From Kaistia hirudinis (GTDB taxonomy: Bacteria > Pseudomonadota > Alphaproteobacteria > Rhizobiales > Kaistiaceae), in NCBI RefSeq assembly GCF_014196455.1, contig NZ_JACIDS010000003.1, positions 372,001 through 436,000 on the forward strand: a DNA stretch of 64,000 nucleotides. The letters are read 5' to 3'. Position numbers and translations under genes: made by a program. The notes beneath the pieces were generated by a model. It searched no databases, was not told the DNA's origin, and worked only from the letters and a program-made list of their open reading frames with translations. Below, in pieces: positions 1-64,000 of this stretch (position 1 is its first letter; every line of letters begins with the position of its first letter).

Positions 1-1207
1 CCGCTTCCTGGCCCGAGAGGATCACACCGGCATGCAGCGTCGGCTTCTTGATGATCTCGAGGATCTGGCTGAGGGCCGGCGAGTTCGGCAGGGCGGACGG
101 ATCGACATTCTTGTAGAGCGAGATGCCGCCGGCGACCTTGGTCAGGAGTTCGGCATTCTCGGGCCCCGCCATGAACTTCACGAAGCGGAAGGCCGCATCC
201 TTCTTGTCGCTCCAGGACGAGACGCCGAAGACCGAGCTCTCGATGCCGGAGAACGAACCGGCGAGCGGTGCGTCGGCGACGAGGGTCGGCCAGCGCATGG
301 CGCCGACATTCTCCGCGCCGAGCGCCTTGTCAAAGGCCGCCCAGTTCACCGCGTCGGAGATGATCGTGCCGGCGAAGGCCGCATTGCCGCTCTGGAAGAG
401 GTCGGCGCCGTCGGGGAGCATGGTGATCGAGGGCGCGCTCGCATTGGCCCAGCCCTTCTGCGTGATCGAGGCGAGGCCCTTCAGGATGTTGACCATCTTC
501 GGGTCGGTCCAGGGCATGTCGCCGGTGAGCATGGCGCGCATGTCGTCTTCGGTCAGGTAATTGCGCGCGACTTCCGGGAAGTCCCAATAGGCCGGGAAGA
601 TGCCGGAGAGGCCGAGCGCCAGGCAGGTCTTGCCGACCGATTTGATCTTGGCGCAGGCCGCGTCCATCTCATCCCAGGTCTTGGGCGGATTGGCCGGGTC
701 GAGGCCTGCTTCGGCCAGGACCTTCTTGTTGTAGTACATGACGTTGCCCTGATAGCCGAAGGGCAGGCCATAGCAGCTCTTGGACGTATCGAAGTTCAGG
801 CAGCCGCCCGAATAGGTGATCAGCTCCTTGCCGGCTTCGAGCACGTCGGCCGGCAGTTCGGCATAGGCGCTGCGCCGGTCATAAAGCTCGAGCCCGGCAT
901 TGTTCTCCATCACGTCCGGGCCGCTCTTGGTCGCGATATAGGGACCCTGCACCTCCGGATAGCGGTCGAACGGCACGGTCTCCAACTCGACCTTGATGTC
1001 CGGATTGGCCTTCTCGAAGGCCGCGACGAGCTGCTTCCAGTATTCGGCGCCGCCCGGCTCCCAGTTCAGAACCTTGATCGTGGTGACGTCCGCGGCATGG
1101 GCGGCGGGTGCCAGCGGAGCGACGAGGGCGGCCGCGCCGAGAAAGCTGAATGCCGTCGCGGCGAGATGCCGGCCGATCCCGCCTTTCCGCGATGAACTCG
1201 AGTTCAT
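1..1207 (-). CDS. Sugar-type ABC transporter substrate-binding protein (family 1), 3' end cut by window
   Basis: Periplasmic binding protein of a carbohydrate (CUT1-type) importer. I translated it from the minus strand; the frame stays open to the window edge, giving 402 residues without the C-terminus. The start is ATG at 1207. Residues 1-38 are a Sec signal peptide with an Ala-rich core ending in an A-H-A cleavage site. The mature part opens with ITIKVLNWEPGG-like sequence and carries the 'YGLPFGYQGNVMYYNKKVLAEAG' type block usual in this family (seen as YGLPFGYQG, MYYNKK). Permease and ATPase genes should lie beyond the left edge. It has its own upstream region with a perfect inverted repeat. 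The substrate is unknown; a sugar or sugar acid is inferred from the oxidoreductase upstream. Confidence 0.85.
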   Translation of the reverse strand, partial: MNSSSSRKGGIGRHLAATAFSFLGAAALVAPLAPAAHAADVTTIKVLNWEPGGAEYWKQLVAAFEKANPDIKVELETVPFDRYPEVQGPYIATKSGPDVMENNAGLELYDRRSAYAELPADVLEAGKELITYSGGCLNFDTSKSCYGLPFGYQGNVMYYNKKVLAEAGLDPANPPKTWDEMDAACAKIKSVGKTCLALGLSGIFPAYWDFPEVARNYLTEDDMRAMLTGDMPWTDPKMVNILKGLASITQKGWANASAPSITMLPDGADLFQSGNAAFAGTIISDAVNWAAFDKALGAENVGAMRWPTLVADAPLAGSFSGIESSVFGVSSWSDKKDAAFRFVKFMAGPENAELLTKVAGGISLYKNVDPSALPNSPALSQILEIIKKPTLHAGVILSGQEA

Positions 1208-1350
1208 GGGTGGTCCCTTTCGAAAGGTGTTCGTCGTTTTGCTTTTGGGCGCAGCGGCCCTGATCCGCTGCGCAGTCGCCGGCTTGGCTTGACGATGTCT
1301 TGGCCTGGCGATCGGGGAGAACGCTAGCATGAGAGTTTCGTGTGTAAAAG

Positions 1351-1374
1351 CACAATTTCGAATACGAAATTGTG
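1351..1374. promoter_or_regulatory. Perfect 10-bp inverted repeat upstream of the binding-protein gene, candidate operator
   Basis: The arms CACAATTTCG and CGAAATTGTG are exact reverse complements separated by AATA. The site lies in an AT-richer island, 144 bp upstream of the start at 1207 and outside any gene. The ATTTCG-4 nt-CGAAAT core resembles operators of IclR-type regulators, but that family assignment is a guess. There is no U-tract beside it, so an operator is likelier than a terminator. Confidence 0.5.
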
Positions 1375-1460
1375 GTGGCCCTCATGCAGATGGCCAAGCG
1401 TCGACGCCGGGCCGCGTGACGCGTCCGGTTGCTCAAGCTTCTGATAGGAAAGGAAGATCG

Positions 1461-1482
1461 GCGCGGCGCTGCCGCGCCGCGC
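1461..1482 (-). terminator. GC-rich hairpin downstream of the Gfo/Idh/MocA gene
   Basis: The arms GCGCGGCG and CGCCGCGC form an 8-bp stem around a 6-nt loop, beginning 16 bp after the stop at 1498. On the minus strand the hairpin is followed by GATCTTCCTTTCC, a pyrimidine-rich but imperfect U-tract. This fits a moderate intrinsic terminator separating the oxidoreductase from the binding-protein gene. Confidence 0.45.
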
Positions 1483-1497
1483 TCTCTTATGGGAGAC

Positions 1498-2595
1498 TCA
1501 GATCGCCTCGGGCACCACGCCGCCGAGCCGGCTGGAGGCGAGGCAGGCATCCACCAGCGCCATGGTGCGGATGGAGTCGTGCACGTCGGTGTCGAGCACG
1601 GCGTCCTCACCGGCGGCGAAGCGCTGGAGATTGGACATCACGGCGCCGAAGGCATCGGGCACCCGCTCGCCGACCAGCGGTACGGTGGTCCAGTCGCCGC
1701 CCTCGACGATCATTTCCAGCTTCTCGGGATGCGGCTTCACATAATCGATGAGATAGCCGAGCTCGAGCCGCGCGCAGCCCTTCGTCCCCTCGACGCGGAT
1801 CGTCGCCTCGACGTGCTTCGGGCCGTAATTATAGGTGTGGTTGAGCGACAGGCAGCAGCGCGCCGCCGCGCCATAATCGAGGATGATCGAGGAGCGGGCA
1901 TCCTTGAGATCGGGATAGCGCGGATGCGGCACCGCCTTGGCATAGGCGCTTTGCGGCTCGCCGAGGACCGAGCGGATCCAGTCGAGATAGTGGATCGAGT
2001 GCAGTGGGATCTCGACCGCATGCATGCGCGGAATGAATGCCCACAGCTCCCAGGGCATGTAGACGGCGAGATGTACCTCGAGCTCGACGATGTCGCCGAG
2101 AAGGCCGCGCCGGACCGCGTCGCGGATCGCCAGCATGGAGGGCGTGAAGCGGAGCTGGAAGTTGACGGCGGCCGTGATCGAGCGCGCATCGACGGCGCTC
2201 ACGATCTGCCGCGCCGCTGCCAGATCGCGGCCGAGCGGCTTCTGCACCAGCGCGACGCTGCGCTCGGGCAGCTGCGCGACGGCGGGCAGGATCGCGTCGG
2301 GCGGCAGAGCGAGATCGAAGATGCCGTCCGGACCCGTCGCCGCAATGGCGGCCTCGAGCGTTTCGTGCACGACGGGCACGCCGAAGCGCTCCGCCACCTC
2401 GCGCGCCTTGCCGCCGTCGATATCGAAGATGCCGGCGACGGGCAGGCCGATCTTGCGATAAGCCGGCAGATGCGCGTCCTGCACGATGCCGCCGGCGCCG
2501 ATGATCGTGATCGGCCGCGGCCGGCTCGGCATGGGCCAGCTTTGCTGCAGGCTTTGCAGCAGGGCGCCCACCTCCGCGATCTGAGCAGCCGACAT
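1498..2595 (-). CDS. Gfo/Idh/MocA family oxidoreductase
   Basis: NAD(P)-dependent cytoplasmic dehydrogenase, typically acting on sugars, inositols or sugar acids. The protein has 365 residues, normal for the family. The N-terminal Rossmann motif GAGGIVQDAH is at 33-42, and a QKPLGRD block at 118-124 corresponds to the family's conserved EKP motif with Q replacing E. The open frame extends upstream to 2733, but ATG 2595 is preceded by a good GAAGGAGG Shine-Dalgarno and the longer version has no homology-like sequence, so 2595 is chosen. It is divergent from the glycosidase-like gene at 2732 and upstream of the sugar binding protein, suggesting a shared carbohydrate pathway. The substrate is unknown. 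Confidence 0.87.
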   Translation of the reverse strand: MSAAQIAEVGALLQSLQQSWPMPSRPRPITIIGAGGIVQDAHLPAYRKIGLPVAGIFDIDGGKAREVAERFGVPVVHETLEAAIAATGPDGIFDLALPPDAILPAVAQLPERSVALVQKPLGRDLAAARQIVSAVDARSITAAVNFQLRFTPSMLAIRDAVRRGLLGDIVELEVHLAVYMPWELWAFIPRMHAVEIPLHSIHYLDWIRSVLGEPQSAYAKAVPHPRYPDLKDARSSIILDYGAAARCCLSLNHTYNYGPKHVEATIRVEGTKGCARLELGYLIDYVKPHPEKLEMIVEGGDWTTVPLVGERVPDAFGAVMSNLQRFAAGEDAVLDTDVHDSIRTMALVDACLASSRLGGVVPEAI

Positions 2596-2641
2596 CCGTG
2601 CCTCCTTCACCGTTCCGATGCGTCCGGCCCGGATTGGAGAT

Positions 2642-2670
2642 ATATCACTGACAAAAGTCAACGTTGATAT
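2642..2670. promoter_or_regulatory. AT-rich divergent promoter region with overlapping dyads
   Basis: This short AT-rich stretch lies between the divergent starts at 2595 and 2732. It contains a perfect 10-bp palindrome TCAACGTTGA (2658-2667), an overlapping TGAC-AAAA-GTCA dyad (2649-2660), and flanking ATATCA/TGATAT arms (2642-2647, 2665-2670). It is likely a regulator binding site controlling both directions; the regulator is not identifiable. Confidence 0.4.
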
Positions 2671-2731
2671 TTGATAGAACATCCCCCATCCTCGTCCGGT
2701 CAGGCCGCGCGAGCAGGGAGCGAGAGGGAGC

Positions 2732-4399
2732 ATGCAGCGTCAGGATTTCGTGTCGATCGGCGATCGGCTGGCGGTCGTTGGGGGTGAACGCCACCCGCAT
2801 GCGCTGCGCCGCCTTCGCGAGACCTTTCCGAACCTCGTGGTGATCGCCGCCTCCGAGGCGCCCGCGCAGACGCCGCGTCTCGAACTTCGCGAAGATGCGT
2901 CCCTCGCCGAGGGCGCCTTCGGCATCGTGGTCCAGCCGGGCGACACGCCTGTGATCCGCCTTCGCGGCGGCCCGTTCTCCGGCGTCATCTACGGCATGGA
3001 GGAACTGCTGGCGAAGGGGCTCTGGCAGGCCGGCGGCCTTGCCGTTCCCGCGGAGCCCCTCTCCGGATCGCCGGGTCTTGCCTATCGCGCCTGGTGGACC
3101 TGGGATCATTCGACGAACTGGGAACTCTCGCAGATCGGGCATCAGGAGATCGGCGTTTTCAATCCCTATGGCAAGCCGCCCGCCGGCTTCCTGGCCGACT
3201 ACAAGCGCGCCGTCGATTTCGCGAGCCGCAACCGCATCGCCGCGATCATCATCTATGGCTTCCTGCGCGATTCGCATGGCGGCATCGCTGCCGCGCAGGA
3301 GCTCTGCCACTACGCCAATGAGCGCGGCGTGCGCATCATGCCGGGCATCGCCGTCGGCGCCTATGGCGGCGTCTATTGGGAAGGCGAGCACCGCTACAAT
3401 CTCTCGACCTGGCTGCGCGGCCATCCCGATATCGGCTCGGCGCTGGAGAAGGGCGTCGGCTTCCAGATCGCCGATCTCGATTTCCCGCTCTCCTTCCCGC
3501 GCTCCGACTATACCGTCGCCGCCTGTCCCTCGCGGCCGGAGACGATGGCCTGGATGACGGAGGCCGTCTCCTGGCTCGCCGAGACCTTCGCGATCGGCGG
3601 CATTAATATCGAGAGCGGCGATTATGGCGTCTGCGGCTGCGCCCGCTGCCGGGCGCGGCGCGGCGAGCGCGAGGATGGCAGCCGCCGCGCCGGCGACCTC
3701 GAATCCTGGTCCTATGCCGACATGGCCGATAATTTCCCACGTCTCATGGACGCCGCGCGCGCCAAGCGCGACGATCTCTGGCTCTATTGCGAGCTGCAAT
3801 GGGACAATCTGCTCGATCCGAACGCCCATGGCGCGCTGGCGGGCATGCCGGAGGGCGGCATCTACCAGCACACGCTGAACCGCAGCTACTGGAACCGTCT
3901 CGAGGCCACGCTGTCGCGGGACTATGTCGCGCGGCTGCCGACCAAAACCAACATCTTCCGCTGCCAGTTTGCGAGCCAGTGGAACGGCGACCGCCGTACC
4001 GAGCGCTATGCGTTCAACGGCCGGGTGTTCTCGGATATGTGCCGGAAGGCGGCGGCGACCGGCGTCGAAGGCCTGACCGTCTGGGGCGAGGCCTCGCCCT
4101 ATAATGCCCCGACCGAGCTCAGCTATCTCGCCTTCGGCCGCTTCGGCTATGATCCCGCGCTCGACTGGGAGACCTTCCTCGACGCGGATGTCGCCCCGCT
4201 CCTGGGCGGGCGCGCTGCCGCCGATCGGTTCATCGCGATCGCGGAGGAAACGGACGCCCAGGCCGAACTGCCCGAGACCCGGCTGAAGGCGCTGGCGGGC
4301 GAGGCGCTGGAGGGCGCGCGCTCGGGCGATGACGATGTCGCGCGGCGCTGGCTCAGCCTCGCCGACCGCATCACCCGCCGCCGCTACATGGGCACCTGA
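2732..4399 (+). CDS. Glycoside-hydrolase-like protein (GH20/GH67-type N-terminal domain, TIM-barrel-like body)
   Basis: The protein has 555 residues, no signal peptide and is probably cytoplasmic. Residues about 1-105 resemble the small alpha/beta domain that precedes GH20 and GH67 barrels, including the GVIYGMEELL helix. The rest looks like a TIM barrel: repeated Asn/Tyr/His-rich strands, an INIESGDYG strand (291-299) that could carry an acidic catalytic residue, then a CGCARC cluster (Cys 301, 303, 306) like that seen in DUF4838-type proteins. I do not recognise a characterised family. It is followed after 2 bp by an amidohydrolase, so the two are probably co-transcribed. The role inferred is cleavage of a glycoside or uronide; the evidence is fold-level only. 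Confidence 0.7.
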   Translation: MQRQDFVSIGDRLAVVGGERHPHALRRLRETFPNLVVIAASEAPAQTPRLELREDASLAEGAFGIVVQPGDTPVIRLRGGPFSGVIYGMEELLAKGLWQAGGLAVPAEPLSGSPGLAYRAWWTWDHSTNWELSQIGHQEIGVFNPYGKPPAGFLADYKRAVDFASRNRIAAIIIYGFLRDSHGGIAAAQELCHYANERGVRIMPGIAVGAYGGVYWEGEHRYNLSTWLRGHPDIGSALEKGVGFQIADLDFPLSFPRSDYTVAACPSRPETMAWMTEAVSWLAETFAIGGINIESGDYGVCGCARCRARRGEREDGSRRAGDLESWSYADMADNFPRLMDAARAKRDDLWLYCELQWDNLLDPNAHGALAGMPEGGIYQHTLNRSYWNRLEATLSRDYVARLPTKTNIFRCQFASQWNGDRRTERYAFNGRVFSDMCRKAAATGVEGLTVWGEASPYNAPTELSYLAFGRFGYDPALDWETFLDADVAPLLGGRAAADRFIAIAEETDAQAELPETRLKALAGEALEGARSGDDDVARRWLSLADRITRRRYMGT

Positions 4400-4401
4400 C
4401 G

Positions 4402-5301
4402 ATGGCCGCGCGCCTCTATGACGGGCCGATCGTCGATCCGCACATCCATCTGTGGGATCGCGCGCTCAAGCGCCACGCATGGCTGGACGGTGCTAGCGAA
4501 GCCCCGCTCGTCCGCGACCAGATGCCGGCGGACTATTGGCAAGCTGCCGCGGGGCAGAACGTCGTGGCGACCGTTCATGTCGAGGCGAACTGGGATGCCG
4601 GCGATCCCTATGGCGAGATCGCCTGGCTGGATGGTCTCGATCGCAGCGGCGGCATGGCGGCGCGCTATGTCGCCGGTGCGGCGCTGGCGGACCCGGCGGT
4701 GCCGGCCCTGCTCGAGCGCTATGGCGCGCACCCCGACGTGGTCGGCATCCGCGAGATTCTGAGCTGGCATCCCGACCGGGCCCGCCGTTTCGTCGAGACG
4801 CGCGACCGGATGGCGGATCCGGCCTGGCGCCGCGGCTTCGCCCGTCTCGCGGCGGAAGGTCTTTCCTTCGACCTGATGATCACGCCCTGGCAGGCCGATC
4901 TCGCCGTCCGCCTCGCCGCCGATTTTCCGGATACGCTGTTCGTCCTCAATCATTGCGGCAGCCCGATGGATCGCGACGTCGAGGGCCTCGCGCGCTGGCG
5001 AGACGGGCTCTCCACCCTGGCGGCGGCGCCCAATGTCGCGGTGAAGATCTCCGACCCCGTCGCCTATGACGCGGACTGGACGGTCGAGAGCCTGCGACCC
5101 GTCGTGCTCGGCTGCATCGAGGCGTTCGGGACGGAGCGGGCCATGTTCGCCAGCGACTATCCCGTCGTGGCGCTGAACGCGTCCTTCGCCGACATCTATG
5201 ACGCGTTCCGCACGATCGTCGCCGATTTCACGCCCGACGAGCAGCACGCGTTGTTCGCGGCCAATGCGCAGCGCGTCTACCGTCTGCCGGAGCTGGCCTG
5301 A
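4402..5301 (+). CDS. Amidohydrolase family 2 (lactonase-like TIM-barrel hydrolase)
   Basis: The protein has 299 residues, typical of the amidohydrolase-2 (COG3618) group that includes sugar-lactone hydrolases and 4-sulfomuconolactonase. The N-terminal IVDPHIHLWD supplies the HxH metal ligands (His 14 and 16), a later NHCGSPMD block supplies the next His, and a FASDYPV strand the catalytic Asp. Its ATG is 2 bp after the stop of the glycosidase-like gene, so translation is coupled. Next to a Gfo/Idh/MocA oxidoreductase, opening of a sugar lactone produced by that dehydrogenase is a reasonable inference. The stop is 4 bp from the convergent cytochrome gene. Confidence 0.85.
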   Translation: MAARLYDGPIVDPHIHLWDRALKRHAWLDGASEAPLVRDQMPADYWQAAAGQNVVATVHVEANWDAGDPYGEIAWLDGLDRSGGMAARYVAGAALADPAVPALLERYGAHPDVVGIREILSWHPDRARRFVETRDRMADPAWRRGFARLAAEGLSFDLMITPWQADLAVRLAADFPDTLFVLNHCGSPMDRDVEGLARWRDGLSTLAAAPNVAVKISDPVAYDADWTVESLRPVVLGCIEAFGTERAMFASDYPVVALNASFADIYDAFRTIVADFTPDEQHALFAANAQRVYRLPELA

Positions 5302-5305
5302 TCCC

Positions 5306-5926
5306 TCAGGGGCAGGCGGCGCCCGATTGCGCCCAGGCGGTGACGAGCGCGCCGGCCTTCTTCTGTGTGCCGGGGGCGGGCGTGCGGCCATAGCCGGGCG
5401 CCCAGGCCCAGCCGACCAGCGTATCCTCGCCGATATGCTCGATCAGATCGTCGAGCGAACGGCCGCCATTGCGCGCGGGATCCTTGATCTGGACGCAGAT
5501 CTCGTGGAGCGACTTGCCTTCCCAGGCCATCGAGGCCGGCGCCAGATGCCAGGCCGGGTGGCCGGGAATGCGTCCGGGTTCGAAGTTGGCGCCCTGATGG
5601 CAGGTCGAGCAGCGCATGCTTTCGAGCCCGAAACCGTCGGCGCCGCGAAAGACGGGCGGCTGGTGCGGGCGTCCCTCGTCACCCTGACGCGGACGATTGC
5701 CGGCGGGATGGCAGTTGACGCAGCGCGGATTGGTCAGGACCTTGCCGAGCTCGGTGAAATAGGCGGCCGAACGCTGCTGCGGATCCGCGATCGCGGCGAA
5801 GCTCGCGGGATCGGCGAGATCGCCGGGCGCCGCGGACGAGACCGCCAGGCCGGTGGCGGCGAAAGCGAGCGCGTTCGTTGCAATAACGGCCGCGGCGACG
5901 AGCGCGATGCCCGGGATCGGCTTCAT
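5306..5926 (-). CDS. Di-haem c-type cytochrome subunit of the molybdenum hydroxylase operon
   Basis: The protein has 206 residues with an N-terminal hydrophobic signal or anchor (about 4-28) and two haem-attachment motifs, CVNCH (69-73) and CSTCH (106-110). It is the last gene of a three-gene operon; its ATG overlaps the stop of the 2Fe-2S gene in an ATGA. The frame continues upstream to 6031, but the overlap and signal peptide point to 5926. It probably takes electrons from the Mo/Fe-S complex in the periplasm and passes them to the respiratory chain, replacing the FAD subunit of xanthine-dehydrogenase-type enzymes. Confidence 0.85.
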
Positions 5927-6465
5927 CCGGCATCTCCCGTCGCGTCCGCAGGATCGAGATAGCGCGTGGGATCGGCGAGGATCACCGCGCGGACCGCCTG
6001 ATGATATTTGACATAGCCGGTGCAGCGGCACAGGTGCCCGTCGAGCGCCTCGGTGATGACGCGTTCGAGATCGGCGCGGGCGACCTTGCTGCGCTCCAGC
6101 CTTTCGAGCAGCACCTGTCCCTCATTCAGGAAGCCGGGGGTGCAATAGCCGCACTGGAAGGCGAAGTGCTCGACGAAGCTCGTCTGGAGCGGCGAGAGCG
6201 CGCCGTCCCGCGCATGCCCCTCGACCGTGCGGATCGCCTTGCCGTCGAAATTCACGGCCGGTACCACGCAGGTCGGGCTGGTATGGCTGGTCCCGTCGGC
6301 CTGGTCGATGATCACCGCACAGCTGAGGCACTGCGCCGCGCCGCAGCCGAATTTGGTGCCGGTGAAGCCGAGATATTCGCGCAGGAAATCATTCATGGTG
6401 AGGTCGTCGCGCACGTCCATCGGGCCGTGGTCGTGACCATTGATCCGGACCGCGAGCTTCGTCAT
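5923..6465 (-). CDS. (2Fe-2S)-binding subunit of aldehyde/isoquinoline-type molybdenum hydroxylase
   Basis: The protein has 180 residues, the usual size for the small subunit of the xanthine oxidase family. The N-terminal plant-type cluster is bound by Cys 41, 46, 49 and 66, and the second, helical cluster by Cys 105, 108, 146 and 148 (FQCGYCTPG and HLCRCTGY). There is no signal peptide, so it would be exported folded with the Tat-targeted large subunit. It overlaps both neighbours by 4 bp (ATGA at each junction), so one transcript coding three subunits is very likely. Confidence 0.93.
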
Positions 6466-9227
6466 GCGAGAACGCCCTTCAGCATGTCGGCCGTCACCGG
6501 CAGCGACTGGAAGCGATGACCGGTGGCATCGCTGATCGCGTTGAGGAGCGCGGGGACGACCGGGATCATCACCACCTCGGCCATGCCCTTCGGCGCTTCC
6601 TTCGGCGAGATCGGCGGCAGCACCTCGACGTCGAAATCATGCAGCGGCAGATCCGATCCGCGGGCGACCACATAGCGGCCGAGATTCCATTGCCCGTTGC
6701 CGGGCCCGTCCTCATAAGGCGGCAGGGTCTCCAGCAGCGCATAGCCGACGCCCATGGCGAAGCCGCCATGCGCCTGGCCGAGCACGACCTCCGGCGCCAG
6801 CATCGGCCCGCATTCGAGCACGCTATAGGCCTTCGCGATCCTCAGCGCTCCCGTGGCGCGCTCGATCTCGATGCGAACCAGCGTGCCGCAGAGCGAGGTG
6901 AAGGCCGTTCCGATGCGGTTATAATCCGTCGGCGGGAAGGCGACGGCCGTCCGCTCGAGCCGTTCGAACGGGCCGGAGCCGCGGCGAAGCGCCAGCGCAT
7001 CGATGTCGGCGGTCCATTCGTTGCCGTCGATGGCGAAGCTCGCCTGCGACCAGGCCCAGCGCGAAAAGGCATGCGTCATGGCGCCGGTCACGCCGCCCAT
7101 CGCATGCGCCCGCGCGGCGATCTTGGGCAGCGGCAGCGGCGAAAGGCCGGACATCAGCAGATGCTCGTCCTGCCAGAACGCCTCGGCCCATTGTTTCGAG
7201 CGCGGATCGGACGGCGCGATGCCCCAGAGGTCGAGCGCGGCCGGCCAGAGGCCGAAGCGGAAGATCACGCGCGCGGCCTCGGCACTCGCCTGCGTCCCGA
7301 CATGGGCGCCGATCGAGGCGCTCGTCGCCGAACTGATTTCCGGCACCCAGCGCGGATCGCGCGCCGCCTCGTCCTGCGCCGCCTGCGTGATGCTGTAGGG
7401 ATCGCCGGAGGTCACCAGAGCGAGCGCATCGAACACGTCGACCTGCGCCACGGTGACCTCGTCGGCGACGCGGCCGACATGCATCGCGACCCGGTTGGCA
7501 AGGGCCGTCCCGATGCCATTGCCCATCTCGACCGCATCGGCATGGATCGAGACACGGCCCTCCGGGTCGATCGCGACCGTCCCGAGCGCGCAATCGGCGC
7601 CGGTGCCGAAATCCTTGGTCGCGCAGGCGACGCCGGTCCCGACCAGGAAGCCGGGGCGTGCCGCTTCCTTCTCCGCGGCGCGCTGGCGCCAGATCGGGTG
7701 CTGTTCGAGCTTGTCGAGGATTTCGGGCGTGCGCACCGACACCGAATAGGGATTGCCGGTCATGGTGCGCCCGCCGGTCTTCAGCGCATTGCGGCGGCGC
7801 AGCTCGATCGGGTCCATTGGCAGCGCCGCGGCCAGTTCGTCGACCAGAACCTCGAGCGCCGTCATGGTCTGCAGCGCGCCATAGCCGCGCATCGAGCCGG
7901 CCGTGACACCGCGCGAATGCCGCGCGACCGTGGTGACGTCCACCTTCGGCACGTCATAGATGCCGAGCGCGCCGGTTGCCCCGACGACCGCGACGCTGGG
8001 CGAATAATTGGCGAGCCCGCCGCCATCGAGTTCATGATCGGCGGCGAACGCGGCCATCAGGCCGCTCGCCCGATCGACGCCGATCCGGGTCGTCATCTTG
8101 AAGGGATGCCGCTTGATGCCGCCCTGGAACTGCTGGAAGCGATCATGGGCGAGGCGGACGGCCTTTCCGGGAAAGAACATCGCCGCGAGCGCGACATAGA
8201 GCGGAAACGGCGTGTGATCGCGGCCGCCGAACCCGCCGCCGACATAGGCGAAGTTCGTGTCGATGGCGGCCGGCCGGTGCTGGACATCGGCCTTGCTGAG
8301 CAGAAAGGCGATGGCTTCGGCGGCTTCGAGCGGCGATTGGACGCCGAGGACAAGACTGAGCCGGCCGCTTGCGGGATCGAACCAGGACAGCCCGGCCTCC
8401 GGCTCGAGGAACATCGGATCGACCGATTGGGTCTCGAAGTCCCGCTCGAGCACGAGCAGGTCCGGATCGCTGCCGGCGAGCAGCGCCCGCACGGCCTCGC
8501 CATGCTGCGCCCCCGTCACATATTGACCGCCCTCGGGAACCGGGAGCGGGCGCCAGATCGGCCGTCCCGAATCGTCGGTGAATCCGGGACTGATCCAGCC
8601 TTCCTGAAGGGGCGAATAGACATCGGGCGAATCGGGTGTCGGGCCGGCGATGCGGGTGAAGCGGAAGGCGCCGTAGTTCGGCTTCTGGAGCGGCCCGGTC
8701 TTGTCGCCGAAGCGCAGGAAATCGCCGTCCCTGAGCGCGAGGCGCGCCCGGTCGAAATCGTCGAAGTGCTCGAAGACGAGCAGCGCGACGGGCTCGCCGA
8801 GATAGGCGGGAGTCTGCCCCACGGGCGAGAAGAGGTTGCCGGCATAGAAGGGCGGTGCGTGGATGCCGGCGGCGGCAATCCCGGCCGATGTCAGCACGAC
8901 GGCCGGCTTCGCAATCGAGGCCAGGCGGTCGATGTCCAGCCCCTCGTAGAGCCGGTCGGCATGCGGGGTGCGCACGAGCAGCGCGTGGGCGGTATCCGCC
9001 GGCCAGCCGGGCAGGTCCGCCGCGCGGAAATCCGACGCATAGAGCTTCGCCCCGGTGACCTTGGCGACGCCGTCGACGCGGCCGAGCGGAGGCCGGCGGA
9101 CGCCGCGTCCCGGCAGCGTCTCGCGCGCCAGAAACGGCGGCTGCTCTGCCGCCATGAGCGGCGCCACGGTGAGGGCGATGCCGCTTGCCGCCGTCAGCTT
9201 GATGAAGTCGCGTCGCGACGGTCTCAT
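6462..9227 (-). CDS. Molybdopterin-binding subunit, xanthine dehydrogenase family (isoquinoline 1-oxidoreductase beta-like)
   Basis: This is a 921-residue catalytic subunit. The start at 9227 is preceded by GGGGGGAAG and gives a Tat signal (SRRDFIK at residues 4-10, then a hydrophobic stretch ending in LMA). The open frame reaches 9362 but the extra 45 residues are not signal-like. Family blocks are present, including VDGVAKVTGAKLYASD near the mature start, YVGGGFGGRDH, AGSMRGYG and, near the C-terminus, FAMGVGYAL. It hydroxylates an aldehyde or N-heterocycle using a molybdopterin cytosine dinucleotide cofactor. No gene for an FAD (CoxM-like) subunit is present, consistent with the periplasmic Mo/Fe-S/cytochrome layout. 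The substrate is unknown. Confidence 0.9.
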   Translation of the reverse strand: MRPSRRDFIKLTAASGIALTVAPLMAAEQPPFLARETLPGRGVRRPPLGRVDGVAKVTGAKLYASDFRAADLPGWPADTAHALLVRTPHADRLYEGLDIDRLASIAKPAVVLTSAGIAAAGIHAPPFYAGNLFSPVGQTPAYLGEPVALLVFEHFDDFDRARLALRDGDFLRFGDKTGPLQKPNYGAFRFTRIAGPTPDSPDVYSPLQEGWISPGFTDDSGRPIWRPLPVPEGGQYVTGAQHGEAVRALLAGSDPDLLVLERDFETQSVDPMFLEPEAGLSWFDPASGRLSLVLGVQSPLEAAEAIAFLLSKADVQHRPAAIDTNFAYVGGGFGGRDHTPFPLYVALAAMFFPGKAVRLAHDRFQQFQGGIKRHPFKMTTRIGVDRASGLMAAFAADHELDGGGLANYSPSVAVVGATGALGIYDVPKVDVTTVARHSRGVTAGSMRGYGALQTMTALEVLVDELAAALPMDPIELRRRNALKTGGRTMTGNPYSVSVRTPEILDKLEQHPIWRQRAAEKEAARPGFLVGTGVACATKDFGTGADCALGTVAIDPEGRVSIHADAVEMGNGIGTALANRVAMHVGRVADEVTVAQVDVFDALALVTSGDPYSITQAAQDEAARDPRWVPEISSATSASIGAHVGTQASAEAARVIFRFGLWPAALDLWGIAPSDPRSKQWAEAFWQDEHLLMSGLSPLPLPKIAARAHAMGGVTGAMTHAFSRWAWSQASFAIDGNEWTADIDALALRRGSGPFERLERTAVAFPPTDYNRIGTAFTSLCGTLVRIEIERATGALRIAKAYSVLECGPMLAPEVVLGQAHGGFAMGVGYALLETLPPYEDGPGNGQWNLGRYVVARGSDLPLHDFDVEVLPPISPKEAPKGMAEVVMIPVVPALLNAISDATGHRFQSLPVTADMLKGVLA

Positions 9228-9359
9228 CTTCCCCCCGGAGAGCCGACCGCGAATTTCAGCCGTCACGTGGCCGATCGGGACCGCGGAACCTTCGAAAAAG
9301 CCTAGCATGGCCTCGACGCCACTGCACGCCGCGCCGCAACACGATGGAGCCCGTGCAGT

Positions 9360-9400
9360 CAAAAGAAACGGCGCCGCCCGGTAGAACCGCGCGGCGCCGT
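9360..9400 (-). terminator. Intrinsic terminator of the CUT2 transporter operon
   Basis: On the minus strand the stop at 9417 is followed by a 10-bp perfect stem (ACGGCGCCGC with GCGGCGCCGT, 9391-9400 and 9368-9377). The loop holds a nested CGGT/ACCG pairing, and the tail reads TTTCTTTTG. It sits before the upstream region of the Mo hydroxylase operon on the same strand, so it insulates the two. Confidence 0.8.
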
Positions 9401-9416
9401 ATTTCGTGCGGGAGAA

Positions 9417-10361
9417 TTACTTCAGGAATTCACCGACATTGGCGGCCGTGACGCGGTCGAGACCCGTATAGATGATCTTCTCGACCTTCTCGCCCTTCTT
9501 CAGCTTGAGCAGGGTCTGGATCGCGACCTCGCCCATCTCGTAGGGACGCTGGCCCACGAGCGCATTGGCGTAGCCGTCCTTCAGCAGCTGCAGCTGGACC
9601 GGCAGCGTGTCGGCGACGACGAGCGCCACCTTCTTCGACTCGACGTCGGCCTTGAACGGCTCGACGAAGTTCTTCCAGCCGTCGGGCGCGAACATCGGCC
9701 AGCCGCCGACCGGCACGATCGCCGCGATGTCGGGATTGGCGGTCTTGAGATCGCCGGCCTGCTGCACGGCGAGCGTCACGTCGTCGTTGCAGAAGGTCGG
9801 CGAGCCGGGAACTTCCGTCCACTTCGAGCCCTTGAGGGCCTCGCGCACGCCGTCGACGCGCTCGGCAAGGTTCGGCGCGGCGGCGCCGCCCGAGATCATG
9901 CCGTAGGTGCCGCCTTCGGGCTTCAGCTTCAGCAGCTCTTCGCCGAGCGCCTTGCCGAATTCCTTGTTGTTGGTGCCGACATAGGCGGCGCGCTTCGAAT
10001 CCGCTGCGTCGGAATCGAAGGTGATGACGGCAATGCCGGCATCCACCGCCTTGTTGATCAGCGTCGTGGCCGCGGCGGCGTCGGAGACGGAGATCGCGAG
10101 GCCGTCGACGCCCTGCGTGATCAGGTCGTCGATGATCTGCGCCTGCGTCGCCGGCTCATGCTCGACCGGTCCCTGATAGATGCAGGTGACATTGCCGAGC
10201 TTCTTCGCCTCGGCCATGCAGCCGTCGCGCGTGAGGTCGAAGAAGGGATTGTTCATCGCCTTCGGCACGACCGCGAACTTGTAGCTGTCGGCGGCATGGC
10301 TGGCGCCGGCAAAGCCGACCGAGGCCAGGGCGGCGACGGTCAGAACCTTCAATATCTTCAT
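9417..10361 (-). CDS. Sugar ABC transporter substrate-binding protein (CUT2/RbsB type)
   Basis: The protein has 314 residues. The signal peptide is 1-23, with cleavage after the S-H-A. The mature protein begins with FAVVPKAMNNPFFDLTRDG, the ribose/fructose-binding family opening, and contains TQGVDGLAISV, GIAVITFDSDA and YVGTNN blocks that line the sugar pocket in periplasmic binding proteins of the LacI fold. A strong Shine-Dalgarno (GGAGGAG) precedes ATG 10361. It is the last gene of the ATPase-permease-binding-protein order and is followed by a strong terminator. A sugar ligand is expected; which one cannot be read from the sequence. Confidence 0.92.
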   Translation of the reverse strand: MKILKVLTVAALASVGFAGASHAADSYKFAVVPKAMNNPFFDLTRDGCMAEAKKLGNVTCIYQGPVEHEPATQAQIIDDLITQGVDGLAISVSDAAAATTLINKAVDAGIAVITFDSDAADSKRAAYVGTNNKEFGKALGEELLKLKPEGGTYGMISGGAAAPNLAERVDGVREALKGSKWTEVPGSPTFCNDDVTLAVQQAGDLKTANPDIAAIVPVGGWPMFAPDGWKNFVEPFKADVESKKVALVVADTLPVQLQLLKDGYANALVGQRPYEMGEVAIQTLLKLKKGEKVEKIIYTGLDRVTAANVGEFLK

Positions 10362-10415
10362 GTTTCTCCTCCACGTTTCGTCTTCGTCCGGATCGTTGTC
10401 CGGACACGCTTGCTC

Positions 10416-10436
10416 CGGGCGGCCGGCGGCCGCCCG
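10416..10436 (-). other. Intercistronic stem-loop before the binding-protein gene
   Basis: The 9-bp perfect arms CGGGCGGCC and GGCCGCCCG are separated by GGC and lie between the permease stop (10458) and the binding-protein start (10361). No U-tract follows on the minus strand, so termination is unlikely. An RNA processing or stabilising element that raises binding-protein output is inferred. Confidence 0.5.
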
Positions 10437-10457
10437 CTCGCTCCGCTTGCCGGTCTT

Positions 10458-11483
10458 CTAGCCGCTGCGGAGAGATCTGAAGCGGTCGACGAGGACCGCT
10501 GCGACGATGATGCAACCGACGAGTGTCTGCTGCCAGTAAGGGTCGACGCGGGCGAGCACGAGCCCGTTGCGGATGACTTCGATCAGGATGCAGCCGATGA
10601 TGGCGCCCGAAGCGCCGCCTATGCCGCCGGCGAGGTTCGCGCCACCGATGACGGCCGCCGCGATGATCGTCAGCTCATAGGCGGTGGCGAGGTTGGCCGG
10701 CGCGGAGCCGAGCCAGCCGGAGATGATGATGCCGTTGAAGCCGGCCGCGAGCGCGCAGATGACGTAGACTTGGATCTTCACCCGGTCGACGGCGACGCCC
10801 GTGAGCTTGCCGGCCGCCTCGTTGCCGCCGATCGCATAGACGTGCCGACCCCAGGCCGTGTGGTTCAGCGCCACCCACATCGCGAAGGCGGCGATGATCA
10901 GATAGACGAAGCTGATCGGCATGCCGGCGAGCTTGCCCGAGGTGAGCGCGAGGAACAGCTCCTTGTCGGGCCCGGCCGGCGCGGTGCCGCGGCCGAAGGT
11001 GGCGACATAGGTCAGGCCGCGCACGATCGAGAGCGTGCCGAGCGTCGTCACGAAGGGCGACAGCTTCAGCTTGGCGATGGCGAAGCCATTGGCGAAGCCG
11101 ATGATGCCCGCGGTCGCAAGGCCGGCGAGAAGCGAGATGATCAGCGCCGAGCCGGGGAAGGGATAGAACCCGGCATTGTTCAGCGTCACCATGGTCAGCG
11201 ACGTCGTCGTCGCCGTCAGCGCCATGGTCGAGCCGACCGAGAGGTCGATGCCGCCGGTGATGATGACGAGCGTAATGCCGAGCGTCGCGATGGCGATGAA
11301 GGAGAAGTTGCGGGTGATGTTCGAGATGTTGCCCGCGGAAAGGAAATTGGGCGAGGCGAAGCTCATCACAACGATCAGCACGATGAGCGCGAGGCCGACA
11401 TAGGCCGTCTGGCTGGCCAGGAAGCCGCGCTGCCAGAAGCGGGTGCGGCGCACATTGGAGAAATTCTGCACGGTCTCGGCCAT
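10458..11483 (-). CDS. Sugar ABC transporter permease (RbsC/FrcC type)
   Basis: Inner-membrane channel subunit of about 341 residues with many hydrophobic helices and the family's GGIDLSVGS and GGxxLAGGIG blocks (GGANLAGGIGG near the C-terminus). Two adjacent ATGs (11486 and 11483) follow GGAGGT; the second has the better 6-nt spacing and overlaps the ATPase stop by one base (TGATG), so 11483 is chosen. It pairs with the ATPase upstream and the binding protein downstream. Confidence 0.92.
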   Translation of the reverse strand: MAETVQNFSNVRRTRFWQRGFLASQTAYVGLALIVLIVVMSFASPNFLSAGNISNITRNFSFIAIATLGITLVIITGGIDLSVGSTMALTATTTSLTMVTLNNAGFYPFPGSALIISLLAGLATAGIIGFANGFAIAKLKLSPFVTTLGTLSIVRGLTYVATFGRGTAPAGPDKELFLALTSGKLAGMPISFVYLIIAAFAMWVALNHTAWGRHVYAIGGNEAAGKLTGVAVDRVKIQVYVICALAAGFNGIIISGWLGSAPANLATAYELTIIAAAVIGGANLAGGIGGASGAIIGCILIEVIRNGLVLARVDPYWQQTLVGCIIVAAVLVDRFRSLRSG

Positions 11484-12226
11484 CATGCCACCTCCAGCGC
11501 GCCGGTGATGAGCGCCGTCACCTCTTCCGGCGACGTGTTCGCGATCGGCTTGTCCGCGACCTTGGTGCCGCGCCGCATGACGATCACGCGCTCGCAGACG
11601 GCGAACACGTCGGGCATGCGGTGCGAGATCAGGATCACGGCGATGCCGGCGTCCCGGAGGCGGTTGATCAGCCCGAGAACCTCGGCGACCTGACGCACGG
11701 AAATCGCCGCGGTCGGCTCGTCCATCAGGATCAGCCTTGCGTCCGAAAGGCGGGTGCGGGCGATCGCCACCGCCTGGCGCTGGCCGCCCGACATCAGCCG
11801 CACGAGGTCATCGGCGCGCGTCTCGGATTTGAGTTCGGCGAAGAGCTCGGCGGCGCGCGCATTCATGGCGCGGTGCCGCAGCAGGCGGAGCGGCCCGAGG
11901 TTATATTTGAGCTCGCGCCCGAGGAAGATGTTGGCCGAAGCGGTCAGATTGTCGGCGAGAGCGAGGTCCTGATAGACGGTCTCGATGCCGAGGCGCCGTG
12001 CTTCGCCCGGCGAATGGATGTGGGCCGCCTCGCCGCCGAAGCTGACATCGCCGGCGCTCGGCTGGTAGATCCCCGATATGATCTTGACCAGCGTCGACTT
12101 GCCGGCGCCGTTATCCCCCATCAGGCCGACGATTTCTCCCGGCTCGATCGAGAATGACACGTCATTCAGCGCACGGATGGCGCCGAAATCCTTTCGGACA
12201 TTGTGCAGTTCGAGTAACGCCAACAA
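11483..12226 (-). CDS. Sugar ABC transporter ATP-binding protein (single-domain CUT2 ATPase)
   Basis: The protein has 247 residues. Walker A GDNGAGKS is at 37-44, the signature LMSGGQRQA and Walker B LILMDEPTAA follow, and the switch His is in LISHRM. RbsA-type ATPases usually have two fused domains (about 500 residues); this has one, as in the rhizobial fructose importer FrcA, so it must work as a homodimer. The start appears to be TTG at 12226 behind GAGGGAGGAG; no ATG is available in frame nearby. It is the first gene of the operon, and a promoter would lie in 12227-12333. Confidence 0.9.
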   Translation of the reverse strand: MLALLELHNVRKDFGAIRALNDVSFSIEPGEIVGLMGDNGAGKSTLVKIISGIYQPSAGDVSFGGEAAHIHSPGEARRLGIETVYQDLALADNLTASANIFLGRELKYNLGPLRLLRHRAMNARAAELFAELKSETRADDLVRLMSGGQRQAVAIARTRLSDARLILMDEPTAAISVRQVAEVLGLINRLRDAGIAVILISHRMPDVFAVCERVIVMRRGTKVADKPIANTSPEEVTALITGALEVA

Positions 12227-12333
12227 CTCCTCCCTCGTTGGCTGTCGCTTTCACGCGCTATGATTTTCAGTGGGTCGTAGAGCCTCTCGTCGGTTCCGAT
12301 CGTTGTTGCGTCCGCTGCGAACAGCGCGCCGGT

Positions 12334-13344
12334 TCAGTGTCCCACGCTCACCATCGCCTTGATCAGCTGGCTCCGGTCTGCGGCCCATTCGGCCATCTTG
12401 TCCGGCAGTCCCTCGATGCCGGTCCGGTGCGTGATCAGGCTCTGATAATCGATCTTGCGGCTCGCCAGCGCCGCGACGACGGTCGCGAAGTCCTCGCTGG
12501 TGGCGTTGCGGCTGCCGAGCAGGCTCATTTCCCGCTTGTGGAATTCGGCATCGTTGAAGGTGATGTCGTCCGGCACCACGCCGACGAAGACGAGCGTGCC
12601 GCCATGCGCCACGAGACGGAAGCTCGCCGCCATGGCGCGCGGGCTGCCGGTCGCGTCGAGGACGACATCGAAACCGTCGCCGCCGGTCGCTGCCATCAGG
12701 GCGGCCGTTCCCTCGGCGACGGTATGGGCATGCTCGAAACCGAACCGGTCGGCGACCATGGCGAGCCGCTCGGCGCTGGCGTCGAGCAGATGCACCTCGG
12801 CGCCGCGGAGGCGCGCGAACAAGGCCGTGCCGAGCCCGATCGGACCGGCGCCGACGACAAGCACCCGGTCGGACGATCCCGGCGCGGCGCGGCGCACCGC
12901 ATGGGCGCCGATCGCGAGAAACTCGACCGTGGCCGCCTCGTCCTGCGCGAGCCCCTCCGCGCTGATCAGATTGGCAGCCGGCACGTTGATGCGCGCGCAC
13001 AATCCACCGTCGCGGTGGACGCCGAGCACGCCGATATTCATGCAGCAATTGGGCTTGCCGCGCTGGCAGGCATGGCAAATGCCGCAGGCGATATAGGGAT
13101 TGATGATGACGCTCTGCCCGCGCCGCCAGCCGGCGGCGTCGACCGCGACCAGGCCGCTGAGTTCATGTCCGATCACGCGCGGATAGCGCAGATACGGATG
13201 CTTGCCCTCGTAGATGTGATAGTCGGTGCCGCACAGCCCCGCATAGGCAATGTCGATGGCGACCCATCCTGCCTCGGGTTCGGGCGGCACGGGCCGATCG
13301 TCAAGCGCGATCGATCCAGGCTGGTTGACGACGATAGCGAGCAT
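12334..13344 (-). CDS. Zinc-dependent alcohol/polyol dehydrogenase (MDR superfamily)
   Basis: The protein has 336 residues. Catalytic zinc ligands are Cys 38 and the His 60-Glu 61 pair in GHELSG; the structural zinc lobe holds Cys 87, 90, 93 and 100/101. The NAD-binding motif VVGAGPIG is at 163-170. The frame extends upstream to 13467 but family alignment starts at MLAIVVNQPG, so ATG 13344 is chosen although its Shine-Dalgarno is weak. It lies upstream of the CUT2 transporter on the same strand and is divergent from the GntR regulator. It probably oxidises the imported sugar alcohol or sugar acid (sorbitol- or galactitol-type dehydrogenases are the nearest familiar relatives). Confidence 0.9.
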   Translation of the reverse strand: MLAIVVNQPGSIALDDRPVPPEPEAGWVAIDIAYAGLCGTDYHIYEGKHPYLRYPRVIGHELSGLVAVDAAGWRRGQSVIINPYIACGICHACQRGKPNCCMNIGVLGVHRDGGLCARINVPAANLISAEGLAQDEAATVEFLAIGAHAVRRAAPGSSDRVLVVGAGPIGLGTALFARLRGAEVHLLDASAERLAMVADRFGFEHAHTVAEGTAALMAATGGDGFDVVLDATGSPRAMAASFRLVAHGGTLVFVGVVPDDITFNDAEFHKREMSLLGSRNATSEDFATVVAALASRKIDYQSLITHRTGIEGLPDKMAEWAADRSQLIKAMVSVGH

Positions 13345-13442
13345 CGGGTGGCGTCTTGCACTCCCTGCGATCGGTGATCCGACGTTCTGCTTGTCGGCTG
13401 CTTCGTATGATGAATTAAGCCGGTTGCAGGACGCCGCCGTCA

Positions 13443-13468
13443 ATTGTTTTTTATCGGTTCCGAACAAT
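13443..13468. promoter_or_regulatory. Candidate GntR operator between dehydrogenase and regulator genes
   Basis: ATTGTT (13443-13448) and AACAAT (13463-13468) form an interrupted dyad in the only AT-rich patch between the divergent genes at 13344 and 13520. Its position fits autoregulation plus control of the dehydrogenase and transporter. The assignment rests on position and symmetry only. Confidence 0.33.
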
Positions 13469-13519
13469 GTCCGCCGATGTCATGAAGATCAAGCACATAG
13501 GGCGCGAACGGTACGGAAT

Positions 13520-14416
13520 ATGGCAAGGAACAATTCCCGCTTCAAACGGGCCTATAACGAGGCGCTGGAGATCTGCCGCGCCATCGGCGTGGGGCGTGAG
13601 CTGCCGTCCGAGCCCGTCCTGGCCGCGCGCCTCGACACCAGCCGGACCACCGTCCGCGCGGTGCTGACGCGGCTGAAGAGCGCGGAAATCGTCGATTGGC
13701 GCGGCCGGCGCAAGATCGTGCTGCGCGCGCCCGGGCGCTGGGATCGCTTCGACGAGACGGAATTGTCGACCATGTCGGAGCGGCTCGAAGGCCAGTTCTT
13801 CGAATGGATGCTGCGCAGCGACGTTCCGCCCGATACCCCGCTCAATGTCAGCGCCCTGGCCCGCCGTTTTGCCGTCAGCCCGAGCGGCATGACGGATGTG
13901 CTCAGAACCGTCGCGCAGTTCGGCCTGATCGAGCGCCATGGCACGCGCGGCTGGATCACGCGCGGCTTCAACCGCGACTATGCCGGCGAATTGTCGGATT
14001 TCCGTCTCGTGCTCGAGCTCGATGCGGTGCGCAAGCTCTGCGCGCTCCCGGATGCTCATCCGATCTGGCCGCAACTGGACGAGATGGAGGCCGGCCACCG
14101 CGCGCTGCTGGCGGAGATCGACACGAGGTTCCACGACTTCTCGAAGCTCGACGAGCGCTTCCACGCGACGATCAACGAGGTCGCGAGCAATCGCTTCGCC
14201 CGCTCGTTCCAGAGCGTCATCTCGCTCGTCTTCAACTACCATTATCAATGGAACAAGAAGGACGAGAAGCCGCGCAACGAGACCGCGATCCACGAGCATC
14301 TCGACTATATCGCCGCGCTGCGTTCACGCGATGCCGCCAACGCGCAGGCGGCGGCGATCCGTCATCTGACCACGGCGCGCGAGACGCTGCTGCGCTCGAT
14401 CGGTGCGGAGCGATGA
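13520..14416 (+). CDS. GntR family regulator with FCD domain and two winged-helix regions
   Basis: The protein has 298 residues, longer than the usual 220-250 for FadR/FCD regulators. The first winged helix is at about 12-68 (ELPSEPVLAARLDTSRTTVR recognition region). A second helix-turn-helix-like unit is at about 90-150 (LNVSALARRFAVSPSGMTDVLR then a wing IERHGTRGWI). An all-helical FCD ligand domain with Asp/His ligands (HDFSKLDERFHATI) completes it. ATG 13520 is the first start giving a full HTH; its Shine-Dalgarno is poor. It is divergent from the polyol dehydrogenase and CUT2 transporter and is the likely controller of them. Confidence 0.88.
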   Translation: MARNNSRFKRAYNEALEICRAIGVGRELPSEPVLAARLDTSRTTVRAVLTRLKSAEIVDWRGRRKIVLRAPGRWDRFDETELSTMSERLEGQFFEWMLRSDVPPDTPLNVSALARRFAVSPSGMTDVLRTVAQFGLIERHGTRGWITRGFNRDYAGELSDFRLVLELDAVRKLCALPDAHPIWPQLDEMEAGHRALLAEIDTRFHDFSKLDERFHATINEVASNRFARSFQSVISLVFNYHYQWNKKDEKPRNETAIHEHLDYIAALRSRDAANAQAAAIRHLTTARETLLRSIGAER

Positions 14417-14490
14417 CGACGAGAAACTGTCCCAAGATGCCGGGGCCGTTTTTGGCAGCGCCGTCTTTTCTGATCGGATAGCGTGTGGCC

Positions 14491-15759
14491 ATGCCGTTCC
14501 GCTTCGTCCACACCGCCGACATCCATCTCGATTCGCCGCTGCGCTCACTCGCGCTGCGCAATCCCGCGCTTGCCGAGCTGATCGGCGATGCGACGCGGGC
14601 GGCCTTCCTGGCGCTGGTGGATCTCTGCCTCGAGGAGCAGGTCGACGCGCTGGTGATTGCCGGCGACCTCTATGACGGCGACCAGACCTCGATGAAGACG
14701 GCCCGTTTCCTCGCCGGGCAGATGGAACGCCTGCACGCGGCGGGCATCCCGACCTTCGTGGTGCGCGGCAATCATGACGCGCTGTCGAAGATCACCAACG
14801 AATTGATCCTGCCCGATACGGTCAAGGTGTTCGGCGGGCGCGCCGAGGCCGTCGAGATCCGCCGCGGCGGCCTCGATATCGTCCTTCACGGGCTGAGCTT
14901 CGCCCGGCCCCAGGCACCCGAGAGCCTGCTGCCGAAGTTCCGCCGGGCCACGGCCGACGCGGTCAATATCGGCATCATGCATACGAGCCTTGCCGGCGCG
15001 CCGGGCCACGACGTCTATGCGCCCTGCAGCGTCGCCGACCTGCATGGCTGGGGTTTCGATTATTGGGCGCTCGGCCATATCCATGCCCGCGCGGAGCATG
15101 CGGGCGCCCGCGCCGTGATCATGCCCGGCATCCCGCAGGGCCGCGACATCAACGAATCCGGCCCGAAATCGGTGTCGCTGGTCACCGTCTTCGACGATCG
15201 GCGCATCGAGATCGAGGAACGGCAGACCAGCGTCGCCCAGTTCGAACGCATCGCGGTCGATCTCTCCTCGGCCTTGAGCTGGCGCGAGGCCGTCGGCACG
15301 ATCGAGCAGGCGCTGATGGCGGAGCGCGCGCGGGTCGCCGCGCCGCATCTGGTCGGCCGGGTGATCCTCGTCGGCGCCACGCCGCTCGCCTTCCGGCTCC
15401 GGCGCGACCGCGACCTCCTGCTCACGGAAATCGAGCAGCGCGCCGAGCGCGTCGGCCAGACCTGGATCGACAAGATCGAACTGGCGACGCGCGCCGAGGC
15501 GCCTGCCGGTGACGCGCCTTCCGCCGACCCGGTCCTCGAACTCGACGAGCTGATGCGCGCCGAGATTGCCGGCCGTCACGGCACGCGCGAGGCCCTGCGC
15601 GAGCTGGTCGAGACGGTGCGCGATGATCTGCCGGCCGATGCCCGTCATTTCAGCGGCGACGATGTGGCGAGCTTCGAAGCCTTTCTCGACCGGCTGATCG
15701 ACGAAGGCCGCGAGGACGTCGTCGCGCGGCTGAAGTCCGGCGAGGGCGAGGCCGCATGA
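14491..15759 (+). CDS. SbcD/YhaO-like DNA repair exonuclease (metallophosphoesterase)
   Basis: The protein has 422 residues. Calcineurin-like phosphoesterase motifs are in order: DIHLDSP (Asp 10, His 12), GDLYDGD, GNHD, and a GHIH-type block (LGHIHAR). This domain set is that of the Mre11/SbcD family, Mn-dependent nucleases that act on DNA ends with an SMC-like ATPase partner. The C-terminal about 150 residues form the capping or partner-binding region. GTG 14485 is an alternative start 6 bp upstream. The stop overlaps the ATPase start (ATGATG), so the pair is one unit. Confidence 0.9.
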   Translation: MPFRFVHTADIHLDSPLRSLALRNPALAELIGDATRAAFLALVDLCLEEQVDALVIAGDLYDGDQTSMKTARFLAGQMERLHAAGIPTFVVRGNHDALSKITNELILPDTVKVFGGRAEAVEIRRGGLDIVLHGLSFARPQAPESLLPKFRRATADAVNIGIMHTSLAGAPGHDVYAPCSVADLHGWGFDYWALGHIHARAEHAGARAVIMPGIPQGRDINESGPKSVSLVTVFDDRRIEIEERQTSVAQFERIAVDLSSALSWREAVGTIEQALMAERARVAAPHLVGRVILVGATPLAFRLRRDRDLLLTEIEQRAERVGQTWIDKIELATRAEAPAGDAPSADPVLELDELMRAEIAGRHGTREALRELVETVRDDLPADARHFSGDDVASFEAFLDRLIDEGREDVVARLKSGEGEAA

Positions 15760-18700
15760 TGCGCATCAGCCGTCTCGACCTCATCCGCTACGGCAAGTTC
15801 ACCGATTATTCGATCGATTTTGGCGCCCGCATCGAAGGCCAGCCGGACCTGCACATCGTCTATGGCCTGAACGAAGCCGGCAAAACGACGGCGCTCTCGG
15901 CCTATCTCGACCTGCTCTTCGGCATCGAGCAGCAGACGCGCTATGGCTTCCTGCACCCCTATGCGACGATGGAAATCGGCGCTGCGCTCGAATTCGGCGG
16001 GGACGTGCACGAGCTGCGGCGCGTGAAGCAACGCACCAATGCGCTGCGGGATGCCGGGGGACAGCCGGTGAACGAGGCGCTGCTGGGCACGCCGCTCGCC
16101 GGTCTCACGCGCGACGCCTACCGCATGATGTTCTCGCTCGACGACGAGACGCTGGAAAAGGGCGGCGAGGCCATCCTCGAAAGCAAGGGCGACCTCGGCG
16201 AATTGCTGTTTTCGGCGAGCGCGGGCCTCGCGGATCTCAGCCGGACGCTCGAAGCGATTGACGCCCAGGCGGATGCGATCTTCCGCAAGCGCGCCAGCAA
16301 GACGCGGATCGCGGAACTCAAGCGCAGCCTTGACGAAAAGAAGGCGGAGCGCGAGCGGATCGACGTCCAGGCCTCGGCGCATGCGCGGCTGGTCGCTGAA
16401 CTCCGGCAAGCGGGAGCGGCCTATGAGGAGGCGCTGGCCGCGCTCGGCGCTGCGAAGGCGCGTCACGCCGAAATCGGCCGGCTGATCGACGCCGCGCCGC
16501 TCGCCGATGAATATGCCGGTCTCGACGAGGAACTGGCGCAATTGCAGGATCTGCCGCGCCCGCCGACGCACTGGGCCGCAGACCTGCCACACCTCATGGC
16601 CGACGACACGCGGCTGCAGACCCGGCTGATGGATCTCGACGGCCGGATCGACGCGCTCGACACCGACGTCGCCGCGATCGCCGTGGATGAGACGATCCTG
16701 TCGCTGGGCGATCGGCTCGAGCGGCTCGGCGATGCCGCGGGGCGCTATCGCGGCGCCGAGGACGATCTGCCTAAGCGCCGCGCGTCGCTTGACGACGTCG
16801 AGGCGCGGACCGGCGTGCTGCTGCGGGCGCTCGGACGCCCCGACGAGTCGGAGGCGGAGCGCCTGCTGGTGCCCGCTGCCGTGATCGGCTCGCTGCGCGA
16901 CCTGATCGAGCGCCGCTCCGGCATCGTCGGTTCGGATGCATCGGCGTCCGAGGAACTCGCCACCGCCACCATGGCGCTCGAGCGCGCGCGGGAGAACCGC
17001 GACCGGCTGGCCGGACGTGCGTCGTCGGACGATGCACCACGCCTCGCATCACTACGCGCCATCCTCGGTCGGCTTCGTCAGGGCGATCTGTCCGCCCGGC
17101 TGCGCCTCGCCGAGCGGGAACTGCCGCGGCTGCAACGCGCCGCCGATGAGGCTTTCGCAGCGCTTTCTCCCTGGACGGGCGATGCGGCTCTCCTCAAGGC
17201 GCTCGTCATGCCGGATGCGGCACGGCTGGAGGAATGGCGCCGTGCGCTGCCCCTGCTCGAAAGCCGCAAGGCCGCCGAAACGCAGCGGCTGCGCGAACTG
17301 GCCGAGCAGGAGCACGAGCAGGCGGCGCGCCTCGCTGCGCTGCGCGGCGAGGCCGGCGGGATCGACGACGCGAGCGCGGGCGATCTCCGTGCCGAACGCG
17401 ATGCCGCATGGGATCGACACCGCGCCGCGATGGACAAGGAGACCGCTGCGGCGTTCGAGGCGAGGATGCGCGCCGACGATGCGCTCGGCGGTCTCCGTCT
17501 GGCGCGGGCGAGCGAACTGGCGGAAATGCGCGGCCTTGCGGCGACGCTTTCCGTGACGCGGTCGGCCATCGAGCGGCAGCAGGCGCAACTTGCCCAGACC
17601 GAGGCCCAATGGCAGGCGATGGAGACGGCGGTGCGCGATGCGGTTCCGCCGACGCTCGCTATTCTCGGCGACGTGCCGCTGGCCCGACAGCTGGCCCGCA
17701 TCGAGCGCTGGAGCGCGCTGCGCGAGAAGGCTTTGGCGGCGCAGGAGGGGCTCCGCGCGGCGCAGGATGAGGCAGCGACTATCCGGCAGGAGGTGTCACA
17801 GGAGCGGGCGCGCCTCGCGCAGTTGCTGTCGGCGCCCGGCGTAGCGATCGACGATCTGCCCTTGGACGCGCTTGTCGAGATGGCGGACGCGGCGCTTGCG
17901 GGCGCCACCGAACGCATTAAGGCGCTGGAAGCCGCCGAGGCGGCGCTGCGCGAACGCGCGGACGAGCTGGCGACGCGCCGGCACAAGGCCGAACGGGCGC
18001 GGGCCGACCTCGATACCTGGCGCGCATCCTGGGAGGCAGCGCTTGCCGGGACCTGGTTCGCCGATCGCCGGGAGGATCCCGCTGCCGTCAGGGGCATTCT
18101 CGACGCGCTCGGCGAACTCGCCGCCGTCCTTGATAAGCGGGCCGAGTTGCGGCATCGGGCCGAGGCCATGGAGCGTGACCGCGGCGCCTTCGCGGACGAG
18201 CTCGCCGCGCTCCTGGCCGTGCTCGGCGAGACGCTCGACGCCGGCGCCGTCCTGCCGACCGCGGAGGCGCTGGCGCAGCGCTACCGACAGGCGATGGCGG
18301 ATTGGGAGCGCCGGAAAGCCAAGGAGGTCGAGCGCGAGGGGCTGGTCGAACAGCGCCGGAAGCTCGGCGAGGAGAGGGCGCTGCATGCGGCACGGAAGGT
18401 CGAGATCCTGACCTTCCTCGACGTGCCCGATCTCCTCGCCGCCAGTCAGGCTCTCGACCAGTGCGTCACGCGCGACCGGTTGGAGGCCGATCGGCGAAAG
18501 CTCGCAACGCGCATCGCCGCCCAGATGCAGGCCGGATCGATCGAGGAGGCGCTCGGCCGGCTGGGTGGGCTGGACCGGGACGCGGCGAGCCGCGAGCTCA
18601 ACGAACGCGCCATCGGGATCGAGAATCTCGACGAGCGGGCCCGGGAACTCTTCGCCGCCCGCACGACCGCTGAAAACAAGCTGATCGCAATCGGCGGCGA

Positions 18701-19244
18701 CGATGCTGTGGCGCGCATCGAGGCGGAGCGGCGGACGCTGCTGCTCGACATCGAGGATCTCGCGCTCACCTATTTGCGCCTCAAGACAGGCGCGCTGATG
18801 GCCTCGCAGGCGCTCCGCGCTTATCGGGAACGACATCGGAGCGCGATGATGAATCGCGCCTCTGAGGCCTTTCGCCTGATCACGCGGGGGGCCTATTCAG
18901 GTCTCGCCACAAGGCAGGACAAGGACCGCGAAACGCTGATCGGCCTCGCGCAGGGCGGCGGCTCGAAGCTCGCTTCCGACATGTCGAAGGGCACGCGCTT
19001 CCAGCTCTATCTCGCGCTCCGCGTCGCGGGCTATGAGGAGTTCGCGGCTGTGCGGCCGTCGGTGCCGTTCATCACCGACGACATCATGGAAACCTTCGAC
19101 GAGCCGCGATCGGAAGAGGTCTTGCGTCTGTTCGTACGCATGGCCGGGTCTGGCCAGGTGATCTATCTCACCCACCACCGGCATCTCTGCGATCTCGCGC
19201 GCCAGGTTCATCCGGGCGTGCGGATCCACGAAATCCCGTCATAG
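15756..19244 (+). CDS. SbcC/YhaN-like SMC-type AAA ATPase
   Basis: The protein has 1162 residues. Walker A GLNEAGKTT is at 37-45. Long Ala/Arg/Glu/Leu-rich coiled coils run from about 190 to 1000. The C-terminal ATPase half has an MSKGTRFQLYLALR signature-like segment, a Walker B-like FITDDIMETFDEPR and a switch His in YLTHHRH. GLNEAGKTT and the ending are those of the YhaN branch of SbcC rather than E. coli SbcC. Its start overlaps the SbcD-like gene, so an ATP-gated nuclease complex processing DNA ends or hairpins is expected. It ends 6 bp inside the convergent GntR gene. Confidence 0.9.
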   Translation: MMRISRLDLIRYGKFTDYSIDFGARIEGQPDLHIVYGLNEAGKTTALSAYLDLLFGIEQQTRYGFLHPYATMEIGAALEFGGDVHELRRVKQRTNALRDAGGQPVNEALLGTPLAGLTRDAYRMMFSLDDETLEKGGEAILESKGDLGELLFSASAGLADLSRTLEAIDAQADAIFRKRASKTRIAELKRSLDEKKAERERIDVQASAHARLVAELRQAGAAYEEALAALGAAKARHAEIGRLIDAAPLADEYAGLDEELAQLQDLPRPPTHWAADLPHLMADDTRLQTRLMDLDGRIDALDTDVAAIAVDETILSLGDRLERLGDAAGRYRGAEDDLPKRRASLDDVEARTGVLLRALGRPDESEAERLLVPAAVIGSLRDLIERRSGIVGSDASASEELATATMALERARENRDRLAGRASSDDAPRLASLRAILGRLRQGDLSARLRLAERELPRLQRAADEAFAALSPWTGDAALLKALVMPDAARLEEWRRALPLLESRKAAETQRLRELAEQEHEQAARLAALRGEAGGIDDASAGDLRAERDAAWDRHRAAMDKETAAAFEARMRADDALGGLRLARASELAEMRGLAATLSVTRSAIERQQAQLAQTEAQWQAMETAVRDAVPPTLAILGDVPLARQLARIERWSALREKALAAQEGLRAAQDEAATIRQEVSQERARLAQLLSAPGVAIDDLPLDALVEMADAALAGATERIKALEAAEAALRERADELATRRHKAERARADLDTWRASWEAALAGTWFADRREDPAAVRGILDALGELAAVLDKRAELRHRAEAMERDRGAFADELAALLAVLGETLDAGAVLPTAEALAQRYRQAMADWERRKAKEVEREGLVEQRRKLGEERALHAARKVEILTFLDVPDLLAASQALDQCVTRDRLEADRRKLATRIAAQMQAGSIEEALGRLGGLDRDAASRELNERAIGIENLDERARELFAARTTAENKLIAIGGDDAVARIEAERRTLLLDIEDLALTYLRLKTGALMASQALRAYRERHRSAMMNRASEAFRLITRGAYSGLATRQDKDRETLIGLAQGGGSKLASDMSKGTRFQLYLALRVAGYEEFAAVRPSVPFITDDIMETFDEPRSEEVLRLFVRMAGSGQVIYLTHHRHLCDLARQVHPGVRIHEIPS

Positions 19245-19955
19245 ATCGGGGCCGTTCCGCCCGAGCAGGTTGCGTTCGACCGTCCGCAGATGAGCCGCCA
19301 TGGCGCTGCGGGCGCGATCGGGATCGCGCGCGACCAGCGCGTCGACGATCGCCTGGTGCTCGTCGCAATAAAGATGGCGCCGCTCCTCGGAGAAGGAGCG
19401 CCGCTTCATGTCGAACCACGGTGCCTGGTTGCGGAGGATCCGCATCAGATTGTGGATCTCCTTCAGGAACTCGTTGCGGCAGCAGGCGAAGATGCGGTGG
19501 TGAAACTCGGCGTCGAGATGCTCGAATTCCGGCATCTCGCGGGCCTCGACGGCCGCCTGGTGCGCCTCGCGGACCGCGGCGAGCTCCGAGGCGCTGGCAT
19601 TGGTCGCGGCGAAGGCGGCCGCCGCCGGCTCCAGCAGCAGGCGGATCTCCATCATGTCGGCCGGGCTGGTGTCCTCCATGCGCGCCACGGTCGCGGCGAG
19701 CGTATCGGCGTCGCGCGCCGTGATGAAGGTTCCCCGCCCGACCTGCCGCACGATGGTGCCGTCGCGTTCCAGCGCGTCGAAGGCCTTGCGCACCGTGTTG
19801 CGCGCCACCCCGAATTCCACCGCGAGATCGCGCTCGGGCGGAATGCGTCCTTCGGGGCTCCAGTCGCCGGCGGCGATCCGTCGCTTGAGAGCGGTCGCGA
19901 TGTCATCAGCCATCAGCTTGGGCATGGGGCGGCCTGCGGCGAAGTCGTGTACCAA
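19239..19955 (-). CDS. FadR-subfamily GntR regulator
   Basis: The protein has 238 residues: an N-terminal winged helix (RIPPERDLAVEFGVARNTVRKAF) and a C-terminal FCD domain with the metal or ligand residues in EFEHLDAEFHHRIF and a later CDEHQAIVDAL. The TTG at 19955 has an AAGGA Shine-Dalgarno at 6-nt spacing; the ATGs at 19925 and 19913 lack one, so TTG is preferred with modest certainty. It is divergent from the FAH-hydrolase operon at 20163 and very likely controls it through the dyads in the intergenic region. It overlaps the SbcC-like gene by 6 bp tail to tail. Confidence 0.87.
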   Translation of the reverse strand: MVHDFAAGRPMPKLMADDIATALKRRIAAGDWSPEGRIPPERDLAVEFGVARNTVRKAFDALERDGTIVRQVGRGTFITARDADTLAATVARMEDTSPADMMEIRLLLEPAAAAFAATNASASELAAVREAHQAAVEAREMPEFEHLDAEFHHRIFACCRNEFLKEIHNLMRILRNQAPWFDMKRRSFSEERRHLYCDEHQAIVDALVARDPDRARSAMAAHLRTVERNLLGRNGPDL

Positions 19956-20112
19956 TAATGATCCTTTTGTAACAGCGGTCCTGCACGGCGTCCAGCAGGG
20001 CCCGCGTGGGCGCTCTTGTCAGGATTGGCGCAACTATCTCGCAGAGCAGCAATTTTTGCGCACTGCCGCATCGATCTGTACCGCTTGCGCCCTGAACCAA
20101 TCGCTGTTAGCG

Positions 20113-20150
20113 TGATCCAAAATCAAGCCAATTGGTTCACAATTGGATCA
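20113..20150. promoter_or_regulatory. Operator-like cluster upstream of the FAH-hydrolase operon
   Basis: TGATCCAA (20113-20120) and TTGGATCA (20143-20150) are exact inverted arms. Inside them is a palindrome CCAATTGG (20128-20135), and CAATTGG recurs 11 bp further on (20129-20135 and 20140-20146), about one helical turn. The cluster ends just before the CGGAGGG ribosome site of the gene at 20163 and lies between it and the divergent GntR gene, so it is a likely operator. Confidence 0.55.
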
Positions 20151-20162
20151 CGGAGGGAATGC

Positions 20163-21041
20163 ATGAAGCTCGCGTCATTCTCGGTCGCAGGGGAGCGCCG
20201 GGTCGGTGTCGTCGACGCCGATGCGCGCACGGTTGCGCCGTTCGACCTCAGCGCCTCTGAAGCCGCCCGCGGCGTCGTCGCCCTGATCGAGCGCAACGGC
20301 GCCGGTCTGCCGCGCACGCTTTCGCCGATCCCCCTTGGCGCGGTGACGCTGGAGGCGCCGATTCCGGTGCCGAGCCGCAACATCTTCTGCGTCGGCAAGA
20401 ATTATTTCGAGCATGCGAGCGAGTTCGCCAAGAGCGGCTTCGATTCGAGCGCGGCGGCTGGAACGGTCCCCAAGCACCCGATCATCTTCTCCAAGGTTCC
20501 GGAATCGGTGATCGCGACCGGCGAGCCGGTGGTCATCGATCCCGCGGTCTCCACCGCGATCGACTATGAGGCCGAGCTCGCCGTGATCATCGGCAAGGGC
20601 GGCCGCGGCATCGCCAAGGAGGATGCCTATGATCACGTCTGGGGCTACACCATCGTCAACGACGTGACGGCGCGCGACCTGCAGGGCCGTCACAGCCAAT
20701 GGCTGATCGGCAAGTCGCAGGATACATTCTGTCCCATGGGACCCTGGGCGGTCACGAAGGACGCGTTCGACATCGAGACGGCGGCGGTGCGCTGCTTCGT
20801 CAATGGCGACATGCGCCAGAACGCGAAGGTCTCCATGCTGATCTTCGACATCCCCACCATCATCTCGACCCTGTCGCAGGGCATCACGCTGAAACCGGGC
20901 GACATCATCGCCACGGGCACGCCGGTCGGCGTCGGCATCGGCTTCGATCCGCCGAAATATCTGAAGGCCGGCGATGTGGTCCGCGTCGAGATCGACGGCA
21001 TCGGCGCGATCGAGAACCGCTTTGCGGAGCGTGCGGCATGA
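20163..21041 (+). CDS. Fumarylacetoacetate hydrolase (FAH) family protein
   Basis: The protein has 292 residues. The FAH fold is clear: CVGKNYFEHASE near residue 76, metal ligands Glu 136 and Glu 138 in IDYEAELAV, and Asp 167 in GYTIVNDVTARD. A C-terminal GDIIATGTPVGVG block completes the site. Members hydrolyse or decarboxylate beta-diketo acids and related intermediates late in aromatic degradation. CGGAGGG lies 6 nt before ATG 20163; the frame is open further up but that part covers the operator region. It is the first gene of a twelve-gene operon and overlaps the next by 4 bp. Confidence 0.92.
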   Translation: MKLASFSVAGERRVGVVDADARTVAPFDLSASEAARGVVALIERNGAGLPRTLSPIPLGAVTLEAPIPVPSRNIFCVGKNYFEHASEFAKSGFDSSAAAGTVPKHPIIFSKVPESVIATGEPVVIDPAVSTAIDYEAELAVIIGKGGRGIAKEDAYDHVWGYTIVNDVTARDLQGRHSQWLIGKSQDTFCPMGPWAVTKDAFDIETAAVRCFVNGDMRQNAKVSMLIFDIPTIISTLSQGITLKPGDIIATGTPVGVGIGFDPPKYLKAGDVVRVEIDGIGAIENRFAERAA

Positions 21042-21820
21042 CCACCGCGCAGGTCGGTCCGATCGTTGCCGAGGTCGAGGGCGAAGGCCCGGCCGTCGTG
21101 ATGATCCACGGGCTCGGCGGCACGTCCAACATGTTCCAGCCGCAGATGCAGGCGCTCGCCGGGCATCGCGTGATCCGGCTCGACATGCCCGGCTCCGGCC
21201 GCTCGCCGCGCCCGGTGGAGCCTCTCTCCATGGAAGGCATCGGCCGCGCCGTCGTGACGGCGCTCGGTGCGCTCGGCGTGACGCGGGCGCACTTCGTCGG
21301 TCATTCCATGGGTACGATCACCTGCCAGTGGATCGCCGCCAACCATGCCGCGCTGGTCGGATCCTTGATCCTGCTCGGCGCGCTGGCCGAGCCGGGCGAG
21401 GCGACCCGCAAGGGTCTTGCCGGCCGCGCGCGGCTCGCGCGGAGCGGCGGGATTTCGGATATCGGCGATCAGATCATCGCGGGCGCCATCTCGGCGCATA
21501 CCCGCGAGAATTCGCCGGCCGCCGTCGCTTTCGTGCGCGAGAGCATCACGCGGCAGGATCCCGAATCCTATGCCCTGACATGCGAGGCGCTGGCGGCAGC
21601 ACAGGCTGTGGATCCGCGCCGGATCGCGGCGCCGGCCCTGCTTCTCACCGGCGACGCGGATGCGGTCAATCCGCCGAGCGTCGCCCAGGCCCTGGCGGAT
21701 TCGATCAAGGGGGCGTCCTTCGCCTCGATCGATCGGGTCGGCCATTGGGCCACCATTGAAGCCCCGCGGGAAGTCGCCAGGAGGATGGCCGATTTTCTGC
21801 ACCGCGTCGGAGCCTCATGA
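21038..21820 (+). CDS. Alpha/beta hydrolase
   Basis: The protein has 260 residues. The oxyanion HGLGG is at 24-28, the nucleophile elbow GHSMG at 88-92 (Ser 90), the acid probably lies in LLTGDADAVNP, and the catalytic His in VGHWATIE. Similar enzymes act as 3-oxoadipate enol-lactonases or ring-cleavage-product hydrolases. The ATGA overlap with the FAH gene indicates coupled expression. An enol-lactone or C-C bond substrate is a guess from the neighbour. Confidence 0.88.
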   Translation: MTTAQVGPIVAEVEGEGPAVVMIHGLGGTSNMFQPQMQALAGHRVIRLDMPGSGRSPRPVEPLSMEGIGRAVVTALGALGVTRAHFVGHSMGTITCQWIAANHAALVGSLILLGALAEPGEATRKGLAGRARLARSGGISDIGDQIIAGAISAHTRENSPAAVAFVRESITRQDPESYALTCEALAAAQAVDPRRIAAPALLLTGDADAVNPPSVAQALADSIKGASFASIDRVGHWATIEAPREVARRMADFLHRVGAS

Positions 21821-21861
21821 CGATCTGAGACCAACGCGCTGAATGCCAACGGGAGGAAGGC

Positions 21862-23175
21862 ATGGCAGACGACTGGAACGGCAATGGGAGCACGCTCTTC
21901 ACCAATGTGCGCATCCTCGATGCGACGGGAGAGTATCCCTATACCGGCGAAGTGCTCGTCCAGGGCAACCGCATCAAGCAGGTGACGCGCGGCTCGTCCC
22001 GCTTCGGGACGTCGTCGTCGACCTATGGCGGCACCACCGTCATCGACGGCATGGGCGCGACGCTCATGCCCGGCATGATCGATGCGCATCTGCATCTCTC
22101 CTGGAACAATGCGCCCGGCATCGACCCCATCCAGATGATGGAGGTCGAGGAGCACATGCTCGTCACCATGGAGATGGCGAAGCTCGTCATCGATGCCGGC
22201 TTCACGGGCGGCCGCGGGGCGGCCTCGGCCAAGCCGCGTCTCGACGTGGTCGCGAAGAAGTTCATCAATCAGGGCCGCTTCCCGGGTCCGCGCTATCTCG
22301 CGGCCGGGCCCGAGATCACTACGGTCGGCGGCCTCGGCGACGCCGCGCCCTCGCATATCCCGCATGAGGGGCTCAATCTCGGCCTCGTCATCTCCGGGCC
22401 CGAGGAGGTGCGCCGCACGGTCCGCACGCTGATCAAATACGGCGTCGATTCGATCAAGCTCAACCTCTCCGGCGAATCCCTGACCGGCATGGGCGCCGAA
22501 GAGACGCCGATGTCGGAGGAAGAGGTCGCCATGGCGGCCAGCGAGGCGCGCTGCCGCAACAAGGTGCTGTCGGCCCATGCCCGCTCCTCCGGCTCGGTGA
22601 AGCAGTGCATCCGTCACGGCATCCAGAACATCTACCACGCGTCCTTTGCCGACGAAGAAGCGCTCGACATGCTTGAGGCGGCCAAGGACCGCCACATCGT
22701 GGCGCCCGGCATCGCCTGGCTGATCAATACGGCGCGCTATGCGGCCGAATGGGGCATCAAGCCCGGCTCGCGGGTCACGATCGAATATGAGCGCGAGCTC
22801 GAGATGTGCATCGAGACGATGAAGAAGATGCATCGCCGCGGCATCCGCATCTGCATCGGCGGCGACTATGGCTTCGCCTGGACGCCGCAGGGCACCAACG
22901 CCAAGGACATCGAGACCTTCGTCACCATGCTCGGCTTCTCGCCCATGGAGGCGATCCAGGCCGCGACGAAATATGGCGGCCACATCATGAACATGGCCGA
23001 CGAGCTCGGCCTGATCAAGGAAGGCTATCTGGCCGATATCATCCTGGTCGACGGCGACCCGATTTCCGACGTGCGCATCCTGCAGGACCGGAACCGCCTG
23101 CTCGCGATCATGAAGGACGGCAAGTTCCACAAGGCACCGCGGCTCAACGAGCAGCGCCGCCGGCTCTCGGCCTGA
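21862..23175 (+). CDS. Amidohydrolase family protein (imidazolonepropionase/prolidase-like)
   Basis: The protein has 437 residues of the metal-dependent hydrolase superfamily. HLHL after PGMIDA gives the HxH ligands, SIKLNLSGE probably holds the carbamylated lysine, SAHARS and IYHASF supply the metal histidines, and GGDYGFAW the catalytic Asp. The C-terminal beta-sandwich block GYLADIILVDGDPI is typical. No signal peptide. GGAGGAAGGC precedes the ATG. It would hydrolyse a cyclic amide, lactam or dipeptide-like substrate. It is placed between the hydrolases and the transporter of the same operon. Confidence 0.87.
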   Translation: MADDWNGNGSTLFTNVRILDATGEYPYTGEVLVQGNRIKQVTRGSSRFGTSSSTYGGTTVIDGMGATLMPGMIDAHLHLSWNNAPGIDPIQMMEVEEHMLVTMEMAKLVIDAGFTGGRGAASAKPRLDVVAKKFINQGRFPGPRYLAAGPEITTVGGLGDAAPSHIPHEGLNLGLVISGPEEVRRTVRTLIKYGVDSIKLNLSGESLTGMGAEETPMSEEEVAMAASEARCRNKVLSAHARSSGSVKQCIRHGIQNIYHASFADEEALDMLEAAKDRHIVAPGIAWLINTARYAAEWGIKPGSRVTIEYERELEMCIETMKKMHRRGIRICIGGDYGFAWTPQGTNAKDIETFVTMLGFSPMEAIQAATKYGGHIMNMADELGLIKEGYLADIILVDGDPISDVRILQDRNRLLAIMKDGKFHKAPRLNEQRRRLSA

Positions 23176-23188
23176 CGGGGAGACCATC

Positions 23189-24232
23189 GTGAGCCTCGCC
23201 GATCAGCCGAAAAGCGCGATCGAGAGCAACGGCCTCAGCCGGCGGCAGGGATTCCTGCTGCTGTGGCTGCTGGTCGCCGCGCTCGTCGCGCTGCCGATCT
23301 TCGCGCCCTGGCCGGCCTGGCTGAATGCCGTGCTCATCTCGAAGAAGGCCTTCGTCAGCGCCATCATGAACGGCATCACGCTGGCCGGTCTCTATTTCCT
23401 GGTCGCGAGCGGCTTCACGCTGGTCTTCGGCCTGATGCGCAACGTCAATCTCGCGCATGGCTCGCTCTATCTGCTCGGCGCCTATATCGGCTATTCGGTC
23501 ACGCAGTGGACCGGCTACTGGCTGGTCGGCGTCGCCGCCGGCTTCCTGGCGCTGGCGCTCATCGGCATTCTCATGCAGGTCATCGTGTTCCGGCGGCTGG
23601 AGGGGGACGATCTCCGCCAGACGCTGGTGACGATCGGCATCTCGATCGTGGCGGCGGACCTGATGCTCGCCGTGTGGGGTGGCCAGACCTATCAGCTCGC
23701 GACGCCCGAATGGCTCGACGGCGCCGTGACGCTGCCCATCATCACCGCGACGCGCTCGAACGGCGCCGCCGTGTTCCTCACCTTTCCGCTCTATCGCCTC
23801 GTCGTCCTCGCCGGCGCGATTGTGATCGGCGTCGCGCTCTGGCTGATGCTGAACCGCACCCGCGTCGGCATGATGATCCGCGCCGGCGTCGATGATCGCG
23901 CCATGCTGTCGGCGTCGGGCGTCAATGTGCATATGGTCTTCGCCATCGTGTTCGCGATCGGCGCCGGCCTTGCGGGCTTTGCCGGTGTCGTCGGCGGCTC
24001 GGCGCTCTCGATCGCGCCCGGCGAGGATGTGCGCTACCTGCTCGCCTCGCTGGTCGTCGTGATCGTCGGCGGCATGGGCTCGATCCCGGGCGCGGCGATC
24101 GGCGCGCTGCTGATCGGCCTCGCCGAGCAGATCGGCCTCGTCTATTTCCCGACCTATGGCGTGGTGCTGACCTTCGTCATCATGGTCGTGACGCTCGCCA
24201 TCCGCCCGCAGGGCATCATGGGGAGGGGCTGA
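23189..24232 (+). CDS. Branched-chain-type ABC transporter permease (LivH-like)
   Basis: The protein has 347 residues, with a hydrophobic N-terminus and the LivH hallmarks NGITLAGLYFLVASGFTLVFGLMR and NLAHGSLYLLGAY, the EAA-like loop and the GGMGSIPGAAIGALLIG C-terminal block. It starts at GTG 23189, 6 nt after GGGGAG. It forms the channel with the next gene. The HAAT family imports amino acids, amides, urea and aromatic acids, so the name does not fix the substrate. Confidence 0.92.
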   Translation: MSLADQPKSAIESNGLSRRQGFLLLWLLVAALVALPIFAPWPAWLNAVLISKKAFVSAIMNGITLAGLYFLVASGFTLVFGLMRNVNLAHGSLYLLGAYIGYSVTQWTGYWLVGVAAGFLALALIGILMQVIVFRRLEGDDLRQTLVTIGISIVAADLMLAVWGGQTYQLATPEWLDGAVTLPIITATRSNGAAVFLTFPLYRLVVLAGAIVIGVALWLMLNRTRVGMMIRAGVDDRAMLSASGVNVHMVFAIVFAIGAGLAGFAGVVGGSALSIAPGEDVRYLLASLVVVIVGGMGSIPGAAIGALLIGLAEQIGLVYFPTYGVVLTFVIMVVTLAIRPQGIMGRG

Positions 24233-25260
24233 TGGCGACGACCGATCTCCCTGCCGCCTCGGCCGCGAAGGGAAACTGGTTCGAGCGCATCGGCGCCGGG
24301 CATTTCCTGCTCGCCGTCGCCCTGCTCGTCTATCCCGCCGTCGCATCTGATTTCTTCCTGACGCAGATCGGCGGCTATTCGCTGGTGCTCGGCATGCTGG
24401 CGCTGTCGCTGATGATGCTGGCCGGCTATGGCGGCATGGTCAGCCTCGCCCAGATCACCGTCGCGGGCGTCGCCGGCTATGCGGTGGCGATCTTCGGCGA
24501 GAACGGCGCCAATGTGCTCGGCTTCGGCTGGCCGTGGTGGATCGTGGTGCCCTGGGCCGTGCTGCTCGCCTCGATCGCCTCGGCGCTGATCGGCTGGATC
24601 GCCGTGCGCACGCAGGGCATCTACACGATCATGATCACGCTCGCGATCGCGACGGCCATATTCTATTTCGCGCAGCAGAACTACGCCATCTTCAACGGCT
24701 TCTCGGGCTTTGCCGGCGTGCGGGCGCCGCAGTTCTGGGGCGTCGACTGGCGCGCGCCGCTGCCCTTCTACTATCTCTGCCTCGGCATCGCCGTGCTCGC
24801 CTATGTCGCCGTGCTCTATGGCGCGCGCTCGACCTTCGGGCTGACGTTGCAGGCCGTGCGCGACAACCCCCGGCGCATGCGCGCGATCGGCTATGACGTC
24901 ACGGCGCACAAGGTGTTTGCCTGGTTCATCGCCGGCATCGTGGCCGGGCTCGCGGGCGTGCTGATGGTCTGGTTCAATGGCCGGATCTCGCCCGGAACGA
25001 TCGGCGTCGGCGCGGCGATCAACATCCTGATCATCGCGGTGATCGGCGGCATGCGCCACCCGATCGGACCGTTCATCGGCGCGGTGGTCGTCGTCTTGAT
25101 GCAGACCTTCGCGATCGACATCGTCGGCGCGCAGCGCTTCAACACACTGATCGGACTGGTATTTCTGGCGATCGTCTTCTTTTCGCCGGATGGGATTCTT
25201 GGGCTTTGGGAGAGGATCAAGCCGCATCTGGCCCAGGAGGGGTTGCGTCCGGGCGGCTGA
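24232..25260 (+). CDS. Branched-chain-type ABC transporter permease (LivM-like)
   Basis: The protein has 342 residues and many transmembrane helices, with LivM blocks LAGYGGMVSLAQITVAGVAGY, ALQAVRDNPRRMRAIGYDV and VIGGMRHPIGPFIGAVVV. The start overlaps the LivH-like stop by one base (TGATG), ensuring equal synthesis of the two membrane subunits. Its C-terminus, with ILGLWERIKPH, ends 42 bp before the binding-protein gene. Confidence 0.92.
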   Translation: MATTDLPAASAAKGNWFERIGAGHFLLAVALLVYPAVASDFFLTQIGGYSLVLGMLALSLMMLAGYGGMVSLAQITVAGVAGYAVAIFGENGANVLGFGWPWWIVVPWAVLLASIASALIGWIAVRTQGIYTIMITLAIATAIFYFAQQNYAIFNGFSGFAGVRAPQFWGVDWRAPLPFYYLCLGIAVLAYVAVLYGARSTFGLTLQAVRDNPRRMRAIGYDVTAHKVFAWFIAGIVAGLAGVLMVWFNGRISPGTIGVGAAINILIIAVIGGMRHPIGPFIGAVVVVLMQTFAIDIVGAQRFNTLIGLVFLAIVFFSPDGILGLWERIKPHLAQEGLRPGG

Positions 25261-25302
25261 TCGGACGAACGGACATCCAACGATAACCGAGGGAGGAAGA
25301 AC

Positions 25303-26550
25303 ATGAAGATCCATCGCAGGGCCCTGCTCGCCCTGGCCGTGGCGACCGCATTCACGGCGCCGGGCTTCGCATTCGCTGCCGACGACACCATCAAGATCGG
25401 CCTGCTCGCAACCTTCGAAGGGCCGTTCACCGTGCTCGGCGAGGATGGCGAGCGCGGCGCGATGACCGCGATCGGCGAGGCCGGCGGCATGGTCGGTGGC
25501 AAGAAGATCGAGATCGTGAAGGGCTCGTCCGACGCCTCGCCCGACAGCGCCGTGCGCGCTGCGCGCAAGCTGGTCGAGCAGGACGGCGTCAAGGTGCTGA
25601 TCGGACCGCTCTCGGGCGACGAGGGCATCGCGGTCAAGGACTATGCCAAGACCCAGCCGGGCGTGACCTTCATCAACGGCTCGTCGGCCGCGCAGGACAC
25701 GACCTTCCGCGATCCGGCGGAGAACTTCTTCCGCTTCTCGACCGACGGCGCGCAGTGGATGGCCGGTCTCGGCACCTACGCCTACAACGACAAGGGCTAC
25801 AAGACCGTCGCGACGGTCGCCGAGGACTATTCCTTCCCCTATACGCAGGTGTTCGGCTTCATGGCCGAGTTCTGCAAGGCCGGCGGCAAGGTTCCGTCCA
25901 AGTCCTGGGTGCCGATCGGCAACAAGGATTATTCCTCGGTCATCGCCGCGATCCCCGACAATGTCGACGCGATCTATGTCGCGCTGGGCGGTGCCGACGC
26001 GGTCAACTTCCTGACGCAGTACCAGCAGTCGGGGGGCAGCGCGCCGCTGATCGGCGGCTCGATCACCGTCGACCAGACCGTGCTGACGGCGCAGGGCAAG
26101 CTCCGTGACGTGCTCGTCGGCACGCCTTCGGCCGGCCCGACGGCCGATACCAATGATGCACCGGCCTGGAAGGCCTTCGTGGAGGAATACAAGAAGCAGC
26201 CGGGCGCGTTCCCCTCGCCCTCGCTCTTCGCGCATGCCTACTACGTCAACACCAAGGCCGCGCTCATCGCCCTCGACGAAGTCAAGGATGACCTCTCCGA
26301 CGGCGGCAAGGCGTTCCGCGAGGCGCTCGCCAAGGTCTCGTTCGATTCGCCCACCGGCAAGGTGTCGCTCGACGCCAACCGCAACGGCATCGCCGACATC
26401 TTCCTGACCGAAGTCTCGGAAGGGGCGGACGGAACGCTGCTGAACAAGCTGATCAAGGTCGTGCCGCAGGTCAACCAGACCCTCGGCATTCCCGAGGATC
26501 AGTTCCGTGCGCTCGGTGCGGTCAGCCGCGACAATCCCAGCTGCTCCTGA
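25303..26550 (+). CDS. Branched-chain-type ABC transporter substrate-binding protein
   Basis: The protein has 415 residues. The signal peptide is 1-26 (cleavage at AFA-ADD). The mature part has the Leu/Ile/Val-binding fold opening TIKIGLLATFEGPF, then VKVLIGPLSGDEG and VAEDYSFPYTQVFGF in the hinge and second lobe. GGGAGGAAG precedes the ATG. It defines the specificity of the importer; neighbouring hydrolases suggest a cyclic or aromatic compound rather than an amino acid, but that is inference. Confidence 0.92.
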   Translation: MKIHRRALLALAVATAFTAPGFAFAADDTIKIGLLATFEGPFTVLGEDGERGAMTAIGEAGGMVGGKKIEIVKGSSDASPDSAVRAARKLVEQDGVKVLIGPLSGDEGIAVKDYAKTQPGVTFINGSSAAQDTTFRDPAENFFRFSTDGAQWMAGLGTYAYNDKGYKTVATVAEDYSFPYTQVFGFMAEFCKAGGKVPSKSWVPIGNKDYSSVIAAIPDNVDAIYVALGGADAVNFLTQYQQSGGSAPLIGGSITVDQTVLTAQGKLRDVLVGTPSAGPTADTNDAPAWKAFVEEYKKQPGAFPSPSLFAHAYYVNTKAALIALDEVKDDLSDGGKAFREALAKVSFDSPTGKVSLDANRNGIADIFLTEVSEGADGTLLNKLIKVVPQVNQTLGIPEDQFRALGAVSRDNPSCS

Positions 26551-26573
26551 GCTTTGTGACGGGTCACGCCACC

Positions 26574-27359
26574 ATGGCCGAGAATTCAGTCGCCTCACGT
26601 CTCCAGGGAACCGGCGCCTTCGCGCTGGAGCTCGAGGGCGTCGGGCGCCAGTTCGGAGCCCTGGTGGCGCTGGCCGGCATCGATATGAGGATCGCGGCCG
26701 GCGAACGGCGCGCGGTCCTCGGCTCCAACGGCGCCGGCAAGACGACGCTGTTCAATACGATCACCGGCGACTTTCTGCCGACCAGTGGCCGCATTCGCTT
26801 CTTCGGCGAGGATATCACCACGCTGCCGGCGCATGAGCGCATCCGGCGCGGGCTGCGCCGCACCTATCAGATCTCGCAGCTCTTCAAGGGGCTGAGCGTG
26901 ATCGATTCGATCTTCCTCGCCTGCCGCGGCGTGTCGCGGCGGCGCTTCTCGCTGCTGCGGCCCGCCGCCACCGACGTCAACATGGTCCAGGCGCAGTCGA
27001 TCCTGCATGCCGTGCATCTGGAGGCCGAGCGCGACATCCTCGTCGCGACGCTCTCGCATGGCCAGCAGCGCCAGCTCGAAATCGCACTCGCGCTCGCCGG
27101 CGCGCCGCGCTTCATCCTGTTCGACGAGCCGGCCGCCGGCCTGTCGCCGACCGAACGGCGCGATCTCGTCGCGATCCTGAACGCGCTGCCGAAGCATATC
27201 GGCTACGTCATCATCGAGCACGATCTCGACGTGGCGCTGCGCGTCTCCGAGCGCGTGTCGATGATGCACAATGGCCGCCTGTTCAAGGAGGGGACGCCCG
27301 AGGAGATCGAGAACGATCCCGAGGTCCAGGAGATCTATCTGGGAGGGCGCCATGGCTGA
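26574..27359 (+). CDS. ABC transporter ATP-binding protein (LivG-like)
   Basis: The protein has 261 residues from ATG 26574; GTG 26556 is an alternative start. Walker A GSNGAGKTT is at 50-58. The Q-loop region RRTYQISQLF has the LivG-type spacing, the signature reads LSHGQQRQ and Walker B is ILFDEPAAGLSP. His in IIEHDLDV is the switch. It overlaps the following ATPase fusion gene by 8 bp. It energises the importer together with the next gene's first domain. Confidence 0.9.
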   Translation: MAENSVASRLQGTGAFALELEGVGRQFGALVALAGIDMRIAAGERRAVLGSNGAGKTTLFNTITGDFLPTSGRIRFFGEDITTLPAHERIRRGLRRTYQISQLFKGLSVIDSIFLACRGVSRRRFSLLRPAATDVNMVQAQSILHAVHLEAERDILVATLSHGQQRQLEIALALAGAPRFILFDEPAAGLSPTERRDLVAILNALPKHIGYVIIEHDLDVALRVSERVSMMHNGRLFKEGTPEEIENDPEVQEIYLGGRHG

Positions 27360-29598
27360 GCAGAGGATGGCCGAGCGCGCGCAGCCGGCCGCGAAGGCGG
27401 TGCTGCGGATCGACGATCTCCAGGTCTATTACGGCGAGAGCCATGCGCTGCAGGGCGTGTCGCTGACGCTCAAGAGCGGCGTGCTGTCGGTCGTCGGCCG
27501 CAACGGCATGGGCAAGACGACGCTCTGCAATACGATCACGGGCTTGAAGCGTGCGCGCTCCGGCTCGATCCGGCTGAACGGGCGCGAGATCTCCTCGCTC
27601 GAACCGCACGAGATCCATCGGCTCGGCATCGGCTATGTGCCGCAGGGCCGCCGCGTCTGGCCGAGCCTCACGGTGGACGAGCATCTGCGCCTCGCTGCCG
27701 GCGGACGGCGCGACGCGTCCTGGACCGTCGAGCGCGTCTACCAGACCTTCCCGCGCCTCGCCGAACGGCGCGGCAATGGCGGTTCGCAGCTTTCGGGCGG
27801 CGAACAGCAGATGCTGGCGATTTCGCGCGCCCTGCTCTCCGATCCGAAGCTGCTCGTCATGGACGAGCCGACCGAGGGCCTCGCGCCGGTCATCGTCGAC
27901 CAGGTCGAGCGCATGCTGGTCACGCTCGGCGTGGAAGGCGAGATGGCGATCCTCGTCATCGAGCAGAATATCGGCGTCGCGACGGCGATCTCCGATCAGG
28001 TCGCGATCATGGTCAATGGCCGCGTCAATCGCATCATGGATGCGAAGGCGCTGGCGGCCGACCGCGACCTGCAGCAGCGCCTGCTCGGCGTCGGCCGGCA
28101 TGGCGAGGAGGTCGAGGCGGTCAGCGCCGCGGAGGTGAGCGAGGCGCGTGAACAACTCGCCGAGGTCTACCGGATCGCGCGCGGCGAGGAGGCCGGTGGC
28201 GTCCCCGGCGAGCCGGTCGCAAGCGCAACCGGCATGTATCGGCCGGTGACCGAGCTGCCCAATCGCTGGAACGTCCCGGTCACGGCGATGCGACAGGCGG
28301 CGGTCGAAAAGGCGCGCCCGGCGGAAGACCTCTCGGCCGTCTTCCATATGCCCTTTGCGGAGCGGATCGGCCGCACGGTCCTGGTCGTCGGCACCTTCGA
28401 TACGAAGGGCAGGGAGCTGCGCTTCCTCGCCGACAAACTGAAGGCGTTGCGCATTCCGGTCCGCACCGTCGATCTCTCAACCTCCGGCAAGCCGGCCGCC
28501 GTCGATGTGCCGGCCTCGCAGGTGGCGGCGATGCATCCGGGCGGCACGTCGGCCGTGTTTTCCGGCGATCGCGGCGCCTCGGTCACGGCGATGGCCGACG
28601 CCTTCGCCCGCTGGGTGGCGCGCGAGCGCGGCATCGGCGGCGTCGTCTCGGCCGGCGGCTCCGGCGGCACCACGCTGGCGACGGCCGGCATGCGGGCGCT
28701 TCCCGTCGGCATTCCCAAGCTCATGGTCTCGACCGTCGCGGCGGGCGATGTCGGGCAATATGTCGGCGGCGCCGACATCCTCATGCTGCACTCGGTCGCC
28801 GATGTGCAGGGGCTGAACGCGATCACCGAGGCGGTGCTCGGCAATGCCGCGCATGCCATGGCCGGCATGGTGGCGCAGCTTCCCTCGGGCGACGCCTGGG
28901 AGCAGAAGCGGCGGACGGCTCGACCCGCCATCGGCATCACCATGTTCGGCGTCACGACGCCGGCGGTGCAGGCGGTGACGCGCCGGCTCGAAGCCTCCTA
29001 TGACTGCCTCGTCTTCCACGCGACGGGCACCGGCGGCCGGGCGATGGAGAGCCTCGGCGATTCCCGCCTCCTCACCGCCTTCCTCGATCTCACCACCACC
29101 GAGGTCGCCGACATGCTGGTCGGCGGCGTCTTCCCGGCGACGGCGGATCGTTTCGGCGCCGCGATCCGCACCGGCATCCCCTATGTCGGCTCGGTCGGGG
29201 CGCTCGACATGGTCAATTTCGGCCCGCGCGAGAGCGTGCCGGAGAAGTTCCGCGGCCGGAACTTCGTCGTCCACAATCCGAACGTCACCCTGATGCGCAC
29301 GACGCGCGACGAGAACCGCGCATTCGGCGAATGGATCGGCGAACGGCTGAACGCCATGAACGGGCCGGTGCGTTTCCTGCTGCCCGAGGGTGGCGTTTCC
29401 CTGCTCGATGCGCCCGGCAAGCCGTTCCACGATCCCGAGGCCGACAATGCGCTTTTCGAGGCGCTGGAGCGCACGGTGCGCCAGACGCCGCAGCGTCGCA
29501 TCGAGCGCGTTCGCGGCAATATCAATGACGAGAGCTTCGTCGAGGCGGCCGTCGCTGCCTTCCAGTCCATCACGCCAAAGCTGCCGAGGAGCGCCTGA
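27352..29598 (+). CDS. LivF-like ABC ATPase fused to a UPF0261 (Tm-1-like ATP-binding) domain
   Basis: The protein has 748 residues, three times the usual LivF. The first about 245 are a complete LivF: Walker A GRNGMGKTT (49-57), VPQGRRVWPSLTV, signature LSGGEQQ (147-153), Walker B LLVMDEP (167-173). A charged linker of about 90 residues leads to a UPF0261 domain from about 340, marked by LVVGTFDTKG (344-353), VSAGGSGGTT, MVSTVAAGDVGQYVG and LPEGGVSLLDAPG. UPF0261 matches the N-terminal half of the plant Tm-1 resistance protein; the C-terminal half is coded by the next gene. The start ATG 27352 overlaps the LivG stop. The role of the second domain is unknown; it may bind nucleotide or process the imported ligand. 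Confidence 0.88.
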   Translation: MAEQRMAERAQPAAKAVLRIDDLQVYYGESHALQGVSLTLKSGVLSVVGRNGMGKTTLCNTITGLKRARSGSIRLNGREISSLEPHEIHRLGIGYVPQGRRVWPSLTVDEHLRLAAGGRRDASWTVERVYQTFPRLAERRGNGGSQLSGGEQQMLAISRALLSDPKLLVMDEPTEGLAPVIVDQVERMLVTLGVEGEMAILVIEQNIGVATAISDQVAIMVNGRVNRIMDAKALAADRDLQQRLLGVGRHGEEVEAVSAAEVSEAREQLAEVYRIARGEEAGGVPGEPVASATGMYRPVTELPNRWNVPVTAMRQAAVEKARPAEDLSAVFHMPFAERIGRTVLVVGTFDTKGRELRFLADKLKALRIPVRTVDLSTSGKPAAVDVPASQVAAMHPGGTSAVFSGDRGASVTAMADAFARWVARERGIGGVVSAGGSGGTTLATAGMRALPVGIPKLMVSTVAAGDVGQYVGGADILMLHSVADVQGLNAITEAVLGNAAHAMAGMVAQLPSGDAWEQKRRTARPAIGITMFGVTTPAVQAVTRRLEASYDCLVFHATGTGGRAMESLGDSRLLTAFLDLTTTEVADMLVGGVFPATADRFGAAIRTGIPYVGSVGALDMVNFGPRESVPEKFRGRNFVVHNPNVTLMRTTRDENRAFGEWIGERLNAMNGPVRFLLPEGGVSLLDAPGKPFHDPEADNALFEALERTVRQTPQRRIERVRGNINDESFVEAAVAAFQSITPKLPRSA

Positions 29599-30432
29599 GT
29601 GCCGCGTCTTGATCGATCCCAGTTGATGGAGCGCTTCCAGGAGATGAAGCGCCGCCGGATTCCCATCGTCGGCGGCGGTGCCGGCACGGGGCTCTCAGCC
29701 AAATGCGAGGAAGCGGGCGGCATCGACCTGATCGTCATCTACAATTCCGGCCGCTATCGCATGGCCGGCCGCGGCTCGCTCTCCGGCCTGCTCGCCTATG
29801 GCAATGCCAACGAGATCGTCATGGACATGGCGAAGGAGATTCTTCCGGTCGTCCGCAAGACGCCGGTGCTGGCCGGCGTCAACGGCACCGATCCCTTCTG
29901 CTCCTTCGATCATTTCCTCGACCGGGTGAAGGCGGTCGGCTTTGCCGGCGTGCAGAACTTCCCGACGGTCGGCCTGATCGACGGGACGTTCCGGGCGAAT
30001 CTCGAGGAGACCGGCATGTCCTATGCTCTCGAGATCGACATGATCCGCCTCGCCCATGAGAAGGACCTGCTGACGACGCCCTACGTCTTCAACGAGGACG
30101 AGGCCGCCGCCATGGCGCGGGCCGGCGCGGACATCGTCGTCTGCCATCTCGGGCTGACCACGGGCGGGGCGATCGGCGCCGAGACGGCGCTGAAGCTCGA
30201 AGACGTGCCGGCGAAGGTCGACGCTTGGTCGGAAGCGGCGCTCCGCGTCAACAAGGACGTGATCATCCTCGTCCATGGCGGCCCGGTCGCCGAGCCGGAG
30301 GACGCGGAATATGTGCTCCGCAACACGGCGAACTGCCACGGATTCTACGGCGCCTCCTCCATGGAGCGCCTGCCCGCCGAGCGGGCTCTGACGGAACAGA
30401 CGAAGAAGTTCAAGTCGGTCGCCTTCGGCTGA
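29599..30432 (+). CDS. Phosphoenolpyruvate hydrolase/TIM-barrel signal-transduction family protein (Tm-1 C-terminal-like)
   Basis: The protein has 277 residues and starts at GTG 29599 directly after the preceding stop, with GAGGAG 7 nt upstream. It is a TIM-barrel protein with [18 protein letters not shown] at the N-terminus, [43 protein letters not shown] and a C-terminal [13 protein letters not shown]. This family is annotated as PEP hydrolase-like and forms the C-terminal part of plant Tm-1. No catalytic role is proven. Tight coupling to the UPF0261-containing gene argues that the two products act together. Confidence 0.87.
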
Positions 30433-30458
30433 CCGGATTGGAATTGGGAGGAGGCATC

Positions 30459-32630
30459 ATGGCTGCGCAGGCTTTCGGCGCGTTGCTGATCTGGCTGATC
30501 ATTCTGGCGATCGTCGTCGTGGTCGCCGTCTATGTCCTGCGCTGGCTGTACCGGCGCTCGACCAAGGAAACGGCGTTCGTCCGCACCGGCTTCCTCGGCG
30601 AAAAGGTGGTCGTCAATGGCGGCGCCTTCGTGATCCCCGTGCTGCACGAGATCACGCCGGTGAACATGAACGTCATGCGCATCGAGGTGCGGCGCGAGGA
30701 CGCCATGGGCCTGATCACGCGCAACCGCATGCGCGTCGATCTGGTCGCCGAGTTCTTCGTGCGCGTCGGTGCCAGCAAGTCGCTGGTGGCCGCCGCCGCG
30801 CAGACGCTCGGCCGGCGCACGCTGCGCGAGGATGGCCTGCGCGAACTGCTCGAAGGCAAGTTTACCTCGGCGCTTCGCACGGTCGCCGCACAGATGACTC
30901 TCGAAGAGATGCATGAGCGCCGGGCCGACTATGCGGCCGCCGTGCATGCGCTCGCCTCGGACTCGCTCGCCGCCAACGGGCTGGAGCTCGAAAATGTCGC
31001 GATCGTCGATCTCGACCAGACGAGCCTCGAATTCTTCGATCCCTCCAACGCGTTCGATGCCGAAGGCCTGACGCAGCTGACCGAGACGATCGAGATCCGG
31101 CGGCGCATGCGCAACGAGATCGAGCAGAAGACGCTGGTCGATATCCGCAACCAGAACCTCGATACGCAGCGCCGCGTGCTCGAGATCGATCGCGAGAGCG
31201 AATATGCCCGCCTCGAACAGGAGCGCGAGGTCGAGATCCGCCGGGCGGCGCAGCGTGCCGATCTGGTGCGCGAGCGGGCCGTGCGCGAGCAGGAGGCCGA
31301 GCAGGCGCAGCTGTCGGCGCGCGAGGCCGTCGAAAAGTCCCGCCTGGCGCAGGACCGCGCGATCACCGACGAGCGGATCCGCAATGAGGAAGAGACGCAG
31401 CGCCGCGAGATCGCGCGCCGCCGTGCCCTCGACGAGGCGGAGCTGAAGACGCGCGAGCTGACCGAGCGCGAGCAGATCGCGCTGCAGCTTTCGCTCGAAA
31501 GCGCGCGGATCGAGCGCGAGCGGGCGCAGGAAGAGCTGGAGATCGCCCGGCGGAGAGCGCTGGAGATCGTGGAACTCGAACGGCAGGTCGCGCTGGCCGA
31601 GAAGTCGCTCGAAGTGACCCGCGCCGAGGCCGAGAAGCGTCGCGCCGAGATCGTGGCGAACCAGGAGACCGAGGTGACCCGCGTCGCGCAGGAGCGGGCG
31701 CTGGACGAGGTTCGGGTGGCGCGCGAGCGTCATCTGGAGGCACTGCAGATCGCCAAGCGGCAGGCCTTCGAGGAGGCCGAGATCGCGGCGGCCGAGGAGG
31801 TCGAGCGCGCGCGGATCACCACAGAGCGCGGCATCGAGGAGGCGAAGCTGATCAAGGAGCGCGAACTGCGCCAGCTCGCCGTCGCCCGCGACCAGCAGGT
31901 CGAGATCGCCGAGATCCAGAAGGCGATCGACATCGCCAAGAAGACGCAGGAACGCTCGGCGGCGATCGCGGCCTCCGAGGCCGTGCGCGCCAAGGCGATC
32001 CAGGCCGAGGAGCAGGCTCTGACGGCGCGCGAGCGCGAGGTCGCCGAGCGGCGCAAGCTCACCGACCTGATCGCGGCCGCCCGCGAGGCGGAGCGCGAGG
32101 CGCTGCGCATCACCGCGGCGGCGGATGCGGAGATGAAGGCGGCGAAGAGCCTCGCCGAGGCCCAGAAGATCGCGGCGCTCGCCAATGCGGAGGCCGAGAA
32201 GATCGCGGCGCTGGCCGCAGCCGAGCGCTATGCCGTCGACGCCGCCGGCCAGTCGAAGCTCAACGAGGCCGACAACCTTCTCTCCGAGGAGGCGCGCTCC
32301 GGCCGCCTGCGCGGCAAGCTGCTCGAGCATATGGAAGGCATCATCCGCGAGAGCGTGAAGCCGATGGAGAAGATCGAGGGCATCAAGATCCTCCATGTCG
32401 ACGGCATGAATGGCGGCGCGGGTTCGAACCGCAACGTCACCGACGAGGTGATCGACTCCGCCCTGCGCTACCGCGTCCAGGCGCCGATGATCGACAAGCT
32501 GATGAAGGAGATCGGCATCGAGGGCGGCTCGCTCGGCCGCATGACCGACGTGCTGCGCGACGCCAAGGACATTTCGAGCCTGGCTCGCAAGGAGGATCGC
32601 GCCAAGGACGACAATGACCGCGACCGCTAA
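30459..32630 (+). CDS. Flotillin family protein (long SPFH/coiled-coil)
   Basis: The protein has 723 residues. One N-terminal transmembrane segment (about 8-28) is followed by an SPFH domain (about 35-210, with VIPVLHEITPVNMNVMRIEV). An extremely charged Glu/Arg/Ala coiled coil runs over about 215-590, and a C-terminal oligomerisation region follows. GGGAGGAGG precedes ATG 30459. Flotillins organise membrane microdomains and scaffold complexes. It is longer than most bacterial flotillins (about 500-650). The usual NfeD partner gene is absent on both sides; instead it sits between transport and catabolic genes. Confidence 0.9.
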   Translation: MAAQAFGALLIWLIILAIVVVVAVYVLRWLYRRSTKETAFVRTGFLGEKVVVNGGAFVIPVLHEITPVNMNVMRIEVRREDAMGLITRNRMRVDLVAEFFVRVGASKSLVAAAAQTLGRRTLREDGLRELLEGKFTSALRTVAAQMTLEEMHERRADYAAAVHALASDSLAANGLELENVAIVDLDQTSLEFFDPSNAFDAEGLTQLTETIEIRRRMRNEIEQKTLVDIRNQNLDTQRRVLEIDRESEYARLEQEREVEIRRAAQRADLVRERAVREQEAEQAQLSAREAVEKSRLAQDRAITDERIRNEEETQRREIARRRALDEAELKTRELTEREQIALQLSLESARIERERAQEELEIARRRALEIVELERQVALAEKSLEVTRAEAEKRRAEIVANQETEVTRVAQERALDEVRVARERHLEALQIAKRQAFEEAEIAAAEEVERARITTERGIEEAKLIKERELRQLAVARDQQVEIAEIQKAIDIAKKTQERSAAIAASEAVRAKAIQAEEQALTAREREVAERRKLTDLIAAAREAEREALRITAAADAEMKAAKSLAEAQKIAALANAEAEKIAALAAAERYAVDAAGQSKLNEADNLLSEEARSGRLRGKLLEHMEGIIRESVKPMEKIEGIKILHVDGMNGGAGSNRNVTDEVIDSALRYRVQAPMIDKLMKEIGIEGGSLGRMTDVLRDAKDISSLARKEDRAKDDNDRDR

Positions 32631-32660
32631 AGCCGTTGGGGAGCTTCAGGGAGCATCGGA

Positions 32661-33098
32661 ATGACCAAGGTCTATGTCTCCTCGGTCATTCCCGCGCCCG
32701 CGGCGTCCGTCTGGGCGGTGATCCGCGATTTCAACGCGCTCCCCGCCTGGACGCCGTTCGTCGCGGAGAGCCGGATCGAGCAGCACATGCTGCCCGACCA
32801 GATCGGCTGCATCCGAAACTTCGCGCTGAAGGATGGCGGTCGCATCCGCGAGCGGCTTCTGGCGCTCTCCGACTACGATCTCTCCTGCACCTATTCGATG
32901 CTGGAGAGCCCGATGGGCGTCGAGAACTATATCGCGACGCTGTCGCTGACGCCGATCACCGACGGCAACCGGACCTTCGCCGCCTGGCAGGCGGAATTCG
33001 ACTGCGCGCCCGAGCGGGAAGGTCAGCTCGCCCGCGATATCGCCAATGGCGTGTTCCAGGCGGCGTTCACCGCCCTCCAGAAGCGGTTCCAGCGCTGA
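32661..33098 (+). CDS. SRPBCC family protein
   Basis: A 145-residue polyketide-cyclase/START-like beta-barrel with the opening IPAPAASVWAVIRDFNALPAWTPFV and a long C-terminal helix. These proteins bind hydrophobic ligands and some have cyclase or hydrolase activity. The N-terminal region is clearly related to the SRPBCC half of the next gene (both have VWAxxRDFN and a shared length), so the two arose by duplication. Its function here is unknown; carrying or sequestering a hydrophobic intermediate is plausible. Confidence 0.87.
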   Translation: MTKVYVSSVIPAPAASVWAVIRDFNALPAWTPFVAESRIEQHMLPDQIGCIRNFALKDGGRIRERLLALSDYDLSCTYSMLESPMGVENYIATLSLTPITDGNRTFAAWQAEFDCAPEREGQLARDIANGVFQAAFTALQKRFQR

Positions 33099-33100
33099 CC

Positions 33101-34606
33101 ATGGTCGAGGTCCGCCGCTCCACCATCATCGACGCGCCGGTCGACGAGGTCTGGGCGATCCTGCGCGACTTCAACGGCCATGAAAGCTGGCATCCGGCCG
33201 TGGCGACGAGTGCGATCGAACACAGCGCGCCGGTCGACATGATCGGCGCCGTCCGCCGCTTCCGCCTCTCCGATGGCAGCGAACTGCGCGAACAGCTCCT
33301 CTCCCTGTCGGACAAGGATTGGAGCTTCTCCTATTGCATCCTGGAAGCGCCGATCCCGCTGATGGGCTATGTCGCCACCGTCCGCCTGAAGCCGGTCACG
33401 GATGGCGACGCCACCTTCTGGGAATGGCGCTCCACCTTCCATCCGCCGGAGAACCGCAAGCGCGAACTGACGGCACTGGTTGCCGACCAGATCTACAGCG
33501 CCGGCTTCGAGGCGATCCGCAAGCTCATCGCCGCGCGCTCCGGCCGGATGCGTCCCGCCGCGCCCGCTGCGCCGCCGGCCGCCGCGCCGCAGCCTGTCCC
33601 TGTTGCCGACCGGGCGGCCTCGCCCGGCACCGAACGCACCCAGGCGATCATCGTCGACCGCTATGGCGGGCCGGAGGTGCTGCGCTGGGGCGAGGTGGCC
33701 GTGCAGCCGCCGGAGCCGGGCGAGATCCGGATCCGGCACCGGGCGATCGGCGTCAATTTCATCGATATCTACTGCCGCACCGGCTATTTCGACCTGCTGC
33801 AGCCGCCCGGCGTGCCCGGCATGGAGGCGGCCGGCGTGGTGGATGCGGTCGGGCCGGGTGTTACGGCCTTCGCGGTCGGCGACCGCGTCGCCTATGCCTG
33901 TCCGCCGGTCGGCGCCTATTGCCGGCTCCGCACCATGTCCGCCGAGCTCGTCGTGCCGCTCCCGCCCGACATTGACGAGGAGACGGCCGCCGCCGGCCTG
34001 CTCAAGGGCGTCTCGGCCTCGTTCCTGCTGCATGATGTGGAGCGGGTCGGCGCTGGCGATGTGGTGCTGATCCATGCGGCCGCCGGCGGGATCGGTCAGC
34101 TCCTCGTCCAATGGGCGCGCCATCTCGGTGCTACGGTGATCGCGACGGTTTCGAACGACGACAAGGCCGCGACGGTCGAGGCGCTCGGCGCCCACCATGT
34201 GATCGTCTATTCGCGCACCGATTTCGCGGCGGCCGTGCTCGACATCACCGGCGGGGCGGGCGCCGATGTCGTCTATGACGCAGTCGGCCGCGATACGATC
34301 GCCGGCTCGATCCGCGCGCTGGCCGCGCCCGGCCATCTCGTCAGTTTCGGCCAGGCGTCGGGCCCGGTCGGCGAAATGGATGTTGGCCGCCTCGCGTCGA
34401 AGTCGATCACCCTGTCGCGCCCCAATTACGGGCACTACACCGATACGGGTGCCAAGATCGCGCGCCATGCGGAGCGCATCTTCGCGGCGCTCCGCTCCGG
34501 CGCCGTCCGCGTCGCGCCGCCGCGCCGCATCCCGCTCGCCGACGCCGCCGAGGCGCACCGCCTGCTCGAATCGCGCGCGACCAGCGGTTCGCTGATCCTC
34601 GTCTGA
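33101..34606 (+). CDS. SRPBCC domain fused to NADPH:quinone oxidoreductase (MDR)
   Basis: The protein has 501 residues in two parts. Residues 1-145 are an SRPBCC barrel (APVDEVWAILRDFNGHESWHP). A Pro/Ala-rich linker (about 148-178) joins it to a full quinone oxidoreductase/zeta-crystallin domain (about 180-501) with DRYGGPEVLRW, GVNFIDIYCRTG, GVPGMEAAG and the nucleotide motif AAAGGIGQLLVQWA. No zinc ligands, as expected for QOR. There is no internal stop or frameshift, and the ATG is 2 bp after the preceding stop, so the fusion is real in this sequence. It may hand a bound quinone or enone to the reductase domain. Confidence 0.88.
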   Translation: MVEVRRSTIIDAPVDEVWAILRDFNGHESWHPAVATSAIEHSAPVDMIGAVRRFRLSDGSELREQLLSLSDKDWSFSYCILEAPIPLMGYVATVRLKPVTDGDATFWEWRSTFHPPENRKRELTALVADQIYSAGFEAIRKLIAARSGRMRPAAPAAPPAAAPQPVPVADRAASPGTERTQAIIVDRYGGPEVLRWGEVAVQPPEPGEIRIRHRAIGVNFIDIYCRTGYFDLLQPPGVPGMEAAGVVDAVGPGVTAFAVGDRVAYACPPVGAYCRLRTMSAELVVPLPPDIDEETAAAGLLKGVSASFLLHDVERVGAGDVVLIHAAAGGIGQLLVQWARHLGATVIATVSNDDKAATVEALGAHHVIVYSRTDFAAAVLDITGGAGADVVYDAVGRDTIAGSIRALAAPGHLVSFGQASGPVGEMDVGRLASKSITLSRPNYGHYTDTGAKIARHAERIFAALRSGAVRVAPPRRIPLADAAEAHRLLESRATSGSLILV

Positions 34607-34612
34607 CGGCGT

Positions 34613-35677
34613 TCAGCGCTTCCAGGTCCGCTCCAGCAGGTCGAGCCAGTTCTCGCGCGCGATGCGGGCGATGAGCGCCTCGCCATAGCCGCTGGCGCGC
34701 ATCTTCTCGATGAGCGCCGGCAGATGCGCCGCGTCGTGAAGCTCGGACGGCACCACCGCGCCGTCATAGTCCGAGCCGATCGCGACACCGCCCTCGCCGA
34801 GCTTTTCGATGAGGGCGTCGAGATGGCGCATGACGATGTCGAGCGCGGGGGTCGCCAGCATCTTGCCGTCGGGTCGCAGGAAGGCCGTCGCGAAATTGAG
34901 GCCGACGACGCCGCGGCGCTCGGCGATGGCGTCGAGCTGGCGGTCCGTCAGATTGCGCGAGACCGGGCAGAGGCGGTGCACGTTGGAATGGGTCGCGACC
35001 AGCGGCGCGTCGGACAGTTCCGCGACGTCCCAGAAGCCCTGCTCGGTGATGTGCGAGAGGTCGATCACCATGCCGAGCCGGTTGCAGGCGCGCACCAGCG
35101 CGCGGCCGGCGTCGGTGAGGCCCGGCCCAGTGTCCGGAGAAGAAGGAAACCGCATCGGCACGCCATGGCCGAAGCGATTGTGCCGGCTCCAGACCGGACC
35201 GATCGAGCGCAGGCCCGCCGCGTAGAGAACGTCGAGCATGTCGAGATCGGCGCCGATCGCCTCGGCCCCCTCGATATGCATCACGGCGGCGATGGCGCCG
35301 CGCCGCATCGCCGCACGGATGTCCGCAACGCTCCGGCAGACGGCGAGCGCGCCGGCGGACGCCTGTTCGAGACGGAACAGGATCGCGGCCATGGCGAGCG
35401 TCGACGCCTGGCCCTCGGCGAGCGTCAGCGGATCCGGCAGCGGCAGGTCGTAGCCGTCGCCCAGCATGGCATCCATGAAGGCCGCCGACATCGGCGAGGG
35501 CGGAAAGATCGCGAACATCCCGCCGGCGAAGCCGCCGGCGCGGGCGCGCGGCAAGTCGATATGCCCGGCCTCGGTTCCGGCGAGGAAGGCCTGGATGCCC
35601 GATTCGCCGCCCTCATTGTAGAGGCGGAGCAGCACGTCGTTATGGCCGTCGAAGACGGCGACGGGGGCGGTGGGCAT
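34613..35677 (-). CDS. Membrane dipeptidase family (peptidase M19)
   Basis: The protein has 354 residues. Zinc-site motifs of renal-dipeptidase-like enzymes are all present: DGHND (His 12, Asp 14), HIEGAE with the bridging Glu, DLSH, THSNVH and GSDYDGAV. No signal peptide, so cytoplasmic. The family hydrolyses dipeptides and some cyclic or D-configured substrates. It is convergent with the SRPBCC-QOR gene with 6 bp between the stops, and lies 9 bp downstream of the nitroreductase gene on the same strand. Confidence 0.9.
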   Translation of the reverse strand: MPTAPVAVFDGHNDVLLRLYNEGGESGIQAFLAGTEAGHIDLPRARAGGFAGGMFAIFPPSPMSAAFMDAMLGDGYDLPLPDPLTLAEGQASTLAMAAILFRLEQASAGALAVCRSVADIRAAMRRGAIAAVMHIEGAEAIGADLDMLDVLYAAGLRSIGPVWSRHNRFGHGVPMRFPSSPDTGPGLTDAGRALVRACNRLGMVIDLSHITEQGFWDVAELSDAPLVATHSNVHRLCPVSRNLTDRQLDAIAERRGVVGLNFATAFLRPDGKMLATPALDIVMRHLDALIEKLGEGGVAIGSDYDGAVVPSELHDAAHLPALIEKMRASGYGEALIARIARENWLDLLERTWKR

Positions 35678-35686
35678 GGCGGAAAT

Positions 35687-36694
35687 CTATCCAGGCAGGG
35701 TTGGGGAAAGGCGCAGCACCTCGCCGAGCGGTTTGCGCTGCGAGCGGGGCACCTTGAAGTGCTCGGGCATGTGGCCGAAGCCGAGCATGGTGATGACGAG
35801 TTCATTGTCGGGAATGCCGACGAAGCCGCGCATGGCGCGGTCGACATCCGCCGTCGTGCTCCAGTTGAGCATGCAGGCGCCGAGCCCCTCGGCATGGAGG
35901 GCGAGCGTCAGCGTCATCGCGAACATGCCGCCATCCACCCAGCCTTGGTAGCGCTCGCCCACGGCGCACCAATGCGCGAGATCGCTCGTGATCACGGCGA
36001 GCCCGCCGAGCTGGTCGCCGAAGCCGCGATGGCCCTGCTGGAAGGCGAGCACGCGGGCGATGTCGGCCTTCGCCGTGAAGACATAGACGCGGCACGTCTG
36101 GCGGTTGCAGCTCGACGGCGTCTGCTGCGCCGCGGCGACGGCGCGCTCGATCTGGGCCGGATCGACCGGACGGTCGGTATATTGGCGCACGCTGTGGCGG
36201 GCATCCATGAAGCTCGCGAAATCCATCATGGCCCGCTGGCGGATGCCGTCGGCGCTGACATCCTCGGTGCCGCCGGCGAGCCCGGCCCGCGCATCGGCGG
36301 CCTGCTGCTCCAGCGCCGCGATCGCTCCGGCGAGCGTGCCGATATCGCCGCCGGCCGAACGGCTGAACGCGGCATAGGCGCCGAGCGCCTTCACGGCGAT
36401 CTCGGCGCTCGCATCGAGCCCGAAATCGGCGATGTAGCGCTCCGTGCCGGCAATCAGCTCGGCGACCTTGGCGAGGCCGAAGGCCGGGCGCGGATCGCGC
36501 AGTGATAGCCCATGTTCCAGCGTGTGGGCGAGCAGATGGATCTGCGCCTTGCGGCTCTCCCGGCTCACCGCGCCGTTCAGATAGGAGGCGCGGACGAAAC
36601 GGCGATAGTCATAGACGAAGTTGCGGACGAGCAGGGCCCGATGGCGGGCGGCGCGCCAGGCACGGGCGATCGGGGCGGGCTGTCTCGTGTTCAT
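35687..36694 (-). CDS. Nitroreductase family protein with long N-terminal extension
   Basis: The protein has 335 residues. The nitroreductase domain starts at about 160 (FMDARHSVRQYTDRPVD, then QTPSSCNRQTCRVYV for FMN binding and LHAEGLGACMLNW). The first about 155 residues form a helical extension (VYDYRRFVRASYLNG, ESRKAQIHLLAHTLEHGL) that normal 190-220 residue nitroreductases lack. I recall such extensions in nitroreductases near polysaccharide pyruvyl transferases, but none is nearby here. The substrate is unknown. It is the first gene of a two-gene unit with the dipeptidase. Confidence 0.85.
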   Translation of the reverse strand: MNTRQPAPIARAWRAARHRALLVRNFVYDYRRFVRASYLNGAVSRESRKAQIHLLAHTLEHGLSLRDPRPAFGLAKVAELIAGTERYIADFGLDASAEIAVKALGAYAAFSRSAGGDIGTLAGAIAALEQQAADARAGLAGGTEDVSADGIRQRAMMDFASFMDARHSVRQYTDRPVDPAQIERAVAAAQQTPSSCNRQTCRVYVFTAKADIARVLAFQQGHRGFGDQLGGLAVITSDLAHWCAVGERYQGWVDGGMFAMTLTLALHAEGLGACMLNWSTTADVDRAMRGFVGIPDNELVITMLGFGHMPEHFKVPRSQRKPLGEVLRLSPTLPG

Positions 36695-37030
36695 GGCTGC
36701 GCAAGTTCATGAGGGCGATCGGCAGCGACCGCTCGGGCCGCCTTGCCGGACCGAGGTTTCCCCGCCGGCCCTCCCCTGTCAAACGACGGCGAACAGCCGG
36801 AGCTGCCCAGGATTTGAACCGTGCCTCATTCGAAGGCGATGGTCAGGCCCAAAAACGCAATTCAATCAAATGCCACCGGGCCAGGACCCTATTCTTATGG
36901 ATAGGTCGACGAAATATCCTTACGCGAACCTACCCCCCGAATCAGTTTCCCACCTACCTCTTTTGTCCCCTTGGTCCTCGGCGGCTGGGGTGCGAGCGTT
37001 TGGCCAGCAGCGAAGGCGAGCGAGGTCAAG
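36695..37030. other. Intergenic region without a gene
   Basis: This divergent spacer separates the nitroreductase start (36694) and the racemase start (37031). Short frames here have no family-like sequence. It is less GC-rich than its surroundings around 36840-36970 and should hold both promoters. It contains the dyad listed at 36885-36907 and a tRNA T-arm-like string near 36803-36822 that does not fold into a tRNA. Confidence 0.7.
36885..36907. promoter_or_regulatory. Candidate operator dyad upstream of the racemase operon
   Basis: GACCCTAT (36885-36892) and ATAGGTC (36901-36907) are inverted arms with one unpaired C, spaced by 8 nt. They lie in the AT-richer part of the spacer, 124 bp before the racemase start. 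Evidence is symmetry and position only. Confidence 0.3.
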
Positions 37031-37795
37031 ATGCGTGCTCCGATCGACGTCCGGGTGCTTTCTCCCATTACAACCAAGGGGTTCCGTCGTCCGTCGGACC
37101 TGAAGGCGCTGGAATATGACGGCGTCGTGGTGAGCCACAGCCAGATCGAACACGGGCCGGCGTCGATCGAAAGCGAATATGAGATCGCCATGTCCGTTCC
37201 GGGCACGATCGCCAAGGCGATCGAGGCCGAACGCGAGGGCGCCGACGCCATCGTCATCGACTGCATGGGCGATCCGGGGCTGCGCGCCGTGCGCGAGGTC
37301 GTCTCGATCCCGGTGCTCGGCCCGGCGGAAACGGCGATGCATATCGCCGCGATGCTCGGCCACCGCTTCAGCGTCGTCACCGTCATGCGCCGGCTGCGCG
37401 CCCAGTTCGAGAACGAGGCGGCGGTCTATGGCCTCTCGACCAAAATGGTGTCTGTCCGCCATGTCGACATCCCGGTTCTCGAGCTCGAGGACGATCTTCC
37501 GGTCACGCAGGCTCGCCTGGTCGAGCAGGCGGTGATCGCGGTCGATCACGACGGAGCGGAGGCGGTGATCTTCGGCTGCACCGGTCTGCTCGGCTGCGCG
37601 AGCGCCGTGCGCGCCGGGCTGCTCGCCAAGGGCATCGACATTCCCGTCATCGACCCGATCCCGACGGCGGTCTCGATCGCCGCCGCGCTCGCTCGCGTCG
37701 GCCTCAGCCAGAGCAAGCTGACCTATCCGGCGCCGCCCGAGAAGGAGATGGTCGGCTACGCCGACATGCTCCCCGCCGCGATCGCGGCCGAGTGA
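37031..37795 (+). CDS. Aspartate/glutamate/hydantoin racemase family protein
   Basis: The protein has 254 residues. The two catalytic cysteines of the family are present: Cys 78 in IVIDCMGDPG and Cys 183 in IFGCTGLLG. The remaining sequence (VLSPITTKGF, SIPVLGPAETAMHIA) matches the hydantoin/Asp-Glu racemase group. ATG 37031 follows GAGGT at good spacing; the frame is open 60 bp upstream. It is the first gene of an operon with a PotABCD-like transporter, a HyuA-like ATPase and DUF917 proteins, which supports a hydantoin- or lactam-type substrate. Confidence 0.88.
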   Translation: MRAPIDVRVLSPITTKGFRRPSDLKALEYDGVVVSHSQIEHGPASIESEYEIAMSVPGTIAKAIEAEREGADAIVIDCMGDPGLRAVREVVSIPVLGPAETAMHIAAMLGHRFSVVTVMRRLRAQFENEAAVYGLSTKMVSVRHVDIPVLELEDDLPVTQARLVEQAVIAVDHDGAEAVIFGCTGLLGCASAVRAGLLAKGIDIPVIDPIPTAVSIAAALARVGLSQSKLTYPAPPEKEMVGYADMLPAAIAAE

Positions 37796-37829
37796 GCGCA
37801 ACCGAGACGATCGGGAGGCCGGCACAGCC

Positions 37830-38744
37830 ATGAGCATCTCCGAAGGACGGATCCTGACGCGCAAGGCCGGGTTCTCCGTCTCCGAGGCGTTCGGCGGCTT
37901 TCGCCTGTGGTGGCTGGTGCTGCCGGCCTTCCTCTTCTTTCTCGCCTTCTTCCTCGTGCCGGTCATTTCGCTGCTGGCGATCTCGCTCAACAAGACCGTG
38001 CCCGGCGTCGTGACGCTGACGAGCAACCTCACGCTCGACAATTTCGTCCGCATCTTCACCCGGGCGATCTATTACGAGGCGATCATCCGCTCGATCGTCA
38101 TCGGCGTCGTGGTCGCGGCCGTCGCCCTCGCGCTTGGCTATCCGCTCGCCTTCCTCATCGCCAAGACCGAGCACCCGACCCGCAACACCATCCTGATGGT
38201 CCTGGTGCTGTCGGCCATGCAGCTCGACATGGTCATCCGCATGTACGGGCTGATGGTGCTCATGGGCGATACCGGGCTCATCAACAGCGCCCTGATGTGG
38301 CTCGGCATCACCAGTGCGCCGCTGCCGCTCATGTACAACACCTTCGGCGTGGTGGTCGGGCTGGTGCAGGTGACGCTGCCCTTCATGGTGCTCTCGCTCA
38401 TCGGCATCATTCGCGCGATCCATCCGTCGCTGGAAGAGGCGGCGCGCAGCCTCGGAGCGACGCGAGGCGAAGCGTTCCGCAAGGTCGTGCTGCCGCTGTC
38501 GATGCCCGGCATTCTCGCCGGCTCGCTGCTCGTCTTCGCCCTGTCGATCAGTTCCTATGTGGTGCCGGCACTGATGGGCGGCTGGAAGGTCGTCGTCCTG
38601 CCGATCCACATCTACCAGCAGATCGCCGAAGCCGGTCGCTGGCAGTTCGGCGCCGCCGTGGCCGCGGTCCTGTTCGTGACCAGCCTGATCGCCGTCTTCG
38701 TCTATCACCGCGCCGCCGTCTTCACCTCGGGAGGGCGAACCTGA
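37830..38744 (+). CDS. ABC transporter permease (PotB-like, spermidine/putrescine family)
   Basis: The protein has 304 residues and about six transmembrane helices. The EAA loop is SLEEAARSLGATRGEAFRKVVLPLSMPGI (read as SLEEAARSLGATRG and KVVLPLSMPGI). It is preceded by a distant GGGAGG. It pairs with the PotC-like gene overlapping by one base. This family imports polyamines but also many other compounds, including iron chelates and unusual amino acids. Confidence 0.9.
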   Translation: MSISEGRILTRKAGFSVSEAFGGFRLWWLVLPAFLFFLAFFLVPVISLLAISLNKTVPGVVTLTSNLTLDNFVRIFTRAIYYEAIIRSIVIGVVVAAVALALGYPLAFLIAKTEHPTRNTILMVLVLSAMQLDMVIRMYGLMVLMGDTGLINSALMWLGITSAPLPLMYNTFGVVVGLVQVTLPFMVLSLIGIIRAIHPSLEEAARSLGATRGEAFRKVVLPLSMPGILAGSLLVFALSISSYVVPALMGGWKVVVLPIHIYQQIAEAGRWQFGAAVAAVLFVTSLIAVFVYHRAAVFTSGGRT

Positions 38745-39547
38745 TGCGCGACGAGGCCGCCGTCTCCCCGCTGATGAAGGCGATCGCGATCCTCGCCCTC
38801 GTGGTCCTGCTGCTGCCGGTCGCGATCGTCGTCCTGGCTGGCCTCAATGCGGGCGAATATCTGACCTTCCCGCCGCAGGGCCTGTCGCTGCGCTGGGTCT
38901 GGGCCTTCCTGTCGTCGCCGACCTTCATGGGCGCCTATCTCTACAGCTTCGTGCTCGCGCTGGTGACGACGCTGATCTCGACCGCGCTTGGCACGCTGGC
39001 CTCCATCTATCTGTCGCGGTCCCGGGGCCGGGCCGCCGCGGCGCTGCGCGGCTTCTTCATGCTGCCGATCGTGCTGCCCGGCGTGGTGCTGGGGCTGGCG
39101 CTTTACGTCTTCTATGTCTCGACCGATATCGGCCTGGCGCGCTCCTTCCCGGGCCTGCTGATCGGCCACGTCCTGGTGACCTTCCCCTTCGTCGTCGCGA
39201 CCGTGACGGCCTCGATGGTCGGCTTCGACCTCTCGCTGGAGGAGGCGGCGCGCAGCCTCGGCGCCTCGCCCTGGACGGCCTTCCGCAAGATCACGCTGCG
39301 CCTGATCGCGCCGGGCATCTCGGCCGGATCGATCTTCGCCTTCATCATCTCCTTCGGCCAGTTCGAGACCACGCTGTTCCTCACGGTGCCGAACCACGAG
39401 CCGCTGCCGATGGCGATGTACATATCGCTTCGCTACAAGTTCGAGCCCACGGCCGCCGCGGCCGGCATCTTCGCCATCGCTCTCGTCGCCCTCTCGACCG
39501 TCGTCTCGGCGCGTCTCGTGAGCCTGCGGCGTGTCTTCCGAGCCTGA
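38744..39547 (+). CDS. ABC transporter permease (PotC-like)
   Basis: The protein has 267 residues, with an initial hydrophobic helix (AILALVVLLLPVAIVVLAG) and an EAA loop SLEEAARSLGASPWTAFRKI closely echoing that of the partner permease. The start ATG overlaps the previous stop in TGATG. It ends 66 bp before the binding-protein gene, a space that holds a small hairpin. Confidence 0.9.
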   Translation: MRDEAAVSPLMKAIAILALVVLLLPVAIVVLAGLNAGEYLTFPPQGLSLRWVWAFLSSPTFMGAYLYSFVLALVTTLISTALGTLASIYLSRSRGRAAAALRGFFMLPIVLPGVVLGLALYVFYVSTDIGLARSFPGLLIGHVLVTFPFVVATVTASMVGFDLSLEEAARSLGASPWTAFRKITLRLIAPGISAGSIFAFIISFGQFETTLFLTVPNHEPLPMAMYISLRYKFEPTAAAAGIFAIALVALSTVVSARLVSLRRVFRA

Positions 39548-39560
39548 AACGACTCCATCC

Positions 39561-39584
39561 GCCATGCCCCGCAGAAGGGCAGGC
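39561..39584 (+). other. Small stem-loop between permease and binding-protein genes
   Basis: GCC-A-TGCCC pairs with GGGCA-GGC (8 bp with one bulged A) around CGCAGAA, followed by GTTTTC. It may be a weak attenuator or an RNA-stabilising element 30 bp before the binding-protein start. It recalls the hairpins before two other binding-protein genes in this window. Confidence 0.35.
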
Positions 39585-39613
39585 GTTTTCACATGCAACG
39601 ACAGGGACAATCG

Positions 39614-40735
39614 ATGACCAGCAAGATCGGTAAGGGCGGCGCCACGCGTCGCGGTTTCCTCAAGGGCACAGCCGGCTTCGCCGCGCTCGGTGCCGGCGTG
39701 AACATGTTCAATATCAACCACGCCTGGTCGGCCGACGCCGTCTATGACGGCGGGGTGTTTGATGCCGGCGGCGCGACGCTGAACATCGCCGAATGGGGCG
39801 GCTTCTGGGAGGAGATCATCCGCAAGGAACTTCTCAACGCCTTCGAGAAGGACTTCAACTGCAAGATCGTCTACGAGAGCTCCTTTCCCTGGTTCCCGAA
39901 ATTCGTGGCCGGCGGCCCGGAGAAGCCGCCCTTCGCGATTGCCAACTGGAACTATGGCGAGATGTTCAAGACGGCCGCGGCCGGTGATTTCTTCACCCCG
40001 CTCGCCGAAGTGGTCGAGAACGTCCCGAACGCCAAGAACATCTGGCCGTTCGCGACCGAGAACGGCGTCGGCGTCACCTGGAGCTATACGCGCTACTGCT
40101 ACGCCTACCGCACCGATCTCGTCGATCCCGCCCCCAAGACCTTCAAGGACTTCTGGGAGGAGAAGTTCGCGGGCAAGCGCGGCACCTATGTGACGTCGAA
40201 CGGCCTGCAGATGGATTTCTTCATCGCGTCCTGCGTGATCTTCGGCAAGGATCAGTTCGATCTCGACGCCGGCTACGAGGCCATGAAGAAGGCCATGCCG
40301 ATGAAGATCTCGGACTTCACCGGCAACATGCAGACCCTGCTGGAGCGCGGCGAGGTCGTCCTCGCGGTCCAGCATGACGCCGAGGTCTACCAGATGATGG
40401 ACAAGGGCATCAAAATCGCGCCCTACATCTGGGAAGAGATCAAGCCGATCCTCACCCAGACCAAGACCATCAGCAAATATCTGGAGCCGACGCAGAAGAA
40501 GCTCGCTTATGCGCTGCTGAATCGCACGCTCGATCCGAAGTTCCAGACCGTCATGGGCACGAATTTCTACCAGCGCCCGGTCGCCAAGGAGGCCGTCGTC
40601 TCCGAGAACCTCGCCTCGAAGGGCGTCACCAATTCGGCGGACGCGATCGCCGGCTACTGGACGCCGGACTGGAAGAGCTACAACGAGAACGAGGCGGACA
40701 TCGTCGAGACGGTGAACGGCATCTTCGCCGGCTAA
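39614..40735 (+). CDS. Extracellular solute-binding protein (PotD-like), Tat-exported
   Basis: The protein has 373 residues. A twin-arginine signal (TRRGFLKG, Arg 12-13) precedes a hydrophobic stretch ending near HAWSADA, so export in folded form is expected. The mature domain has LNIAEWGGFWEEIIRKELL and TRYCYAYRTDLV blocks of family 1/PotD-like binding proteins. ATG 39614 follows AGGGA at 6 nt; a 21-bp longer frame is possible. It gives the importer its specificity. Confidence 0.9.
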   Translation: MTSKIGKGGATRRGFLKGTAGFAALGAGVNMFNINHAWSADAVYDGGVFDAGGATLNIAEWGGFWEEIIRKELLNAFEKDFNCKIVYESSFPWFPKFVAGGPEKPPFAIANWNYGEMFKTAAAGDFFTPLAEVVENVPNAKNIWPFATENGVGVTWSYTRYCYAYRTDLVDPAPKTFKDFWEEKFAGKRGTYVTSNGLQMDFFIASCVIFGKDQFDLDAGYEAMKKAMPMKISDFTGNMQTLLERGEVVLAVQHDAEVYQMMDKGIKIAPYIWEEIKPILTQTKTISKYLEPTQKKLAYALLNRTLDPKFQTVMGTNFYQRPVAKEAVVSENLASKGVTNSADAIAGYWTPDWKSYNENEADIVETVNGIFAG

Positions 40736-40766
40736 TCATCATCGATACGGAGCCGGAAGGGAACCA

Positions 40767-41834
40767 ATGTCCGACATCCGCCTGGTGAACCTCACCAAGA
40801 GCTATGGCGAGGGGAATGCCGTCTCCGACGTCAATCTGCAGATCGGGGAGGGGGAGTTCTTCTCCCTCCTCGGCCCGTCCGGCTGCGGCAAGTCGACGAC
40901 GCTGCGCATGATCGCGGGCTTCATCCGCCCGACCTCGGGCCAGATCCTGGTCGGCCGCGACGACATCACCGCCCTGCCGCCCGAGAAGCGCGACATCGGC
41001 ATCGTCTTCCAGAACTACGCGATCTTTCCGCATATGAATGTCGCGGAGAACATCGCCTTCGGCCTGAAGCTCCGCAAGCTGCCCAAGGCCGAGATCGCGC
41101 GCCGCGTCACGGAGTCGCTCAAGCAGGTCGGCCTCGCCGGCTATGACGAACGCTACCAGCGCCAGCTCTCCGGCGGCGAGCAGCAGCGCGTCGCGCTCGC
41201 CCGCGTGCTCGTCACCGAGCCGCGCATCCTGCTCCTCGACGAGCCGCTCTCCGCGCTCGACAAGGGCCTGCGCGAGGAGATGAAGTTCTGGATCAAGGAT
41301 CTGCAGAAGAAGCTCCGCATCACGACGATCTATGTGACGCACGACCAGGACGAGGCGCTGACCATGTCCGACCGCATCGGCGTCATGTCGAAGTCGCGCG
41401 TCGTGCAGGTCGGCACGCCGCAGGAGATCTACGAGCGCCCGAAGACTCTCTTCGTCACCTCCTTCATCGGCCATTCCAACGTGCTCGATGTGCGGGTGCT
41501 GCGCGCGGAGGAGGGCAGCGCGCTCGTCTCGCTCGCCGGGCAGGAACTGCGCACGCGCAATGGGGGCGGTCTCTCGCCCGGGGCGGCGGCGAAGCTCGTC
41601 GTCCGTCCGGAGAACATCCTGATGGGCAGCGCGCTCGGCCCCACCGATGCCCGCCTCGAGGCGAGCGTCATCAGCGAGATCTATCAGGGCGCGCTGGTCC
41701 GCTACCGTTTGAAGGTCGGCGACCAGGAGATCGTCGCCGAGCGGCAGAACCAGGCGCATGTCGAGCGCTTCCCGCCGGGCGCAGAAGTCACGATCGGCTG
41801 GGATCCGGAATGGTCGGAGGCGCTCGTCGCCTGA
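40767..41834 (+). CDS. ABC transporter ATP-binding protein (PotA-like)
   Basis: The protein has 355 residues. Walker A GPSGCGKS is at 36-43. The Q-loop region reads VFQNYAIFPHM, the signature LSGGEQQRVALAR and Walker B ILLLDEPLSALD. A C-terminal TOBE domain (about 280-355, VRPENILMG onward) is usual for PotA/MalK types. AAGGGAA precedes the ATG. It completes the importer with the three genes before it. Confidence 0.93.
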   Translation: MSDIRLVNLTKSYGEGNAVSDVNLQIGEGEFFSLLGPSGCGKSTTLRMIAGFIRPTSGQILVGRDDITALPPEKRDIGIVFQNYAIFPHMNVAENIAFGLKLRKLPKAEIARRVTESLKQVGLAGYDERYQRQLSGGEQQRVALARVLVTEPRILLLDEPLSALDKGLREEMKFWIKDLQKKLRITTIYVTHDQDEALTMSDRIGVMSKSRVVQVGTPQEIYERPKTLFVTSFIGHSNVLDVRVLRAEEGSALVSLAGQELRTRNGGGLSPGAAAKLVVRPENILMGSALGPTDARLEASVISEIYQGALVRYRLKVGDQEIVAERQNQAHVERFPPGAEVTIGWDPEWSEALVA

Positions 41835-41894
41835 CGGCAGGGCACGGGCCCGGAACACAAGACACAACACGAAAAGAACGAAGGTCCATCAGCC

Positions 41895-43436
41895 ATGCGC
41901 ATCGGCATCGACGTCGGCGGCACCAATACCGACGCCGCTCTCATGGACGGCATGACCGTCAAGGGCGCCTGCAAGACACCAACCACCGCCGACGTCAGCT
42001 CCGGCATCACCGCCGTGCTGAAGGAGGTGCTGCGCATGACCGGCGTGGCGGCGTCCGAGATTCAGGCGGTGATGATCGGCACGACGCATTTCACCAATGC
42101 CGTGGTCGAGCGCAAGCGCCTGCTCGAAGTCGCCGCCATCCGCCTCGGCCTGCCGGCGACCAGGGCGCTGCCGCCCATGACCGACTGGCCGAACGACCTC
42201 GCCACCACGCTCGGCCGTCACACCTTCATGGTGCATGGCGGGCATGAGTTCGACGGGCGCGAGATCGCGCCGCTCGACGAGAAGGAGATCCTGCGCATCG
42301 CCGGCGAGATCAAGGCGCGCGGCCTCAGGACGGCGTCGATCACCTCGGTGTTCTCGCCGGTGACGCCGGTCATGGAGCAGCGCGCCGCCGAGATCCTGAA
42401 GAACGAGATTCCCGATCTCGCCCTGTCGCTCAGCCACGAGATCGGCCGCGTCGGCTTCCTGGAGCGCGAGAACGCGTCGATCATGAACGCCTGCCTCGCC
42501 GATCTCTCGGCGAAGGTCGTGAGCTCGTTCCGTGCGGCGCTGCGCGAACTCGCGATCGAGGCGCCCTTCTTCATCAGCCAGAACGACGGCACGCTGATGA
42601 CGCCTGACTATGTCGAGCGCTATCCGGTCCTTACCTTCGCCTCGGGTCCGACCAATTCGATGCGCGGCGCTGCGCTGCTCGCCGGGCGCAAGGAGGCGAT
42701 GGTCGTCGATATCGGCGGCACCACCTCCGATGTCGGCATGCTGATGCAGGGCTTCCCGCGCGAGTCGGCCGTCGCCGTCGACATTGGCGGCGTCCGGACT
42801 AACTTCCGCATGCCCGACGTGCTCGCGGTCGGCCTCGGCGGCGGCTCGATCGTGCGCGATGAAGGCGCCCGGATCGGCCCGGACTCGGTCGGCTACGAAA
42901 TCACCTCGAAGGCTCTCGTCTTCGGCGGCGATACGCTGACGACGACGGACATCGTCGTCGCGGCGGGTCTTGAGGATATCGGCGACCGGTCCCGCGTCGC
43001 CCATATCCCGGCCAGGACCGTCGAAGCCGCGCTCGATACGATCCACCGCATGGTCGACGAGGCGGTCGACCGGATGAAGACCAGCGCCGAGCCTCTGCCC
43101 GTCATCCTGGTCGGCGGCGGCTCCATCCTCGTCTCGCGCCCGCTGCCCTCGGCCTCCGAAGTCATCCGGCCGGAAAACGCGTCCGTCGCCAATGCCATCG
43201 GCGCGGCGATCGCGCAGGTCGGCGGCGAGGTCGACCGCATCTTCTCGCTGGAGGGCACCTCGCGCGACGTGGTGCTGGACGGCGCCAAGGCGGAGGCGTC
43301 CGAGCGCGCCACCAAGGCGGGCGCCGATCCCGCGACGGTCAAGATCGTCGATATCGAGGAAGTCCCGCTCTCCTATCTGCCCGGCAATGCGACGCGCATC
43401 CGCGTCAAGGCTGTCGGCGATCTCGTGATGGCGTGA
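41895..43436 (+). CDS. Hydantoinase/oxoprolinase family protein (HyuA-like)
   Basis: The protein has 513 residues and an ASKHA-type ATP-binding fold. The phosphate motif MRIGIDVGGTNTDAALMDG is at the N-terminus. It continues through TTHFTNAVVE, SHEIGRVGFLERENASIMNA, VDIGGTTSDVG and a GLGGGSIVR block. The family couples ATP hydrolysis to opening of hydantoin, oxoproline or acetone-type substrates, normally with a HyuB partner. No HyuB gene is here; two DUF917 genes follow instead. Cytoplasmic. It overlaps the next gene's possible GTG start. Confidence 0.9.
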   Translation: MRIGIDVGGTNTDAALMDGMTVKGACKTPTTADVSSGITAVLKEVLRMTGVAASEIQAVMIGTTHFTNAVVERKRLLEVAAIRLGLPATRALPPMTDWPNDLATTLGRHTFMVHGGHEFDGREIAPLDEKEILRIAGEIKARGLRTASITSVFSPVTPVMEQRAAEILKNEIPDLALSLSHEIGRVGFLERENASIMNACLADLSAKVVSSFRAALRELAIEAPFFISQNDGTLMTPDYVERYPVLTFASGPTNSMRGAALLAGRKEAMVVDIGGTTSDVGMLMQGFPRESAVAVDIGGVRTNFRMPDVLAVGLGGGSIVRDEGARIGPDSVGYEITSKALVFGGDTLTTTDIVVAAGLEDIGDRSRVAHIPARTVEAALDTIHRMVDEAVDRMKTSAEPLPVILVGGGSILVSRPLPSASEVIRPENASVANAIGAAIAQVGGEVDRIFSLEGTSRDVVLDGAKAEASERATKAGADPATVKIVDIEEVPLSYLPGNATRIRVKAVGDLVMA

Positions 43437-43444
43437 GGCAGGTC

Positions 43445-44533
43445 ATGAAACTCACCTCCGACGACCTGCAAGACCTCGCCATCGGCGCCGCCTTCCTCGG
43501 TACGGGCGGCGGCGGCAACCCCTATGTCGGCCGCCTCATGGTGCAGCGCTGTCTCGACGAGGGGCTGACCGTCGAACTCATCGACCCGACCGAGTTGGCC
43601 GACGACGCCTTCGTCATCCCCACGGCCATGATGGGCGCGCCGACCGTGCTGGTCGAGAAGCTGCCGAGCGGGCAGGAGGCGATCGACTCGCTGCATCTGC
43701 TGGAGCGCTATCTCGGCCGCAAGGCTGATGCGACGATGCCGATCGAGATCGGCGGCATCAACTCGACCATCCCCCTCGTCGTCGGCGCACGGCTCGGCCT
43801 GCCGATCGTCGACGCGGACGGCATGGGGCGGGCGTTCCCTGAGCTGCAGATGGAGACCTTCGGCGTCTACGGCATCTCGGGCAGCCCGATGGTCGTCAGC
43901 GACGAATATGGCGACTCGACTCTGCTGAACGGCGCCGACAACAAGCAGATGGAATGGCTCTCTCGCATGGCGGCGATCCGCATGGGCGGCTGCGCCTATA
44001 TCGCTGAGTATTCGATGACCGGCGCCGATGTGAAACGAACCGCGGTACCGAACACCATGACGCTCGCCATGCGGATCGGACGGTGCCTCCGCGAGGCGAA
44101 ATCGCACCATGAGAGCCCGTTCGACGCGCTGCTGCGGCTCTTGCCGCAGACGCTCTACAACTACGGCCGGATCATCTTCACCGGCAAGATCGTCGACGTC
44201 GCACGCGAGACGCGGAACGGCTTCTCGCTCGGCCGCGCGCGCATCGACGCGCTCGGCGCCTTTGCAGGCACGATGGAGATCGAGATCCAGAACGAGAACC
44301 TGATTGCCCGCGTCGATGGCAAGGTGAAGGCGATCGTGCCGGATCTCATCTGCATCATGGACAGCGAGAGCGCCGAGCCGATCACGACGGAGAGCCTGCG
44401 CTACGGCCAGCGCGTCACGGTCGTCGCCGTCGCGGTGCCTGAGATCATGCGCACGCCGGAGGCGCTCGCCGTGTTCGGGCCGCGCTGCTTCGGCCTCGAC
44501 GAACCCTTCACGCCCATCGAGACGATGCCCTGA
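43445..44533 (+). CDS. DUF917 family protein, first copy
   Basis: A 362-residue protein with the DUF917 opening DLQDLAIGAAFLGTGGGGNPYVGR and the conserved blocks INSTIPLVVGARLGLPIVDADGMGRAFPE and ICIMDSESAEPI. The GTGGGGNP loop looks nucleotide- or phosphate-binding. ATG 43445 follows AGGCAGG; GTG 43433 overlapping the HyuA-like stop is an alternative. DUF917 genes often accompany HyuA-like genes, so a joint activity is likely, but no reaction has been assigned as far as I know. Confidence 0.88.
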   Translation: MKLTSDDLQDLAIGAAFLGTGGGGNPYVGRLMVQRCLDEGLTVELIDPTELADDAFVIPTAMMGAPTVLVEKLPSGQEAIDSLHLLERYLGRKADATMPIEIGGINSTIPLVVGARLGLPIVDADGMGRAFPELQMETFGVYGISGSPMVVSDEYGDSTLLNGADNKQMEWLSRMAAIRMGGCAYIAEYSMTGADVKRTAVPNTMTLAMRIGRCLREAKSHHESPFDALLRLLPQTLYNYGRIIFTGKIVDVARETRNGFSLGRARIDALGAFAGTMEIEIQNENLIARVDGKVKAIVPDLICIMDSESAEPITTESLRYGQRVTVVAVAVPEIMRTPEALAVFGPRCFGLDEPFTPIETMP

Positions 44534-44534
44534 C

Positions 44535-45629
44535 ATGTCCAAGCTCATCACGACCGACGATCTCGACGATCTCGCAGTCGGCGCGGCCATTCTCGGCACG
44601 GGCGGCGGCGGCGATCCCTATATCGGCAAGCTGATGGCCCGCGCCGCCATCGAGGCGCATGGCCCGGTTACGCTGATGGCGCTCGACGAACTGCCCGACG
44701 ATTTCGGCATCGTCGCGTGCGGCGCCATGGGCGCGCCGACCATCCTGATCGAGAAGATCCCGAGCGGCGAGGAAATGGGTCGCGCGCTCGATCTCTATGT
44801 CCGCTACACGGGCCGCACGCTCGACGCGCTCATTCCTTTCGAGGCCGGCGGGATCAATTCGACCATTCCGATCATGGCCGCCGCGAAGCTCGGCCTGCCG
44901 GTGATCGATGCGGACGGGATGGGCCGGGCCTTTCCGCAGCTCGAGATGGAGACGTTCAACGTCTATGGCGTCCCGGCCGGCCCGGTGGCGATCGCCGACG
45001 AGCGCGGCAATACCGGCATCATCGAGGTCAAGTCGGCGGCGAAGTCGGAATGGCTGGCGCGCGGCCTCACCATCCGCATGGGCGGCCAGGCCTATATCGC
45101 CAATTACGGCATGGACGGCGCCACCTGCCGGCGCGTCTCCGTCCCCGGCACCATGTCGCTGGCGTTCGGCATAGGGCGTACGGTGCGGGAGGCCAAGGCG
45201 CAGCATCGCGACGTGCTGACCAGCCTGATCGATTTCTTCGCCGGCACGCATTACGAGGAGGCGCGCATCGTCGCCTCCGGCAAGATCGTCGACGTCGCGC
45301 GCGGCGTGAAGAATGGCTGGTCGGTGGGCACGGTGACGATCCATCCGTTCCAGCGCGGCGCGGAGCCGGTGCGCATCCAGATCCAGAACGAGAATCTGGT
45401 CGCCGAGCAGGGCGACGAGGTGCTCGCCATCGTCCCGGACCTGATCTGCATCCTCGATCTCGACACCGGCGAGGCGATCACCACCGAGAGGCTGCGCTAC
45501 GGCCAGCGCGTGAATGTCCTCGCGGTCCGCGTGCCGCCGATCATGCGCACGCCCGAGGCCCTCGCAGTGTTCGGCCCGAAGGCGTTCGGTCTCGACCAGC
45601 CCTACCGGCCGCTCGGTCTCGTCGCGTGA
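44535..45629 (+). CDS. DUF917 family protein, second copy
   Basis: The protein has 364 residues and is homologous along its whole length to the preceding protein: DLDDLAVGAAILGTGGGGDPYIGKL, INSTIPIMAAAKLGLPVIDADGMGRAFPQ, and the shared PEALAVFGPKAFGLD ending. The ATG lies 1 bp after the previous stop. The tandem arrangement suggests a heteromeric complex or two related steps, arising from an old duplication since identity is only partial. It is the last gene of the racemase-to-DUF917 operon. Confidence 0.88.
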   Translation: MSKLITTDDLDDLAVGAAILGTGGGGDPYIGKLMARAAIEAHGPVTLMALDELPDDFGIVACGAMGAPTILIEKIPSGEEMGRALDLYVRYTGRTLDALIPFEAGGINSTIPIMAAAKLGLPVIDADGMGRAFPQLEMETFNVYGVPAGPVAIADERGNTGIIEVKSAAKSEWLARGLTIRMGGQAYIANYGMDGATCRRVSVPGTMSLAFGIGRTVREAKAQHRDVLTSLIDFFAGTHYEEARIVASGKIVDVARGVKNGWSVGTVTIHPFQRGAEPVRIQIQNENLVAEQGDEVLAIVPDLICILDLDTGEAITTERLRYGQRVNVLAVRVPPIMRTPEALAVFGPKAFGLDQPYRPLGLVA

Positions 45630-45721
45630 GCCGGCGCGACGAACGCGAGCTCCGGAACTTGCGCGCCATGCGGAGGGGTATAGGTTCGGGCGTCTGACCA
45701 ACAGGGAGGCCGGCGGAAGGG

Positions 45722-48394
45722 ATGTCAGTATTGCCCTTCGTTGAACGGGTCGGTTCGCTGACGCCGCGCTTCTCTGTGCCGCGCGGCTCGGCCGATGCCA
45801 TCGAGCGGCCCTTCCTGCTCGACCGGATCCGCAACGGCCTCGCCGGGCAAGTCGTGATGCTGCTGGCGCCGCCCGGCTTCGGCAAGAGCGAGCTGCTTGC
45901 GACGGCATCGTCGCGTCTCGCCGAGCCGAAGGATCGCTTTGCCTGGCTCACCCTTTCGCCGGAGGATTCCGATCCGGCGGTCTTTCTCGACAATCTCGCC
46001 GGCGCCCTCGGTCTCGACGTCGCGCCGGCGCAGCGGCTCGGGCTCGAACGCGCCCGCCAGATGCTCGTCGCGCGGATCGCCGGCGAGGGCAGTCGCATCA
46101 TCCTGGTCATGGACGAGTTCCAGGCGGCCGCCGGCGAGGCTTTCGCGGCATTTTGCAATGCGCTGTTCCGCCAGTTGCCCGACAATCTGCGCGTCATCGT
46201 CTCATCGCATCGCCGTCCCGACCTGCCGCTGTCGCGCTTTCGTCTGAAGGGGCTGCTGACCGAGATCCTCGCCGACGAGCTCGCCTTCACCCGCACCGAA
46301 ATGAAGCAATTGGTCGGCAAGCGGCTGTCGGCGGAGGAGTTCGAGGCCTTTGCCGAGGTGACGGGAGGCTGGCCCGCGCTGGTGAATCTCGCCGCCTCGC
46401 TGCTCGCCGATGCGGGCGAGAAGGAAACCCGCGCTGCCCTTGTGGCAGGCGACCACCGCGTCTTCCGCGATTTCGTGGTCGAGGAGGTCGTGCCGCAGAT
46501 CCCGCCGGACATGCGCGAGGCGCTGACGGTGTGCTCGATCCTGGCGGAGTTCCCGCTCGATCTCGCCGCCCATCTCTCGGGCGTCGACGTCGCGCCGCGC
46601 TAGCTGCGCGATCTGGAGGATTTCGCGCCGATCCTGGTCCCGGTGACCTCGCGCCCCGGCTGGCTTCGCCTTCACCCGGCGGTCCGCGCCACCTTCGCGG
46701 CGCATCTCCAGTTACTGCCGCCCGAGCGCGTGGCGGCGTTGCACGGGCGTGCCGCTGCCTGGTTCGCCGAGCGCGGCCATCTCGAAAAGGCGGTGAGCCA
46801 CGCCTCGCGCGGCGGCGATTTCGCGCTTGCGGCCGAGGCGATCCGGCAGGCCGGGGGCGTCAGCATTTTCATCCGCGCGGGCCACAGCGTGCTCGCCCGC
46901 GTCATCGAGAACATCCCGACCGACGTCATCTACCGCTCGCCGAGCCTCATGATCTCCTATGCGCTGGTGCTCGGGAAGCAGGGCCGCGTGCAGATGGCGC
47001 GCGAACTGATCGTGGACCTGCGCCGCGCGGACGAGCCGTCGCCGTTTCCAGCCATTCCCGTGACCGCGCTCGACCATATCGAGGGCCTCATCGCCGTCTA
47101 CAATGACCGCAATCCCGGCGACGAGGAGATCGAGTGGCTGGAGCGGACCGCGCGGATGATGGGGCCGGGCGAGACCTGGAGCCGTGGCTGGATCTACAAT
47201 CATCTCTGTATCGCCTACACGGTGAAGGGCGATCTCGAGGCGGCGCGGACCAACGCCCTCAAATCACTGACCTGCTATCGCGAGGAGAAGGCGTCCTACG
47301 GCCAGATCTTCATGCTCATCCATATGGGCCTGCTCTCGATCCTGTCCGGGCGGCTGAGCACCGCGATCCTGTTCGGGCGCGAGGCGGAGGAGCTGTGCCA
47401 GCGCCATCAATGGACCGACCGCAATCTGCTCGCCATCGCGCATATCCCGCTCGCCGAGGCGCTCTATCATCAGGGCGAGCTCGCCGCCGCCGAGCGGCTG
47501 ATGCAGGAGGGCATGCCCTATCTCGCGCGCGGCGAAGGGTGGGTCGATCTGTTCGTGCGTGGTTATGGCACGCTCGCACGCTGCCGGATCGCCCATGGCG
47601 GCATCGAGGCGGCTTTGGCGGTGATGGACCGGGCCGAGGAGGTCGCGGTCGAGCGCGAGCTGCCGCGCCTCCGCCTCGCCGTCGACATCATCCGTATCGA
47701 ACTGCTCGCGCGGGCCGGGCTCATCGAGTCGGCGCAGCACATCGTCGACCGGTTGCCGCCGATCGACGAGGAGAGCGCCTGGCCGTCATGGCGCGAATGG
47801 AGCGATGCGGTGATCGGCGTTGCCCGGGTCTGCATCCGCACGGAGCGGCCGGAACGGGCGATCGAACTGCTCGAGCGTCTGGCGCTCCGCGCCCACGCGC
47901 GCGGCCATGGCTTTCATCTCCTGCTCGCGACCGTCGTCGTCATCGAGGCTCACTGGGCCGCGGGCCGGCTCGAAGAGGCCCGCGCGGCGCTGCAGCAGGC
48001 GCTCGCCCTCGCCCGGCCGCAGGATTGGCTGCAGGTCTTCCTCGACGAGGGCCAGCCGCTCGCCCAGGCCGTGCGCGGCATCGTCCGGCGCTTCGGCCTT
48101 TCGGCCTTCAGCCCCAAGACGTCGGAATTCGTCAGCCGCATCGTCGGCGCGCTGCAGCATGGCGGGCCGAGCAAGCCGACCACAGGGCGCGGCGAGATCC
48201 TGAGCGGGCGCGAGAACGAGGTGCTGGAACTGCTGGCCCGCGATGCCACCAACAAGGAGATCGCGCGCGACCTCGGGCTCAGCGAGGCGACGGTCAAGTT
48301 CCACCTGAAGAACCTCTACGCCAAGCTCGGCGTCAGCCGCCGCAGCCTGGCGATCTCGGTCGCGCGGCAGACGGGACTTCTGGACGCGAGCTGA
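45722..48394 (+). pseudogene. LuxR/MalT-like transcriptional activator interrupted by an in-frame TAG
   Basis: One reading frame of 891 codons codes a complete large ATP-dependent LuxR regulator, but codon 294 (46601-46603) is TAG. Before it: an N-terminal STAND-type ATPase with Walker A APPGFGKS (49-56) and VMDEF Walker B. After it, in the same frame without any shift, LRDLEDFAPILVPV and the MalT-like winged helix (RLHPAVRATFAAHL), then TPR-like helices, and a C-terminal LuxR HTH (LSGRENEVLELLARDATNKEIARDLGLSEATVKFHLKNLYAKLGV). The 46643 GTG could start the distal part but has no ribosome site. It probably regulated the upstream transporter/DUF917 operon. It could be a recent pseudogene, a sequencing error, or amber readthrough. 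Confidence 0.8.
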
Positions 48395-48422
48395 GCGATC
48401 GGTTCGGTTGGGTGCCGCTCGT

Positions 48423-49373
48423 CTACCGTCCCCAGACGACGGCGTTCTCATGCCGCTTGATGATGTGCTTCAGCTCTTCGAAGGCCGTCGTGACATGGCC
48501 GGCGAAGCGCTCGGCCGCCGGTGAGCGCGGTCCGCCGACCCGCCGCAGGATGCCGAGCGAGCGGTTGGGCTGCGGAATCTCGTAGGGCAGGACCGTGACC
48601 CGGTTCTCCTTGCGCTGTGCGAAAACGACGGAGAAGGGCAGCACGGCGAGCGCATCCGTCTCGGCAAGGAAGTTGATCACGCTCATCAGCGAGCCGCCCG
48701 AATAGCGCACGTTCAGCTCGGACATGCCGATGCTCATCAGGATCATCTGCAGATCCGACATCAGCGGCGAGCCGGGCAGCGGCGCGACCCAGGGAAAGCG
48801 CGTCAGGTCGTGAGCCCTGAGGCGGCGATTGCGCAGTAGCGGGTGGCTCGGCCGGCAGGCGACGATGTTGCGGCCGGGCAGGATCTCGGTGAACTCGAAG
48901 CTCGGCCCGAGATCGACCACGCCGATCGGCACGATGCCGAGGTCGATCTGATTGGCTTCGAGCGCAGCCACCATTTCGGGCAGGTTGAGATAGCTCTGCT
49001 GGACGGTGACCTCGGGTTCCAGGTTCTGGAATTCGCCGATCATGCGGCTGATCATGGCGTCCATGAAGAAGGGCACGCCGCCGACGCGCACCACGCCCTT
49101 GGTGCCCTTCATGAAGCCCTGCACGGCGTCGGATGCCTTGCGCGACGCCGTGATGATGGTGCGCCCTTGCGCGGCGAGCTGGGCGCCGAGCGGGGTCGCC
49201 TGGAGCGGGCGGCGACCCTTGAGAAACAGCGGCTCTCCGACACGCGCCTCGAGCATGGCAAGCGAACGGCTGACCGCCGGCTGGGTCAGGCCCAGCATGG
49301 CGGCTCCTTCCGAGACGCCGCCGGCATCGAGCACCGCGGCGAGCTGCATCAGGTGACGCTCATTCAGCTTCAT
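48423..49373 (-). CDS. LysR family transcriptional regulator
   Basis: The protein has 316 residues. The N-terminal HTH covers about 4-62 (LMQLAAVLDAGGVSEGAAMLGLTQPAVSRSLAMLEARVGEPLF), and the type 2 periplasmic-binding-like effector domain is from about 90. It is divergent from the intradiol dioxygenase gene, the classic layout of LysR activators of ring-cleavage operons (CatR/ClcR style). A palindrome overlaps its start codon. It very likely activates the 49467 operon in response to a pathway intermediate. Confidence 0.92.
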   Translation of the reverse strand: MKLNERHLMQLAAVLDAGGVSEGAAMLGLTQPAVSRSLAMLEARVGEPLFLKGRRPLQATPLGAQLAAQGRTIITASRKASDAVQGFMKGTKGVVRVGGVPFFMDAMISRMIGEFQNLEPEVTVQQSYLNLPEMVAALEANQIDLGIVPIGVVDLGPSFEFTEILPGRNIVACRPSHPLLRNRRLRAHDLTRFPWVAPLPGSPLMSDLQMILMSIGMSELNVRYSGGSLMSVINFLAETDALAVLPFSVVFAQRKENRVTVLPYEIPQPNRSLGILRRVGGPRSPAAERFAGHVTTAFEELKHIIKRHENAVVWGR

Positions 49374-49386
49374 AGCAAAATGCTAT
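49372..49386. promoter_or_regulatory. LysR-box-like palindrome overlapping the regulator start codon
   Basis: ATAGCA and TGCTAT are exact inverted arms around AAA. It has the T-N11-A form (49373-49385) expected of LysR recognition sites. It overlaps the LysR ATG (complement of 49371-49373) and lies 81 bp before the dioxygenase start, so it could serve autorepression and divergent activation. Confidence 0.5.
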
Positions 49387-49466
49387 ATAGGTGATCCCAC
49401 AACTCATCAAGGCGGGGCGATTGCCGTGCTATCCCGTTCAGCAAGGGGAAGGGAGGCCCCGGATGA

Positions 49467-50375
49467 ATGGACGGCCAGCACGACGGTCCGCGGAGGGAGG
49501 AAATCCCCGCAGCGATCTCGGCGCAGACGGAGGAGTTCGCGCGCCGTCTCGCCACAGCCGACCCATCCCGCCTCGCCGAGGCGGCGCTTGCGACCGTTGG
49601 CAGCCTGCATGCCCTGATCGCGGCGCTGCGCCCGACCGGCGAAGAGTTCCGCATCGCGATCGATTTCATCACCGAGGTCGGCCACTACGCGGATTCCCGG
49701 CGCCAGGAATGGGTGCTTCTCGCCGATGTCCTCGGCGTGTCGTCCCTCATCGAGGATCAGAACAGCGCGCGGCCCCGCGGCGCGACGCCCAACACCGTGG
49801 CCGGTCCCTTCTACCGGGCCGATGTCCCCGAGACGGCGCTCGGCGCCAGCATCTCGCGTGACGGAAAGGGTGAGCCGCTGGCCGTGACGGGCCGGGTCGC
49901 GGGTCTCGACGGTCAGCCGCTCGCCGGCGCAATCGTCGAGGTCTGGCAGGCCAATGCGGAGGGGCTCTATGAGAACCAGGAGCCCGATCTCCAGCCGGAG
50001 TTCAATCTGCGCGGCCGCTTCCGCACCGATCCGCAGGGCCGCTTCCACTTCCTGTCGGTGAAGCCGAAGGGCTACATGCTGCCCGCGGACGGGCCCGTCG
50101 GTCGGCTGATGGCGATGCTCGGCATCAGCCTCGAGCGTCCCGCCCATATCCATTTTCGCATCACCGCCAACGGCTTCGAGACGCTGACCACGCACGTCTT
50201 CGACCGGTCCGATCCTGCCATCGGCCGGGATGCGATCTTCGGGGTCAAACCCGAACTCATGGCCGAGTTCCGCGCGCTTCCTCTCAATGGAGGAAGGCGG
50301 AGGCACGCGCTCGACCTCAATCTCGTGCTCTGCCCTGAGCGGCAGGGCGAATCTGCACATGCTGGGAGGAAATGA
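49467..50375 (+). CDS. Intradiol ring-cleavage dioxygenase (hydroxyquinol 1,2-dioxygenase-like), first copy
   Basis: The protein has 302 residues. The N-terminal helical dimerisation domain covers about 15-105 and the catalytic beta-sandwich the rest. Non-haem Fe(III) ligands are Tyr 168 (GLYENQ), Tyr 203 (PKGYMLP), His 227 and His 229 (PAHIHF). It cleaves catechol or hydroxyquinol between the hydroxyl groups. The maleylacetate reductase downstream favours hydroxyquinol. The ATG at 49467 is preceded by GGGAGG at a rather long spacing. It is the first gene of the operon divergent from LysR; a paralogue lies at 59542. Confidence 0.92.
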   Translation: MDGQHDGPRREEIPAAISAQTEEFARRLATADPSRLAEAALATVGSLHALIAALRPTGEEFRIAIDFITEVGHYADSRRQEWVLLADVLGVSSLIEDQNSARPRGATPNTVAGPFYRADVPETALGASISRDGKGEPLAVTGRVAGLDGQPLAGAIVEVWQANAEGLYENQEPDLQPEFNLRGRFRTDPQGRFHFLSVKPKGYMLPADGPVGRLMAMLGISLERPAHIHFRITANGFETLTTHVFDRSDPAIGRDAIFGVKPELMAEFRALPLNGGRRRHALDLNLVLCPERQGESAHAGRK

Positions 50376-50378
50376 CCG

Positions 50379-51338
50379 ATGGCTCGTGTCAGTGGCTACC
50401 ACCACCTGACGATGTCGACAGACGGCGCGCAGGAGGATTTCGACTTCTATACCAAGGCGCTCGGCCTTCACTCGGTGAAGCGCACGGTGTTGTTCGACGG
50501 CGTGATCCCCGTCTACCACCTCTATTACGGCTCGCCGAACGGCGACGCGTCGACGATCATCACGACGTTCCCGTTCCGCAAGCCCGGCGTTTATGGCCGT
50601 CGCGGCACGAACCAGTCGCGCACCATCATGCAGGCGATCCCCAAGGGCGCCGCCGGCTTCTGGGTCGACCGCCTGAACGAGCGCGGCATCGAGGCGACCA
50701 AGATCACCCGCTTCGGCGCCGATCGCGCCGCCTTCGCGCATCCCTGCGGCATCCTGCATGAACTCGTCGAGAGCGACAGCGACCCGCGCGAGCCGATCAC
50801 CAATGCCGCGCAGGGCATCGGCAAGGAACACGGCATCAAGGGCATCTATGGCGGTGTCGTCGCCGTGACCGATCGCACGGCCATGGACGACTTCTTGACC
50901 ATCGCCCTGCCGCTGGAGAAGGAGGCCGACACGCATGAGGGCCTCGTCTATCGCGTTCCCGATGCGAACGGCGTCAATCAGCGTGTCGAGGTCATCGTCG
51001 ACCGCGACAGCGCGCAGGGCACCTGGACGCTCGCCGGCGGCACCATCCATCACCTCGCTCTCAATACGGGCGACGAAGAGAACCAGATGAAGCTGCGCGC
51101 CCATATCGAGGGCCTCGGCTTCACGGACATCTCGGAGCAGAAGGACCGCAACTACTTCAAGTCCTGCTATGTCCGCTCGCCCGGCGGCGCGCTGTTCGAA
51201 CTCGCCTGGACCACGCCGGAGGGCTGGGCCAAGGACGAGCCCCCGGGCGCGATCGGCAAGACGCTGGTGTTCCCGCCGTGGTTCAAGGATCGCGAGGACG
51301 AGCTGCGCGCCGGTCTCGAGGAGGCGACGTTCGCATGA
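50379..51338 (+). CDS. VOC-family ring-cleaving dioxygenase (MhqO-like)
   Basis: The protein has 319 residues made of two glyoxalase/VOC modules. Metal ligands are likely in YHHLT (residues 7-10), IHHLAL of the second module and LFELAW. This two-module layout is that of MhqO/LinE-related proteins acting on (methyl)hydroquinones and quinone adducts. The start is 3 bp after the dioxygenase stop and the stop overlaps the next gene (ATGA). An MhqD-like hydrolase follows, as in the Bacillus mhq genes. Confidence 0.88.
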   Translation: MARVSGYHHLTMSTDGAQEDFDFYTKALGLHSVKRTVLFDGVIPVYHLYYGSPNGDASTIITTFPFRKPGVYGRRGTNQSRTIMQAIPKGAAGFWVDRLNERGIEATKITRFGADRAAFAHPCGILHELVESDSDPREPITNAAQGIGKEHGIKGIYGGVVAVTDRTAMDDFLTIALPLEKEADTHEGLVYRVPDANGVNQRVEVIVDRDSAQGTWTLAGGTIHHLALNTGDEENQMKLRAHIEGLGFTDISEQKDRNYFKSCYVRSPGGALFELAWTTPEGWAKDEPPGAIGKTLVFPPWFKDREDELRAGLEEATFA

Positions 51339-51994
51339 ACGCAGGCGGCGGCCCACTTCGGCTCGGGGCCCGCGGTTCGGCGGCGAAGGCGGTCTGCGTC
51401 TTCGTCCATGGCCGCGGCCAGTCCCCCGAGGAGATGCAGTCCCATGTCCTGGCGCGGCTTGCCGCGCCAGGCGTGGCCTTCGTCCTGCCGCGCGCCCCGA
51501 CGGGTGCGTGGTACGAAGCGCGTGCCGTCGACCCGCTGACCTCGGTCGCCCGGGCTCAGCTTTCCGCTGCCCTCGATCATCTCGCCGCCGCCATCGTGGC
51601 GGCGAGGGCGGAACTGCCGGGATTGCCGCTGCTGCTGGCGGGCTTCTCGCAGGGCGCCTGCCTTTCAATGGAATATGTCTGCGCCGGATTGCCGCCGCCC
51701 GAGGCGCTCGTCGCGCTGACCGGCTGCCGCGTCGGCGTTCCGGCCGACGGGCGGGCTGAGGCTGCTCCGGCTGGCCTGCCGATCTACCTGACCGGTGCCG
51801 ATGCGGATCCCTGGATTCCGCTCGGCGCGTTCACGGAAGCGCTCGGCTCGCTCGGCAAGATGGGCGCGCATGTCCGCGCCGACGTCTTTCCCGGCCGCGC
51901 TCACGAAGTTTCCGACGCCGAGATCGCAATGCTCGAGGCGATCCTCTCCGATCTTTCCGCGGGCAGGCGTCCGCGCATGGAGGCGCCACGATGA
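51335..51994 (+). CDS. Carboxylesterase/phospholipase family alpha/beta hydrolase (MhqD-like)
   Basis: The protein has 219 residues, a small serine hydrolase of the EstB/YpfH group. HGRGQ near the N-terminus forms the oxyanion site, GFSQGA holds the nucleophile, LTGADADPW the acid and GRAHEV the His. ATG 51335 overlaps the MhqO-like stop; the open frame runs 57 bp further up. In Bacillus, MhqD is coded with MhqO in quinone detoxification; the same pairing here suggests a side activity on quinone or ester by-products of the hydroxyquinol route. Confidence 0.87.
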   Translation: MNAGGGPLRLGARGSAAKAVCVFVHGRGQSPEEMQSHVLARLAAPGVAFVLPRAPTGAWYEARAVDPLTSVARAQLSAALDHLAAAIVAARAELPGLPLLLAGFSQGACLSMEYVCAGLPPPEALVALTGCRVGVPADGRAEAAPAGLPIYLTGADADPWIPLGAFTEALGSLGKMGAHVRADVFPGRAHEVSDAEIAMLEAILSDLSAGRRPRMEAPR

Positions 51995-53055
51995 TGGACA
52001 GCTTCGTCTTCCCGGGCCTCACCACCCGGGTCGTCTTCGGGTCCGGCACCATGGCGCAGGCCGCCGAGGAAGTGAGCCGGCTCGGCCACGCGAAGGCGTT
52101 GGTGCTCTCCACGCCGCATCAGAAGGGCGAAGCCGAGACGCTCGCGGCGAGCCTCGGTGATCTCGCGGCCGGCGTGTTCTCCGGCGCGACGATGCACACG
52201 CCGGTCGAGGTGACGGAGCAGGCCGTGGCGGCCTTCCGGGAAAGCGGCGCGAGCGCGGTCGTGAGCCTCGGCGGCGGTTCGACCACCGGGCTCGGCAAGG
52301 CGATCGCGGTGCGCACCGGCGCCGATCAGGTCGTGATTCCGACCACCTATGCCGGTTCGGAGATGACCGACATTCTGGGCGAGACGGCAGCGGGCGAGAA
52401 GGCCACGCGGCGCTCGCCGGACATCCGGCCCGAGACGGTGATCTATGACGTCGATCTGACGCTCAGCCTGCCGGTCTCGCTCACCGTGACCTCGGCGATG
52501 AACGCGATCGCCCATGCGATGGAGGCGTTCTACGCCCCGGACCGCAATCCGGTGATCGAGCTGATGTGCAGGGATGCGATGGTCGCGTTCCGCGACGGCA
52601 TCCCGACGCTGATCGCCGATCCGAAAGACGAGAAGGCGCGCGCGCAGGCGCTCTATGCGGCGTGGTGCTGCTCGACGGCACTCGGCTATGTCCAGATGGC
52701 GCTGCACCACAAGCTGGCGCATGTCTTCGGCGGCTCGTTCGAAACGCCCCATGCCGAGACCCACGCCATCCTGCTGCCCTACACCACGGCCTTCAACGAA
52801 GTCGCCGTACCTGAGCTGCTCGCGCCCCTCGCCGACGTTTTTGGCGGCGGCTCGGCCGGTGGCGGCCTTTGGGATTTCGCCAAGAGCGTAGGCTCGCCGC
52901 TTAGCCTCAAGGACATTGGTATCGCCGAAGGCGACCTCGACCGAGCGACGGCGATCGCGGTGAAAAACGCCTATTCGAACCCGCGGCCGATAGACCCGGG
53001 ATCGATCAGGGAACTCCTCCAGACGGCGTGGGAGGGACGCCGTCCGGGGGGCTGA
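51991..53055 (+). CDS. Maleylacetate reductase (iron-containing alcohol dehydrogenase superfamily)
   Basis: The protein has 354 residues, the standard length of MacA/TfdF proteins. The nucleotide motif GGGSTTG is at 94-100. YAGSEMTDILG (120-130) and the histidine-rich blocks ALHHKLAHVFGG and PHAETHAILLPYT are diagnostic of maleylacetate reductase. It reduces maleylacetate, the ring-cleavage product of hydroxyquinol, to 3-oxoadipate with NAD(P)H. The start overlaps the previous stop (ATGATG). It is the strongest evidence for a hydroxyquinol pathway in this cluster. Confidence 0.93.
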   Translation: MMDSFVFPGLTTRVVFGSGTMAQAAEEVSRLGHAKALVLSTPHQKGEAETLAASLGDLAAGVFSGATMHTPVEVTEQAVAAFRESGASAVVSLGGGSTTGLGKAIAVRTGADQVVIPTTYAGSEMTDILGETAAGEKATRRSPDIRPETVIYDVDLTLSLPVSLTVTSAMNAIAHAMEAFYAPDRNPVIELMCRDAMVAFRDGIPTLIADPKDEKARAQALYAAWCCSTALGYVQMALHHKLAHVFGGSFETPHAETHAILLPYTTAFNEVAVPELLAPLADVFGGGSAGGGLWDFAKSVGSPLSLKDIGIAEGDLDRATAIAVKNAYSNPRPIDPGSIRELLQTAWEGRRPGG

Positions 53056-53079
53056 GGGAACAAGAGGGAGGAGAAGCAC

Positions 53080-54354
53080 ATGATTACGAGACGCAATTTC
53101 CTGAAGGCATCCGCTGCCACGGGTGCCGCGCTTGCCGTGCCTGGGCTCGCCGCCCCGGCCATCGCGCAGGGCGCGAAGATCAAGCTCGGCTATGTGTCGC
53201 CGCAGACGGGGCCGCTCGCCGGCTTCGCCGAGAGCGACGCGTTCAACATCCAGGCCTTCCTGGCCTCCGACGCCGGCAAGAACTTCGAAGTCATCGTCAA
53301 GGACAGCCAGTCCAACCCGAACCGGGCTGCGGAGGTGGCGAAGGAGCTCATCGTCGACAGCGAGATCGACCTGATGCTGGTCGGCTCGACGCCTGAGAAC
53401 ACCAACCCGGTCGCGACGACCTGCGAGGCCGAGGGCGTTCCGGTCATCTCGACCATGGCTCCGTGGCAGCCCTGGTTCATCGGCCAGCAGGGCAATCCGG
53501 GCGATCCGGCATCCTGGAAGCCGTTCAACTTCGCCTATCACTATTTCTGGGGTCTCGAAGACATCATCGCGACCTACACGTCGATGTGGAAGCAGCTTTC
53601 CACCAACGGCAAGGTCGGCGGGCTGTTCCCGAACGATGCCGACGGCAATGCCTGGGGTGACGCGAAGAATGGCCTGAAGCCCGGCCTCGAAGCCGCGGGC
53701 TTCACGCTGACGGACCCCGGCCGCTACCAGAATCTCTCGGACGATTTCACGGCGCAGATCAACGCCTTCAAATCGGGTGGCGTCGAGATCGTGACCGGCG
53801 TGGTGATTCCGCCCGACTTCACGACCTTCTGGAACCAGGCCCGCCAGCAGGGCTTCAAGCCCAAGGCCGTCACGGTTGCCAAGGCGCTGCTGTTCCCGCA
53901 ATCCGTCGAGACGCTGGGCGCCGCCGGCAACAACCTCTCGTCCGAGGTGTGGTGGTCGGCCTCGCACCCGTTCAAGTCCTCGCTGACGGGGCAGAGCTCG
54001 GCCGAACTCGCGGCAGCCTTCACCGCCAAGACCGGCCGCCCCTGGACGCAGCCGATCGGCTTCGTCCATTCGCTGTTCGAGATGGCGGCCAATGTGATGG
54101 GCCGTGTGAAGGATGTCGGCGACGCCGAGGCTGTGGCCGCCGCGATTGCGGCGACCGATCTTCCCACCATCGTCGGCAAGGTCGCCTGGAACGGTGCGGG
54201 CGTTCCGCCCTTCGCGGCCAAGAACGTCACCAAGACGCCGCTCGTCGGCGGCCAGTGGCGGATGAAGGACGGCGGCGGCTTCGATCTCGTGATCGTCGAC
54301 AACTCGAACGCTCCCGAGATTCCGGCAGCCGGCAAGATGGAAGCGCTCGGCTGA
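53080..54354 (+). CDS. Branched-chain-type ABC transporter substrate-binding protein, cassette 1 (Tat-exported)
   Basis: The protein has 424 residues. The Tat signal TRRNFLKA (Arg 4-5) ends near AIAQ. The mature domain opens with KIKLGYVSPQTGPLAGF and has MLVGSTPENTNPVATTCEAEGVP and VWWSASHPFKSSLTGQ blocks shared with the paralogue at 61381. GGGAGGAG precedes the ATG. It probably binds an aromatic acid or phenolic compound destined for the flavin monooxygenase and dioxygenases of this cluster. Confidence 0.92.
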   Translation: MITRRNFLKASAATGAALAVPGLAAPAIAQGAKIKLGYVSPQTGPLAGFAESDAFNIQAFLASDAGKNFEVIVKDSQSNPNRAAEVAKELIVDSEIDLMLVGSTPENTNPVATTCEAEGVPVISTMAPWQPWFIGQQGNPGDPASWKPFNFAYHYFWGLEDIIATYTSMWKQLSTNGKVGGLFPNDADGNAWGDAKNGLKPGLEAAGFTLTDPGRYQNLSDDFTAQINAFKSGGVEIVTGVVIPPDFTTFWNQARQQGFKPKAVTVAKALLFPQSVETLGAAGNNLSSEVWWSASHPFKSSLTGQSSAELAAAFTAKTGRPWTQPIGFVHSLFEMAANVMGRVKDVGDAEAVAAAIAATDLPTIVGKVAWNGAGVPPFAAKNVTKTPLVGGQWRMKDGGGFDLVIVDNSNAPEIPAAGKMEALG

Positions 54355-54360
54355 TGATCG

Positions 54361-54394
54361 GCGGCGGCGGCCGGCCAGCGAGGCCGTCCGCCGC
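54361..54394 (+). other. Long GC-rich hairpin after the binding-protein gene
   Basis: GCGGCGGCGGCC (54361-54372) pairs with GGCCGTCCGCCGC (54382-54394) over 12 bp with one bulged nucleotide. It lies 7 bp after the binding-protein stop and has no U-tract. A hairpin here typically protects the upstream message and lowers expression of downstream ATPase genes; this is inferred from position. Confidence 0.5.
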
Positions 54395-54416
54395 GCGCGG
54401 TCGCAAGAGGGATACG

Positions 54417-55133
54417 ATGATCCTGAAGCTTGAAAACGTCTCCAAGTCGTTCGGCGCGTTGAAGGTCGCGGATTCCGTGACCTTTGCCGTGCCGCGCGGC
54501 GAGGCGCTCGGGATCATTGGCCCGAACGGCGCCGGCAAGTCGACGCTGTTCAACCTCATCACCGGCAATCTGCTCGCCAATGCCGGGCGGATCGAATTCC
54601 TGGGCCGGGACGTGACGCGGGCTCCGGCGATGGAGCGGGTGCGCATGGGCGTTGGCCGCTCGTTCCAGATTCCGCAGCCCTTCGAGGGGCTGACCGTCTT
54701 CGAGAACCTCCTGACCGCCGCCGCCTTCGGGCGTGGCGGGCGCGAGGCCGAGATGGTCGAGGATTGCGCCCGCATCCTCGACGAGACGGAGCTTCTGAAG
54801 AAGGCCAATGTCGTGGCGGGAACGCTCAGCCTGCTCGACCGCAAGCGGCTGGAGCTCGCGCGTGCCCTGGCGACCGATCCCCAGCTCCTGCTGCTGGACG
54901 AGATCGCGGGTGGCCTGACCGAGGGCGAATGCAAGGCGCTCGTCGCGACGATCCGCTCGATCCACGCCAAGGGCACGACGATCATCTGGATCGAGCATGT
55001 GCTGCACGCCCTGAACTCGGTAGTCGAGCGGCTGCTGGTTCTCGATTTCGGACGCGTGATCGGCCTCGGCGCGCCGGACGCGATCATGGCCTCGAAAGAG
55101 GTGCGCGAGATCTATCTGGGGCTCGAAGTGTGA
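54417..55133 (+). CDS. ABC transporter ATP-binding protein (LivG-like), cassette 1
   Basis: The protein has 238 residues. Walker A GPNGAGKST is at 35-43, the Q-loop region is GRSFQIPQPFEGLTVFENLL and Walker B LLLLDEIAGGLT. The signature region is TLSLLDRKRLELARAL, in which the usual LSGG is replaced by LSLLD, as in many HAAT ATPases for aromatic substrates and in the paralogue at 62722. AAGAGGG precedes the ATG. It overlaps the LivF-like gene by one base. Confidence 0.9.
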   Translation: MILKLENVSKSFGALKVADSVTFAVPRGEALGIIGPNGAGKSTLFNLITGNLLANAGRIEFLGRDVTRAPAMERVRMGVGRSFQIPQPFEGLTVFENLLTAAAFGRGGREAEMVEDCARILDETELLKKANVVAGTLSLLDRKRLELARALATDPQLLLLDEIAGGLTEGECKALVATIRSIHAKGTTIIWIEHVLHALNSVVERLLVLDFGRVIGLGAPDAIMASKEVREIYLGLEV

Positions 55134-55837
55134 TGTTGCTCGAGACCCGCGCCCTCACCGCCAATTACGGCCAGTTCCGCGCCCTGTTCGGTGTCGACGT
55201 CACCGTCGATGCCGGCGAGTGCGTCGCCATCATCGGCGCGAATGGCGCCGGCAAATCGACGTTGATGCGCTCGATCACCGGGGTGCTGCGCAACGAGCCC
55301 GGCATGGTGCTGCATCGGGGCGAGTCGATCGGCGCGCTCTCGTCCGCCGAGGTCATGAAGCGCGGCATCGCGATGGTTCCCGAAGGCCGCCGTCTGTTTC
55401 CCTCGCTCACGGTCGAGGAAAATCTCCTGATCGGCGGGCAGATGCGCAAGGCGCCGGGTCCCTGGAACCTCGCCGCGATCTACGACCTCTTTCCGATCCT
55501 GCGCGAGCGGCGCCGGAACCCGGGCACGGCGCTGTCCGGCGGACAGCAGCAGATGGTGGCCATCGGCCGCGCGCTGATGTCGAACCCGGAACTGCTGCTC
55601 TGCGACGAGATCAGCCTCGGTCTCGCGCCCGTCGTCATCCGCGACATCTATGCCGCGCTGCCGAAGATCCGCGAAGGCGGGGCGGCGATCGTCGTCGTCG
55701 AACAGGATATCGGCAAGGCGCTCGCCGTCGCCGACCGCGTCTATTGCATGATGGAGGGGCATGTGACGCTCGCCGCCAAGGCCGGCGACGTGACGCGCGA
55801 GGCGATCCACGCCGCCTATTTCGGGGAGGCGGCATGA
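55133..55837 (+). CDS. ABC transporter ATP-binding protein (LivF-like), cassette 1
   Basis: The protein has 234 residues. Walker A GANGAGKST is at 35-43, followed by VPEGRRLFPSLTVEENL, the canonical signature LSGGQQQMVAIGRAL and Walker B LLLCDEISLGLAP. It pairs with the LivG-like subunit, whose signature is degenerate, so the two ATP sites are asymmetric. TGATG overlap upstream and ATGA overlap with the permease downstream. Confidence 0.92.
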   Translation: MLLETRALTANYGQFRALFGVDVTVDAGECVAIIGANGAGKSTLMRSITGVLRNEPGMVLHRGESIGALSSAEVMKRGIAMVPEGRRLFPSLTVEENLLIGGQMRKAPGPWNLAAIYDLFPILRERRRNPGTALSGGQQQMVAIGRALMSNPELLLCDEISLGLAPVVIRDIYAALPKIREGGAAIVVVEQDIGKALAVADRVYCMMEGHVTLAAKAGDVTREAIHAAYFGEAA

Positions 55838-56697
55838 TCCTCGTCGACACACTCGTTCAGGGAATTTTGCTCGGCGGACTCTATGCGCTGTTCGCCGCGG
55901 GGCTCTCGCTCGTCTTCGGCATCATGCGGCTGGTCAATCTCGCCCATGGCGATCTGATCGTGTTCGCCGCCTATCTGGTGCTGCTCGGCGTCTCCCTGCT
56001 CGGCCTTTCGCCTTTCGTCGCGGCCCTGCTCGCGGCGCCGATCATGTTCGTCCTCGGCTGGCTGCTGCAGAGCGCGGTGCTCAACCGCGTCCTCGGCAAG
56101 GACATCCTGCCGCCGCTCCTCGTCACCTTCGGTCTCTCGATCGCCATCCAGAACGGCCTGCTCGAGGCCTTCTCGGCCGATAGCCGCCGCATCCCCGCCG
56201 GAGCGCTCGAGGGCGCGTCGATCAATCTGGGGATCGTCACGGTCGGCGTGATGCCGCTCCTCACCTTCGCCTCGGCCATCGCCGTGATCGTGGCGCTGAA
56301 CGCGATCTTCTATCAGACAGCGCTCGGCCGCGCCTTCCGCGCGACATCGGACGACACCGTCACCGCCGGCCTCATGGGCATCGAGCCCAAGCGGATCTTC
56401 GCGATCGCGACCGGGCTCGCCATGGTCGTGGTCACCGTCGCGGCGCTCTATCTCGGCATGCGCGCCAATTTCGATCCCTCGGTCGGTCCGGCGCGCCTGC
56501 TCTATGCGTTCGAGGCGGTGATCATCGGCGGGCTCGGCAGTCTGTGGGGCACGCTCGCCGGCGGCATCATCATCGGTGTCGCGCAGACCTTCGGCGCCGC
56601 GATCAATCCCGAATGGCAGATCCTCGCCGGCCATATCGCCTTCCTGCTGGTGCTCCTGGTCAAGCCGCGGGGTCTGTTCCCGCGTGCGGTGGATTGA
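55834..56697 (+). CDS. Branched-chain-type ABC permease (LivH-like), cassette 1
   Basis: The protein has 287 residues. LivH hallmarks are GILLGGLYALFAAGLSLVFGIMRLVNLAHGDLI and IIGGLGSLWGTLAGGIIIG, ending HIAFLLVLLVKPRGLF. It starts at ATG 55834 inside the LivF-like stop. It is an inner-membrane channel half paired with the LivM-like gene 15 bp downstream. Confidence 0.93.
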   Translation: MILVDTLVQGILLGGLYALFAAGLSLVFGIMRLVNLAHGDLIVFAAYLVLLGVSLLGLSPFVAALLAAPIMFVLGWLLQSAVLNRVLGKDILPPLLVTFGLSIAIQNGLLEAFSADSRRIPAGALEGASINLGIVTVGVMPLLTFASAIAVIVALNAIFYQTALGRAFRATSDDTVTAGLMGIEPKRIFAIATGLAMVVVTVAALYLGMRANFDPSVGPARLLYAFEAVIIGGLGSLWGTLAGGIIIGVAQTFGAAINPEWQILAGHIAFLLVLLVKPRGLFPRAVD

Positions 56698-56712
56698 GGG
56701 CGGCAAAGAACC

Positions 56713-57777
56713 ATGACCCAGCTCGCCTCCTATCGCCTCACCACCCGCACCCGGACCGGCACGGCCGCTGGCCTTGCCGCGCTCGTGCTGATCGCCGTCG
56801 GCATCGTGTTGCCGGCTTTCGTCTCGCGCAGCGTGATCCAGGATCTCTTCTACATCCTGACCATGCTGACGCTGGCGCAGCTCTGGAACCTGCTCGCCGG
56901 CTATGGCGGCCTCGTCTCGGTCGGCCAGCAGGCCTTCGTCGGCATCGGCGCCTATGCGATGTTCGCGGGCGTCATCCTGGCCGGCTGGAATCCGGTCTTC
57001 GCAATCCTACTCGGCGGTGTCGCTGCGCTCATCTTGGCCATTCCGACGGCCTTCTTCGTCTTCCGCCTGCAGGGCGCCTATTTCGCCATCGGCACCTGGG
57101 TGATCGCAGAAGTCACCCGCCTGCTTGTCGCGCAGTGGAAGACGCTCGGCGGCGGCACGGGCACGTCGCTGCCGCGTGAGGCGACCGGCAGCATCCTGGG
57201 CGTCGACGCGATCCGTGCGCTTTTCTCCGTGCGCGAGGCGGCTGCGCGCGACATCCTCGCCTATTGGCTGGCGCTGGTCCTCGTCGTTGCCGTGACGGGC
57301 GGCATCTACTGGCTGCTGCGCAACCGGCTCGGCCTGGCGCTCGCGGCCGTGCGCGACAATACCGAGGCGGCGAAATCCGTCGGCGTCGATGCCGGCCGGC
57401 TCAAATGGGCGGTCTTCCTGCTCGCATCCGTCGCGACGGGCCTGACCGGCGCGCTCATCTTCCTGCAGACCGCCCGCATCTCGCCCGATGCTGCCTTCGC
57501 GCTGACCGACTGGACCGCTTATGTCGTCTTCATCGTCGTCATCGGCGGCATCGGCACGATCGAGGGCCCGATCCTGGGCGTGATCGTCTTCTTCATCCTT
57601 CGCTCGGCGCTCGCCGACTACGGCAGCTGGTACCTGCTGAGCCTCGGCATCATCGCCATCGTCGTCATGCTTTTCGCACCACGGGGCCTGTGGGGGCTGA
57701 TCTCCTCCCGCAGCGGCCTGCACCTGTTCCCGGTCCGCCGCAGGCTGGCCGGTCCGAAGATCGAGGGAGGACACTGA
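56713..57777 (+). CDS. Branched-chain-type ABC permease (LivM-like), cassette 1
   Basis: The protein has 354 residues with LivM blocks LLAGYGGLVSVGQQAFVGIGAY, LALAAVRDNTEAAKSVGVD and VIGGIGTIEGPILGVIVFF. The C-terminus is basic (LHLFPVRRRLAGP). The stop overlaps the monooxygenase ATG (TGATG), which ties the transporter to the catabolic enzyme and supports import of that enzyme's substrate. Confidence 0.93.
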   Translation: MTQLASYRLTTRTRTGTAAGLAALVLIAVGIVLPAFVSRSVIQDLFYILTMLTLAQLWNLLAGYGGLVSVGQQAFVGIGAYAMFAGVILAGWNPVFAILLGGVAALILAIPTAFFVFRLQGAYFAIGTWVIAEVTRLLVAQWKTLGGGTGTSLPREATGSILGVDAIRALFSVREAAARDILAYWLALVLVVAVTGGIYWLLRNRLGLALAAVRDNTEAAKSVGVDAGRLKWAVFLLASVATGLTGALIFLQTARISPDAAFALTDWTAYVVFIVVIGGIGTIEGPILGVIVFFILRSALADYGSWYLLSLGIIAIVVMLFAPRGLWGLISSRSGLHLFPVRRRLAGPKIEGGH

Positions 57778-59531
57778 TGGCCGATATCGAAACCGACGTG
57801 CTGATCGTGGGAACGGGCCCTGCCGGCTCGGCCACGGCGGCGCTGCTTTCGAGCTATGGCGTCGCGAACATGGTCATTAACCGCTATCGCTGGCTGGCCG
57901 ACACCCCGCGCGCCCACATCACCAACCAGCGCGCCATGGAAGTGCTGCGCGACCTCGGCCCCGACGTCGAGGGCGAGGCGGTGATGCATGCTTCGCCCCA
58001 GGAGATCATGGGCGAGAACGTCTTCTGCGAGAGCCTCGCCGGCGAAGAAATCGGCCGCATGAAGAGCTGGGGCACGCACCCGCTCTCCAAGGCCGAACAT
58101 CTGCTCTCCTCGCCCTGCTTCATGAACGATCTGCCGCAGACCTTCATGGAGCCGATCCTGTTCAAGACGGCCTGCTCACGCGGCACGCAGGCCCGGATGA
58201 GCACGGAATATCTCTCCCACATCCAGGACGACGAGGGCGTCACGACGACCTGCCGCGACCGCCTGTCGGGCAAGGAATTCACGGTCCGCTCCAAGTTCCT
58301 GGTCGGCGCCGATGGCGGCAATTCGCTCGTCGCCGAGCATCTTGGCCTGCCCTTCGAGGGCAAGATGGGCGTCGGCGGCTCGATGAACATCCTGTTCCGG
58401 GCCGATCTCTCCAAATACGTCGCCCATCGCCCGAGCGTTCTCTACTGGGTCATGCAGCCGGGCGCGGATGTCGGCGGCATCGGCATGGGCCTCGTGCGCA
58501 TGGTCCGGCCGTGGAACGAATGGCTGATCGTCTGGGGCTACGACATCAACCAGCCGCCGCCCGAGGTGACGCCGGCGCTGGCGACCGAAGTCGCGCGCCA
58601 GCTGGTCGGTGATCCGAACCTCGAAATCGAGCTGCTGCGCGCCAACACCTGGACGGTGAACAACTGCTTCGCCACGCATATGCAGAAAGGGCGCGCCTTC
58701 ATCATGGGCGACGCCGCCCATCGCCATCCCCCGTCCAACGGCCTCGGCTCCAACACTTCGATCCAGGATTCGTTCAACCTCGCCTGGAAGCTCGCCAAGG
58801 TCGTGAAGGGCCAGGCCGGCCTCGGCCTGCTCGACAGCTATTCCGCCGAGCGTGCGCCGGTCGCCCGCCAGATCGTGACGCGCGCCAATCAGTCGATCGC
58901 CGAGTTCGGTCCGATCTTCGAGGCGCTCGGCATGGATGGCGGCGTCGACCACGAGAAGATCCAGAAGAACATGGAGGCGCGTGCCGACGCGACGCCGGCC
59001 GCCGAGGCGCAGCGTGAGGCGCTCCGCAAGGCGATCGCGTTCAAGAAGTACGAGTTCGATGCGCATGGCGTCGAGATGAACCAGCGCTATCGCTCGGAGG
59101 CGATCGCGACGGATGGGCAGGCGGAGCCGGCCTTTGAGAAGGATCGCGAGCTGCACTACGCGCCGACCACCTGGCCGGGCGCGCGGCTACCGCATGTGTG
59201 GGTGTTCGATCGTGCGGGTGCCAAGGTCTCGACGCTCGACCTGTGCGGTCGCGGGGAGTTCACGCTGCTGACCGGCATCGGCGGCGAGGCCTGGGTCAAG
59301 GCTGCGGAGACCGTCAGCGCCGAACTTGGCCTGCCGATCCGCACCCATGTCATCGGTCCGCGCCGCGCCATCGAGGACCACACCGGCGACTGGGCGCGGG
59401 CGAGCGAGATTCGCGACGCCGGCTGCCTGATCGTGCGTCCCGATCATCACGTGGCCTGGCGCTCGGAAACGCTCGCCGCCGATCCGGCGGCCGAACTGCG
59501 CCGCGTGCTCACATCCATTCTCGCGCGCTGA
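57777..59531 (+). CDS. FAD-dependent phenol monooxygenase (TfdB-like)
   Basis: The protein has 584 residues of the PHBH/phenol hydroxylase class. The FAD motif GTGPAGSATA is at 12-21, the DG motif GADGGNS at 177-183, and GDAAHRHPPSNGLGSNTSIQD begins at 311, a sequence typical of 2,4-dichlorophenol 6-monooxygenase and relatives. A thioredoxin-like C-terminal domain follows. It hydroxylates a phenol ortho to the hydroxyl with NAD(P)H and O2. Next to a hydroxyquinol dioxygenase, resorcinol or a resorcylate is a reasonable substrate; this is inferred. TGATG overlap with the transporter gene. Confidence 0.9.
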   Translation: MADIETDVLIVGTGPAGSATAALLSSYGVANMVINRYRWLADTPRAHITNQRAMEVLRDLGPDVEGEAVMHASPQEIMGENVFCESLAGEEIGRMKSWGTHPLSKAEHLLSSPCFMNDLPQTFMEPILFKTACSRGTQARMSTEYLSHIQDDEGVTTTCRDRLSGKEFTVRSKFLVGADGGNSLVAEHLGLPFEGKMGVGGSMNILFRADLSKYVAHRPSVLYWVMQPGADVGGIGMGLVRMVRPWNEWLIVWGYDINQPPPEVTPALATEVARQLVGDPNLEIELLRANTWTVNNCFATHMQKGRAFIMGDAAHRHPPSNGLGSNTSIQDSFNLAWKLAKVVKGQAGLGLLDSYSAERAPVARQIVTRANQSIAEFGPIFEALGMDGGVDHEKIQKNMEARADATPAAEAQREALRKAIAFKKYEFDAHGVEMNQRYRSEAIATDGQAEPAFEKDRELHYAPTTWPGARLPHVWVFDRAGAKVSTLDLCGRGEFTLLTGIGGEAWVKAAETVSAELGLPIRTHVIGPRRAIEDHTGDWARASEIRDAGCLIVRPDHHVAWRSETLAADPAAELRRVLTSILAR

Positions 59532-59541
59532 GGAGACGGCG

Positions 59542-60432
59542 ATGAACGCGGATCACGAATATGGCTACTTCACCGAGGCGGACTCGGCGGATGTGGTCGT
59601 GGCGCGCAACAAGAACGCGAAGGATGAGCGCCTCAAGCAGATCATGGAGGTGATCACCCGCAAGCTGCACGAGGCGGTCAAGGAGATCGAGCCGACCCAG
59701 GATGAGTGGTTCCGCGCGATCATGTTCCTGACCGAGACGGGGCAGATCTGCAACGAGTGGCGGCAGGAATACATCCTGCTGTCCGATATCCTCGGCGTCT
59801 CGATGCTGGTCGACGCGATCAACAATCGCAAGCCCTCGGGCGCTTCGGAGTCGACCGTGCTGGGGCCGTTCCACGTCGCCGGCGCACCCGAACTGCCGAT
59901 GGGCGCCGACATCTGCCTCGACCAGAAGGGCGAGCCGATGTTCGTCCATGGCCATATCCTCGACACGAAGGGCAACCCGGTCGAGGGCGCCAAGATCGAC
60001 GTCTGGCAGGCCAATGACGAGGGCTTCTACGACGTGCAGCAGAAGGGCATCCAGCCCGACTTCAACCTGCGCGGCGTCTTCCGCACCGGCCCGGACGGCC
60101 GCTACTGGTTCCGCGGCGTGAAACCGAAATACTACCCGATCCCCGACGACGGCCCGGTCGGCAAGCTGCTCGGCGCGCTCGGACGCCATCCCAACCGCCC
60201 GGCGCACCTGCACTACATCATCTCGGCGGACGGCTATGAGCCGCTCACCACGCACATCTTCGATCCGGATGATCCCTACATCAATTCGGACGCCGTCTTC
60301 GGCGTGAAGAAGAGCCTGCTCGCCGAGTTCGTGAAGATCGACGACGCGACGGCGGCGACCACGGTCGGTCTCAAGGCGCCCTACTACGACGTGGAGTTCG
60401 ACTTCGTCCTGTCGCGGGCGAAGACGGCCTGA
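59542..60432 (+). CDS. Hydroxyquinol 1,2-dioxygenase (intradiol), second copy
   Basis: The protein has 296 residues. Fe(III) ligands are Tyr 163 (GFYDVQ), Tyr 197 (KPKYYPIP), His 222 and His 224 (PAHLHY), matching known hydroxyquinol enzymes in position. The GPFHVAGAPELP segment is typical of hydroxyquinol rather than catechol dioxygenases. It converts hydroxyquinol to maleylacetate, the substrate of the reductase at 51991. It follows the monooxygenase by 10 bp. The paralogue at 49467 is more diverged (GPFYRADVPE), so the two may differ in substrate. Confidence 0.93.
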   Translation: MNADHEYGYFTEADSADVVVARNKNAKDERLKQIMEVITRKLHEAVKEIEPTQDEWFRAIMFLTETGQICNEWRQEYILLSDILGVSMLVDAINNRKPSGASESTVLGPFHVAGAPELPMGADICLDQKGEPMFVHGHILDTKGNPVEGAKIDVWQANDEGFYDVQQKGIQPDFNLRGVFRTGPDGRYWFRGVKPKYYPIPDDGPVGKLLGALGRHPNRPAHLHYIISADGYEPLTTHIFDPDDPYINSDAVFGVKKSLLAEFVKIDDATAATTVGLKAPYYDVEFDFVLSRAKTA

Positions 60433-60436
60433 AGGC

Positions 60437-60458
60437 CTGCGCCCGGAGGGGGGCGCAG
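60437..60458 (+). other. Hairpin between dioxygenase and SDR genes
   Basis: CTGCGCCC and GGGCGCAG form a perfect 8-bp stem around GGAGGG, 4 bp after the dioxygenase stop. No U-tract follows, so an mRNA 3'-protecting or processing element is more likely than a terminator. The SDR gene has its own CGGGAGGAA ribosome site downstream. Confidence 0.45.
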
Positions 60459-60486
60459 CAGTGAATTGCGGTAACGGGAGGAACAG

Positions 60487-61305
60487 ATGGCCGCACTCGA
60501 GACAATGTTCGATGTCGCCGGCAAGTCGGTGATCGTCACCGGCGGTGCCAGCGGCATCGGGCGGGCCTATGCCGAGATCCTGGCCGAGCATGGCGCCAGG
60601 GTCTGCATCTTCGACATCGACCCGGCCGGGCTGGACCGGGTCGTCGGCGAGATGACGGCCAAGGGATGGGATGTCTGGGGCCAGGTCGTGGATGTGGGCG
60701 ACCGGCCCGCCATGGCCGCCGCCTTCGACGCCGTGGCCGCGAAGCATGGCCGCATCGACACGGTCTTCGCCAATGCCGGCATCGATCCCGGTCCCGGCTT
60801 CAACACGCCGACCGGCGAGCGCAACCCGGACGGAGCGATCGAGAACATTCCCGACGAGCAATGGGATCGGGGGATCGAGATCAACCTGACTTCGGTCTAC
60901 ACGACGGTGAAGAACGCCGTCCGCCATATGAAGCCGAACGGCGGCGGCGAGATCATCGTCACCTCGTCGATCGCCTCGATGATCAATGAGAGCATCGTCG
61001 GCACGTCCTATATGCCGGCCAAGGCGGCGGTGAACCATTTCGTCCGCCACATGGCGATGGAGCTCGGTGCCTACGGCATCCGCGTCAACGCCATCCTGCC
61101 CGGCCCTTTCATCACCAACATCGCCGGCGGACGGCTGCGCAACAAGGAAGACCGCGCCGCCTTCGAGAGCCAGTCGCTGATCGGGCGCATCGGCGACGTC
61201 GAGGACATCAAGGGAGTGGCGCTGCTGCTCGCCTCGCCAGCCGGTTCCTATTTCACGGGCTCGCTGATCGTGATCGACGGCGGGTCGCTGACGCGCATGA
61301 CCTGA
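60487..61305 (+). CDS. Short-chain dehydrogenase/reductase (SDR)
   Basis: The protein has 272 residues of the classical SDR type. The nucleotide motif TGGASGIG is at 18-25, FANAG follows, the catalytic serine lies in VTSSIASM and the YxxxK motif is Tyr 175/Lys 179 (SYMPAK). CGGGAGGAACAG precedes the ATG. It sits in the aromatic cluster between the dioxygenase and the second transporter cassette, so it may oxidise a side chain or dihydrodiol of the imported compound. The substrate cannot be told. Confidence 0.9.
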   Translation: MAALETMFDVAGKSVIVTGGASGIGRAYAEILAEHGARVCIFDIDPAGLDRVVGEMTAKGWDVWGQVVDVGDRPAMAAAFDAVAAKHGRIDTVFANAGIDPGPGFNTPTGERNPDGAIENIPDEQWDRGIEINLTSVYTTVKNAVRHMKPNGGGEIIVTSSIASMINESIVGTSYMPAKAAVNHFVRHMAMELGAYGIRVNAILPGPFITNIAGGRLRNKEDRAAFESQSLIGRIGDVEDIKGVALLLASPAGSYFTGSLIVIDGGSLTRMT

Positions 61306-61320
61306 TCGGATCCATGCCTG

Positions 61321-61339
61321 CAGCCCGCGATGCGGGCTG
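61321..61339 (+). other. Stem-loop before the second binding-protein gene
   Basis: CAGCCCGC and GCGGGCTG form a perfect 8-bp stem with a GAT loop, 15 bp after the SDR stop and 41 bp before the binding-protein start. There is no U-tract. It probably stabilises or processes the message for the abundant binding protein. Confidence 0.5.
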
Positions 61340-61380
61340 TCCCCACGCAGGAAGAAGCCATCCAGAAGGAGGAGTCTCAG

Positions 61381-62691
61381 ATGACCTACTACAACAGGAT
61401 CGTGAAGTCCGGCCTGAAGCCGAGCCGTCGCTCGGTGCTGAAGGGACTGGCCGCCAGCGCGGCGGCTGGCGCGCTCGCCATGCCGACCTATGTCCGCGCG
61501 CAGACCGCGGGCAAGATCAAGCTCGGCTATATCAGCCCGACCACCGGCCCGCTCGCCTCGTTCGGCGAGACGGACGGCTATACGCTGCAGAAGATCCGGG
61601 CCGTGCTCGGCGGCAAGTTGACCGCCAACAACGGCAATACCTACGAGATCGAAATCCTCGATCGCGACAGCCAGTCGAACCCGAACAAGTCGGCCGAAAT
61701 CGCGGGCAATCTCATCCTCAACGACGAGATCCAGCTGCTGCTCCCGGCCTCGACGACCGATACGATCCTGCCGGCGGCCGAGCAGGCCGAGCTCTACGAG
61801 ACGCCGTGCCTTTCGTCCGGCGCGCCTTGGCAGGCGGTGATCATGCCGCGCGGCGGCGACAAGCAGAGCTTCAACTGGACCTATCATTTCTTCTGGGGTC
61901 TTGACGAGGCGCTCAACACCTTCGTGGGTCTGTGGAACGGGCTGGAGACCAACAAGAAGGTCGGCATGCTGTTCCCGCAGAACATCGACGGCGAGACCTG
62001 GGGCAACGACAGCTACGGCCTGCCGGTCCCGACCAAGAAGGCCGGTTACGAAGTCTTCGTTCCCGGATATTTCCAGCCGCGCACCAATGATTTCTCGGCC
62101 CAGATCGCCGAGTTCAAGAAGAACAACTGCGAGATCATCGGCGGCATCACCTATCCGGACGATCTCAAGACGTTCGTCACCCAGTGCAACCAGCAGGGCT
62201 TCAAGCCGAAGGCGGTGACGGTGGCGGCGGCTCTGCTCTTCCCGAGCAGTGTCGAGGCAATGGGTCCGCTCGGCAACGGAATGTCGTCCGAAGTCTGGTG
62301 GACGCCGGCCTTCCCGTTCAAGTCGTCGCTCACCGGCGAGACCAGCCGGCAGCTCGCCGAGCAGTGGGAAGCCGATACCAAGAAGCAGTGGACGCAGCCG
62401 CTCGGCTATTCGCATGCCCTGCTCGAGGTCGCGATCGACGTGCTCAAGCGTGCCTCCGATCCGACCAACCGCGAATCCGTCCGTGACGCGCTGGCTGCGA
62501 CGGATCTGGAGTCCCTGGTCGGGCACATCAAGTTCGACGGTGCCGTGCACAAGAACGTCTGCAAGACGCCGATCTTCGGCGGTCAGTGGGTGAAGGGCGA
62601 GAAGTGGCCCTATGACCTCAAGATCGTCGACAACTCCGTGAACCAGCTGTTCCAGCCCCAGCAGAAAATCCAGCCGATCCAGTGGCCGTGA
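61381..62691 (+). CDS. Branched-chain-type ABC transporter substrate-binding protein, cassette 2 (Tat-exported)
   Basis: The protein has 436 residues. The Tat signal SRRSVLKG (Arg 16-17) is followed by an Ala-rich core ending at VRAQ. Mature blocks KIKLGYISPTTGPLASFGE, SQSNPNKSAEIAGNLI and VWWTPAFPFKSSLTGE align with the cassette 1 protein at 53080, showing common descent with clear divergence. AAGGAGGAG lies before ATG 61381; the frame is open 51 bp further up. It probably brings in a second related aromatic compound. Confidence 0.92.
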   Translation: MTYYNRIVKSGLKPSRRSVLKGLAASAAAGALAMPTYVRAQTAGKIKLGYISPTTGPLASFGETDGYTLQKIRAVLGGKLTANNGNTYEIEILDRDSQSNPNKSAEIAGNLILNDEIQLLLPASTTDTILPAAEQAELYETPCLSSGAPWQAVIMPRGGDKQSFNWTYHFFWGLDEALNTFVGLWNGLETNKKVGMLFPQNIDGETWGNDSYGLPVPTKKAGYEVFVPGYFQPRTNDFSAQIAEFKKNNCEIIGGITYPDDLKTFVTQCNQQGFKPKAVTVAAALLFPSSVEAMGPLGNGMSSEVWWTPAFPFKSSLTGETSRQLAEQWEADTKKQWTQPLGYSHALLEVAIDVLKRASDPTNRESVRDALAATDLESLVGHIKFDGAVHKNVCKTPIFGGQWVKGEKWPYDLKIVDNSVNQLFQPQQKIQPIQWP

Positions 62692-62721
62692 TGTGAGGTG
62701 CAGGACGCGGGAGGAGTTTTG

Positions 62722-63450
62722 ATGGACAGGGAAATCCTGCTGAAAGCGCGTGACGTGTCGAAGTCCTTCGGCGCCGTCCGCGTCCTGCATGAAGTGAGCT
62801 TCGAGGTCCATCGGGGTGAGGTGCTCGGCATCCTCGGCCCGAATGGAGCCGGCAAGACGACGCTGTTCAATATGATCAGCGGCGATCTGAAGACGTCGGG
62901 TGGCGAGATCCATCTCGGCGGCACTGCCTTGCGCAGCGAGCCGCCGTTCCGGCGCTGCAAGATGGGGATCGGGCGGACCTATCAGATCCCGCGTCCCTAT
63001 TCCGGCATGACCACCTTCGAGAACCTGCTGGTCGCCGCCGCATTCGGCGGCGGCCGGTCGGAGCGGGACAGCTATGCCTTCTGCGCCCAGGTGCTGCGCG
63101 ATTGCGAGCTCGCCGACAAGGCGAACAAGCAGGCCGGTGCGCTGACGCTGCTCGACCGCAAGCGGCTGGAGCTGGCGCGCGCGCTCGCCTCCGATCCGAA
63201 GCTGCTGCTGCTCGACGAGATCGCCGGCGGCCTCACCGACGAGGAATCGAAGGATCTCGTCGCGCTGGTCCGGCGCATCCGCGATCGCGGCGTCACGATC
63301 GTCTGGATCGAGCATGTGCTGCACGCGCTGCTCGCGGTGGCCGACCGGCTGATGGTGCTGAATTTCGGCGAGAAGATCGCCGAAGGCGTGCCGTCTGAGG
63401 TGATCGCCATGCCCGAGGTCCAGCGCGTCTATATGGGGATCGAGGCATGA
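62722..63450 (+). CDS. ABC transporter ATP-binding protein (LivG-like), cassette 2
   Basis: The protein has 242 residues. Walker A GPNGAGKTT, GRTYQIPRPYSGMTTFENLL, the degenerate signature TLLDRKRLELARAL and Walker B LLLLDEIAGGLTDEE closely match the cassette 1 LivG-like protein. GGGAGGAG precedes ATG 62722; an upstream GTG or CTG-type start in the same frame at 62698 is less likely. The stop overlaps the next start (ATGA). Confidence 0.91.
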   Translation: MDREILLKARDVSKSFGAVRVLHEVSFEVHRGEVLGILGPNGAGKTTLFNMISGDLKTSGGEIHLGGTALRSEPPFRRCKMGIGRTYQIPRPYSGMTTFENLLVAAAFGGGRSERDSYAFCAQVLRDCELADKANKQAGALTLLDRKRLELARALASDPKLLLLDEIAGGLTDEESKDLVALVRRIRDRGVTIVWIEHVLHALLAVADRLMVLNFGEKIAEGVPSEVIAMPEVQRVYMGIEA

Positions 63451-64000
63451 GCGCGGTTCTTTCGACCCATGGGCTCGTCGCCCGCTATGGGGATTTTCAG
63501 GCGCTCTACGGCGTCGACACCGAGCTGCATGCGGGCGAGGCCGTGGCGCTGATCGGCGCCAATGGCGCCGGCAAGTCCACCTTCCTGCGCGCGATCATGG
63601 GGCTCCTGCCCGTGGCGCGCGAGATGGTGCGTCTCGACGGCGAGCCGGTCGGCGGTACGCCGACGGACCGCATGGTGCGCAAGGGAATCGCGATCGTCCC
63701 GGAAGGGCGGCGCCTCTTCAGCGGCATGTCGGTCGAGGACAATCTGCGTGTCGCGATCGACCAGGCCGCGCGCATGGGCGCCAAGGGCGGCTGGACGCTG
63801 CAGCGCCTGCATCAGTTGTTTCCAATCCTCGCCGAGAAGGCGCGCACGCCGGTGCAGAGCCTCTCCGGCGGCCAGCAGCAGATGGTCGCGATCGGTCGCG
63901 CGCTGCTCTGTCAGCCGCGCGTCCTGCTCTGCGACGAAATCAGCCTCGGCCTCGCGCCGAAGGTGATCCGCGAGATCTATGCCGCGCTGCCGGAAATCCG
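63447..64000 (+). CDS. ABC transporter ATP-binding protein (LivF-like), cassette 2, cut by window end
   Basis: The first about 184 residues are in the window. Walker A GANGAGKST, VPEGRRLFSGMSVEDNL, signature LSGGQQQMVAIGRAL and Walker B VLLCDEISLGLAP are all seen and mirror the cassette 1 LivF-like protein. ATG 63447 overlaps the preceding stop. By analogy with cassette 1, two permease genes should follow beyond 64000. Confidence 0.9.
   Translation, partial: MSAVLSTHGLVARYGDFQALYGVDTELHAGEAVALIGANGAGKSTFLRAIMGLLPVAREMVRLDGEPVGGTPTDRMVRKGIAIVPEGRRLFSGMSVEDNLRVAIDQAARMGAKGGWTLQRLHQLFPILAEKARTPVQSLSGGQQQMVAIGRALLCQPRVLLCDEISLGLAPKVIREIYAALPEI

Follow-up and report, generated by a model that had tools for sequence, protein, structure and literature searches.

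In the 64,000-nucleotide window of the Kaistia hirudinis genome analysed here, the gene for a LivF-type ATPase continues into a UPF0261 domain, which raises the question of whether this is one protein and, if so, what a UPF0261 domain does on an importer ATPase. The gene (27352..29598, + strand) lies in one open frame spanning 27271-29598, with a plausible ATG start at 27352 that overlaps the 3' end of livG (26556-27359) by 8 bases, and encodes a protein of 748 amino acids defined by its single frame, Pfam and NCBIfam matches, orthologues and an AlphaFold2 model. An earlier note on this DNA, made from the letters alone, had described an intact LivF ATPase that runs on in the same frame, across a linker of about 90 residues, into a whole UPF0261 domain; its coordinates, 27352-29598, are exact, and Pfam and the orthologues agree with its account of the domains.

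A single-frame fusion is present in 75 of the 80 best-scoring named loci and in 18 of the 384 other genomes of the class (Alphaproteobacteria), which supplies the count of fusion-bearing genomes that the earlier note had called for; in the tree, 100 fused rows fall within one group of 106 rows. The exceptions are varied: one locus (L100) has two overlapping frames, with the Arg-Trp pair of the linker intact, one (L158) contains a run of N, two (L153 and L175) carry UPF0261 without LivF, and in one (L179) livF and UPF0261 are adjacent, separate genes. Because the orthologues keep the same single frame, a sequencing error at the junction, which the earlier note had named as fatal to its reading, is ruled out, as is chance read-through, and we confirm that the LivF-UPF0261 joint is a genuine single protein. 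No description of the fusion was found in the searchable literature, which covers few subscription papers. Two deposited records name it 'ABC transporter permease'; by Pfam the window protein has no permease domain, and the name can be corrected to LivF-UPF0261 fusion.

The LivF-type ABC ATPase domain (residues about 14-248; 27391..28095, + strand) was delimited by Pfam, alignment, model and structure match. ABC_tran matches residues 33-174 with 105 bits against a cut-off of 25 (Pfam, residues 1-748), and the domain contains Walker A (27496-27522), the ABC signature LSGGEQ (residues 147-152; 27790-27807) and Walker B (27850-27870), all on the + strand. No variation is seen across 51 aligned fusions at positions 49-55 and 57 of Walker A, 147-152 of LSGGEQ or 168 and 171-173 of Walker B, and next to none at 56 and 167; this half superimposes on PDB 1ji0 with a Z-score of 32.6 and an rmsd of 2.3 over 236. 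With these motifs intact and LivK, LivH, LivM and LivG co-encoded at 23189-27359, the protein is a LivF-like ABC importer ATPase; it falls below the NCBIfam equivalog cut-offs for E. coli LivF (NF008626, 166.3 against 441) and UrtE (TIGR03410, 223.2 against 285.8). LivF is the cytoplasmic ATPase subunit of the importer, so the fusion tethers UPF0261 to a Liv-type importer on its cytoplasmic side, as the earlier note had held.

Profile searches find the UPF0261 family in the C-terminal half as well as ABC_tran in the N-terminal half. The UPF0261 N-terminal domain, with the motifs GTFDTKG and GGSGGTT (PF06792, residues 342-508; 28375..28875, + strand), scores 193.2 bits and the C-terminal domain (PF23189, UPF0261_C, residues 524-740; 28921..29571, + strand) 299.5 bits, against a cut-off of 27 each, and residues 341-741 score 562 bits against NCBIfam NF002673 (cut-off 520); the absence of UPF0261 by profile, the second outcome that the earlier note had set against itself, is not what we see. 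The closest solved structure is tomato Tm-1 (3WRW/3WRX/3WRY), with 44% identity over 384-397 residues. The half shares its motifs with Tm-1 and with 9MPY, which by its PDB title is the UPF0261 protein Saro_1862 of Novosphingobium aromaticivorans with acetovanillone bound. 9MPY aligns to residues 340-745 with about 30% identity and an rmsd of 7.0 over 390 residues, and a profile of the fused clade matches its sequence with an E-value of 1.9e-77.

Consideration of the genes around 9MPY-like proteins gives insight into what the domain may do. A homologue of 9MPY (L204, 69% identical) heads an operon with a biotin carrier, a biotin carboxylase, a carboxyltransferase and a HAD phosphatase (L216); the seven scanned neighbours of the 9MPY-like gene include no PF09370 gene. 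The accessible part of PMC13101465 gives the order of acetovanillone catabolism as kinase, three-component carboxylase and phosphatase, and describes the kinase of that pathway as 'MarK, a single-component kinase'. The UPF0261 gene of L204 thus occupies the kinase position in a carboxylase-phosphatase operon, which, together with the PDB title, suggests that UPF0261 is probably an ATP-dependent small-molecule kinase and that Saro_1862 is probably MarK; the name Saro_1862 is not mentioned in the searchable literature. The fusion and the tethering proposed in the earlier note stand; its label of 'uncharacterised ATP-binding domain' has been overtaken by the solved structure and the gene order. 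For the window protein itself, a role as a MarK-type aromatic kinase would be an analogy only, drawn from 9MPY and PMC13101465. A second UPF0261 gene in the Kaistia genome adjoins a sugar-type ABC importer and Gfo/Idh/MocA and xylose-isomerase-like genes, which implies that aromatic substrates are not a family-wide trait.

The fusion gene lies within an operon on the + strand, a setting that the earlier note did not mention. In this subtype (A) the first gene encodes a FAA_hydrolase family protein (20163..21041; PF01557, 240 bits), a recurrent neighbour, and is followed by a PcaD (enol-lactonase)-like alpha/beta hydrolase (21038..21820; PF00561; TIGR02427 155.5 bits, below the cut-off of 255.85) and an amidohydrolase family protein resembling Xaa-Pro dipeptidases and carboxypeptidases (21862..23175; PF01979; PDB 3mtw, 2qs8). 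The importer genes then encode LivH-like (23189..24232; PF02653) and LivM-like (24232..25260; PF02653) permeases, a LivK-like substrate-binding protein (25303..26550; PF13458) and a LivG-like ATPase (26556..27359; PF00005, PF12399). The PDB relatives of the LivK-like protein include 4zpj, 4ey3, 4evq and 4f06, the last three being aromatic-acid-binding proteins from Rhodopseudomonas palustris. Downstream of the fusion are a PEP_hydrolase-like TIM-barrel protein (29599..30432; PF09370, 432 bits; PDB 2p10, E 1.6e-121), a flotillin-like protein with SPFH/Band 7 and Flot domains (30504..32630; PF15975, PF01145), an SRPBCC (Polyketide_cyc2) protein (32661..33098; PF10604), and a second SRPBCC protein fused to a zinc-type (MDR) NAD(P)H:quinone-reductase-like domain (33101..34606; PF10604, PF08240, PF00107), which scores 271.6 bits against NF008024, below the cut-off of 348. 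We take PF09370 to be both the TBST domain of plant proteins and COG5564. No carboxylase or phosphatase is present among the genes identified at 19239-36694, so that we reject an Hpe-type carboxylation pathway for this operon, and acetovanillone catabolism is not what it encodes.

A GntR regulator with an FCD domain (19239..19955, - strand; PF00392, PF07729) is divergent from the operon and keeps this place in loci L100-L109. A promoter scan of the operon gave nothing above chance. The window contains a single copy of an inverted repeat, at 20129-20145, against 0.04 expected; an exact copy is found in 0 of 224 loci and loose look-alikes in only two (L103 and L106) of ten loci inspected, and we reject the repeat as a conserved GntR operator. 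In 4-kb steps, G+C content is 0.66-0.69 over the operon region, no different from the rest of the window (0.65-0.70), so that composition does not mark a recently acquired island.

Across loci the conserved operon comprises the Liv genes, the fusion, PF09370, the flotillin-like gene (69 of 75 fused loci and 24 of 25 have it) and two SRPBCC genes, and its variable part is a molybdenum hydroxylase in some loci and a quinone-reductase/hydrolase set in others. Where UPF0261 is unfused, it occurs together with PF09370 in 13 of 14 loci and alongside SRPBCC in 5 of 14. PF09370 is absent from the fetched stretch of the nearest relatives (L101-L109) and also of L112, L130, L063 and L064; in all eight of these loci that were tested it is encoded elsewhere in the genome.

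Taken together, our data show at the level of sequence a fusion with intact halves, wide conservation, a linker Arg-Trp pair and a shared operon. We propose, tentatively and with a confidence a little short of even, that this is a Liv-type importer ATPase linked flexibly to a probable ATP-dependent kinase, with import and phosphorylation coupled. The substrate would be the compound imported by LivKHMGF, perhaps aromatic, and UPF0261 would phosphorylate one of its hydroxyls, as MarK does in the first step of acetovanillone breakdown; acting at the cytoplasmic mouth of the importer, the tethered kinase would trap the compound. The PF09370 TIM-barrel protein may process the phosphorylated product, the SRPBCC proteins may carry hydrophobic ligands, and at the membrane the flotillin-like protein may organise the whole assembly, with breakdown perhaps completed by the products of the redox and hydrolase genes. 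This reading is supported by the motifs retained in both halves, the match to 9MPY, the L204 operon, the pairing of UPF0261 with PF09370, the plant proteins that join UPF0261 to a TIM barrel, the relatives of LivK, and loci L069 and L179, where an unfused livF next to an unfused UPF0261 gene shows that importer and UPF0261 are linked even when not joined. It is weakened by the low identity and high rmsd to 9MPY, by the indirect equation of Saro_1862 with MarK, by the lack of carboxylase and phosphatase genes among those identified in the window operon, by the sugar-type setting of the second UPF0261 gene, by the nearest relatives whose stretch has no PF09370, and by the presence of SRPBCC beside unfused UPF0261 too.

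The AlphaFold2 prediction (mean pLDDT 84.9, pTM 0.57), run on the fusion protein alone, gives two confident domains joined by a disordered linker of about 90 residues (about 249-337; 28096..28362, + strand), with pLDDT below 50 for residues 248-258 and 265-332; the latter means that the model does not fix the placing of the domains relative to each other. The linker is weakly conserved (mean commonest-residue fraction 0.34) apart from an Arg-Trp pair, absent from the earlier note, which 99 of 100 linkers retain, where composition alone would give about 10, and which lies in the motif PNRWN (residues 303-307, Arg305-Trp306; 28258..28272, + strand). A further reading, which we regard as doubtful, is an ABC-type group translocation in which the ATPase subunit of a Liv importer itself bears the substrate kinase and one assembly, perhaps scaffolded by the flotillin-like protein and docked through Arg-Trp, imports and phosphorylates the substrate and hands it to a membrane-bound catabolic complex.

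It is unlikely that UPF0261 is instead a sensor, binding ATP and the imported compound or its product and switching the ATPase off. Domains added at the C terminus of importer ATPases often have a regulatory role, as in MalK, MetN and ModC, UPF0261 likewise sits C-terminal to the ATPase via a linker, and MetN and MalK are among the structural matches of the ATPase half. However, the UPF0261 half falls little short of the ATPase in conservation (mean commonest-residue fraction 0.72 against 0.77) and keeps the motifs common to 9MPY and Tm-1, which would not be expected of a sensor that no longer catalyses; the linker is long and disordered, and PF09370 accompanies UPF0261 even where there is no fusion. 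We give an equally low probability to the idea that the fusion merely keeps the amounts of two operon products equal and their synthesis joint, with no channelling or coupling. In L069 and L179 the unfused livF and UPF0261 genes are adjacent, so that little more than the loss of a stop codon would be needed for a fusion; moreover, the pathway of the nearest relatives tolerates separate parts, since they keep PF09370 elsewhere. Against this, the fusion has mostly been retained within its tree group, and the otherwise poorly conserved linker preserves Arg-Trp, whereas L069 and L179 have no such linker. Quite unlikely is that UPF0261 and PF09370 form some other ATP-dependent enzyme at the importer (e.g. 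a ligase, hydrolase or lyase), the acetovanillone of 9MPY being merely bound: the accessible parts of PMC5028733, on plant proteins carrying UPF0261 and a TIM barrel together, and of PMC8963296, where COG5441 (UPF0261) and COG5564 are paired by phylogenetic profiles in fungi, suggest one joint reaction, but the 9MPY-like gene holds a kinase position beside carboxylase and phosphatase, with PF09370 absent among the neighbours scanned.

If UPF0261 does phosphorylate the imported compound, the coupled importer-kinase would plainly exemplify an ABC importer that has an enzyme for modifying its substrate built in. The operon also provides a shortlist of genes (UPF0261, PF09370, flotillin-like and SRPBCC) for tests of a joint role in Bradyrhizobium, Mesorhizobium and other soil bacteria, and the finding bears on the ordinary function of plant Tm-1-like proteins, in which UPF0261 and a TIM barrel are joined.

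The protein can be compared with several known systems. Like LivF and UrtE of Liv-type (HAAT) importers, it has a complete, motif-bearing ATPase encoded with LivK, LivH, LivM and LivG; unlike them, it carries a C-terminal UPF0261 and scores below both NCBIfam cut-offs. With Saro_1862 it has in common an entire UPF0261 domain, whereas 9MPY is unfused and its 69% homologue accompanies a carboxylase and a phosphatase rather than an importer and PF09370. Group translocation is exemplified by the PEP:sugar phosphotransferase system, to which the window system would be a parallel in linking uptake to phosphorylation of the substrate, while differing in its ATP-driven ABC transport and tethered probable ATP-dependent kinase. 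ATP-dependent phosphorylation, as proposed here, also begins the catabolism of hydroxyphenylethanones by the two-component phenol dikinases HpeHI and AcvAB, according to the accessible parts of PMC12167813 and PMC13101465; HpeHI consists of ATP-grasp and swivel domains (PMC12167813, in part), so UPF0261 is not an HpeHI. Tomato Tm-1 is the nearest solved fold and shares a TIM-barrel partner, but the plant UPF0261 is joined to its TIM-barrel (TBST) domain (PMC5028733, in part), while the window UPF0261 is joined to an ATPase and the PF09370 barrel is a separate gene (29599-30432).

The LivF-UPF0261 gene at 27352-29598 on the forward strand is a single open frame of 748 codons; its first eight bases, from the start ATG on, are also the last eight of livG (26556-27359). 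The domain search proposed in the earlier note found ABC_tran (residues 33-174) and both UPF0261 domains, UPF0261 N (residues 342-508) and UPF0261_C (residues 524-740), all far above their Pfam cut-offs and on the plus strand. The second half belongs to NCBIfam NF002673 (562 bits against a cut-off of 520), and the closest NCBIfam families of the first half are UrtE and LivF, with scores below both equivalog cut-offs. In an AlphaFold2 model built on 51 fused sequences (mean pLDDT 84.9, pTM 0.57), both domains are predicted with confidence but residues 265-332 are not, and the model does not fix how the domains are arranged relative to each other. The model was compared with known structures using VIA-align and Foldseek; in VIA-align the first half matched ABC ATPases (1ji0, Z 32.6, rmsd 2.3 over 236), while the UPF0261 half matched tomato Tm-1 (3wrx, Z 37.0, rmsd 3.7 over 397) and the UPF0261 protein structure 9MPY (Z 32.7, rmsd 7.0 over 390). 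The open frame, both sets of profile matches, the model and its structural matches bear out the claim that a LivF ATPase and UPF0261 share one frame here.

Among 385 genomes of the class (the window's included), UPF0261 scored above the cut-off in 49, and the genome count proposed in the same note placed it in a single frame with a LivF-type ATPase in the window's genome and 18 others; this count covers retained loci, and, the window's own aside, matches without a locus have frames shorter than 500 residues. A phylum sample gave 37 of 398 genomes above the cut-off and 14, including the window's, with frames of at least 740 residues at the match, a count that goes by frame length for the genomes new to the sample. 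Haloferax volcanii was the only one of 14 well-known control genomes with UPF0261. In a scan of 60 relatives the fusion was found in six (one, G434, cut by a contig end), comprising 2 of 14 other genomes of the family and 4 of 33 from the rest of the order, and was absent from all 13 of the same genus. Of 577 places confirmed in a further genome scan the best 80 were kept, and 75 of these carry the fusion in a single frame; hosts among the matches listed include Mesorhizobium, Bradyrhizobium, Roseibium, Jannaschia, Azospirillum and Bosea, as well as Pseudorhodoferax and Rubrivivax of the betaproteobacteria. A plasmid search matched 172 records at E values of 1e-100 or lower, and in three of them the match spans at least 80% of the protein. 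These 75 loci and a second set of 25 (window included) overlap, with L119/L093 and L133/L090 identical across the sets, and their counts are therefore not independent of each other.

In a quick tree built from 133 UPF0261 domains, all 100 fused rows fall inside a single group of 106 (SH-aLRT 86). The fused label requires six changes, of which well supported branches force five; with shuffled labels the mean is 29.6. Two of the six unfused rows in this group were scored as free for technical reasons alone, L100 because its frame is split and L158 because of a run of N, leaving L179, L153, L081 and L039 as truly unfused. The window's UPF0261 clusters with Mesorhizobium and its kin (82-83% identical) and is separate from G410 and G411 of its own family (67-69% identical); this grouping, together with the absence of the fusion from the 13 same-genus genomes, suggests that the gene may have been acquired by horizontal transfer. 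The fusion of L140, in a record titled Frankia sp. RB7, is nested among Bradyrhizobium sequences; a misnamed record or a contaminated assembly is the probable cause.

The linker ranges from 71 to 210 residues (median 85, n=100) and has a mean conservation of 0.34 in a 51-row alignment, against 0.77 for the ATPase and 0.72 for UPF0261. Only Arg305 and Trp306 of its columns reach 98% there, and an Arg-Trp pair is present in 99 of the 100 linkers (all except L178) against about 10 expected from composition, a count inflated by related sequences, yet the linker around the pair has diverged. The pair is absent from the LivF and UPF0261 ends in the unfused neighbours L179 and L069. Judged from sequence, it may serve docking.

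A common set of genes surrounds the fusions, on the same strand, in the fetched stretches. The flotillin-like gene (30504-32630 in the window) is present in 69 of the 75 fused loci from the best 80 of 577 places, the other six ending within 1 kb except for L130, and in 24 of the 25 in the second set, the remaining one being a contig end; it was found in none of 14 unfused loci, of which two extend only a short way downstream. PF09370, the TIM-barrel gene (29599-30432), accompanies 63 of the 75 and 22 of the 25, and also 13 of the 14 unfused loci. It is absent despite ample sequence from L101-L109, L112, L130, L063 and L064, and lies elsewhere in all eight genomes tested (those of L101, L103, L105, L106, L109, L112, L063 and L064), adjoining a second, free UPF0261 gene (L217) in that of L105. 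In the close relatives L100-L109, L112, L063 and L064, which lack PF09370 at the locus, the flotillin-like gene directly follows the fusion. SRPBCC 1 (32661-33098) and SRPBCC 2 (33101-34606) each occur in 65 of the 75 and 23 of the 25, and SRPBCC 1 also in five of the 14 unfused loci; an Azospirillum record has UPF0261, PF09370 and SRPBCC in succession. L130, on a gammaproteobacterial chromosome, has LivG and the fusion with no further operon partner recognised in 21 kb. Just past the window's operon, at 34613-36694 on the opposite strand, lie a peptidase M19 (membrane dipeptidase) and a nitroreductase-family gene.

The window's SRPBCC 2 (33101-34606, plus strand) is fused to an MDR quinone-reductase-like domain. 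After the SRPBCC genes comes one of two sets. The MDR domain occurs in 27 of the 75 loci (among the best 80 of 577) and 14 of the 25, accompanied in 24 of the 27 and all 14 by FAA-hydrolase, PcaD-like or amidohydrolase genes. A molybdenum hydroxylase occurs in 37 of the 75 and 7 of the 25, with an AraC regulator in 33 of the 37 and all seven. Both sets are found in one locus and neither in 11 of the 75 and 3 of the 25. In the molybdenum-hydroxylase loci the second SRPBCC gene is unfused and precedes the hydroxylase genes, as if the two redox enzymes replaced each other. By its own annotation a Variovorax record has the MDR set, with the fusion labelled 'ABC transporter permease'; a Yoonia record has the molybdenum-hydroxylase set. 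Between the GntR gene (19239-19955, minus strand) and the first operon gene (20163-21041) lies a perfect inverted repeat, CAATTG-5-CAATTG (20129-20145), a possible operator; of ten loci examined, L103 and L106 alone have loosely similar sites.

The title of 9MPY describes Saro_1862, a UPF0261 domain protein of Novosphingobium aromaticivorans, with acetovanillone bound, and the window protein shares with it the stretches DTK, GGS, FH-x-x-G-x-GG, TE and HN. At 8961-14285 of the fetched locus L216, the gene of a UPF0261 protein 69% identical to 9MPY stands first, with genes for biotin carrier, biotin carboxylase, carboxyltransferase and HAD phosphatase after it, a candidate acetovanillone-type cluster. 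Acetovanillone catabolism is described in PMC13101465 as the work of a kinase, a three-component carboxylase and a phosphatase. Because this UPF0261 gene occupies the place of the kinase before the carboxylase and phosphatase genes, we infer by analogy that UPF0261 proteins can act as kinases of small molecules, with Saro_1862 probably being MarK, the 'single-component kinase' that starts acetovanillone catabolism. The UPF0261 half may instead perform another ATP-dependent reaction.

Solved relatives of the substrate-binding protein LivK (25303-26550) include 4zpj (the best), 4ey3, 4evq and 4f06, of which we take the last three to be Rhodopseudomonas palustris proteins that bind aromatic acids, and an aromatic or heterocyclic compound would fit the operon's enzymes. 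Against such a substrate count two sugar-type contexts: in L062, on contig C4 of the window's own genome, a second, free UPF0261-PF09370 pair is divergent from a sugar-type ABC importer, of another class than Liv, with Gfo/Idh/MocA, xylose-isomerase-like and cupin genes nearby, and in Rhizobium johnstonii a cupin gene comes after the pair, which is likewise divergent from a sugar-type importer. The UPF0261 family seems to serve several substrates.

We thus have a conserved fusion with a recurrent operon and a linker motif; the likeliest reading is that the importer ATPase carries a substrate kinase, which would act on the imported compound. The kinase would sit on a flexible arm of the ATPase, and the substrate, once imported, would therefore be phosphorylated and trapped at the membrane; PF09370 and the operon's redox enzymes and hydrolases would process it next. 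The UPF0261 half may instead regulate the ATPase, or the fusion may provide simple co-synthesis of both products. No description of the fusion was found in the literature searched (UPF0261, Tm-1-like, PF09370 and importer-kinase topics), and the terms ABC, ATP and transporter do not occur in the main text of a paper on the evolution of plant UPF0261-TIM-barrel proteins (PMC5028733). The fusion belongs with a known pattern, in which an ABC importer ATPase bears an extra domain.
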